DNA from: Oscillospiraceae bacterium | GTDB taxonomy: Bacteria > Bacillota > Clostridia > Oscillospirales > Ruminococcaceae | NCBI GenBank assembly: GCA_016281125.1 | Contig: JAEEIA010000007.1 | Coordinates: 1 to 33,141 of the forward strand | Direction: 5' to 3' | Length of the DNA stretch: 33,141 nucleotides | Shown: positions 1 to 33,141 of the stretch, one piece after another | How positions within the stretch are numbered: the first letter of the stretch is position 1 | Layout: every line of letters begins with the position of its first letter | The notes under the pieces: generated by a model | Database searches by the model: none | Told to the model about the DNA's origin: nothing | The model's input: the letters and a program-made list of their open reading frames with translations, nothing else | Translations under genes and position numbers: made by a program

Positions 1-2
1 AT

Positions 3-98
3 TGCAATATGCCAAAGCTTAAGTTTCGTAAATATGGTGTGTTGCATGACAATGTCAATGGGATGTATCGGAATGCTCTTGATATTTGGCTGGATTAA
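3..98 (+). CDS. C-terminal end of an unknown protein (partial)
   Basis: A frame open from the window edge ends at TAA 96-98 and gives a polar, globular-looking tail ending NALDIWLD. The frame starting at base 1 is also open (to 123) and would give a hydrophobic tail, so the choice between them is uncertain. I prefer the first because its codons look more natural (many purine-first codons). No family is recognisable from about 31 residues. Confidence 0.3.
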   Translation, partial: CNMPKLKFRKYGVLHDNVNGMYRNALDIWLD

Positions 99-171
99 AA
101 GCAACAGCGTTCGTTTTTTATAATAATGAAGGGATTGTCCATAAACACTGCTTATTGTAAGGAGGATATTC

Positions 172-582
172 ATGGTTAAGAAAATCATTGTCACGTTGAT
201 TTCATGCGCTATCGCTTCTAGTACAATTGGTGCAATTTCGGCCAGCGCTACTAGCAATCAATGGAATAATATATGGGGAGATGGATCGTGCTTTAATTTA
301 AGATATGAAACCTCTGTTGTCGGAGCTACATTCTATCTTAGAACCGAAATGACACGAGTCTCTGGAAATGCAGAATATGCTATGGATTCTTATGTGTATA
401 AGAAAAACGGCGGTTCATGGTATGCAGGAACACCCAGTGGCTACAGTCAAGGATGGTTGGATAATAATCACGCTAATAATGAAGTCACAAATAATTCTAT
501 AAAAGGCGAAGTATACTATTTTTCTAAATCAGCATGGGACGAATGCAATCTATTGACACATCAATACTGCTACTATAGTTAA
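172..582 (+). CDS. small secreted protein, bacteriocin-like candidate
   Basis: A 136-residue protein preceded by a good AAGGAGG site. The N-terminus is a classical Sec signal peptide: basic MVKK, a hydrophobic stretch to about residue 22, then a probable cleavage after ASA near residue 26. The mature part of about 110 residues is rich in Asn, Tyr, Trp and Gly, has three cysteines (C40, C125, C133) and ends in HQYCYYS. I do not recognise the family. A small secreted product followed by a hairpin and then an operon with an ABC exporter resembles Sec-exported bacteriocin loci such as lactococcin 972, where immunity and ABC genes follow the structural gene. No lactococcin 972 signature could be confirmed, so toxin function is inference. 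A TATAAT at 119-124 may be its -10 box; no good -35 is seen. Confidence 0.75.
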   Translation: MVKKIIVTLISCAIASSTIGAISASATSNQWNNIWGDGSCFNLRYETSVVGATFYLRTEMTRVSGNAEYAMDSYVYKKNGGSWYAGTPSGYSQGWLDNNHANNEVTNNSIKGEVYYFSKSAWDECNLLTHQYCYYS

Positions 583-600
583 AGCATGGTCTTTCGGAAT

Positions 601-630
601 GTGCTGCTATGGCTCAGATCATAGCAGCAC
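601..630 (+). terminator. hairpin between the small secreted gene and the ABC operon
   Basis: A perfect 11-bp inverted repeat (GTGCTGCTATG / CATAGCAGCAC) with an 8-base loop lies 18 bases after the first stop codon. The tail is only TGCTTTTATA, so it looks like a partial terminator or a 3' stabilising stem. It would let the secreted protein be made in excess over the downstream genes. Confidence 0.65.
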
Positions 631-662
631 TGCTTTTATATAAGATTATAAGGTAATGAACA

Positions 663-1733
663 ATGCGTAAAAGATATTATATTTGCCTGATGCTTCTGAA
701 TTGTTTATTTGCATATGGATGTTCAATGAATACTTCTCCATCAACTGATCTGTATTCTGTTCAATCGAATTTAGAGAATAATAACGGGCATGACTCTAAG
801 AAATATACGGCTCTTAAACCTGATTGGTCAAATTATGGCGAAGTTCAATGTAATGCCTCTATGGCTTTAGGAATTGGATCTGGAATTGATTCAAATGGAA
901 AACTGCTCCCCATAAAACAAGACACTAGCTCATGTAAAGATGGAAAAGTGTCTTTTTGTTTAAAGTCATTTTTTATTACAGATAACAATATCATTCTAGG
1001 TAATTACATTTTAACTCTATTTGTAACAATAAATGGAGAACCGGTTGATTTTTCGATAGACAATGAAAAAAGCAAAAATGGAATACTTCAAACAGTTGCA
1101 TCAATTGGAGAAAATACAGCTTTAACAATTGAACTTAATTATATCAACACAATTAAAGGACAAAATAGCATTTCCGTATATGGTGTGATTTATGTTCCAC
1201 AAATTGGGAATTACTATTGTTTATCAGATACAGACAGTTTCATTGCATCAAATAATCACCTTGGAAAAAACGCTATATATAGTGTCGATAATGATATTAC
1301 TGACATTATTAAAAGCAATGTTTTAGGAAAAGATGATTTAGAAATCAACGCAATAAAGAATAGTTCCACAGGATTGGTAGAGCAGAAATACATACAGTCA
1401 TGTTTTCAGAGCCCAAAATGTTTCGAAATCTCATCGCGTACACCATTAAATCTAACTTATATAAATTCATATAATGGAAATCCGCGTAATTTTTCAGGAT
1501 TCTGTATTGTTTTTCGAAATGGTGAGGCTATAAATGCATGGAACGATAGTACTACGTTATTGAAAATAGATATTTCAGAAAAAGATATTTCCTGGAAAAT
1601 CCCAATAAAGACCAATCTACCCCATAATGAATATTCATATATTGCGGCTGTTTTATTTGAACAGGCTGACCATTGTGATCTATCTATGCCGCAGATATAT
1701 ATGCAACGTGAATTATTTTATATAACAGAATGA
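663..1733 (+). CDS. lipoprotein of unknown function
   Basis: A 356-residue protein with a lipoprotein signal: MRKR, a hydrophobic stretch, and a lipobox ending in AYGC with the lipidated cysteine at residue 20. It should therefore be anchored on the outer face of the membrane. The rest shows no domain that I recognise; alternating hydrophobic and polar stretches suggest beta-structure. It opens the tight operon: its TGA at 1731-1733 overlaps the next ATG at 1730. A weak AAGG site precedes the start. Base composition is strikingly AT-rich compared with genes right of 11 kb, suggesting transfer. Being encoded with an ABC transporter, it could be a self-protection (immunity) or sensor lipoprotein, but that is inference from context only. 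Confidence 0.75.
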   Translation: MRKRYYICLMLLNCLFAYGCSMNTSPSTDLYSVQSNLENNNGHDSKKYTALKPDWSNYGEVQCNASMALGIGSGIDSNGKLLPIKQDTSSCKDGKVSFCLKSFFITDNNIILGNYILTLFVTINGEPVDFSIDNEKSKNGILQTVASIGENTALTIELNYINTIKGQNSISVYGVIYVPQIGNYYCLSDTDSFIASNNHLGKNAIYSVDNDITDIIKSNVLGKDDLEINAIKNSSTGLVEQKYIQSCFQSPKCFEISSRTPLNLTYINSYNGNPRNFSGFCIVFRNGEAINAWNDSTTLLKIDISEKDISWKIPIKTNLPHNEYSYIAAVLFEQADHCDLSMPQIYMQRELFYITE

Positions 1734-2866
1734 ATATGAAAAGAATTATTTTATATTGCGCTCTTTTTTTTATTGTTTTGGTGAGTGCTTTCATAATATC
1801 AGCAGCTGTCGGTATTCTATCATCAGAAACCCTTGATTCAAATAAAAATGCACTTGGCGGTACAGGCCAAATTAGATTACTGAATGCAGACAATACGCAG
1901 TTAAACGCACAGTATTTTTGTGATAATGAGAACCTGTATTACACTGAATACTCATCAACAGACGGTTTTGCTGTACTCTACGCCTATTCACTCAAAAATG
2001 GGCATACTGAATCGGTCTGTAAGCGTGTTGCATGTTCTCACAATACACCTGCGTGTCCACTGTATGATCTTGTCCGCTATAATAATCAACCTTTGTCCAC
2101 CGTAAACCAGCGTTATTGTGTCGCTGACAATCTGCTGTATTATGCTGTGCAAAAGGGCGAAAAATTACAGCTTTGGCAATGGGAACCGCTCTCAAATTGC
2201 CGCAAGCATATCACTGATTATCCTGCTTATCAGGAGATTCGGGATGAACGCGGTCTGACAACAAAGTTAGACGGTGTTCTCGATAAGGTGATGCGGCTAA
2301 ACAGGGCGTATTTTGCGGTTTGCTGCACGAATGTCATTTACATTTACGATAACAATTTTCGTGAAATCACGCAGATTCCGATTGGCTCGGCAAATTTACC
2401 GTTCTGTGCGGTCGGTGACTCGCTGATGTGGCAGGATTATTACGGCTGCACCTATTGCTATGATCTGAATGCCGAAACACTCCGCTCTGATATATTTCCA
2501 GATATGCCCTATGCGATGCGCGAATCATTCAGCTATGACGGTGTATATTATTTTGCAAGAGATAACCATATTTATGCCTACCGTCCTGACGCAGACTCAT
2601 GTACTGAACTCACACAGACAGATTCATCCGCGAAGGACACACCTGAACCGGCACTGTATGGATGCGGCGCACACCTATATTACAGAAGCGATGACATTAT
2701 AGTATGCAGGAATCTGGATACCGGCGAGGAGAAAGCACTTCCTGACTTGCCCCAAATTCCTGATATTGAAACGAAGGGCCTGATTCTTGTACGGAATTTC
2801 CGGAACAATGATACGGCACAACCATTTACACGATACGATCTGAACGGCAAGGCGGTGAATCCATGA
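1730..2866 (+). CDS. membrane-anchored repeat protein (propeller-like, DUF5050-like)
   Basis: 378 residues with one N-terminal transmembrane segment (about 6-30) and a large extracellular part. The extracellular part has recurring short motifs of the type NLYYTEYS, LLYYAVQ, VYYFARD and HLYYRSD, at roughly regular spacing, as in beta-propeller or DUF5050-like proteins of Clostridia. A Cys/His cluster (C97, C102, H104, C109) matches a small CxxxxCxHxxxxC motif that I recall from related clostridial surface proteins; it may bind metal or form a disulfide knob. The start overlaps the preceding stop and the end (2866) overlaps the next start (2863), so all are translationally coupled. The ligand is unknown. 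It may act as an extracytoplasmic partner of the ABC permeases downstream. Confidence 0.7.
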   Translation: MNMKRIILYCALFFIVLVSAFIISAAVGILSSETLDSNKNALGGTGQIRLLNADNTQLNAQYFCDNENLYYTEYSSTDGFAVLYAYSLKNGHTESVCKRVACSHNTPACPLYDLVRYNNQPLSTVNQRYCVADNLLYYAVQKGEKLQLWQWEPLSNCRKHITDYPAYQEIRDERGLTTKLDGVLDKVMRLNRAYFAVCCTNVIYIYDNNFREITQIPIGSANLPFCAVGDSLMWQDYYGCTYCYDLNAETLRSDIFPDMPYAMRESFSYDGVYYFARDNHIYAYRPDADSCTELTQTDSSAKDTPEPALYGCGAHLYYRSDDIIVCRNLDTGEEKALPDLPQIPDIETKGLILVRNFRNNDTAQPFTRYDLNGKAVNP

Positions 2867-4002
2867 AACACGAAATAAAAAAACTGTTGCTGTGCAGAGA
2901 ATTGCAGATTGTCCTGCTGCTTATGCTAATTGGTGCTGCTGTGGCCGCATATCGCGGGGTGGATTATGTTGTGCCAGAAATGGCGAAGCACTACCGGGAA
3001 AAAGCGGCGCAATATGCCGGAATTTCGCTGCTGGAGGCAAGGGAACAGCTTGCAGCAGAGTTAGATGCACTTAGCGGAGAAACGGAGGGTTCACCACGGT
3101 ATTATGAGCGATGTGTAGTCGAGGGACTATATTACAGCATTGACAGATACATGGAGCGTGACGAACAAAAAGCACAGCTATTGCAGAAGATTTTGTCCAT
3201 TTCAAACAGCACGGATTACCAGAGGCGGGATGCTGAACTTGCATACCGCCTCTATAACCGACCGATTCAGGATATGCTTTGTAACCGAATCGAGCTAAAT
3301 ATGGTTCTTTCTGAAACCGGAGGCAGCCGATTTTCAAATCACCGCACCTTACTCTTTTCTGGATTGTATCTTCTGCTTGTCTGCGTCCTGACGGCACCGC
3401 TTTTTTCGTGCGAATACGAAAACGGGATGTATCAGATATTATTTGCATCAAAGCGAGGATGCGCAGGACTGTTCCGGAGAAAGATCATTTGCGGTATGAT
3501 CACTGTTACTGTTTTTACAGTGCTTTTCACGGCAATGCTGTATGCAGTGCAATTATATCGGTATGGGTTGAGTGTCCAAATGCTTCATGCACCGGTGCAA
3601 TGTACGGATGCACTTGCCAAATGTCCGTATCTTCTGAATATTTGGCAGTATATTTTTCTGCACACAGGGATGCATTTGATTTGCGGCTGGTTGATGTTGG
3701 GCGTTTCCACAGTATTCTCATGTTTTAGCAAAAGATCACTGACAGTCTTTGCCGGAACCGCCGGAATCACGGCACTGATTCTTTTGCCGCCTCTTGCAGA
3801 TCAGCCCGCTGTTCAGCGTATTGCAAAGCAGCTCGGTCTGCTGCGGCTGCTGTTTCTCAATGACTATCTGGAACAGTACGATACAGTGAATGTGCTGGGC
3901 TATCCGGTCGCACAGATTACCTTATCTGTCGCCGGAACACTGGTACTGACAATACTGCTGATAACAGCGGCATACACGCTATACACAAGGGAAGGCAGGT
4001 GA
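2863..4002 (+). CDS. ABC-2 type transporter permease
   Basis: 379 residues. It has an N-terminal transmembrane helix (about 13-30), a roughly 120-residue extracytoplasmic domain and then five hydrophobic segments between about 165 and 373, the layout of ABC-2 (antibiotic/peptide exporter) permeases. The ATG overlaps the preceding stop by four bases and has a GGCGGTGA ribosome site. It is followed after six bases by the ATPase gene, then by a second permease, so a heterodimeric membrane part is likely. Substrate is unknown; export of, or immunity against, the small secreted protein at 172 is a reasonable guess. Confidence 0.85.
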   Translation: MKHEIKKLLLCRELQIVLLLMLIGAAVAAYRGVDYVVPEMAKHYREKAAQYAGISLLEAREQLAAELDALSGETEGSPRYYERCVVEGLYYSIDRYMERDEQKAQLLQKILSISNSTDYQRRDAELAYRLYNRPIQDMLCNRIELNMVLSETGGSRFSNHRTLLFSGLYLLLVCVLTAPLFSCEYENGMYQILFASKRGCAGLFRRKIICGMITVTVFTVLFTAMLYAVQLYRYGLSVQMLHAPVQCTDALAKCPYLLNIWQYIFLHTGMHLICGWLMLGVSTVFSCFSKRSLTVFAGTAGITALILLPPLADQPAVQRIAKQLGLLRLLFLNDYLEQYDTVNVLGYPVAQITLSVAGTLVLTILLITAAYTLYTREGR

Positions 4003-4008
4003 TGCATC

Positions 4009-4875
4009 ATGCTGATATTTGACGGACTGACCAAGTGCTACGGGAAATGCACCGCACTCGATCATGTTTCTTTTGAACTGGAGCACGGCATCTATGCACT
4101 GCTCGGTCCAAACGGTGCAGGAAAGAGTACAATGATGCATCTATTAGCCGGATTGCTGACGCCGACCGCCGGCAGCATTTCCTACAACGGCAAGCGCATT
4201 GAGGAACTTGATGCCGATTTCCGAAAGCAGATCGGCTATATGCCGCAGTATCCAGGGTTCTATCCGGATTTCACGGCATGGGAGCTGATGCGCTACATGG
4301 CGGATATGAAGGGGATTCCCCGTAAAGAAGCTGTTTCACAGTGTAACAATCTGCTGCGTGCAGTGAATCTCTATGAGAAACGCCGCGACCGCATTAAAAC
4401 CTTTTCCGGCGGAATGCGGCAGCGGCTCGGTCTGGCACAGGCTTTGCTCGGAACACCGGATATTTTGATTCTCGATGAACCGACTGCCGGACTGGATCCC
4501 AAAGAGCGCGTGCGATTCCGGAATCTGATTCGGAGACTTGCAGCGGAAAAGACGGTTATTTTCTGTACGCATATTGTTTCCGATATTGAAACCATTGCAA
4601 AAGAGGTGCTGTTGCTGCATCACGGAAAACTGCTGCGCAAGGCAACTGTGCCGCATTTGCTTGCGGAGATCAACGGCAAGGTCTGGGAGGTTACGGCGGA
4701 TGCCGATGAAATTGAGCATTTATTGGATCGGTATCCTCGTTCCAATCTGGTAAACAGCGGCGCGCAGACCGCCGTTCGCATCGTTCATGATAGCAAACCG
4801 CATCCACAGGCAGAGGCGCGAACCGGTGTGCTGGAGGATGTCTATCTGTATATGTTTGAGGAACAAAATCAATGA
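4009..4875 (+). CDS. ABC transporter ATP-binding protein
   Basis: 288 residues with a complete nucleotide-binding domain. Walker A is GPNGAGKST (33-41), the signature is FSGGMRQRLG, Walker B is ILILDEPTAGLD, and the switch histidine lies in FCTHIVSD. The C-terminal extension of about 80 residues is of the type seen in CcmA/BcrA-like peptide exporters. It is sandwiched between two ABC-2 permeases in one overlapping operon and should power them. The role (export, immunity or stress) is not determined by sequence. Confidence 0.95.
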   Translation: MLIFDGLTKCYGKCTALDHVSFELEHGIYALLGPNGAGKSTMMHLLAGLLTPTAGSISYNGKRIEELDADFRKQIGYMPQYPGFYPDFTAWELMRYMADMKGIPRKEAVSQCNNLLRAVNLYEKRRDRIKTFSGGMRQRLGLAQALLGTPDILILDEPTAGLDPKERVRFRNLIRRLAAEKTVIFCTHIVSDIETIAKEVLLLHHGKLLRKATVPHLLAEINGKVWEVTADADEIEHLLDRYPRSNLVNSGAQTAVRIVHDSKPHPQAEARTGVLEDVYLYMFEEQNQ

Positions 4876-5906
4876 AACAGCTTGCGATTTGTATGAAATA
4901 TGAGCTGCGGAAGCTGCTCATCAGTGATAAGGGATGGCTTATTATACTGGCCGCACTGCTGTTTCAGATCGTTCTTTGTCTGACCGCAAAGCCGCATTTA
5001 CAGCAATACAATTTCGATACCGAACTGTATCAGCAGACTGTTTCTGAATATACCGGTGCATACAGAGCAGAAACAGAGCGGCGTATTCAATCCTCAATGG
5101 ATGCCGCACAAGCGCGGATTTCGGCATACAGCCGGCGTCCGCAGAACGGCAGCGATAATTTACTTGAACGATCAAGACAGCTTGCCTTTGCACAGGAGGA
5201 TGCGGCGGTTTTGCAGGCGATTTCGCAAAAATATGCTGTATACAAGGATATTCAGGACTTGCATCCGGAACTTACTTATGATCTGGAACTAATAGATTAT
5301 CTGCGGCGATTTGGAGTGAACTGGTCATCGCTCATCTGTATTGCGCTGCTGATGCCAATGCTTATGCTGCGTGATTCCTCTTGTGGTATGGCGCAGATTC
5401 TGAATGCCAGCTATATCGGGATGCGAAAGATCTTACAGTCAAAGCTACTGACAGCCGCTTTTATCAGCATCGGAGTCACGCTACTTTGTACTCTGCTGGA
5501 ATTTACGATGTTCGCATTGCGATGGGATTTCGGAACACTGACCGTTCCATTACAAAGCATTACCGGTTATGAAACCTGCGGACTGCACTGTTCTGTCATG
5601 GGCGGACTGCTTATCGCAGAAGTCATCCGTCTTTTGACAATGTGGGCTGTGGCATGGGAAATCTGTCTGCTTGCAAAATTATTGCGGAGAGAGATTGCTA
5701 CGATTGCTGTATTTGCAATACTGATCGGAGTGGGGACGCTGTGCACATCGTTTTCCCTATATGGCTCATTATCAGGAATTGAGAACCTGAAACATCTCGG
5801 AGCAATAAATATATGTTCCATATCATTATTAATTATGATACGATGTATACTGTTTGAGCAGATAATGGTATCTCAAGCTAAAATTCCGATTCGTTCAGAA
5901 AAATGA
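4872..5906 (+). CDS. ABC-2 type transporter permease, second subunit
   Basis: 344 residues with the same architecture as the first permease: a TM helix at about 20-38, an extracytoplasmic region rich in Gln/Ala/Arg, and five hydrophobic segments from about residue 153 to the C-terminus. The start overlaps the ATPase stop (ATGA), showing translational coupling; a GAGGAAC site lies inside the ATPase gene. Last gene of the operon. No clear rho-independent terminator follows immediately. Confidence 0.85.
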   Translation: MKQLAICMKYELRKLLISDKGWLIILAALLFQIVLCLTAKPHLQQYNFDTELYQQTVSEYTGAYRAETERRIQSSMDAAQARISAYSRRPQNGSDNLLERSRQLAFAQEDAAVLQAISQKYAVYKDIQDLHPELTYDLELIDYLRRFGVNWSSLICIALLMPMLMLRDSSCGMAQILNASYIGMRKILQSKLLTAAFISIGVTLLCTLLEFTMFALRWDFGTLTVPLQSITGYETCGLHCSVMGGLLIAEVIRLLTMWAVAWEICLLAKLLRREIATIAVFAILIGVGTLCTSFSLYGSLSGIENLKHLGAINICSISLLIMIRCILFEQIMVSQAKIPIRSEK

Positions 5907-5943
5907 GAAACTCTATCATGAAAAAGAAAGATCAATATGATGC

Positions 5944-6156
5944 ACTGTAAGTGGTATAATAAAACATACAGAATCAGCCAATAAAAACATACAGAAATTC
6001 GCCACGAACTGTACAATGACCCGATCCATGGTATAATAGAAGCAAACCATGGAGGAGGCGGTACAGAGCATGAAAGGAATCAAAATGTATGCAAAAATCC
6101 AGGAACTGAAAGAGCTTGGAATTGCCAAAAAGCTTAATGCTGATGATCTGGCTTAA
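5944..6156 (+). pseudogene. IS21-like transposase (IstA) relic with its left-end repeats
   Basis: A 28-codon frame at 6070-6156 with a strong GGAGGAGG site gives KMYAKIQELKELGIAKK, which resembles the first HTH of IS21-family IstA transposases, then stops at TAA. Upstream, at about 5955-5995, a near-identical AAAACATACAGAA unit occurs twice, like the repeated transposase sites at IS21 ends. TATAAT boxes occur at about 5953 and 6031. The remainder of istA and the istB partner are absent, so this is a truncated remnant. The family assignment rests on a short match. Confidence 0.5.
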
Positions 6157-6252
6157 TAAATGCACTAACATTATTTTAAACGAATAGCTGAACAGATGCT
6201 GATTGTATCAAAAATAAAAGGTTCCATAGGATAACAATAATGATCATAATAT

Positions 6253-6304
6253 AGCTAATCCCCGACCACAAGGTTGAAACCAATCGTGTGGTTGGGGATT
6301 AGCT
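6253..6304. terminator. long hairpin, possible bidirectional terminator
   Basis: AGCTAATCCCCGACCACA pairs with TGTGGTTGGGGATTAGCT over 18 positions (one G-U pair), with a 16-base loop. It stands between the IS relic and the end of the relaxase gene. No strong T-run follows on either strand, so it may be a terminator, a remnant of an element end or a structured RNA. The rest of the 5907-6376 gap holds nothing else that I can identify. Confidence 0.5.
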
Positions 6305-6376
6305 TATTTCTGCGTATTGGAGTAGGTATTAATGCATCGAGAAAGAACAGCTAATTGTCAAATAGAGTTTAATTTT

Positions 6377-7786
6377 CTATCGCCTTTTTTCGTGTTCTTT
6401 TCTTTTACGTTCTTCAGCGACAAGCTGAGAAATATAATTTCCCTGCGAGATTTCGCGATATGTTTGCGCTATGTCTGAATATACCATATACATCTGCTGA
6501 CATTGCTTGAAGCGATCTTTCAGCGAAAAAATCTGTTTTTCGGTTTCACTCAATTTTGCCTGCAAACAGCTGAGATCAGCTTTTTCTGCAATGCTATTGT
6601 TCAGTATACTTTGCCGGCTGACTGTCAGCCGCAAGTGTTCTATTTCAGTCAAATTCATCTTGTCTGACAATGAAAAGTATGTTTCTGCCTGTTGAATCAG
6701 TGAGGTCAACCGATCATGCTCCGCCGTCAGCAAGTTCAGTTCCTGACGCGCTTGCTCATAATCGGTTTTTACCGCTTCGATCTTTCCCTCCACCTCACCG
6801 ATAGAATGAATATGATCGCGGTTGATGATCCTGAGCTGTGCTGAAAGCCGATGCACATCCAAATCATTTTGCAGAGAATATGGTGCAGTCCAGTCACGCC
6901 GGCGCTGCACTTTTCTTTTTTCTGCTGCAAGCTGAATAACTTGTCCGATGATGACTTCATAGCATTCGCGCAGGGGTGACGGTTCATCAGTCAACGCCGC
7001 GCCGCTGTCTGCATCATTCCATAGGATTTTGGATGCAAGGCTTTCCGCCGTATATTCTTCCCCCAGTGTTTTCGTGCGGATAAAACGCTGCTGTCCCGGC
7101 GCTTTGAGGGAGATATACTTGCCCTTTTTGACATCATATCCACGCAGTTCCAGTTCATAAAGCAGTTCATCCATATTCTGGACCGAACCGATCAAGCTGT
7201 CAATTTCTGTTTGCAGCTTCTGCTTCCATGATGTACCGCGCCGCCGGTTCTCCCATTCATAATGACCGATTGCTTTCCCTTTTCCTCTGCTTTTGTCATA
7301 CGGCTGGATACCGAAAGCAAGGCACACTCTGTCTGAATATTCTTTTACATGGTTCAGCGTTTTCTGATTGTCATTCAGCTTCCTGCCTGTCATCGTATAA
7401 GTGTTTACAAGAATATGGCTGTGGATATGTCTACGGTCAGTATGTGTTGCTATTACGACCTGACAATCATCACCGAAGGTCTTGCGTGCAAATGCTTTTG
7501 CGATACGATGTGCCAGTTCCGGTGAGATGTTATCCTTCGGATCAAATGACTGGATATAGTGAATCGCTTTCACGCTGCCCTTGCCTTCCAACGGCGGCGG
7601 TGTGTCAAACCGTTCCGTCGAATAGCACTCATAAACAGACTTCATTTCCAGATAAGCGTCCCGTGCGGAAGTCATACAGTTCAATGAGGATGTATAAAGT
7701 AATCCCTCAGTCTTATCCGGGTTCAGAATATAGCTCAGCGTTTTGTTGACGGTAGATCGGACAGGAATTGATTTAACATACGGCAT
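6377..7786 (-). CDS. relaxase, MOBP / MobA-VirD2 type
   Basis: 469 residues. The N-terminal relaxase domain shows a likely catalytic tyrosine Y19 (LSYILNP) and the metal-binding histidine cluster H115...H120-I-H122-S-H124 followed by ILVNTY, the three-histidine motif of the MobA/VirD2 (PF03432) family. A middle region (about 180-260) looks like the conserved post-catalytic part of Firmicutes relaxases. The C-terminus from about 330 is a long charged coiled coil. It nicks DNA at oriT and pilots the strand during conjugative transfer. The start is supported by AGGAGG about 12 bases upstream, inside the 3' end of mobC, with which it overlaps by 52 bases. No coupling protein or type IV secretion gene is in the window, so this part is mobilisable rather than self-transmissible as far as visible. 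Confidence 0.92.
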   Translation of the reverse strand: MPYVKSIPVRSTVNKTLSYILNPDKTEGLLYTSSLNCMTSARDAYLEMKSVYECYSTERFDTPPPLEGKGSVKAIHYIQSFDPKDNISPELAHRIAKAFARKTFGDDCQVVIATHTDRRHIHSHILVNTYTMTGRKLNDNQKTLNHVKEYSDRVCLAFGIQPYDKSRGKGKAIGHYEWENRRRGTSWKQKLQTEIDSLIGSVQNMDELLYELELRGYDVKKGKYISLKAPGQQRFIRTKTLGEEYTAESLASKILWNDADSGAALTDEPSPLRECYEVIIGQVIQLAAEKRKVQRRRDWTAPYSLQNDLDVHRLSAQLRIINRDHIHSIGEVEGKIEAVKTDYEQARQELNLLTAEHDRLTSLIQQAETYFSLSDKMNLTEIEHLRLTVSRQSILNNSIAEKADLSCLQAKLSETEKQIFSLKDRFKQCQQMYMVYSDIAQTYREISQGNYISQLVAEERKRKEHEKRR

Positions 7787-8073
7787 ACCTCTGTGAGACC
7801 TCCTTTCAGAATCTCAATATCCTCCGCATAGATGCTGTGCGTTTCATTTGCTTTTCTCGCCACCTGATTTATGTTGTTGGAAATCGTGCGCATTGCATTG
7901 ACCAGCGGTGCTGCCGCCTGCATATCATAATAGGTCAGCTGCCCATTGACAGCGATCTTCTTGATATAGGTTCCGATTTTCAGATTGGCTTCAGCGGCGC
8001 GGCGTTCCACCTCTGCCCATTCGTTCAGGTCAAATACGACCTCCTTGCGTTTCACCTGCTTATACTTTCTCAT
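7735..8073 (-). CDS. mobC: MobC-like relaxosome accessory protein
   Basis: 112 residues from the ATG at 8073, which sits eight bases after GGAGG; the upstream ATG at 8088 overlaps that site and is less likely. The small, basic N-terminus followed by FDLNEWAEVERRAAEANL and the NNINQVARKAN segment is typical of MobC (PF05713) relaxosome proteins, which bind oriT as ribbon-helix-helix-like dimers and help the relaxase open the strands. It is placed directly after the candidate oriT and before the relaxase, the usual order. Confidence 0.88.
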   Translation of the reverse strand: MRKYKQVKRKEVVFDLNEWAEVERRAAEANLKIGTYIKKIAVNGQLTYYDMQAAAPLVNAMRTISNNINQVARKANETHSIYAEDIEILKGGLTEVCRMLNQFLSDLPSTKR

Positions 8074-8179
8074 ACAGTTTTCCTCCATTCTGTTTTCCTT
8101 TTCTTCGTTGCGGCAACTTATATTTGGAGGGAGATTGGTTTAGGGCTCAGGTTCCCTAAACTGGATTTTTGCAGCGGTA

Positions 8180-8310
8180 CAGTCTGCGAAAACCGTAATA
8201 TCCGAAAGTATACGATACTTTCTGTGGCTTGCTATTCCGTCAAACTCCAAAGTATACGGATACTGCAAAAAACACGGTTTTCGCCCGATTGGGCGTACCC
8301 CTCCAAATCC
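8180..8310. other. candidate oriT / relaxosome repeat region
   Basis: The region upstream of mobC is dense in symmetry. GCGAAAACCGT (8186-8196) is inverted at 8274-8284. GAAAGTAT-ACG-ATACTTTC (8204-8222) is a hairpin, and a related AGTAT-ACGG-ATACT follows at 8251-8264. CGCCC-GATT-GGGCG (8282-8295) is followed by TACCCCTCC, the layout of an inverted repeat next to a nic region in MOBP-type oriTs. Position and symmetry support oriT; the exact nick site is not established. Confidence 0.55.
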
Positions 8311-8514
8311 AACGCCTGCGGCGGCGATCCGCAGTTGTCATAATCCCCTCCGAAAACTACCTCACAAAGCCCCTGATTTTTTCTGTATCCTGCCAGATTC
8401 GGAATCAATCTATATTTTGCACGATTCACAATACCCTGATTTGTATAAAACAGAGAATCTTTTGGAATATAGCCGGTTTATCGAAAAAAAGTCCTGAGTA
8501 TTGAGGTAAGAAGT

Positions 8515-8607
8515 GAAAGGGGCAATCAGCCGGCAGCCGGATCTCGCCAATCCGCGCTGCACTTCGCCTAAAACCGGAAGCCCCTTTCGCATTAAATACG
8601 AAAGGGG
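8515..8607 (+). promoter_or_regulatory. leader with two mutually exclusive hairpins over the CHC2 gene start
   Basis: CCCCTTTCG (8581-8589) can pair with CGAAAGGGG (8599-8607), covering the purine-rich ribosome site and the first base of the GTG start. The same left arm, as GCCCCTTTC (8580-8588), can instead pair with GAAAGGGGC at 8515-8523, which would free the start region. This looks like an attenuation or translational switch; function is inferred from pairing only. Confidence 0.4.
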
Positions 8608-9227
8608 TGAGAGCGCTGAACAATATCTATGAGGAGCTGCGGAGCAAAATCCTCATGCCGGATGCTGCACGGTTTTACGGTCTGGAGATCAACAGAGCAG
8701 GTTTCGCCGCCTGTCCGTTTCATCCTGACAAAACATCGAGTCTGAAAATCTATGAGGATCACTATTATTGTTTCGGCTGCGGCGCGCACGGTGATGTAAC
8801 GGATTTCACAGCCAGGTTGTTCAGCATCTCTCAATACGATGCCGCTCGGAAGCTGAACGCGGATTTCGGATTAGGGCTTGCAAAACAGGCACCGTCCGTT
8901 CCGGTAAAGCAAACAGTCAGCCCTGAAGTCGCCTATCGGAACTGGCTGCACAGCGCAGAGCGTATCCTTAATGATTATCTGAATATGCTGTGCCGGTGGC
9001 AAAGGTATTATGCCCCGAAAACGCCCGGTGAAGAACAGCACCCGTATTTTGTGGAGAGTCTCACAAAAATGGAACAGTACCGATACCTTTATGAACAGAT
9101 CAGGTTCGGAACTGATGCCGAGAAGCGGAGGCTGTATCTGACAGAGCATGAAACACTGAGCAAGCTCGCAGAGCGTATGAAGCAGCTGACCGCCGCCAAA
9201 TCAACTGTGAAGCGCAAAGCGATCTGA
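8607..9227 (+). CDS. CHC2 zinc-finger (DnaG-type) protein of the mobile element
   Basis: 206 residues with a DnaG-like zinc-binding domain: C36-P-F-H39 and C55-F-G-C58 spaced as in CHC2 fingers, followed by GAHGDVTDF. Only the finger is present; there is no TOPRIM catalytic domain, and the C-terminal 100 residues are an uncharacterised charged helix region. Such single-finger proteins are common in Tn916/ICE-type elements and are thought to help replication of the transferred strand. The start is uncertain: the GTG at 8607 has its AAAGGGG site directly abutting, so initiation could instead be at CTG 8616. Confidence 0.8.
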   Translation: MRALNNIYEELRSKILMPDAARFYGLEINRAGFAACPFHPDKTSSLKIYEDHYYCFGCGAHGDVTDFTARLFSISQYDAARKLNADFGLGLAKQAPSVPVKQTVSPEVAYRNWLHSAERILNDYLNMLCRWQRYYAPKTPGEEQHPYFVESLTKMEQYRYLYEQIRFGTDAEKRRLYLTEHETLSKLAERMKQLTAAKSTVKRKAI

Positions 9228-9242
9228 ACGGAGGAATGAAAC

Positions 9243-9650
9243 ATGAGTCATAACAAGCAGACAGCAGAGTTTCTCTATCTGCTCTGCTGTTATCTGAAAG
9301 TAAATCCCGGCTGCCTGATTGCTGTCAGCGATTTTGACAAGGAGACCGGAAGCAAGCTGCCGCTCGGCTATTATGATGATGTGTACTGTTATGTCAGACC
9401 GGAAATGGTGATCCCGATGTTTCGGGCGGTTGCATTTCCGGACTATGAAGCAGATATGCTGCAAATCCTGCGGGAACTGTTCGCAGCGGACTTCATCAAG
9501 GTACACTGGATTCTGAGCGGTGAGGTTCGCTACCGTCCGCAGAAGCGTATCGGCAGCACCAGAAAACGCTACATCACATTTTACCGCAGGAAGCTGGAAC
9601 CGTATATGGACAAGCATTTCAAAAAGGAGGCAGAGGATGAAAAAGACTGA
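9243..9650 (+). CDS. uncharacterised mobile-element protein
   Basis: 135 residues with a perfect GGAGGAATGAAAC leader and ATG start, 15 bases after the CHC2 gene. Composition is that of a soluble globular protein with a basic C-terminal tail (RRKLEPYMDKHFKKEAE). No recognisable domain. It overlaps the following HU-like gene by 14 bases, which places it in the same operon as the CHC2 and HU-like genes and suggests a role in DNA handling of the element, but the function is unknown. Confidence 0.75.
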   Translation: MSHNKQTAEFLYLLCCYLKVNPGCLIAVSDFDKETGSKLPLGYYDDVYCYVRPEMVIPMFRAVAFPDYEADMLQILRELFAADFIKVHWILSGEVRYRPQKRIGSTRKRYITFYRRKLEPYMDKHFKKEAEDEKD

Positions 9651-9897
9651 ATTTGTGAAGGAGGTCGCAAAACAGAACCATCTGAAACAGCCCCAAGCTT
9701 ATCAAGCAATAATTGCTGTAATGGATACTCTGCGCCTCGTATTGTCACAAGGGGATTCCGTAGAAATTGGCGGATTTGGCAAGTTTCAAACTACAACAGA
9801 AATACAAGGAGAGCATGTTCCGGTATTTCATGCCTATTTCGTTTTGAAGCGAGTCGTCAATACTGAGACGACACTCATGGAAACGGATAATAAGTGA
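9637..9897 (+). CDS. HU/IHF-family DNA-binding protein
   Basis: 86 residues starting MKKTEFVKEVAKQ, with the HU pattern: two N-terminal helices, then SVEIGGFGKFQ (the conserved G-F-G-F-type turn) and a beta-arm region. The usual RNPQTG arm tip is replaced by a diverged segment (EIQGEHVPVFHAYFVLK), so DNA bending at specific element sites, rather than general nucleoid packing, is plausible. The ATG lies six bases after AAAAAGGAGG, within the end of the preceding gene. Confidence 0.85.
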   Translation: MKKTEFVKEVAKQNHLKQPQAYQAIIAVMDTLRLVLSQGDSVEIGGFGKFQTTTEIQGEHVPVFHAYFVLKRVVNTETTLMETDNK

Positions 9898-9971
9898 TAT
9901 GTGCAGATTAAAAACGGTATATCTCAAGCACTTAGGACATAGGATGTTACAAATGAAGGGGGCAGAATAAT

Positions 9972-10226
9972 TTGGATATTGGGCAACAGGCAACAATACA
10001 TAATGTTGAAGAACCGCAAACACTACAACAGAGAATTGCGGCAGTTCATTGCCAGCTTATCATCGATAAGCTCAATAGCATGAATCTTTCCAAAGAGAAA
10101 AGGAAGGAGATTATGGATAGGGTGATAAATGCTCTTAGAATCAAAGCTCAGCAGCCACAATTTGCTCAAACAGCTTCACAAAAGACTGTTTCGACATCCT
10201 TGTACGATTCATCTCCCAGTTTTTAA
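9972..10226 (+). CDS. small unknown protein, convergent with the HTH gene
   Basis: 84 residues from a TTG start preceded by GAAGGGGGCAG. The predicted product is hydrophilic and helical (LSKEKRKEIMDRVINALRIK) and ends with a Ser-rich tail. Its last 86 bases overlap the 3' end of the oppositely directed HTH gene, which is unusual, so the frame may be shorter in reality or spurious. No family recognised. Confidence 0.4.
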   Translation: MDIGQQATIHNVEEPQTLQQRIAAVHCQLIIDKLNSMNLSKEKRKEIMDRVINALRIKAQQPQFAQTASQKTVSTSLYDSSPSF

Positions 10227-10770
10227 TAGTATCCACAGGAATGTGATAATGCTCTGCAAATGCGTTTCGTGTCATGTGCATTTCCTGGCGAAGTGCTCTA
10301 ACTTGCCGACCTTGATCGTTCAACAAAAAGAGATTGTAGTCATCCAGTAGCTTCGTAATATCAATGTGATAATATTCAGCGATCTTTTGAAGCTTGTCCA
10401 GCGGATAAGCATCTACTGCGTTATCTTCGTAAGCAGAATATGTGCTTCTGTCAATCTGCATGACAGAGGCACATTCTTTTTGCATCAGATCATGCTTTAG
10501 CCGATACCATTTCAATTTCTCACCAACCGTTTGCAAACTGCTAACATCAGGGTACGCCAAAAGGAAATCACAGTTGTTATCATCACATTTTCTTTTATTG
10601 ATATTTGCTACATGAGTATAGAGTAATTTATGCGAAACCTCGCCATTTTCGTAGTTATAAAGCAAAATCATGAAATCCGAAAGCTTCTGTTTCAGTCGGT
10701 AACATTTATTTGACCATTCATTGCTGTATACATTAGCTTTGAATAAGATTTTCAATGCACCGTGAAGCAT
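10141..10770 (-). CDS. XRE-like regulator with two HTH domains, at the element edge
   Basis: About 210 residues. A first Cro/CI-type HTH (EKLKWYRLKHDLMQKECASVM...RSTYSAYEDN) lies near the middle. A second (VRALRQEMHMTRNAFAEHY...TIKNWEMNR) lies at the C-terminus; both recognition helices are intact. The N-terminal 60 residues are unlike known HTH proteins. The frame stays open across the sigK junction: the ATG at 10770 and the TTG at 10779 lie in host sigK sequence and have no ribosome site, and the next ATG is at 10671. So the integrated copy may be translated from a host-derived start or from 10671. Likely the regulator of the element's maintenance or excision genes. Confidence 0.7.
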   Translation of the reverse strand: MLHGALKILFKANVYSNEWSNKCYRLKQKLSDFMILLYNYENGEVSHKLLYTHVANINKRKCDDNNCDFLLAYPDVSSLQTVGEKLKWYRLKHDLMQKECASVMQIDRSTYSAYEDNAVDAYPLDKLQKIAEYYHIDITKLLDDYNLFLLNDQGRQVRALRQEMHMTRNAFAEHYHIPVDTIKNWEMNRTRMSKQSFVKLFEQIVAAEL

Positions 10771-11080
10771 ATGTCGCAAAGCGCGCGCCCTTTTCCGCCT
10801 TAAACGAGGACACCGCCTTGATCAGCCCGAGCGTCCCGATGGAGATGAGCTCATCCTGTTCCCGGTCGGGCGCGTAAAACTTTTTGGTCATGTGCGCGAC
10901 CAGCCGCAGATTGTGCGAGATCAGCTTCTGCCGCGCAGCGTCGTCGCCTTCCGCAAGCCGTTTCAGGCATTCCTCCTCCTCGGCTCTGGTCAGCGCCGGC
11001 GGAAAGGCCGCCGCATGATCGACATGCAGCAGAAAAAAGGTCATCTGCCCGAACAGTCCCGATAAAAATGCAAGCATCAT
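10733..11080 (-). CDS. sigK: RNA polymerase sigma-K, N-terminal half, interrupted by the element
   Basis: The product matches the sporulation mother-cell sigma-K. It has a short hydrophobic pro-sequence (1-25), then FPPALTRAEEEECLKRL, HNLRLVAHMTKKFYA (region 2.1), DELISIGTLGLIKAV and GARFATYASRCIEN (region 2.3-2.4). After N111 the conserved ENEIL continuation is replaced by LIQS and a stop from element DNA. Regions 3 and 4 (about 120 residues) are missing and not found elsewhere in the window. The last codons before the break use AT-rich codons unlike the preceding ones, so the crossover may lie slightly inside the conserved segment. The ATG has a GGCGGTGAT site and a SigE-like promoter upstream. 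A functional factor would require excision of the element. Confidence 0.88.
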   Translation of the reverse strand: MMLAFLSGLFGQMTFFLLHVDHAAAFPPALTRAEEEECLKRLAEGDDAARQKLISHNLRLVAHMTKKFYAPDREQDELISIGTLGLIKAVSSFKAEKGARFATYASRCIENLIQS

Positions 11081-11098
11081 ATCACCGCCTTTTTCTGT

Positions 11099-11127
11099 AT
11101 TATATGCGTCCGGATGCTGATATATGA
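11099..11127 (-). promoter_or_regulatory. SigE-type promoter of sigK
   Basis: On the minus strand TCATATA is followed after 14 bases by CATATAAT, close to the sigma-E consensus (KMATATT, 14-15 bases, CATACAMT). It stands 18 bases upstream of the sigK ATG, as expected for a mother-cell gene under sigma-E. Confidence 0.6.
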
Positions 11128-11146
11128 AAAAAATCAGAATCTGCTC

Positions 11147-11175
11147 TTGACAAATCGGAAATCATCTGCTATAAT
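11147..11175 (+). promoter_or_regulatory. vegetative promoter of the SAM-riboswitch operon
   Basis: TTGACA (11147-11152) and TATAAT (11170-11175), both perfect, spaced by 17 bases. Transcription would begin just before the riboswitch aptamer. Confidence 0.9.
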
Positions 11176-11185
11176 GTAATACAGC

Positions 11186-11285
11186 CTTATCATGAGCGGC
11201 GGAGGAACCAGGTCCTGTGATGCCGCGGCAACCGCGCAGAAGCGTATGGTGCCAAATCCTGCGGCGCAAGCCGAAAGATGAGGAA
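11186..11285 (+). promoter_or_regulatory. SAM-I riboswitch (S box)
   Basis: The aptamer core is recognisable. CTTATCATGAGCGGCGGAGG opens P1/P2, followed by CTGTGATGCCGCGGCAACC (P2/J2-3/P3), GGTGCCAAATCCTGC (P3) and GCCGAAAGATGAGG closing towards P1. It binds S-adenosylmethionine and controls the intrinsic terminator that follows, switching off the metK operon when SAM is high. Confidence 0.95.
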
Positions 11286-11300
11286 CGAATGCAACGATAG

Positions 11301-11332
11301 GCGGCATACGTTCTGTATGCCGCTTTCTTTTT
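11301..11332 (+). terminator. riboswitch expression-platform terminator
   Basis: GCGGCATAC - GTTCT - GTATGCCGC followed by TTTCTTTTT, a strong rho-independent terminator directly after the SAM aptamer and 24 bases before the first coding start. Confidence 0.92.
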
Positions 11333-11356
11333 GCAGCAGAAAGGAATTATCAAAAC

Positions 11357-12250
11357 ATGGAAACACAAATCCGCACACCGCGACAGCATCCTTTTTTTGA
11401 CAGACACACCGTTCTCGGCACGATTGTACTGATTATCCTTGCGTATATCTTTGTGACAGTTCCCACGACAATCGTTTTCCTGATCGCCGGCTTTATTCTG
11501 CCGGGCTTCCATCCCAATGATTACCTCTTTGTCGGCATCGCAGGCATGGCATGTCTTGCACTGCTGATCTACAAGCTCTGGTTCCGGCCGGAATACCGCG
11601 GCATCCTGTTCCGGGGCTTCGCCAGAACGCTGAAGCTCTGTCCGGTGATTCTGCCTTACTGGCTGCTGATCTGTCTGCCCGAATTCCTCGACGGCAACTT
11701 CCCAAAGACCTTCAATCTGACGGTCTTTTCGACTGCGCTGATCGCCGGTTTTTCGGAGGAGGTCATCTTCCGAGGCTTCCCGCTCTCCTATCTGAAACGG
11801 CAGCTCCGTTCCGAAAAGCAGATTCCGCTGATTGTCACCGTCACCGGCGTCTTCTTCGGCATGTTCCATCTCACCAATATGATCCTCGGCGCTTCGCTCA
11901 GCGCAAGCCTCGTACAGGCTGTCAGCGCAAGCTGTATCGGCATCTTCTTCGGCGCGCTTCTGATGCGCGGCGGCAATCTGCTTGTCCCGATTCTGCTGCA
12001 TTCGGCGCATGACGTTCTGATGCTTTCCTTCCAGAATGCCGATGAGGTCAGCGCGATCCTCTCGGATGAGGCAACGCCCTCTGATATCCTCATGATGCTG
12101 CCATGCATCGCACTGGCCGTGTTCGGATTCTTCCTGATCCGGAAATCCATGCGCCGCGAAATCTGCGGTATGTGGGCAGAAACATGGTCACAATCCACCG
12201 AAAACCAGCCTGAAATCCCGGCTGAACCGAAAAACACTACGGAGGTTTAA
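11357..12250 (+). CDS. CPBP family intramembrane metalloprotease
   Basis: 297 residues, with about seven hydrophobic segments. The catalytic motifs of the CPBP/ABI (CAAX-protease and bacteriocin-processing) family are all present: E134-E135-x-x-x-R139 in [14 protein letters not shown]171 and the third motif HSAHD (215-219). It should be an active membrane protease; substrates in this family include immunity and signalling proteins, here unknown. An AAAGGA site precedes the ATG. It lies between the SAM riboswitch and metK with a two-base gap to metK, so it is under SAM control, an unexpected partner for SAM synthesis. The C-terminal 50 residues are a hydrophilic tail. Confidence 0.9.
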
Positions 12251-12251
12251 T

Positions 12252-13421
<1,170 letters not shown>

Positions 13422-13430
13422 GCACATACA

Positions 13431-13472
13431 AAAAAGCCCGAAGGCGATCAACTGACCGCGTTCGGGCTTTTT
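13431..13472. terminator. bidirectional terminator between metK and the SGNH gene
   Basis: AAAAAGCCCGAA (13431-13442) pairs with TTCGGGCTTTTT (13461-13472), giving U-tracts on both strands, between the convergent metK and SGNH hydrolase genes. Confidence 0.9.
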
Positions 13473-13507
13473 CGGTTTTCATCTTCCTGATGCGGATTCC
13501 GCCGCGT

Positions 13508-14587
13508 TCACTGCCCGCAGCAGATGCCGAAGCCGAGAACATACACATTCTCCTCCTCCGGCTCCAGCAGCAGCGTATGCTCTGCCGGTTCTGCCGCAGA
13601 AACCGCCGTCACGAATTTGGCATTGCCCCAGCCGTAGATCGAATTGCTGTGAATCAGCGGCTGCTTCATCGGCTCGCCGTCCACGCTGATCCGGCAGGAG
13701 CCGAATTCCGGCAGGCGGTGCGTTTCGTAGTAAACCTGCAATACGCGGCAGCGAACCGTCAGCTTCAGCGGGCCGCCTGCCCTGCACAGCTTCCATGCGG
13801 AACGGAAATAGACCTGATACGGCCGCGGAACAAGCTCACAGGCCGTTTCGACGCCCGCGGTGTCCGTTGCCGCCTCCAGAAATGCAAGATCCGTAAACGG
13901 TGCGTCAAGCCAGGGCGCAGGCAGCGGAACAGGCGCGCTGTCCGGCAGCAGCTTTGCCGTTTCCAGCAGATGCAGCACCATCTCCGCGAGCAAACGGTGG
14001 CCGTCCGGGTTCGGATGGCTCTCCTCGTCGCCGTAATCCGCCCAGGTCAGATCTCCGCGCTCCATCGCCGGTGCGATGGCCCGGTTCAGGCTGATCTGCG
14101 GCAGACCGTAATGCTCCGCAACCGGCACCATGAACGATTCGCAGGAATACCCCTGCATACTGCGCAGCATCAGCAGACAGACAACCGGCGGCTCCGGTGC
14201 GGTCAGCAGCTTGCGCAGCATACTTTCAAAGGAGATGACGCTCGGCCGGAGCGTCGTTTCGTTGATTGCAAATTCCAGAAACACAATGTCCGGCTTTTTT
14301 GCGAGAATAAATTCATCCGAAAGCAGATTGCCCTGCATTGTCCCCATGCCGGCCTCTGCCAGAATGCAGCATTCCGCATCATATCCCTGTGCGCAGAGTG
14401 CGTTTGTGACCAGCTCCGGATAGGCGCCGCGGCGAATCTCCAGGTTTGCATAGCCCTGTGTCACCGAGCCGCCCATAAAGCCGACCGTCAGATGCTTTTT
14501 TTCCAGAAGTGTCCGCCACTGGATCCCGCTCCCGGTCGAGCTGAGTGCCTCGGATGCAAGCTGCTTGAAAAGCGATTCCGAAATCAT
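13508..14587 (-). CDS. SGNH/GDSL-type hydrolase
   Basis: 359 residues from the ATG at 14587, chosen because GAGGGGA lies six bases upstream; a longer GTG start at 14602 is possible. SGNH blocks are present: the nucleophile block FMGGSVTQG (Ser41), the asparagine block FAINE (106-110) and the catalytic Asp/His block DEESHPN (187-193). The C-terminal 150 residues look like a beta-sandwich accessory domain. It has no signal peptide, so it is cytoplasmic or exported by another route. Likely an esterase/acetylesterase acting on carbohydrate or lipid esters. It starts 29 bases after the LysR gene on the same strand, so the two may be co-transcribed and the LysR factor may regulate it. Confidence 0.85.
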   Translation of the reverse strand: MISESLFKQLASEALSSTGSGIQWRTLLEKKHLTVGFMGGSVTQGYANLEIRRGAYPELVTNALCAQGYDAECCILAEAGMGTMQGNLLSDEFILAKKPDIVFLEFAINETTLRPSVISFESMLRKLLTAPEPPVVCLLMLRSMQGYSCESFMVPVAEHYGLPQISLNRAIAPAMERGDLTWADYGDEESHPNPDGHRLLAEMVLHLLETAKLLPDSAPVPLPAPWLDAPFTDLAFLEAATDTAGVETACELVPRPYQVYFRSAWKLCRAGGPLKLTVRCRVLQVYYETHRLPEFGSCRISVDGEPMKQPLIHSNSIYGWGNAKFVTAVSAAEPAEHTLLLEPEEENVYVLGFGICCGQ

Positions 14588-14616
14588 AGACTGTCCCCTC
14601 ACCCCTCAAATCCTGA

Positions 14617-15591
14617 TTATGCGCCGCCCATCATGCGCCAGGTTCCGACGTCCACGAGCTGCTTTAAAAGCAGCGCATAGGCCTGTGACGCCTTGGAAAG
14701 AAATGCATTTCGGCGCGAGATCAGCGAAATGCTGCACAGACCGAGTTCGTCCGGCAGCGGGTAATAATTCGGATGCTGCGAGAAATTGCCGTAATAAATC
14801 AGCGAATCCGGCAGCAGCGCAATACCCATATTCGAGCAGACAAACGAGAACACCGTTTCGATGGTCTGCACGCTGTATTCGATATCCGGCGTAAAGCCGC
14901 ACTCCCGGCACACGGCGTAGAGCGTTTCGCGGTCGTATTCGCCCGCATTTGCCGCAACGAATGCCTCATCCTTCACGAGAGAAAGGTCAATCGGCGGCTG
15001 CCGCAGGAATTTCGGCGTCGCCTGAATGATGTCCGAGGCCGAAAGCGGCTCCGGCAGACTTTCCGTCAGCGGATTCGACGGAGCAACAGCCAGATAAAAG
15101 CGTTCGTCCGCAAGCGTTTCCATATGGAAGGTTTTTTCGTCGAACTCGCCCGAGCCGATTGCAAAGTCAATCTCACCCGCGGTCAGCTTATCGCGCAGCT
15201 GCTTCATATCCGCCTCCTGAATCGAGAGGTGGATGCCGGGATATTTTGCATGGAATGCCGCAATGCTCCGCGCAAGCAGACAGCGCACCCGGAATGAGGA
15301 TGCGCCGATGCGCACAGAGCCTGTTTCCAGTCCCATGAGGTCGGAGAGGGCATTGTTCATGCTCTCCTCCATGGCGAGCAGCTTTCGTCCCCATTCGACA
15401 TAGAGCATGCCCGCGTCCGTCAGCTTGATCGGCGTGACGGAGCGGTCGAACAGTTTGATTCCGAGCTGCTTTTCCAGACCGTGAATATACTGGCTGAGCG
15501 AAGGCTGTGTCACATACAGCTTTTCCGCCGCCTTTGAAATGCTCTGACACTCTGCGACCGCAATCACATAGGTCAGCTGCTGCGTAGTCAA
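14617..15591 (-). CDS. LysR family transcriptional regulator
   Basis: 324 residues from a TTG start at 15591, placed about ten bases after AAAGGAA; the frame extends to 15642 but lacks a site there. The N-terminal winged HTH (LTYVIAVAECQSISKAAEKLYVTQPS and QYIHGLEKQLGIKLFDR) is canonical for LysR. The rest is the two-lobe effector-binding domain, with SVRIGASSFRVR at its start. The effector is unknown. It follows the MarR-like gene by 69 bases on the same strand and precedes the SGNH hydrolase. Confidence 0.93.
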   Translation of the reverse strand: MTTQQLTYVIAVAECQSISKAAEKLYVTQPSLSQYIHGLEKQLGIKLFDRSVTPIKLTDAGMLYVEWGRKLLAMEESMNNALSDLMGLETGSVRIGASSFRVRCLLARSIAAFHAKYPGIHLSIQEADMKQLRDKLTAGEIDFAIGSGEFDEKTFHMETLADERFYLAVAPSNPLTESLPEPLSASDIIQATPKFLRQPPIDLSLVKDEAFVAANAGEYDRETLYAVCRECGFTPDIEYSVQTIETVFSFVCSNMGIALLPDSLIYYGNFSQHPNYYPLPDELGLCSISLISRRNAFLSKASQAYALLLKQLVDVGTWRMMGGA

Positions 15592-15660
15592 GACAGTCAC
15601 TTCCTTTCGTCTGACTGTAATCCGCCGGAGCGGATCTCGCATGATCGTGAATGCCGCTGC

Positions 15661-16098
15661 TTATTCCATGGTTTGCAGCAGCTTCAATAACAGCTGCGAA
15701 AGCTGTCTGGCTTCTGCCGGTTCCAGCAGCATGCACGCACAGAGCTGCTGCGGAATGGTTTCGGCGGTTTCGCGCAGTGCGGCACCGGCCTCCGTCAGCG
15801 CGGCAATCAGCACGCGTTCATCGGTTTCGCTGCGGCGCCTGGTGATATATCCCTTTTGCTCCAGACTTTTCAGCACCGGCGTCAGCGTGCCGGAATCCAG
15901 ATGCAGCCGCTGTCCCAGCTCCTTGACGGAAACCGCCTGTTTCTCCCAGCAGACCTGCATCGCCACATACTGCGTATAGGTCAGCCCGATGGCATCGAGG
16001 TGCGGGCGGTACCGCTTGATGACCTCGCGGGAGCAGGCGTACAGCGGAAAACAGAGCTGATCCTCAAGCCGCGGTGCGTTCTGAGATTTGTCCTGCAT
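15661..16098 (-). CDS. OhrR-like MarR family regulator
   Basis: 145 residues. LEDQLCFPLYACSREVIKRY with cysteine C16 matches the peroxide-sensing cysteine region of OhrR. The wHTH VKELGQRLHLDSGTLTPVLK and the wing RRRSETDERVL are typical MarR/OhrR. It probably represses the TSCPD gene and itself until oxidised by organic hydroperoxide or another oxidant. It lies downstream of the TSCPD gene on the same strand. No ohr gene is visible here, so the target differs from the classical pair. GGAG precedes the ATG. Confidence 0.88.
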   Translation of the reverse strand: MQDKSQNAPRLEDQLCFPLYACSREVIKRYRPHLDAIGLTYTQYVAMQVCWEKQAVSVKELGQRLHLDSGTLTPVLKSLEQKGYITRRRSETDERVLIAALTEAGAALRETAETIPQQLCACMLLEPAEARQLSQLLLKLLQTME

Positions 16099-16121
16099 AT
16101 CATCACGCTCCGGGGTGCCGG

Positions 16122-16382
16122 TCAGGCATTCTGCGTTTGGTCATAGGCCTGCCGCACGGCTCTTGCAAGCTGATCCGCACAGGAGGTCGGGCGCATGCCG
16201 CAGGTGTTGCCTCTCAGCTTTTCTTCGATCTGCCCGACTGTCCAGCCGTCCACCAGCTTGGAGATGGCTTTCAGATTGCCGTTGCAGCCGCCGAGGAATT
16301 TGATGTTGGTGACGACATCGCCGTTGAGGTCAAATGTGATCAGCTGTGCGCAGACCGACTGCGTTTTATAATCATGCTTCAT
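16122..16382 (-). CDS. TSCPD domain-containing protein (TIGR03905-like)
   Basis: 86 residues with GGCNGN (31-36) and CGMRPTSCAD (61-70), the signature of small TSCPD-domain proteins related to a cysteine-rich segment of class II ribonucleotide reductases. Four cysteines (C11, C33, C61, C68) may bind metal or act in thiol chemistry. The exact function of the family is not known. It has a strong AAAAGGAGA site and a perfect promoter with a double palindrome over the start point. First gene of the unit with the OhrR-like regulator, suggesting redox control. Confidence 0.88.
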   Translation of the reverse strand: MKHDYKTQSVCAQLITFDLNGDVVTNIKFLGGCNGNLKAISKLVDGWTVGQIEEKLRGNTCGMRPTSCADQLARAVRQAYDQTQNA

Positions 16383-16421
16383 GTTCTTTTCTCCTTTTCC
16401 CGTTGCTTCATGTCCAATTTG

Positions 16422-16447
16422 ATTGAGTTCAATAGATTGAGCTCAAT
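16422..16447. promoter_or_regulatory. tandem palindromic operator, likely for the OhrR-like repressor
   Basis: ATTGAGTTCAAT (16422-16433) and ATTGAGCTCAAT (16436-16447) are two 12-bp palindromes (the second perfect) set 14 bases apart, lying immediately downstream of the -10 box of the TSCPD promoter. The arrangement fits a MarR-type dimer pair blocking RNA polymerase. Confidence 0.7.
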
Positions 16448-16450
16448 TAT

Positions 16451-16479
16451 ATTATACACAAAAGAAACCGGATTGTCAA
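16451..16479 (-). promoter_or_regulatory. promoter of the TSCPD-marR unit
   Basis: On the minus strand TTGACA (16479-16474) and TATAAT (16456-16451) are perfect and 17 bases apart. The rest of the 16383-16690 gap holds the operator, an inverted repeat at 16559-16584 (AATTTCTAA / TTAGAAATT) and the GH25 promoter. Confidence 0.88.
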
Positions 16480-16605
16480 GCCCTTTTTTCAAATTTTGGG
16501 CGCGGCGCGCCGTGCTGTATATAAAAACCGCGAATAGTCCGCTCCCCGCGGAACCTGAAATTTCTAAAGCAATTCTTAGAAATTCCTGAATTCCTGCAAA
16601 TATCC

Positions 16606-16634
16606 TTGCACAGCGCTACCGAATATGTTATAAT
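16606..16634 (+). promoter_or_regulatory. promoter of the GH25 gene
   Basis: TTGCAC, 17 bases, TATAAT; the inverted repeat AATTTCTAA/TTAGAAATT at 16559-16584 lies just upstream and could be an operator. Confidence 0.7.
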
Positions 16635-16690
16635 ACAGACATGAATACGAAAAAAGTCGAATCCTGTCTGATTTGATACGAGGTGAACCT

Positions 16691-17830
16691 ATGCGTTTCA
16701 AATATGTCATTGCGGCTGCACTGCCGATGCTCGGGATGCTTGGCGTGATCGGTGCGCTGACGCTTTCACTGCACCGCAGCAGCAATACTGTCGCCGATCT
16801 GCGGCGCTACATCACCGAGCAGGGGGCGGATCCCGACAACATCCATGTCGAGCCAATCCATTACGACCCGGTGCCGGTCGATCATTTCTATGAGCGCGCG
16901 GGACAGAAGATCCTGCTTTCCGATGATACATTCGGGCAGATCTGGCTGCCGGTGCTCTCGGACGTCCCGCTCTCCACGCATCCGCTGGACAAAATGCAGA
17001 TGCTCGGGAACGGCCGCATGATTTCGCTGGACGACAGCGGCAATCTGAACGCCCTGACCGGCATTGATATCTCCGCACACAACAACGTCACGGACTGGAA
17101 TGCGATCAAAGCGGACGGCATTGACTTTGTCATGCTGCGCGCGGGATACCGCGCCTACGGCGTCGGCACGGGCAAGCTGTACAAGGACGACAAGTTCCGG
17201 CAGTATTACCACGCGGCCAAGGACGCCGGACTGCTCGTCGGCGCGTACTTCTTCTCGCAGGCGATTACAGAGGAGGAGGCCGTCGAGGAGGCGATTCTGA
17301 CGGCAGAGATGCTGGAAGGCTGCGAGCTTGATTTTCCGGTCGCATTTGACTGGGAGCTGATTTTCCACGACAAGGACGGCGCACGCACGGACAATGTGCC
17401 GGTCGATACACTGACGGACAGCGTGCTGGCGTACTGCCAGAATCTGGAATCGTTCGGCTACAAAACTATGATCTATCAGAACAAGCGCACGACGCTGTTC
17501 AAGCTCGATATGCCGCGGCTGAAGGACTATCCGTTCTGGCTTGCGGAATACGGCGACGGCCCGACCTATGTCTATGATTACGACATGTGGCAGTACAGCT
17601 GCGACGGAACGGTCGCGGGCATTGAGGGCAAGGTGGATCTGAACCTCTGCTTCCGCGATTTTTCGCAGGAGGGCGCACCGGCGGTTTCACGGCCTGCTCC
17701 GGAGAACATCGGGCAGAGCGGCTCCGAATCGGATTCCGCTGCGGAAACGGAAGATGATCCTGCACAGGCACCGCAGGACGATACACAGGAACAGCCTGAC
17801 GGCATACCGGAAGATGAAACCGAATCATAA
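16691..17830 (+). CDS. GH25 family lysozyme, membrane-anchored or secreted
   Basis: 379 residues from the ATG at 16691 (GAGGTG site). An N-terminal signal anchor (about 5-28) has no clear cleavage site, followed by a linker of about 95 residues. The glycosyl hydrolase 25 domain starts at GIDISAHNN (124-132) and contains the catalytic FDWE (219-222) and the late WQYSCDGTVAGIEGKVDLN strand. It cleaves the MurNAc-GlcNAc bond of peptidoglycan on the cell surface. After about residue 335 the protein ends in a long acidic Glu/Asp/Gln/Ser/Pro tail of low complexity, which is unusual for the family and may bind the wall or cations. A strong promoter stands upstream; a bidirectional terminator follows. 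Confidence 0.93.
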   Translation: MRFKYVIAAALPMLGMLGVIGALTLSLHRSSNTVADLRRYITEQGADPDNIHVEPIHYDPVPVDHFYERAGQKILLSDDTFGQIWLPVLSDVPLSTHPLDKMQMLGNGRMISLDDSGNLNALTGIDISAHNNVTDWNAIKADGIDFVMLRAGYRAYGVGTGKLYKDDKFRQYYHAAKDAGLLVGAYFFSQAITEEEAVEEAILTAEMLEGCELDFPVAFDWELIFHDKDGARTDNVPVDTLTDSVLAYCQNLESFGYKTMIYQNKRTTLFKLDMPRLKDYPFWLAEYGDGPTYVYDYDMWQYSCDGTVAGIEGKVDLNLCFRDFSQEGAPAVSRPAPENIGQSGSESDSAAETEDDPAQAPQDDTQEQPDGIPEDETES

Positions 17831-17936
17831 GGTATCTCCGATGGATTCAGAATAGGGCGCTGCCGCATTCCCTGCTTCCTTTCGCCTGTTCGGCTTTCAT
17901 CATTCTGCACCTTGCCGAAATTGCATCTGAATATGA

Positions 17937-17973
17937 AAAAAGGACGCTGATTTTCTTGGTCAGCGTCCTTTTT
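17937..17973. terminator. bidirectional terminator between GH25 and CPBP genes
   Basis: AAAAGGACGCTGA pairs with TCAGCGTCCTTTT around a 9-base loop; T-runs on both strands; between convergent genes. Confidence 0.9.
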
Positions 17974-18000
17974 GTATCCGTAAAGGCGGCAGCGTCCCCG

Positions 18001-18888
18001 TTATGAATCCGCCGGAGGCACTTTTTTCCGCTCCCGCAGCATGAGCGCGAGTGTGATGGCTGCGGCGATGGCGGTCGGAATCAGGAGCACGATAAACTGC
18101 ACAGTATCCGGCATAAATGTTTCCGGATCCCCGATGCTGTTTACCAGCAGCAAAACGCCGAGTGCTGCACCGCCGTTGTTGTTCATCGAATGGTACACCG
18201 CAGCGGGATAGACAGAATCGGTACGCTTGGTCAGCCACATCAGAATTGCGCCGGACAGAATGCAGCTGATGGACATCAGAAGGATGCCGACATAGGGGTA
18301 TCCGGGGTAATCCTTGCCGAAGTTATGCCCCTCCACGGTCAGCGGTGCATGCCAGACGCCCCAGAGGATTCCGCCGGCGAGCACCGTTCCGACAGTACCG
18401 AGCAGCGGCTCCATTTTCTGATTCATATAGGCGCGCCAGCCGAATTCCTCACCGATGGTATTGAACGCGCCGATCGGTCCGGTGCCAAGCACGGAGAGCA
18501 CGACGGCCAGCCCCTCTGCAAAGGTCATGCGTTCGCGGATTTCCGCCCAGTTCCAGTAACCGTAAACGCAGTTGAAGAGCACGATGCTGAGGACACTGAG
18601 CAGTGGGCGCAGCAGCCATGCCGCAAGGTAATATTTCCAATGTCTTTTCAGCCGCAGATGCAGCTTCATATCGGAAAAGCCCTCTCTGGTAATCAGGCGC
18701 GTCAGCAGATTCGCAAGCGCCGGTGCATAGAGCGTCGGAATGGCGAACAGTGCATAGTGATTGGTCGTGAACCATTCTTCATAGCCGACCGTTTTGTTCA
18801 GGATGATCCACGGGATCCATGCAAGCCCGAAGGCGAACAGCAGATATATTACAAGCCGCTTTGCGCAGAGCTTTTTCTCATTTGACAT
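18001..18888 (-). CDS. CPBP family intramembrane metalloprotease, second copy
   Basis: 295 residues, about eight hydrophobic segments. Catalytic motifs: E147-E148-F-G-W-R152 (GEEFGWRAY), WGVWH180 and H233 in YHSMNN. This variant (EEFGWR) is the one common in ABC-transporter-linked CPBP proteins of Firmicutes. It overlaps the upstream permease gene by 11 bases and is the last gene of the GntR-ABC operon. A role in processing, or in protecting the membrane against, peptides handled by the transporter is suggested by context, not shown. Confidence 0.9.
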   Translation of the reverse strand: MSNEKKLCAKRLVIYLLFAFGLAWIPWIILNKTVGYEEWFTTNHYALFAIPTLYAPALANLLTRLITREGFSDMKLHLRLKRHWKYYLAAWLLRPLLSVLSIVLFNCVYGYWNWAEIRERMTFAEGLAVVLSVLGTGPIGAFNTIGEEFGWRAYMNQKMEPLLGTVGTVLAGGILWGVWHAPLTVEGHNFGKDYPGYPYVGILLMSISCILSGAILMWLTKRTDSVYPAAVYHSMNNNGGAALGVLLLVNSIGDPETFMPDTVQFIVLLIPTAIAAAITLALMLRERKKVPPADS

Positions 18889-19645
18889 ATTCCGCCGCTC
18901 CTTTCATAAAGAGTTTGCAGGAAATGCGGTAAGAGAGCAGATACAGCCCGACAGCAGCAAGCGGGAATGCACCGAAAATCACGGAAATGATGCCGTTCAG
19001 CTCCCCTTTCAGCAGCTGATCGAGGAAATCTGTCACCATTCTGACATAGCTGTCCCAGCCGCCGGGCAGCGGGCCGAACAGCAGATAAACGAGCAGAATG
19101 ACGACCAGTACCAAAAGCGCAATGCACCGTGCATAGGCGCTGTTTTTGACACCGAACCGCACCATGAACGGAATGTTCCACGCATTGACGAAGATCTGGA
19201 GAAAGAATACGATCACATACAGATTTGTAAAGCCCGTGAGCTCTGCACCGGTCACCTGATACACCAGCATTTGCAGCAGCGCATCCATATAGTACATGGA
19301 AACAAAGTACAGCCCGAGCACCATGAACAGCACCACATATTTCATGTAAAGCTGTCCGCGGTATCCCTGCGGGTGCGAGGCGGTAAAATACGCCCATTTC
19401 TTTGATTCGTCCATGCTGAATATGATACTCGTCAGAAGCGCAAGCAGGATCATGCCGAGCAGCATCATGAACAGGCGTGTCACCGTTCCGATGTTTCCGC
19501 TCAGGACGTTCAGCGCATTTTGCAGCGAATGCGCATCCCCGGCCACGGAAATCACAGTGACAAAGGCGAGCATGACCGGAATCAGAACGGCGCCGAGCAG
19601 AATCAGCCGGTTCTGCCGCAGTTCCTTATAAAGCAGACCTGTCAT
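18878..19645 (-). CDS. ABC-2 type permease
   Basis: 255 residues with six predicted membrane helices and a short N-terminal cytoplasmic segment (MTGLLYKELRQNR) typical of ABC-2 permeases. It overlaps both neighbours (19626-19645 upstream, 18878-18888 downstream). With the second permease and the YtrB-like ATPase it should form an exporter of unknown substrate. Confidence 0.85.
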   Translation of the reverse strand: MTGLLYKELRQNRLILLGAVLIPVMLAFVTVISVAGDAHSLQNALNVLSGNIGTVTRLFMMLLGMILLALLTSIIFSMDESKKWAYFTASHPQGYRGQLYMKYVVLFMVLGLYFVSMYYMDALLQMLVYQVTGAELTGFTNLYVIVFFLQIFVNAWNIPFMVRFGVKNSAYARCIALLVLVVILLVYLLFGPLPGGWDSYVRMVTDFLDQLLKGELNGIISVIFGAFPLAAVGLYLLSYRISCKLFMKGAAEYVK

Positions 19646-20504
19646 GTTTCCACGCTCCTTTCAGGTTGCTGCGGATCACAAGATACAGCAGCACATAGAG
19701 CACGACTGTCAGCGGAATTGTCAGCGGAAGCAGATGCTTTGCGGTTTCAATGAACTGCGCCCCGTGTCCCATCGTCATCAGATTTACAAGATCGATCAAT
19801 TTGATGCTGTCCGGACTGGTTCCCAGCTTTTTTTCAAACTGAGAAACAGCTTCCTGCAATGCAGGGCTTACCGTTCCGTCCGGCGATGCGAAATGCGACA
19901 TTTTCCTTGCAGCCAGCAGACCGACCACCACACCTGCACCGATTATGCCTGAAACATACTTCGTGTTCTGTAAAGCATACGTTTTCATATCTCTTGCGCG
20001 AAGAACAAGTGCATACTGCACTAGAATCACGAGCAGACTGATATCCAGAATCACCAGCAGGATCAGAACCGCATAAAGGCTGAATTGCCAGTTGACCATC
20101 CGCAGGGCAAATGCAAGCCCGAACACAGACAGCAGAAATCCGACTGCCTGCATCATGACCAGCAGAATCATCCGGGCTGCGGCACGCTCGTTCGGCGTGA
20201 CCGGCAGCGCGTAGGAATATCGGAGCCAGTTTGCCTGAATGTCCTTTTTATGCATGCCGTTATCACTTCCGGCAGCCGCAATCGGGCCGTAGGCAGCAAA
20301 CGAGATCGCCAGAATCGAGATTGTCGTCCGGACAGCAGTCAGCTCATCGGTATCGAGCGATTTCAGATTGCCGAACCGCATACTCATCTCAAACAGAACA
20401 TAAACGAGCATCATTCCCAGCAGGGCAGCCCAGCTGGAAAGATAGAATTTTCTGCTGAGCTTCCATTCCCGCCAGAGCAGCGCCTTCATCCGTTCCGTGC
20501 GCAT
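19626..20504 (-). CDS. ABC-2 type permease
   Basis: 292 residues from the ATG at 20504 with AAGGAG upstream; an in-frame GTG at 20513 is less likely. The N-terminus KALLWREWKLSRKFYL is amphipathic, followed by six hydrophobic segments and one roughly 60-residue hydrophilic insert (about 200-260). The start overlaps the TAA of the ATPase gene (TAATG). Confidence 0.85.
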   Translation of the reverse strand: MRTERMKALLWREWKLSRKFYLSSWAALLGMMLVYVLFEMSMRFGNLKSLDTDELTAVRTTISILAISFAAYGPIAAAGSDNGMHKKDIQANWLRYSYALPVTPNERAAARMILLVMMQAVGFLLSVFGLAFALRMVNWQFSLYAVLILLVILDISLLVILVQYALVLRARDMKTYALQNTKYVSGIIGAGVVVGLLAARKMSHFASPDGTVSPALQEAVSQFEKKLGTSPDSIKLIDLVNLMTMGHGAQFIETAKHLLPLTIPLTVVLYVLLYLVIRSNLKGAWKHDRSAL

Positions 20505-21382
20505 TATGACCACTCCTTCTTTTTCCGGTTGACATAGTAGACCATGATCTCGTCCAGCGCAGCGGGGTCAATGACGAGGCCGCTGTATTTGCGGGCAGCA
20601 GCGGCGCGGTCGGAAACCATCGCCTCTGCGCCGAAATCGGTCAGGCGCGTGCTGACAAGGTCGGCGGGATCGAGGTCTTTATAGTCCGACTTCGTGCATT
20701 TGATGATGCCGTGCGAAGCGAGCACATCGTCCTTGTAGCCCGACAGCAGAATCTTTCCGCGGTCGATAAAAGTCACGCTGTCCGCGATTTTTTCCAGATC
20801 GGATGTAATATGCGAGGACATCAGGATGCTGTGTCCCTCGTCCTGCAAATATTCCAGGAACATGTCCAGAATCTCATTGCGGATGACCGGGTCAAGGCCG
20901 GTCGTCGCCTCATCCATAATCAGAAGATCTGCCCCGTGCGAGAGCGCGCAGGCAATTTGCAGCTTCATTTTCATACCCTTGGAAAACTGCCCGATCTTCT
21001 TTTTCTGCGGCAGCTGGAACCGATCCAGATTCTGCTGATAGGCTGCGTCATCCCAGCGCGGATACAGCCCCTTGAAGATGCGCCCCATATCGGCTGCGGT
21101 GAACAGATCATGAAACGGCATCTCGTCGAACACGACGGCGATGCGCTCCTTGATCGCCTGCTCGTCCTTGATGTGATCCATGCCGAGGATGCTGACGGTA
21201 CCGGCATTCAGCGGGATGATATTGAGGATGCCGTGAATGGTCGTGGTCTTGCCCGCGCCGTTCTGCCCGATAAAGCCCATGATGCTGCCTTTCGGAACAT
21301 CAAAGCTGATATTGTCGAGCGTGAAACCGTCATATTTCTTGGTTACGCCTTTGATTTCGATTGCATTTGTGTAATCGCTCAT
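20504..21382 (-). CDS. ABC transporter ATP-binding protein (YtrB-like)
   Basis: 292 residues from the ATG at 21382 (GGAGGCGACGAGTT leader), overlapping the GntR stop as ATGA. Walker A GQNGAGKT (39-46), signature FSKGMKMKL (133-141; note SKG in place of SGG, common in this subfamily), Walker B LLIMDEATTGLD (153-164) and the switch histidine in MSSHITSD. The roughly 80-residue C-terminal extension is typical of YtrB/EcsA-like ATPases controlled by YtrA-type GntR regulators. Confidence 0.94.
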   Translation of the reverse strand: MSDYTNAIEIKGVTKKYDGFTLDNISFDVPKGSIMGFIGQNGAGKTTTIHGILNIIPLNAGTVSILGMDHIKDEQAIKERIAVVFDEMPFHDLFTAADMGRIFKGLYPRWDDAAYQQNLDRFQLPQKKKIGQFSKGMKMKLQIACALSHGADLLIMDEATTGLDPVIRNEILDMFLEYLQDEGHSILMSSHITSDLEKIADSVTFIDRGKILLSGYKDDVLASHGIIKCTKSDYKDLDPADLVSTRLTDFGAEAMVSDRAAAARKYSGLVIDPAALDEIMVYYVNRKKKEWS

Positions 21383-21759
21383 AACTCGTCGCCTCCGTAC
21401 ACGAGTTCCAGAATCTCCTGCATTTCCGCAAGCGGGATGCCGCACTGTCTGGCTTTGCCGGCGGCCTCGGACAGCAGGGACTCAATGTTCTTGAACTGTT
21501 CCTCGCGGAAAAGCTCCATATTCTGCGCCTTGACGAACGAGCCCTTTCCGGTGTAGGATTCGATAAATCCGTCCCGTTCCAGCTCCTCGTAGGCGCGCTT
21601 TGTAGTGATGACGCTGATCCGCAGCTGCATGGCGAGATTCCGCATCGAGGGCAGGGCGTCCCCCTCCCTGAGCGTCCCGTCCATAATCATCGTTTTGATC
21701 TGGCTGACGATCTGGGTATAAATCGGTTCGCCGGATGCGTTGCTGATAATAATATCCAT
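21379..21759 (-). CDS. GntR family regulator, YtrA subfamily
   Basis: 126 residues: a complete GntR winged HTH (PIYTQIVSQIKTMIMDGTLR, then LPSMRNLAMQLRISVITTKRAYEELERDGFIES) followed by only a short helical tail, the mark of the YtrA subfamily. Such regulators repress an adjacent ABC operon and respond to cell-envelope stress, often to lipid II-binding antibiotics. First gene of the operon; an inverted repeat lies just downstream of its promoter, consistent with autorepression. Confidence 0.94.
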   Translation of the reverse strand: MDIIISNASGEPIYTQIVSQIKTMIMDGTLREGDALPSMRNLAMQLRISVITTKRAYEELERDGFIESYTGKGSFVKAQNMELFREEQFKNIESLLSEAAGKARQCGIPLAEMQEILELVYGGDEL

Positions 21760-21825
21760 TCGGTGTGCACTCCTTATGGTTCGGCAGGCTGCAAAGCGGT
21801 TCCGGATCCGCTTCTCCGCCTAATA

Positions 21826-21844
21826 TGTATATATACGATATACA
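21826..21844. promoter_or_regulatory. inverted-repeat operator of the GntR operon
   Basis: TGTATAT - ATACG - ATATACA, a 7-bp perfect inverted repeat immediately downstream of the -10 box, in the position expected for YtrA-type repression. Confidence 0.7.
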
Positions 21845-21845
21845 C

Positions 21846-21874
21846 ATTATATCACCTTATACACATTTTGTCAA
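21846..21874 (-). promoter_or_regulatory. promoter of the GntR-ABC-CPBP operon
   Basis: Minus strand TTGACA (21874-21869), 17 bases, TATAAT (21851-21846); both hexamers perfect. Confidence 0.9.
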
Positions 21875-21965
21875 GGGGAAAACAAAAAATTTTTCCGGGG
21901 AACTTGCAAAGGCGTGAAAATGCGCGCATTTGCTTTATAAGCAAAATGTGCTGTGTGCGGGTGTG

Positions 21966-22056
21966 CTTTGATGCATACTCTTTTGATCGTTATGTCCTGC
22001 GTTCATTTTCGCTGGGCGCGGGGCGCGATTCCTGAGAGGAAACCACAAGGGAGGAG
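21966..22056 (+). repeat. dispersed repeat, copy 1
   Basis: About 90 bp, from CTTTGATGCAT through GTCCTGCGTTCATTTTCGCT and GGGCGCGGGGCGCG to GAGAGGAAACCACAAGGGAG. The same sequence returns on the minus strand at 28377-28465 with few changes. Copy 1 lies between the GntR operon and ade, both divergently transcribed away. Confidence 0.85.
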
Positions 22057-22162
22057 CGGGCTCCCCGTTGTTTTGCCCAAATTCATTCCGGCATTTTTGT
22101 ATACAATTCCTACGAATAAATATGCTATAATAAAGCTATACAAAACCGAGGAGGGATCCTGC

Positions 22163-23851
22163 ATGAAAACCCTGCTGAAAAACGGTACCGTTCTGAATGT
22201 CTTTACCGGCGAGCTGGTGCGCGAAAATGTTCTGCTCGCGGATGACATCGTTCTCGGTACCGGCGATTATACCGACGCTGATGCCGATACTGTCCGCGAC
22301 GTCACCGGCTGTATTCTCTGCCCCGGCCTGATCGACGGGCATATCCACATCGAAAGCACGATGCTGACCCCCGGTGAGCTGGCGCGTACCGTTCTGCCGC
22401 ACGGCACCACCGCAATCGTCGCAGATCCGCACGAAATCGCAAATGTCTGCGGCACGCGCGGCATTGACTTCATGCTGGAAATGAGCGGGAATCTGCCGCT
22501 GCATGTCTATCTGACGGCGCCGTCCTGCGTCCCCGCAATGCCGCTGGACGAATCGGGGGCGTCGCTTTCCGCGGCAGAGCTCGCGCCGTATTTTTCGCAT
22601 CCGCGGGTTGTCGGCCTTGCGGAGATGATGAACTATCCCGGTGTGCTCGCGGGCGCGGATTATGTCATGGACAAGCTGAAAGCGGCCAAAGCGGCGGACA
22701 AGGTGATCGACGGGCACGCACCGCTCCTGACCGGGCGTGATCTTGACCGCTATATCGCAGCGGGTATCCAGAGCGACCACGAATGCTCCACTGCCGCAGA
22801 GGGCCTGGAGCGTGTGCGCAAGGGGCAGTGGCTGATGATCCGGCAGGGAACCGCGGCGCGGAATCTGGAGGCGCTGCTCCCGCTGTTTGCGGAGCCGTAC
22901 TGCCGCCGCTGCCTGCTCGTCACGGATGACCGTCACCCCGCGGATCTGCTCGCGGATGGCCACATCGATAACATTATCCGGCTGGCGGTGAAAACGGGAA
23001 AATCTGCCGTCACCTGCATTCAGATGGCGACGATCCAGGCGGCGCAGTGCTTCCGGTTACAGCGTGTCGGTGCGATTGCGCCGGGTTACCGCGCGGATAT
23101 TCTTGTGCTGACCAATCTTGACAGTATGGCGGTGCGGGACGTGTACAGCAGCGGTGTGTGCGTCGTGGAAAACGGCGTATGCAAGCCGTTTTCCGTCCCG
23201 GATTTCCGTGCGGAAAAATGGGCGCCGGTGCTGCATTCGTTCCATATGGATGCGCTTTCGCCGGATGATTTCCGGATTGCGCCGCAGGGCGACAAATGCC
23301 GCGTGATCGGCGTGATCCCAGGGCAGCTTCTGACGGAGGAACGCATCGAAGCGCTCGATTTTACGAAGAATAACGGGATTGACACCGCGCGGGATATTCT
23401 GAAGCTCGCGGTGATTGAACGCCACCGCGGCACCGGCCACAGAGGGCTCGGCTATATCAGCGGCATCGGGCTCAAACGCGGTGCAATCGCTGCATCGGTG
23501 TCGCATGATGCGCATAATCTCATTGTGATCGGCACAAATGATGCGGATATGGCGGCTGCGGCCAACCGGATCCGGGCATGCGGCGGCGGGTGTGCGGCGG
23601 CCGCGGACGGACAGATTCTGGCGGAATTGCCGCTGCCGGTCGCGGGACTGATGAGCGATGCGGATGCGGAAACCGTCGCGGCGCAGAACCGCGCGCTGAA
23701 TGAAGCTGTGCGGGCGCTCGGCGTGCCGGAGAACATTTCGCCGTTCATGAATATGGCGTTTGTTTCGCTGACGGTGATTCCCGCAATCAAAATGACAACG
23801 TTCGGGCTTGCGGATGTGCAGACGCAGACGCTGCTGCCGCTCTTTTGCTGA
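22163..23851 (+). CDS. ade: adenine deaminase
   Basis: 562 residues from the ATG at 22163 with GAGGAGGGATCCTGC as leader; the open frame upstream to 21953 is only the repeat region. It converts adenine to hypoxanthine plus ammonia. Amidohydrolase signatures: GLIDGHIHIEST (H60, H62), TAIVADPHEIANV, a central DGHAP, SDHECST, and TDDRHPADLLADGH. The C-terminal Ade-specific domain contains HRGTGHRGLGYI and ends FMNMAFVSLTVIPAIKMTTFG. Slightly short but complete. An extended -10 element (TGCTATAAT, ending at 22131) precedes it with no convincing -35. Confidence 0.96.
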   Translation: MKTLLKNGTVLNVFTGELVRENVLLADDIVLGTGDYTDADADTVRDVTGCILCPGLIDGHIHIESTMLTPGELARTVLPHGTTAIVADPHEIANVCGTRGIDFMLEMSGNLPLHVYLTAPSCVPAMPLDESGASLSAAELAPYFSHPRVVGLAEMMNYPGVLAGADYVMDKLKAAKAADKVIDGHAPLLTGRDLDRYIAAGIQSDHECSTAAEGLERVRKGQWLMIRQGTAARNLEALLPLFAEPYCRRCLLVTDDRHPADLLADGHIDNIIRLAVKTGKSAVTCIQMATIQAAQCFRLQRVGAIAPGYRADILVLTNLDSMAVRDVYSSGVCVVENGVCKPFSVPDFRAEKWAPVLHSFHMDALSPDDFRIAPQGDKCRVIGVIPGQLLTEERIEALDFTKNNGIDTARDILKLAVIERHRGTGHRGLGYISGIGLKRGAIAASVSHDAHNLIVIGTNDADMAAAANRIRACGGGCAAAADGQILAELPLPVAGLMSDADAETVAAQNRALNEAVRALGVPENISPFMNMAFVSLTVIPAIKMTTFGLADVQTQTLLPLFC

Positions 23852-23867
23852 AATACGGAGGCAGCAT

Positions 23868-23978
23868 CTGAAACCGTATACCGGAAAACAGGACTTCACG
23901 GAATTCTTCACATATCTGGATGCGCAGGCAGGCGAACAGAAATATCGGCCTGCCGCGCTGGCACGCGGAATGAAATAA
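23868..23978 (+). CDS. possible 36-residue ORF downstream of ade, CTG start
   Basis: ACGGAGG stands at about 23854-23860, right after the ade stop, and eight bases later an open frame with natural codon use begins at CTG (KPYTGKQDFTEFFTYLDAQ). It ends at TAA 23978, just before the terminator. There is no ATG, GTG or TTG. It could be a rare CTG-started small protein, or the remnant of a gene whose start decayed. Confidence 0.3.
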   Translation: MKPYTGKQDFTEFFTYLDAQAGEQKYRPAALARGMK

Positions 23979-23981
23979 AAA

Positions 23982-24023
23982 AGAAAAGCATCGGAAACGA
24001 ATCAACGCTTTCGATGCTTTTCT
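23982..24023. terminator. bidirectional terminator between ade and the tRNA operon
   Basis: AGAAAAGCATCG (23982-23993) pairs with CGATGCTTTTCT (24012-24023), with A- and T-runs on both sides; ends both the ade transcript and the opposing tRNA transcript. Confidence 0.85.
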
Positions 24024-24028
24024 CGGCA

Positions 24029-24103
24029 GGTGGGTAGTGGGATTCGAACCCACGATCTTCGGATCCACAATCCGACGCTTTAACCAGCTAAGCCATACCC
24101 ACC
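24029..24103 (-). tRNA. tRNA-His (GTG)
   Basis: 75 bases including the extra 5' G-1 typical of tRNA-His pairing with C73. Acceptor GTGGGTA/TACCCAC, T-arm GTGGGTTCGAATCCCAC, anticodon loop TTGTGGA. CCA is not encoded. Third gene of a Gly-Arg-His transcript. Confidence 0.97.
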
Positions 24104-24137
24104 ATATTCAATTTTTACTGCACATGCAGCGCAGTGA

Positions 24138-24211
24138 CGCGCCTTAAAGGATTCGAACCTTTGACTTACTGCTTAGAAGGCAGTTACTCTATCCAGCTGA
24201 GTTAAAGGCGC
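24138..24211 (-). tRNA. tRNA-Arg (TCT)
   Basis: 74 bases; acceptor GCGCCTT/AAGGCGC, anticodon stem ACTGC/GCAGT with loop CTTCTAA (anticodon TCT), T-arm AAAGGTTCGAATCCTTT. CCA is not encoded. Confidence 0.96.
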
Positions 24212-24234
24212 AGACGTCACAGTAATGTGACAAA

Positions 24235-24305
<71 letters not shown>

Positions 24306-24357
24306 ATCGGCATAGCCAGTGCGGTCAGTTCGGTTTCGTACCGGCACTGCAAGAGAT

Positions 24358-24386
24358 ATTATAGCACATAAAGACGGATTTGTCAA
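24358..24386 (-). promoter_or_regulatory. promoter of the Gly-Arg-His tRNA operon
   Basis: Minus strand TTGACA (24386-24381), 17 bases, TATAAT (24363-24358), both perfect. Confidence 0.92.
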
Positions 24387-24485
24387 GAGGAAATTGCGGA
24401 TTTTTTTCGATTGCTGAAACCGGATTGACAGCACCCGTCTTTTTTGATATAATGGTGACAAAGAACGGAAAGGCAGGATGCGGAA

Positions 24486-26240
24486 ATGAACGAAGCTGCG
24501 GCGATCATCGGCAATGTCACAACGGACGCGCATTTTCATATGCTGTACGCGGATGCGGATTATTTTCACTATTTCGGCGACGATGTGATTTATTCGATCC
24601 TGCGGACAGTGCATGAGGCGGATACGGAGCGCCTGCTGGCGCTTTCGGCCGGACTGCGTGACGGCCAGACTGAGCACACAGCCCTCAGAATGCGCGGAAA
24701 TACCGCAGGCTGGCGCTGGATGCTCGCGGCGGTGACTGCGCACGGCGACGGTGAGCAGCGGCAGTTCCGGCTGCGCATCACGGATGCGGGCGGGATGCAG
24801 CAGGCACTCCTGGAACTGGCTGCGAAAAATACGGAATACCGCTTTTATCTGAACCTGATGCGCGACCTCTCGTTCAGCTACTCGTTTCAGACGCAGCACA
24901 TCCGGCTGACGGCCTTTGACGTCTGCCGCGAGAATGTAATCGCGGACATGCGTCTTGCGGACTGGAAGCAGCAGGCGATTGCGGGCGGCATGGTGGCCGA
25001 GCGGGATATCCCGAAATTTGAAAAGCTCTGCGCCGATATCGAATCCGGTGCGGTTCGCTTTCAGTGTGAGCTGGAAACAAGCGTCTGCTCCCTGGGCAAA
25101 CGGACGGAATACTGTGCGTTCCGGGGCGTGACCTGTTCGGACGCGCCCGGACAGCGCCGCGTGCTCGGTACGGTGGGATTCCTGCACGCGAAATATAAAA
25201 GCAAGGAGCCGGGCTGGCTGATTGAAACCACGCGCGATTCCGCAACCGGTCTGCTGAACAAAAACGCGATCACCGCACATGCCAAGGCCGTGCTTGCGGT
25301 ACAGCCGCAGGATACGGTCAGCCTTGTGCTGCTGACCATCGACGGCTTCCGTGAAATCAACGACCGCTTCGGACACCTGTTCGGGGATGAGGTGCTGTTC
25401 ACGCTCTCGCATATTCTAAAAACGGAAATCGGGACGCGCGGCACCGCGGGACGCATCGGCGGCAGCATGTTTCTGCTCGTGCTGGAGCATATTGCGAACG
25501 AAACGGATCTCCGCAGCATTCTGCGTGCAATCCGTACAAAATTTGAATGGGCTGCGGATGCCGATGCAGCGCAGAAGGGGCCTTTGCATGTGACATGTTC
25601 TATGGGTGCCGCCTGTTATCCGGCGGATGCCAAAACCTACGAGGATCTGTTCCGGCAGGCGGATAAGGCGCTGTATATCGCAAAGGAAAAAGGCCGCAAC
25701 CGCTATATCATCTACGACGTGAAGAAGCACGGCGCGGTTGAGGTCAGCCGGACGCGGGAAATGTCGGATCTTTATGCGGCGGCGCCTGCCCGGACGAATG
25801 CGGGCTTCACCGCGGAGCTGGTGCGCAGCCTGCTGCATGAGAAGCAGGAGATTCTGCCGCTGCTCCAGCGGATCGGGCCGCAGTTCGGGCTGGACGGCAT
25901 CCAGATTTTCACTGCGCCGGATTATAAGGCCGCGTACAGCTGGGGGCATCCCGTCGCGGGCGCCGCGGCGCTGCTGACCGCAGAGCCGTTTTTGCAGCAT
26001 TATACGGAGGATCATATCTGCGTCATTGACAATGCGAATGCGCTGGAAGGGATTGCCGACGACGTCTATCACTGGATGACGGCGGAAAATCTGCTCGGTG
26101 CGGTGCTGTATCTTGCAGAGCGGGACGGCAGACCGTCTGCGGTGATCTCGTTCGGGCTGTTCGGACATTTCCGGAAGTGGAGCACGCCGGATACCGGCCT
26201 GCTGACGGTGATCGGCAGTGCGCTTTCGTCGCTGCTGTAA
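24486..26240 (+). CDS. GGDEF-domain protein with degenerate active site
   Basis: 584 residues, no membrane segment or signal. Residues 1-105 and about 115-240 look like two PAS-like sensory domains (the second starts NTEYRFYLNLMRDLSFSYSF). The GGDEF domain spans about 248-412: it keeps DSATGLLNK (251-259), the metal-site aspartate D286 and GRNRYIIYD at its end, but the active loop reads GGSMF (325-329) instead of GGDEF/GGEEF. Loss of the acidic residues makes cyclase activity unlikely; it may be a GTP or c-di-GMP sensor or a protein scaffold. The C-terminal 150 residues resemble a GAF domain. A weak AAAGGCAGG site precedes the ATG. Confidence 0.85.
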   Translation: MNEAAAIIGNVTTDAHFHMLYADADYFHYFGDDVIYSILRTVHEADTERLLALSAGLRDGQTEHTALRMRGNTAGWRWMLAAVTAHGDGEQRQFRLRITDAGGMQQALLELAAKNTEYRFYLNLMRDLSFSYSFQTQHIRLTAFDVCRENVIADMRLADWKQQAIAGGMVAERDIPKFEKLCADIESGAVRFQCELETSVCSLGKRTEYCAFRGVTCSDAPGQRRVLGTVGFLHAKYKSKEPGWLIETTRDSATGLLNKNAITAHAKAVLAVQPQDTVSLVLLTIDGFREINDRFGHLFGDEVLFTLSHILKTEIGTRGTAGRIGGSMFLLVLEHIANETDLRSILRAIRTKFEWAADADAAQKGPLHVTCSMGAACYPADAKTYEDLFRQADKALYIAKEKGRNRYIIYDVKKHGAVEVSRTREMSDLYAAAPARTNAGFTAELVRSLLHEKQEILPLLQRIGPQFGLDGIQIFTAPDYKAAYSWGHPVAGAAALLTAEPFLQHYTEDHICVIDNANALEGIADDVYHWMTAENLLGAVLYLAERDGRPSAVISFGLFGHFRKWSTPDTGLLTVIGSALSSLL

Positions 26241-26284
26241 GCGTTGGCTGTGGATACCGGAAATACCGCTTGATTCACAAACTG

Positions 26285-26318
26285 AGGGGACGCCCTGCAA
26301 CAGAGGGTGTCCCCTTTT
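26285..26318 (+). terminator. terminator after the GGDEF gene
   Basis: AGGGGACGCCCT pairs with AGGGTGTCCCC, followed by TTTTCT on the plus strand. Confidence 0.8.
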
Positions 26319-26345
26319 CTGATTTGCCCGTCAGAAACACGGCTG

Positions 26346-26966
26346 TTATTTCAGCTTCTCCTGCCAGTTCTCCTGAATGCAGCCGTCCCGGCGGACAGCC
26401 TCCACCGAGCAGCACATCGCATCAAATGCAGCAGCTGTGCCGTGAGCCGTCGCCTTGTAATTGGCCGAGCGATCTCTGCGGATGCCGATGCGCGCAGCCT
26501 CTTCGGCAGCGTCAATGTTTGCACCGAGGAACAGGAACTCCCAGCCTTTTTCCTGTGCCGCACAGATCATCTTCTTGACGTCGGCATAGCTGAACTCGGT
26601 GCTGGAATTCTCCTGACCGTCCGTCGTGATGATGAACAGCGTGTGTGCCGGAACATCCTCCGGGCGCGCATATTTGTGGATCATCTCAATCTGCCTGATG
26701 GCCGCGCCGACAGCGTCCAGCAGTGCCGTACAGCCGCCGACACAGTAATCCCGGTCGGTCATTGCGGGCACCTGCGCAAGCGGCAGACGGTCGTGCAGCA
26801 CCTCATGCTTCGTATCGAACAGCACCGTCGTCACAAACGCTGCGCCGTCCTGTTTTTTCTGCTTTTCGATCATCGAATTGAAGCCGCCGATCGTATCGGG
26901 CTCCAGTCCGCTCATCGAGCCGCTGCGGTCGAGAATAAAGACCATTTCCGTTGTGTTGTTTTTCAT
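26346..26966 (-). CDS. von Willebrand factor A domain protein
   Basis: 206 residues from the ATG at 26966 with AAAGGAGG upstream. It is an almost pure vWA domain with an intact MIDAS: DRSGSMS (13-19), T80 in GGCTALLD, and D116 in TTDGQENSS. No signal peptide, so it acts in the cytoplasm as a metal-dependent protein-binding module; this subfamily resembles TerY-like proteins of stress and tellurite-resistance clusters. It lies 93 bases after the macro-domain gene on the same strand, with no promoter seen between them, so the two are probably co-expressed and functionally linked. Confidence 0.88.
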   Translation of the reverse strand: MKNNTTEMVFILDRSGSMSGLEPDTIGGFNSMIEKQKKQDGAAFVTTVLFDTKHEVLHDRLPLAQVPAMTDRDYCVGGCTALLDAVGAAIRQIEMIHKYARPEDVPAHTLFIITTDGQENSSTEFSYADVKKMICAAQEKGWEFLFLGANIDAAEEAARIGIRRDRSANYKATAHGTAAAFDAMCCSVEAVRRDGCIQENWQEKLK

Positions 26967-27059
26967 GTGAATTCCTCCTTTGGTTTGCGGGCGGATTGTT
27001 TTCTGTATCCTTATCATACCACAAATCAAAAGGGAAATGGTCAACCGGCAGGCGACATT

Positions 27060-28103
27060 TTATTCCGTGCCGAGCAGAGGCTGATCGTACCGGTACAGCG
27101 CGGCATTGATTTTGTCCACGTCATAGATTTTCTCAGTGATGTGATATTCCACGATGATATCAAAGATGCTGCTGTGCGAGAGCGAGAACCCAGCTGTCCG
27201 CAGCAGCGCGTTCGTATCGTCCGGATTCAGCCGCAGTGCAAGTGCAAACGCAAGGACGGTTTCCTTCTTCGGGCGGTAATCCGGATTGGAGCGAATTTTG
27301 GAGAAATGCTGCCGCGAAACATTCGCTTTTTTGTAGCACTCCGCGTCCTTCATGCCGGATTCGTCGATCAGGCGCAGGAGCATCTGAGAAAAGCCCTCAT
27401 CGAGCTGTTTGATGCGCTCTTCCAGCGGTACGGCTGCCTCACAGGCCATGATCGAGGCCGCAGCAGGCGCAGATTCAAGGTGAAAGTCATCCCGTGCGGT
27501 CTTTCTGCGGAATGCCTGTCCGAACCAGTTCTTTGCGGGCCGGGAAGCATTGTCATACGGCGCCGGCTCCAGCGTCTGTTTCAGATAGTGCTCCAGTCCG
27601 GCGAACTGCTCTGCATGATTGCCGTAGCTGCGCCAGTCAAAGGTGATCAGATAAACGTCCAGCTTCGCAAGCTGCGGATGCGCAAGGATCGCCTGCACGG
27701 CTGTTTCCTGCGCAATCTCCCGCGGAAAGCCGTAGATGCCGGAGTCGATCAGGCCGATGCCGATTTTTCTGCACCCGAGCCGGACGGCTTCGTCCAGGCT
27801 GTGCTGATAGCATTCTGCAAGCAGCTCTGTTTCCCGGTGTTGCCCGTCCTGCCAGAACGGCGCTGCCGTGACAATCAGCGTTCTGCATTGCAGCCCGGAA
27901 AGCTGATCGTTCCGGTCAAGGCTTTTGGCCTGTCCGGTTTCGCAGCCGCCGAGTCCTTTCAGGGCTTCGCGCAGGGGGGAACCCGCAGCACTGCCGCATG
28001 CGCCGAACACGCTGCCTCCGGCTTGCAGGGTTTCATCCGCCGCCAGCACGGCCGCATCACACGGGAACCGTGTCAGATCCGTATATAACAGCTTCAAAGA
28101 CAT
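27060..28103 (-). CDS. macro-domain protein with C-terminal HTH-like domain
   Basis: 347 residues from the ATG at 28103, eight bases after GGAGG. Residues 1 to about 160 form a macro domain. CDAAVLAADETLQAGGSVFG corresponds to the usual CDAIVNAAN...GGGGVDGA, and SGIYGFP (121-127) to the S-G-x-Y/F-G-Y-P loop, so ADP-ribose or a related nucleotide is the expected ligand. The asparagine of the NAAN motif is changed (LAAD), which may reduce hydrolase activity and leave binding. A linker of about 50 residues is followed by a helical domain (about 215-345; MKDAECYKKANVSRQHFSKI, NPDDTNALLRTAGFSLSHSS), an HTH-like module known in Clostridia, often as a separate protein. Likely a sensor that reads ADP-ribose or NAD state. 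Confidence 0.8.
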   Translation of the reverse strand: MSLKLLYTDLTRFPCDAAVLAADETLQAGGSVFGACGSAAGSPLREALKGLGGCETGQAKSLDRNDQLSGLQCRTLIVTAAPFWQDGQHRETELLAECYQHSLDEAVRLGCRKIGIGLIDSGIYGFPREIAQETAVQAILAHPQLAKLDVYLITFDWRSYGNHAEQFAGLEHYLKQTLEPAPYDNASRPAKNWFGQAFRRKTARDDFHLESAPAAASIMACEAAVPLEERIKQLDEGFSQMLLRLIDESGMKDAECYKKANVSRQHFSKIRSNPDYRPKKETVLAFALALRLNPDDTNALLRTAGFSLSHSSIFDIIVEYHITEKIYDVDKINAALYRYDQPLLGTE

Positions 28104-28133
28104 CGTATACACCTCCGTGATTCTGATAATTCC

Positions 28134-28162
28134 ATTGTATCATATTCCGCAGCATCCGTCAA
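28134..28162 (-). promoter_or_regulatory. promoter of the macro-vWA unit
   Basis: Minus strand TTGACG (28162-28157), 17 bases, TACAAT (28139-28134). Confidence 0.75.
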
Positions 28163-28322
28163 GCCGCGGCGTGCAGAGCACGCCGCCATATCCCTACGGG
28201 TAAATTGAACGATGCTCTCCCAGCATTCGCCCGATACGCCGCTATTCGCGGCTTCAGTTATGCTGCTTCTCCCAGCCTGATAGAACGCGGCACAAGAGAG
28301 GAGAGGAATAAGGAAAGAGAGT

Positions 28323-28401
28323 CTGAGAGGAAACCTTAAGGGAGGGGAGAGAATAAGCCGCTGGCGGCGCATCTCTCTCCTCCCTTGTGGTTTCCTCTCA
28401 G
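28323..28401. repeat. long imperfect hairpin built from the dispersed repeat core
   Basis: CTGAGAGGAAACC (28323-28335) is the exact reverse complement of 28389-28401, and pairing continues through AAGGGAGG-type blocks to about 28352/28372 with three mismatches: an arm of about 30 bp and a 19-base loop. Both arms carry the same core found once at 22031-22056. The 28113-28744 gap otherwise contains a short palindrome (CGGCGTGC-AGA-GCACGCCG, about 28167-28185), the repeat below and the promoter of the ATP-grasp unit, but no gene that I can support. Confidence 0.8.
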
Positions 28402-28465
28402 GATTCGCGCCCCGCGCCCAGCGAAAATGAACGCAGGACAAACGATAAAGGAATGATGCATAAAG
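28377..28465 (-). repeat. dispersed repeat, copy 2 (inverted relative to copy 1)
   Basis: The reverse complement matches 21966-22056 nearly base for base through GTCCTGCGTTCATTTTCGCT, GGGCGCGGGGCGCG and CCTGAGAGGAAACCACAAGG; the outer ATGCAT end is diverged by small indels. The two copies bracket 6.4 kb (ade to the macro gene). Confidence 0.85.
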
Positions 28466-28655
28466 TTTTTAATAAGCCCCCGTTTAACATTATTGAGAGA
28501 TCAAAACTTCACTTTTCCCAACGAAACGGGGAACAGAAAACCCCGCTGCTGCCGCCGGACACCAATCATTTTTTGCATGGCCGTATCATAAACAAATGCG
28601 AACGGAAATGCCCGCTCCCCTGTAAAAAAATATTGCGCAGGTGCTTGCAGATATA

Positions 28656-28684
28656 TTGACTTTTTTTCACTGATGTTGTAAAAT
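28656..28684 (+). promoter_or_regulatory. promoter of the ATP-grasp pair
   Basis: TTGACT, 17 bases, TAAAAT. A short inverted repeat (AGGTC-GGAT-GACCT, 28694-28707) just downstream could be an operator. Confidence 0.7.
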
Positions 28685-28744
28685 AATAATGATAGGTCGG
28701 ATGACCTGAAACGAACTATATTTTTATGCCGGAGGGTACTGCAT

Positions 28745-29638
28745 ATGGATATTTACAATGGCTGGCTGATCGTCAACAGCTACTACAACCCCGCGAAGTT
28801 CAATTCGCTTTACAGAGTGCTGGAGGAATCCGCCGAAAAGGCCGGGCTGCACTTCTCCAAATGGACATCCGAAGCGCGTCCGACCGTCGTCGGCGCTGCC
28901 GCCAAGGAGCCGAAGCCGAGCTTTGTGCTGTTCTGGGATAAGGACATCCAGCTGGCAAAGGCCATGGAGCTTTCCGGGCTTCGCCTGTTCAACAGCGCAG
29001 AGAGCATTGCGCTGGCAGACGACAAGATGGAAACAGCCCTGAAACTGGCTGCTGCCGGGCTCCCGATTCCGGACACGATTCCCGCCCCGACCTGCTTCCC
29101 CGGCTGCCGCCGCAATCCGGCTTCCGCAGAGCAGGCTGCGCGCATCCTCGGCTGGCCGCTCGTCATCAAGGAGAACAAAGGCAGCTTCGGCGCACAGGTC
29201 TATCTTGCAAACAACAAGGACGAGGCCGCAAAAATCCTCGCGCATATCGGGGAGCATGACTGCCTGTTCCAGCGCTTTATCAAGATCAGCTCCGGCCGTG
29301 ATCTCCGCGTGACGGTCGTCGGCGGCAAGGCCATCTGCGCCATGGAGCGTCAGTCCGCCTCCACCCAGGAATTCCGCTCCAACATCGGCGCGGGCGGAAC
29401 GGCCTCGGCAAAGGCACTGACCCCGCTGGAGGAAAAGCTCGCCGTCGATGCGGCAAACGCACTCGGCCTCGATTTCGCAGGCGTGGATATTCTCTACGGA
29501 CGGGACGAAAACGAGCGCTATATCTGCGAGGTCAATTCCAATCCGCAGCTTCAGAGCACGATCGACACCTGCGGCATCAATCCCGCCACGAATATCATGT
29601 GGCATATCCGCAGCCAGATCAAGGTCGGCGCAGAATGA
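28745..29638 (+). CDS. RimK-like ATP-grasp ligase
   Basis: 297 residues with GGAGGG before the ATG. It has an N-terminal pre-ATP-grasp domain (1-90). The ATP-grasp fold follows, with the ATP-binding lysine K142 and glycine loop GSFG (146-149), the adenine-contact FQRFI, the substrate-loop RSNIGAGGTA, and the metal-binding FAGVDIL (244-250) and EVNSNP (262-267). This arrangement is that of RimK/LysX/MptN-type carboxylate-amine ligases, which join an amino acid, often glutamate, to a carboxylate. The substrate is unknown. The next gene encodes a second ATP-grasp enzyme, starting inside this stop codon. Confidence 0.9.
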   Translation: MDIYNGWLIVNSYYNPAKFNSLYRVLEESAEKAGLHFSKWTSEARPTVVGAAAKEPKPSFVLFWDKDIQLAKAMELSGLRLFNSAESIALADDKMETALKLAAAGLPIPDTIPAPTCFPGCRRNPASAEQAARILGWPLVIKENKGSFGAQVYLANNKDEAAKILAHIGEHDCLFQRFIKISSGRDLRVTVVGGKAICAMERQSASTQEFRSNIGAGGTASAKALTPLEEKLAVDAANALGLDFAGVDILYGRDENERYICEVNSNPQLQSTIDTCGINPATNIMWHIRSQIKVGAE

Positions 29639-30489
29639 GCAGAAAAACAGGGCTTCTGCTTTATACGCCGAAGGATGCCGAACGCAACCGCTGGTTTATT
29701 GAGCAGCTTTGTGCATATGCAGAGGCGGAGGGACTATCTCTCCGCCTCTGTCTTGTTGAGAACGGCAATCCGTTCGTTCCGTTCCGGCAGCATCCGGAGG
29801 CTGCATTTCTCATCAACCGCAGCCGGTTCGGCGGAATCAGCGATTATGCAGAAAACAGGCTGCATATCCCCTGCTTCAACAGTAGATATGTCACCGGCAT
29901 TACCAATTTCAAATACATGACCTACCTTGAACTGCACTGCGATCACGGCGTTCCGATGGCGAAGACCCAGCAGATCAGCATGCACAAGCCGCTGCCGGAG
30001 CTGACCTATCCGCTGGTCGCAAAGCCGCAGAACGGTCACGGCGGTGAAGGCGTGGCATGGATTGAAAATGCAGAACAGCTCGAAGCATACCGTGCAGAAT
30101 TCAATGCGGCGCATCTGGAGCCGACATATCCGTTTCTGGTGCAGGAGCCGGTTGTTCCGGGCTGGGATGTGCGTGTTTATGTGCTTTCCGGGGAGATTTA
30201 TGCGGCGGTTCTGCGCACTTCGGCGGTGGATTTCCGCAGCAATTTTTCGCTGGGCGGACATGCGGAAGTTATTGAGCCGGACGCGGAAATGCGTGAACTG
30301 GTCGCGCAGGTGCAGCGCATCATGCCGCTGGATTTCGCGGGCGTGGATATTCTGAAGCGCAGCGACGGCAGCTATCTGCTCGGGGAGATTGAGGACGCGG
30401 TCGGCTGCCGGATGCTCTATCAGCTGACGGACAAGGATCCTGCGCGGGACTTTATCCGGGCAGTCGCACAGGCACTCAGAAGCCGGTAA
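29635..30489 (+). CDS. second ATP-grasp ligase, diverged
   Basis: 284 residues; the ATG overlaps the previous TGA (ATGA). ATP-grasp features: VAKPQNGHGGEGV (128-140, ATP lysine and glycine loop), the QEPV adenine contact, FRSNFSLGG (200-208, parallel to RSNIGAGG in the first protein), FAGVDIL (234-240) and a terminal EIEDAVGCRM in place of the EVNSNP metal motif. The loss of the N-x-N pattern means the metal site differs. The pair may act in turn on one substrate, or form a heteromer. Related by distant homology to the first gene rather than a recent duplicate. Confidence 0.88.
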   Translation: MSRKTGLLLYTPKDAERNRWFIEQLCAYAEAEGLSLRLCLVENGNPFVPFRQHPEAAFLINRSRFGGISDYAENRLHIPCFNSRYVTGITNFKYMTYLELHCDHGVPMAKTQQISMHKPLPELTYPLVAKPQNGHGGEGVAWIENAEQLEAYRAEFNAAHLEPTYPFLVQEPVVPGWDVRVYVLSGEIYAAVLRTSAVDFRSNFSLGGHAEVIEPDAEMRELVAQVQRIMPLDFAGVDILKRSDGSYLLGEIEDAVGCRMLYQLTDKDPARDFIRAVAQALRSR

Positions 30490-30544
30490 AGCGGATACTT
30501 TTTTAAAGCCCCGATCAGCCGCGCGCCCCTCCCCCGCACTTCTA

Positions 30545-30573
30545 TTGACAAAACAGCGCATCGGCTGTATCAT
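30545..30573 (+). promoter_or_regulatory. promoter of the small unknown gene
   Basis: TTGACA, 17 bases, TATCAT; 29 bases before the ATG at 30602. Confidence 0.75.
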
Positions 30574-30601
30574 AAGAAAAAAACAGAAAAAGGAGCACGG
30601 T

Positions 30602-30979
30602 ATGTTTGCGTTATCCTTCGGGCACGGCAGTTTCAATTATCCGGCATCCGAGCAGTTTATCACCCTTGTCATTGCGCCGAAAACCGGATATTCGTCGGCG
30701 GATGACTTTCTGACCAAAGCATTCGCGTTTCTCAATACCGACGACGATTTCCGCGATGACTGGGACGAAATCCGCCAGAGGAGATGCGATACGCCTGCAT
30801 CGTCAGAGGACATCAGCGAATTGCAGGCGCGTTTCGCCGCGATGAATGAGAAAATCTCCGTGCTGCATGATCCGGTTCTCTCCGCCGTGCATCTCGTCCG
30901 GCCGCAGTGGAACGAGGTCTATATGCTGCTCGAAACCGCATCGGAATACATATTCTATCTCTGGGGCACGACCGCATAA
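30602..30979 (+). CDS. small protein of unknown function
   Basis: 125 residues from the ATG at 30602 (AAAGGAGC site); the open frame upstream overlaps its own promoter and is not coding. Soluble and acidic, with FALSFGHGSFNYPASEQF at the N-terminus, a helical middle and a conserved-looking aromatic C-terminus (ASEYIFYLWGTT). No family recognised. The GNAT gene follows after 32 bases on the same strand and may be co-transcribed. Confidence 0.7.
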   Translation: MFALSFGHGSFNYPASEQFITLVIAPKTGYSSADDFLTKAFAFLNTDDDFRDDWDEIRQRRCDTPASSEDISELQARFAAMNEKISVLHDPVLSAVHLVRPQWNEVYMLLETASEYIFYLWGTTA

Positions 30980-31011
30980 GCGGCTGCCCGCACATATGAT
31001 CGGAGGCTGCA

Positions 31012-31560
31012 ATGCGATACAAGCCGCAAATCATCACAGACAAAACAGGCCGTCCCGTCACGCTCCGGAGCGCCGAACCTTCAGACGCGCAGGATCTGCT
31101 GCGGTATCTGAAAGCCACTGCGGCCGAAACACCGTATCTCGTCCGGGAGGCGGAGGAGATCACGCTCAGCCTTGAACAGGAGGAACGCTTTATCACAGAA
31201 AAGCGCGATGCCGAACGCGAACTCCTGCTGATTGCCGTTTCGGACGGGCAGCACATCGGAAACTGCGCACTGATGGAGATTTCCGGCTGCCGCAGATGCC
31301 ATCACCGCTGCGGCATCGCAATCGCACTGTATCAGTCACACTGCGGCAGAGGCATCGGCCGCGCCATGCTGGAAGCCGTGCTGCAAACAGCAAAACAGCT
31401 CGGCTACGAACAGGCCGAGCTGGAGGTCATCGCGGACAACGAACATGCGATTGCGCTGTACGAATCGCTTGGGTTCGTGAAATACGGCAGAATGCCTGAC
31501 AACGTCCGGTATGCAGACGGCAGCCATGCGGACGCATACTGGATGATGAAAAAGCTGTAA
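31012..31560 (+). CDS. GNAT family N-acetyltransferase
   Basis: 182 residues with the GNAT fold: VTLRSAEPSDAQDLLRYL at the N-terminus, motif A CGIAIALYQSHCGRGIGRAM (the CGRGIG pyrophosphate loop at 111-116 binds acetyl-CoA), and the late ALYESLGFVKYGR block. It transfers an acetyl group to an amine; the acceptor is unknown (RimI-like or small molecule). CGGAGG lies six bases before the ATG. Confidence 0.92.
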   Translation: MRYKPQIITDKTGRPVTLRSAEPSDAQDLLRYLKATAAETPYLVREAEEITLSLEQEERFITEKRDAERELLLIAVSDGQHIGNCALMEISGCRRCHHRCGIAIALYQSHCGRGIGRAMLEAVLQTAKQLGYEQAELEVIADNEHAIALYESLGFVKYGRMPDNVRYADGSHADAYWMMKKL

Positions 31561-31572
31561 CAGGATATGCAA

Positions 31573-31603
31573 AAAGCCCGGAAGCACAGTGCCTCCGGGC
31601 TTT
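31573..31603. terminator. bidirectional terminator between GNAT and DUF4352 genes
   Basis: AAAGCCCGGA pairs with TCCGGGCTTT around an 11-base loop; convergent genes on both sides. Confidence 0.85.
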
Positions 31604-31626
31604 CATACTGCTGTTTTATCACTGCA

Positions 31627-32265
31627 TCAGCCGATCTTCTCGCTGTAATGCGTCAGCTGCTCCTCCGGCAGATCGAACTCGATGGTGTCGTTGGAGTAGT
31701 AGCGGTACGGCGTGTAGATGAGCTTCATCTCATCCCACTTCGTCGGCGCGTAGATATACACATAGCCTTTGACGGTTTCGCCCGGCTTGACCTCCTGGTT
31801 GAAGCTCTTGAGGTCGGAGCCGATCTTGGAGTAATACTTGCGCGCAACGACAGCCGCGGAAACATCGCGGACAGGATTGACAGTGAGTTCGCCGTCAATC
31901 TTCATCTTGAAGTGCGTCAGCGTCTGGCAGTCGATTTTCTTGTCGGTGTTGTTCACAACGGTCATCTCGCAGAGAATGACGCGGTATTCCACCTTGTTGA
32001 CATCATCAATCTCGATGGCGCGGTCAAGCGTGACCGTCAACTTGTTGTCGTAATTGACGGTTTCACCGATCTTTGCAGTCTGCTCGCTGCCAGGAATGTC
32101 CTCGTTGATCGGGTTTTCCGGCACCTCCGGCGTATAGACGCTCTCATAGGCTTCCTCTTCAGCCTTCGGCGCGGGATTGCTTTTGCAGCCGGTCATCGAA
32201 AACGCGGCAGTACATGTAAGTGCAGCTGCAAACACCATCGCAGCATACTGACGGATCTGTTTCAT
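31627..32265 (-). CDS. DUF4352-type lipoprotein
   Basis: 212 residues from the ATG at 32265; an ATG nine bases earlier overlaps the GGAGGA site. Lipoprotein signal with MTGC lipobox (Cys27), a charged Pro/Glu linker (about 28-70), then an immunoglobulin-like domain (KLTVTLDRAIEID, EMTVVNNTDKKIDC, VKPGETVKGYVYI) of the DUF4352 family. Exported and membrane-anchored; the molecular role of the family is unknown. It follows the amidase gene on the same strand but has its own promoter. Confidence 0.88.
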   Translation of the reverse strand: MKQIRQYAAMVFAAALTCTAAFSMTGCKSNPAPKAEEEAYESVYTPEVPENPINEDIPGSEQTAKIGETVNYDNKLTVTLDRAIEIDDVNKVEYRVILCEMTVVNNTDKKIDCQTLTHFKMKIDGELTVNPVRDVSAAVVARKYYSKIGSDLKSFNQEVKPGETVKGYVYIYAPTKWDEMKLIYTPYRYYSNDTIEFDLPEEQLTHYSEKIG

Positions 32266-32323
32266 TGGTATCATTCCTCCGGTTTTATATTCGCATCATG
32301 TCCCTCTCGATGCATACTTTTAT

Positions 32324-32352
32324 ATTATAGCACAGTTTTTCAAAAAAAGCAA
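32324..32352 (-). promoter_or_regulatory. promoter of the DUF4352 lipoprotein gene
   Basis: Minus strand TTGCTT, 17 bases, TATAAT with an extended TGC before the -10 box. Confidence 0.7.
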
Positions 32353-32381
32353 GTGCAGCATGCAGGAAATTCCGCGGCAGA

Positions 32382-33125
32382 TCACACAGCATGCTGCTCC
32401 TGCGCGGCGAGCCAGCCTGTGAGTCCCGCAAACAGCGTAAACGCGACCTGTTTCTGATAACCGGGATCAGTTAGTCGGGCAGCCTCCTCCGGGTTGGACA
32501 GAAAGCCGCATTCTGCCATGACCGTCGGGTGCTTGCAATAATAACAGAGAAACAGCTCCTTGCCGCAGCGCTTGATCTCCCGGGTGTTGTCCGGCTGGAG
32601 CTGCTCCCGGAACGCCGCCTGGAGTGCCTCTGCCAGCGATTCGCTGCGGTCATTGGTATCGGCATAAAACATCTGTGCGCCGCTGAACTTCGGATCGGTA
32701 AACTGGTTCTGGTGGACGGACAGACAGACCGCGTTTTCCGGCTCGTTCATCATCGCAAGGCGATTGTCCATGTCGGAGCTTTTCTGTGCGGCAATCCCCT
32801 CCACGCCTTTATCATGCACGGAGCGGTCGGTGTCCCGTGTCACGCGCACCTCGTAACCGGAGAGCGTCAGCAGCTCGCGGAGCTCCAGCATCACCGCCAG
32901 ATTGATGCCCTTTTCCGGCACGCCGTCTGCGGTGGAGCATCCGCCGTCTATGCCGCCGTGCCCGGCATCCAATACGATGACCGGCGTCTGTTCTGCGGCG
33001 GTTTTCCGGGCGAAGGGCATTTCCGGTGTCTGCATCATAATCCGGTGAATCCCCGCGATGCTGACCGTCAGCATCAGAAACAGAAACGCGCTTTTCCGGA
33101 CGATCCGCTTTGTCACTGTGTTCAT
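32382..33125 (-). CDS. N-acetylmuramoyl-L-alanine amidase, CwlD-like
   Basis: 247 residues. An N-terminal signal anchor (about 10-30) precedes an Amidase_3 domain with all catalytic residues: H56 in LDAGHGG, E71 in EKGINLA, H138 in SVHQNQ and E205 in AECGFLSNPEEA. Sequence flavour (SGAQMFYA, NTREIKR) and length are those of CwlD, which with PdaA makes the muramic-lactam of spore cortex peptidoglycan. A vegetative amidase of the same family cannot be excluded. AGAGGTGAT precedes the ATG. Supports a spore-forming host, consistent with sigK. Confidence 0.85.
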   Translation of the reverse strand: MNTVTKRIVRKSAFLFLMLTVSIAGIHRIMMQTPEMPFARKTAAEQTPVIVLDAGHGGIDGGCSTADGVPEKGINLAVMLELRELLTLSGYEVRVTRDTDRSVHDKGVEGIAAQKSSDMDNRLAMMNEPENAVCLSVHQNQFTDPKFSGAQMFYADTNDRSESLAEALQAAFREQLQPDNTREIKRCGKELFLCYYCKHPTVMAECGFLSNPEEAARLTDPGYQKQVAFTLFAGLTGWLAAQEQHAV

Positions 33126-33141
33126 AGCATCACCTCTTGGA

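Follow-up and report, generated by a model that had tools for sequence, protein, structure and literature searches.

The window, a 33,141-nucleotide stretch of Oscillospiraceae DNA, carries only the front of a sigK gene. The minus-strand ORF at 10733..11080 reads MMLAFLSG...TYASRCIEN and then ends with four element codons, LIQS, and a stop, 10748 being the last base assignable to sigK. Among developmental DNA rearrangements the skin element is a textbook case, with a few species known to carry it. The locus raises the question of whether sigK is broken here for good or divided by an element that can leave it again, and of what kind such an element would be. A preliminary description had read the insert as a skin-like element; our analysis supports this reading, which was largely right, and adds to it conjugation genes, a wide spread and a recombinase frame split by the crossover.

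The two halves of sigK and their joining

The genome (G000; 3.9 Mb in 98 contigs, contamination estimate 3.88%) carries the window side of the element on contig C83. The SigK N-half matched model TIGR02846 with 129 bits over profile positions 3–113 of 227, and codon 111 is followed by foreign DNA, which confirms the claimed interruption in region 2. Regions 3–4 are indeed absent from the window, and both a sigK 3' half and a large serine recombinase (LSR), which the preliminary description had expected past its left edge, were found on contig C15. There, a Sigma70_r4 profile gave an orphan match (C15:18174-18326) and a Recombinase profile matched the LSR (C15:16852-17265), whose domains are Resolvase, Recombinase and zinc-ribbon (Table 1).

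Both sigK halves are present in this one genome, and removing the element at the short core shared by the junctions restores the sigK frame exactly. Joining in silico gave a 233-aa SigK, in frame, with 273 bits against NF004471 (cut-off 252) and 266 bits against TIGR02846, below the cut-off of 298.65. Across the whole element family the crossover core is AA. The joined flanks aligned to the intact locus of the congener G337 (L028) without a break at the junction (82.6% over 3,721 bp, query 595-4268), in one piece across the junction to a second congener, G374 (L031; 73.4% over 2,268 bp), and in two pieces to G295, the first of which spans the junction. An unbroken sigK-like frame was detected in five of the six other genomes of the genus sample, G188 being without a match. 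The split sigK with its matching halves is not a product of chance. The B. subtilis junction, which the preliminary description places in the CIENE segment, agrees with the AATGA core given in PMC10745906; here the crossover falls between AAT and GA in the ENE codons.

A second SigK was not found among the 53 region-2 sigma matches of the genome, in which only SigE and SigG were identified by model and not all 53 were typed. SigE and SigG each pass one of their two NCBIfam models, Spo0A and SpoIIID are present, and a SpoIIGA-like gene scored 91.8 bits, below its cut-off of 209.55. The promoter candidate upstream of sigK, read by eye, is sigma-E-like. The LSR promoter, also read by eye, is sigma-A-like (TTGACT, 17 bp, TATAAT) and does not look sporulation-specific.

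Several other features were noted in the flanks. A SAM riboswitch (window 11184-11284, plus strand; RF00162, 86.2 bits) occupies the opposite strand immediately upstream of the sigK 5' half and precedes an ORF for a CPBP-type membrane protein and ORF 12252-13421, which we take to encode S-adenosylmethionine synthetase. Behind the sigK 3' half on C15, an FMN riboswitch (L024 19196-19316, minus strand; RF00050, 112.6 bits) adjoins an ECF-transporter-like gene. Three consecutive tRNA genes occupy window 24029-24305 on the minus strand.

Table 1 Features of the split sigK locus and of the element. Positions without a contig or locus name refer to the window.
Feature	Position	Strand	Remarks
Element DNA, window side	1..10747		Crossover to contig end; based on empty-site alignment to congeners and gene content
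ABC exporter ATPase	4009..4875	plus	PF00005, 117 bits
MobA/VirD2-like relaxase	6377..7786	minus	PF03432, 112.6 bits
MobC/NikA-like mobilisation protein	7735..8088	minus	
CHC2 zinc-finger (DnaG-type) protein	8607..9227	plus	PF01807, 51.8 bits
HU-like DNA-binding protein	9520..9897	plus	PF00216, 40.9 bits; domain in C-terminal two thirds of ORF
HTH part	10144..10746	minus	Stop codon 10141-10143; two XRE-type HTH domains after a beta-rich stretch
Attachment-site arm TGTATAC	10726..10732	minus	Mirror counterpart on C15, ahead of the LSR end: ATGTATAC
Crossover core AAT	10748..10750	minus	Common to both junctions
sigK 5' half	10748..11080	minus	Codons 1-111, pro-SigK N-terminus to ...CIEN
sigK promoter candidate	11099..11127	minus	TCATATA, 14 bp, CATATAAT; read by eye
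Lamassu LmuA/LmuC/LmuB; dGTPase with PDC-S28 helicase	L024 (C15) 6474-9987 and 10403-14335		
Portal-protein fragment, short	L024 (C15) 14549-14899	minus	phrog_12, 59.6 bits; near LSR
Large serine recombinase (LSR), 565 aa	C15:16300-17997		Beside sigK 3' half
SigK C-half (regions 3-4)	C15:17988-18356		Directly behind LSR, overlaps LSR stop
Group II intron with reverse transcriptase	L111 15873-18177 (C70)		Inside long LtrC-like frame
Tyrosine integrase, then agr-like regulator pair	L112 3618-6936 (C70)		

Gene content and extent of the element

On the window side, the element encodes mobilisation proteins and an ABC exporter, of which the membrane ORFs 2863-4002 and 4872-5906 are, by position, likely the permeases. 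Contig C15 begins with what we take to be an IS110-type ORF and encodes VirD4 (CD1115 family, 513 bits), DUF3801, a dGTPase-like protein, a PDC-S28 helicase and the LSR, along with two ORFs that sit at the usual VirB2 and VirB6 places and have no family match. Its defence set was assigned to ABC-3C by Pfam and to Lamassu (LmuA/LmuC/LmuB) by PADLOC. The only prophage-like content is one portal-protein fragment, perhaps a prophage remnant, the rest being genes for mobilisation, conjugation and defence. With a relaxase, a conjugation coupling protein and Lamassu-type defence, the element is not chiefly a prophage.

The element is not covered by any single contig. C15 ends inside a conjugation operon and contig C70 opens with PrgI and VirB4 (CD1110 family, 986 bits), followed by a topoisomerase, so C70 is most likely located between C83 and C15. 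This placement is an inference from contig ends without overlap, as no overlap of at least 10 bases was detected between the left end of the window and C15, C70 or C92. The relaxase is thus on C83, VirD4 and the LSR on C15, and VirB4 and PrgI on C70; 28.7 kb of the element is in hand, and it would measure about 57.4 kb if C70 belongs. This conjugation set resembles those of Tn1549/CTn-type conjugative elements, with which it shares a CD1110-family VirB4, a CD1115-family VirD4, PrgI and the topoisomerase. Unlike in those, it stands here beside a sigK-directed LSR, subject to the inferred link of C70. Contig C92 was considered as the missing middle and ruled out, given that it has its own VirD4-, PrgI- and VirB4-like set (by eye). 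C92 (L113, 1-18409) holds a second conjugation gene set in the same genome, unlinked to sigK.

The tyrosine integrase on C70, which has homologues with 61–66% identity in other genomes (L426-L432), one of them with a similar regulator-like stretch behind, allows a different view of this structure: a conjugative element with its own integrase may be nested in a smaller, merely mobilisable, LSR-driven sigK element. The elements of relatives are mostly 8–27 kb and share with this one only the LSR and the HTH part, besides weak ABC and VirD4 matches, in keeping with nesting. However, the sole relaxase identified is on the window side, so a nested conjugation part would be without a relaxase of its own. 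We would put nesting slightly below an even chance. It concerns the structure of the element, and the reading of the locus as a sigK-intervening element moved by its LSR stays intact.

Elements splitting sigK are common in Clostridia

LSR matches (E value of 1e-30 or better) were detected in 110 of 396 sampled genomes of the family, and we examined the 30 best LSR loci, including the one described here. A SigK C-half (from about residue 109) was located directly behind the LSR in 28. The exceptions were L084 and L086, the latter (in G051) being inverted, its LSR standing next to the 5' half. Eleven other genomes had the same architecture with both sigK halves in single contigs, the element measuring about 7.9 to 59 kb.

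A second survey compared an alignment of the HTH part (A2) with one genome per species (84,980 species) and retrieved 54 loci. In 48, the same strand carries upstream a sigK 5' half that breaks off at residue 110 or 111; one (L216) has the sigK 3' half on the other strand, an inverted element, and four (L214, L223, L227, L240) had no sigK half, three of these with the match within 90 bases of the start of the stretch. Many of the genomes are MAGs, and the taxa include Ruminococcus, Massilioclostridium coli, Merdimmobilis hominis, Candidatus Soleaferrea massiliensis, Ructibacterium gallinarum, Tyzzerella, Sellimonas, Mediterraneibacter, Clostridium fessum, Faecalibacterium, Dysosmobacter, Pelosinus, Sporomusaceae and Holdemania. 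The LSR search was run on 30 of the 54 loci and matched in 26, 23 of them with both sigK junctions. LSR elements that split sigK are thus a common feature of Clostridia, and their range extends to Negativicutes and Holdemania. This distribution is new: no report of sigK elements in the families concerned was found in the open literature, subscription papers being mostly outside that search.

A FastTree phylogeny of 76 LSR rows placed all HTH-bearing rows, including our own, in one group of 58 (SH-like support 98), within which our LSR sits on a long branch, so that its position there is uncertain. Because rows lacking the HTH part are dispersed through this group, the HTH part looks ancestral and lost several times; one LSR row from a sigK site (V261) fell outside. 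Holdemania G409 and Lachnospiraceae G411 have almost the same LSR. Joint inheritance of LSR and sigK was considered and not upheld, the distances in 51 element sets being only weakly correlated (Mantel r 0.20, with none of 2,000 permutations as high; Spearman 0.05, p 0.052). The elements are passed from one lineage to another.

Two deviating elements were seen. In a Negativicutes MAG (G406; L222 with L341), an element with LSR and HTH part interrupts not sigK but a gene for gamma-glutamyl cyclotransferase (GGACT, 66 bits), and its LSR is closest to a viral-contig LSR located at sigK; this is a switch of target site. In the inverted element of G402 (L216, L344), the attP core is the reverse complement of that in other elements, as a core that determines the insertion direction would predict. 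A palindromic AT core as an explanation of both orientations was dropped, the core being AA and reversed in G402, the one inverted element with an HTH part (by eye).

The recombinase frame continues across attP in most in-silico circles

When the element ends are joined into an in-silico circle, the HTH part of the window is in frame with the LSR of C15. The attP of the circle is symmetrical at 14 of 26 positions about centre 47.5, the best of 12 centres. The LSR stop was scored against the crossover in 34 loci with a readable LSR ORF and a sigK 3' half; G275, G347 and G364 were left out, as that junction was not in hand. The stop lies at or past the crossover in 32 loci, being the TGA of sigK's own AATGA in 27 and located 7 to 41 nt past the crossover in five (7 in our element), and lies upstream in the remaining two (G115, G259).

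In a first set of 30 elements with both junctions, the LSR ORF of the circle read through for at least 100 codons in 20 (177–234 codons in 16 and 102–122 in 4) and stopped sooner in the other 10. Counting the openness of the frame alone, at least 100 codons were open in the LSR frame in 21 of the 30 (G115 added), versus 1 and 2 for the other two frames. The second set was found through the HTH part and so tests the frame and not how frequent the HTH part is; 22 of its 23 elements read through in the LSR frame for 196–224 codons, the exception being G400, with a stop 7 nt before the crossover. Were one in three frames to agree by chance, the binomial probability would be 5e-10, assuming an independence that is incomplete (G115 and G400 share an identical LSR, and the two surveys have some species in common). 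The inverted G402 element and that of G406 at its other site read through for 203 and 204 codons, respectively. In silico, attP lies inside one long LSR-HTH reading frame in most elements. With the LSR frame continuous across attP into the HTH part, integration splits both sigK and the LSR-HTH frame, and excision should rejoin both.

The joined forms remain predictions, both the circle and the LSR-HTH fusion protein. Our searches revealed neither a circle nor a joined sigK, and there was no contiguous LSR-HTH frame among the HTH matches listed, where the 21 above 180 bits lie in open frames of 178–249 aa. Searching viral contigs with the HTH alignment found no relative. Among the best 80 of 112 viral-contig LSR loci, none has a contiguous LSR-HTH frame, and three (L280, L331, L325) have a similar HTH ORF after the LSR, as a separate ORF. 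The 18 and 38 viral-contig stretches with attP-like patterns showed no LSR, HTH or sigK match in the vicinity.

The HTH part is conserved up to the crossover region

Sixteen read-through parts aligned as one family, with a W...YILYR...YAPLYIHSF stretch and two HTH domains, and the conserved residues extend to near the crossover. AlphaFold, given our HTH part and 19 relatives, predicted strands at 15-43 followed by helices (mean pLDDT 87.5, pTM 0.67). A fold search with the HTH part returned ordinary HTH domains only, none at an E value of 0.001 or better. In the first 70 codons, dN/dS was 0.08–0.49 in 13 of 14 pairs and 0.69 in the remaining pair, of nearly identical sequences. These values show purifying selection on the HTH part.

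Start codons leave room for a separate protein. A stop is located within 5 codons upstream of the HTH part, inside sigK, in 24 of the 30 first-set elements. An ATG before codon 60 occurs in 11 of the 20 read-through first-set elements and is lacking in nine, with none in 208 codons in G117; every one of the 23 second-set elements has such an ATG, and our own HTH part has one 8 codons upstream, inside sigK. Judging from these codons, separate translation of the HTH part is possible in most elements, so that the case for a fusion is built on frame retention and sequence conservation and not on the absence of a start.

The LSR and the HTH part could accordingly be two separate genes that share a frame at attP by chance, with a fusion that has no role or is not made. 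Possible starts of their own, the separate ORFs in the three viral contigs and the repeated loss of the HTH part in the LSR tree are all compatible with this. Yet the frame persists in 20 of 30 and 22 of 23 elements, some of whose LSRs are only 36–43% identical to our own, the conservation reaches near the crossover, and low dN/dS precedes the first ATG (codon 97, 78 and 111, respectively) in G005, G010 and L251. We regard two unconnected genes as unlikely, without dismissing them, and prefer an LSR-HTH frame that is divided by integration.

A model for excision and for the split frame

In the mechanism that we propose, the LSR of C15 would recombine both junctions, release the element as a circle and rebuild sigK in frame, probably with a recombination directionality factor (RDF); none was identified, and no systematic search for one was made. 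In the integrated state, the LSR would be short, ending at the crossover, and the HTH part, cut off from it, would be made alone, if at all, from its own start. Excision would add the HTH part to the LSR, the circle encoding one predicted LSR-HTH fusion. We infer that the short form serves excision and assign the fused form to the free element, in which it may, as a guess, repress the LSR gene or steer attP x attB integration in a new host; that the fusion is expressed is likewise an inference. By analogy with C. difficile, the labour might be divided between an LSR under a sigma-A promoter and an RDF expected under sigma-E and SpoIIID, from which mother-cell timing of excision is inferred.

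The element may instead have broken sigK for good, with sporulation no longer completed and no regulated excision. Our genome has the only split sigK among seven in the genus sample, so the insertion may be young, the LSR promoter is sigma-A-like, and excision itself is unobserved. Against a permanent break, both halves are intact and join exactly in frame, the same codon is split in many lineages with the LSR kept, and the other sporulation regulators are retained. We consider such a loss improbable. An assembly artefact, in which C83 and C15 do not adjoin or one of them is a contaminant, is barely credible: despite the lack of a spanning contig or overlapping contig ends and the contamination estimate given above, G337 and G374 each match the joined flanks in a single alignment, and 11 other genomes show the architecture within single contigs.

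In our judgment, then, it is probable that a genome with other sporulation regulators houses a skin-type sigK-intervening element, excision and the split frame being included in this joint best explanation. For the wider proposal, the case stands evenly poised: an LSR family, mostly sigK-directed, would carry attP within its own frame, so that recombination reciprocally splits and restores sigK and LSR-HTH as a state-dependent latch, and would have spread horizontally through Clostridia, Negativicutes and Holdemania.

Comparison with known systems

Pro-SigK undergoes processing, and SigK here has an N-terminal pro-region like that of B. subtilis, unlike SigK of C. difficile, which is without a pro-sequence. 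Skin of B. subtilis (skinBs) is described as prophage-like and 48 kb long, with the LSR adjoining the 5' half in the opposite direction (PMC10745906); its RDF, Skr, overlaps spoIVCA (PMC6957869). As in skinBs with SpoIVCA and Skr, an LSR element splits sigK here with AATGA at the junction; it differs in having the LSR beside the 3' half, conjugation genes and an LSR frame that spans attP. For C. difficile, PMC5025042 places the LSR (CD1231) of skinCd immediately upstream of the sigK 3' half with a sigma-A promoter, puts the RDF (CD1234) under sigma-E and SpoIIID, which confines excision to the mother cell, and states that insertion position and orientation differ from those of skinBs. The LSR directly before the sigK 3' half and its sigma-A-like promoter resemble skinCd. 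The locus described here combines the B. subtilis core with the C. difficile orientation.

Split integrase genes occur in archaeal SSV viruses. The nearest idea to the split frame is the integration-dependent immunity of mycobacteriophage BPs, in which attP lies inside the repressor gene and integration shortens the product (PMC4557955). Here, too, attP lies, in silico, inside an element ORF that integration shortens, but the ORF is that of the recombinase, which is cut from an HTH domain, and not of a repressor. Sporulation genes are also split by phage MMB025 in sigK of Alicyclobacillus (PMC13141910), by gin in gerE and by yin in yabG (PMC5595907, PMC10747680); these differ in host, gene or content, and the accessible parts of these articles report no LSR-HTH frame. 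An LSR frame spanning attP into an HTH protein was not found in the open literature (subscription papers mostly outside), and the part of PMC11913394, on Roseburia, that was available has no mention of a sigK element or of an LSR-HTH frame.

With a large mobile family of sigK-splitting elements, DNA excision may often act as a gate for late sporulation in Clostridia of gut and soil, where sigK can easily be mistaken for absent or broken. How a serine recombinase senses whether its element is integrated or free is the question of directionality, and a C-terminus that would be rewritten by the enzyme's own reaction makes it directly testable, the many attP, LSR and sigK sets found here being ready material for directionality assays.
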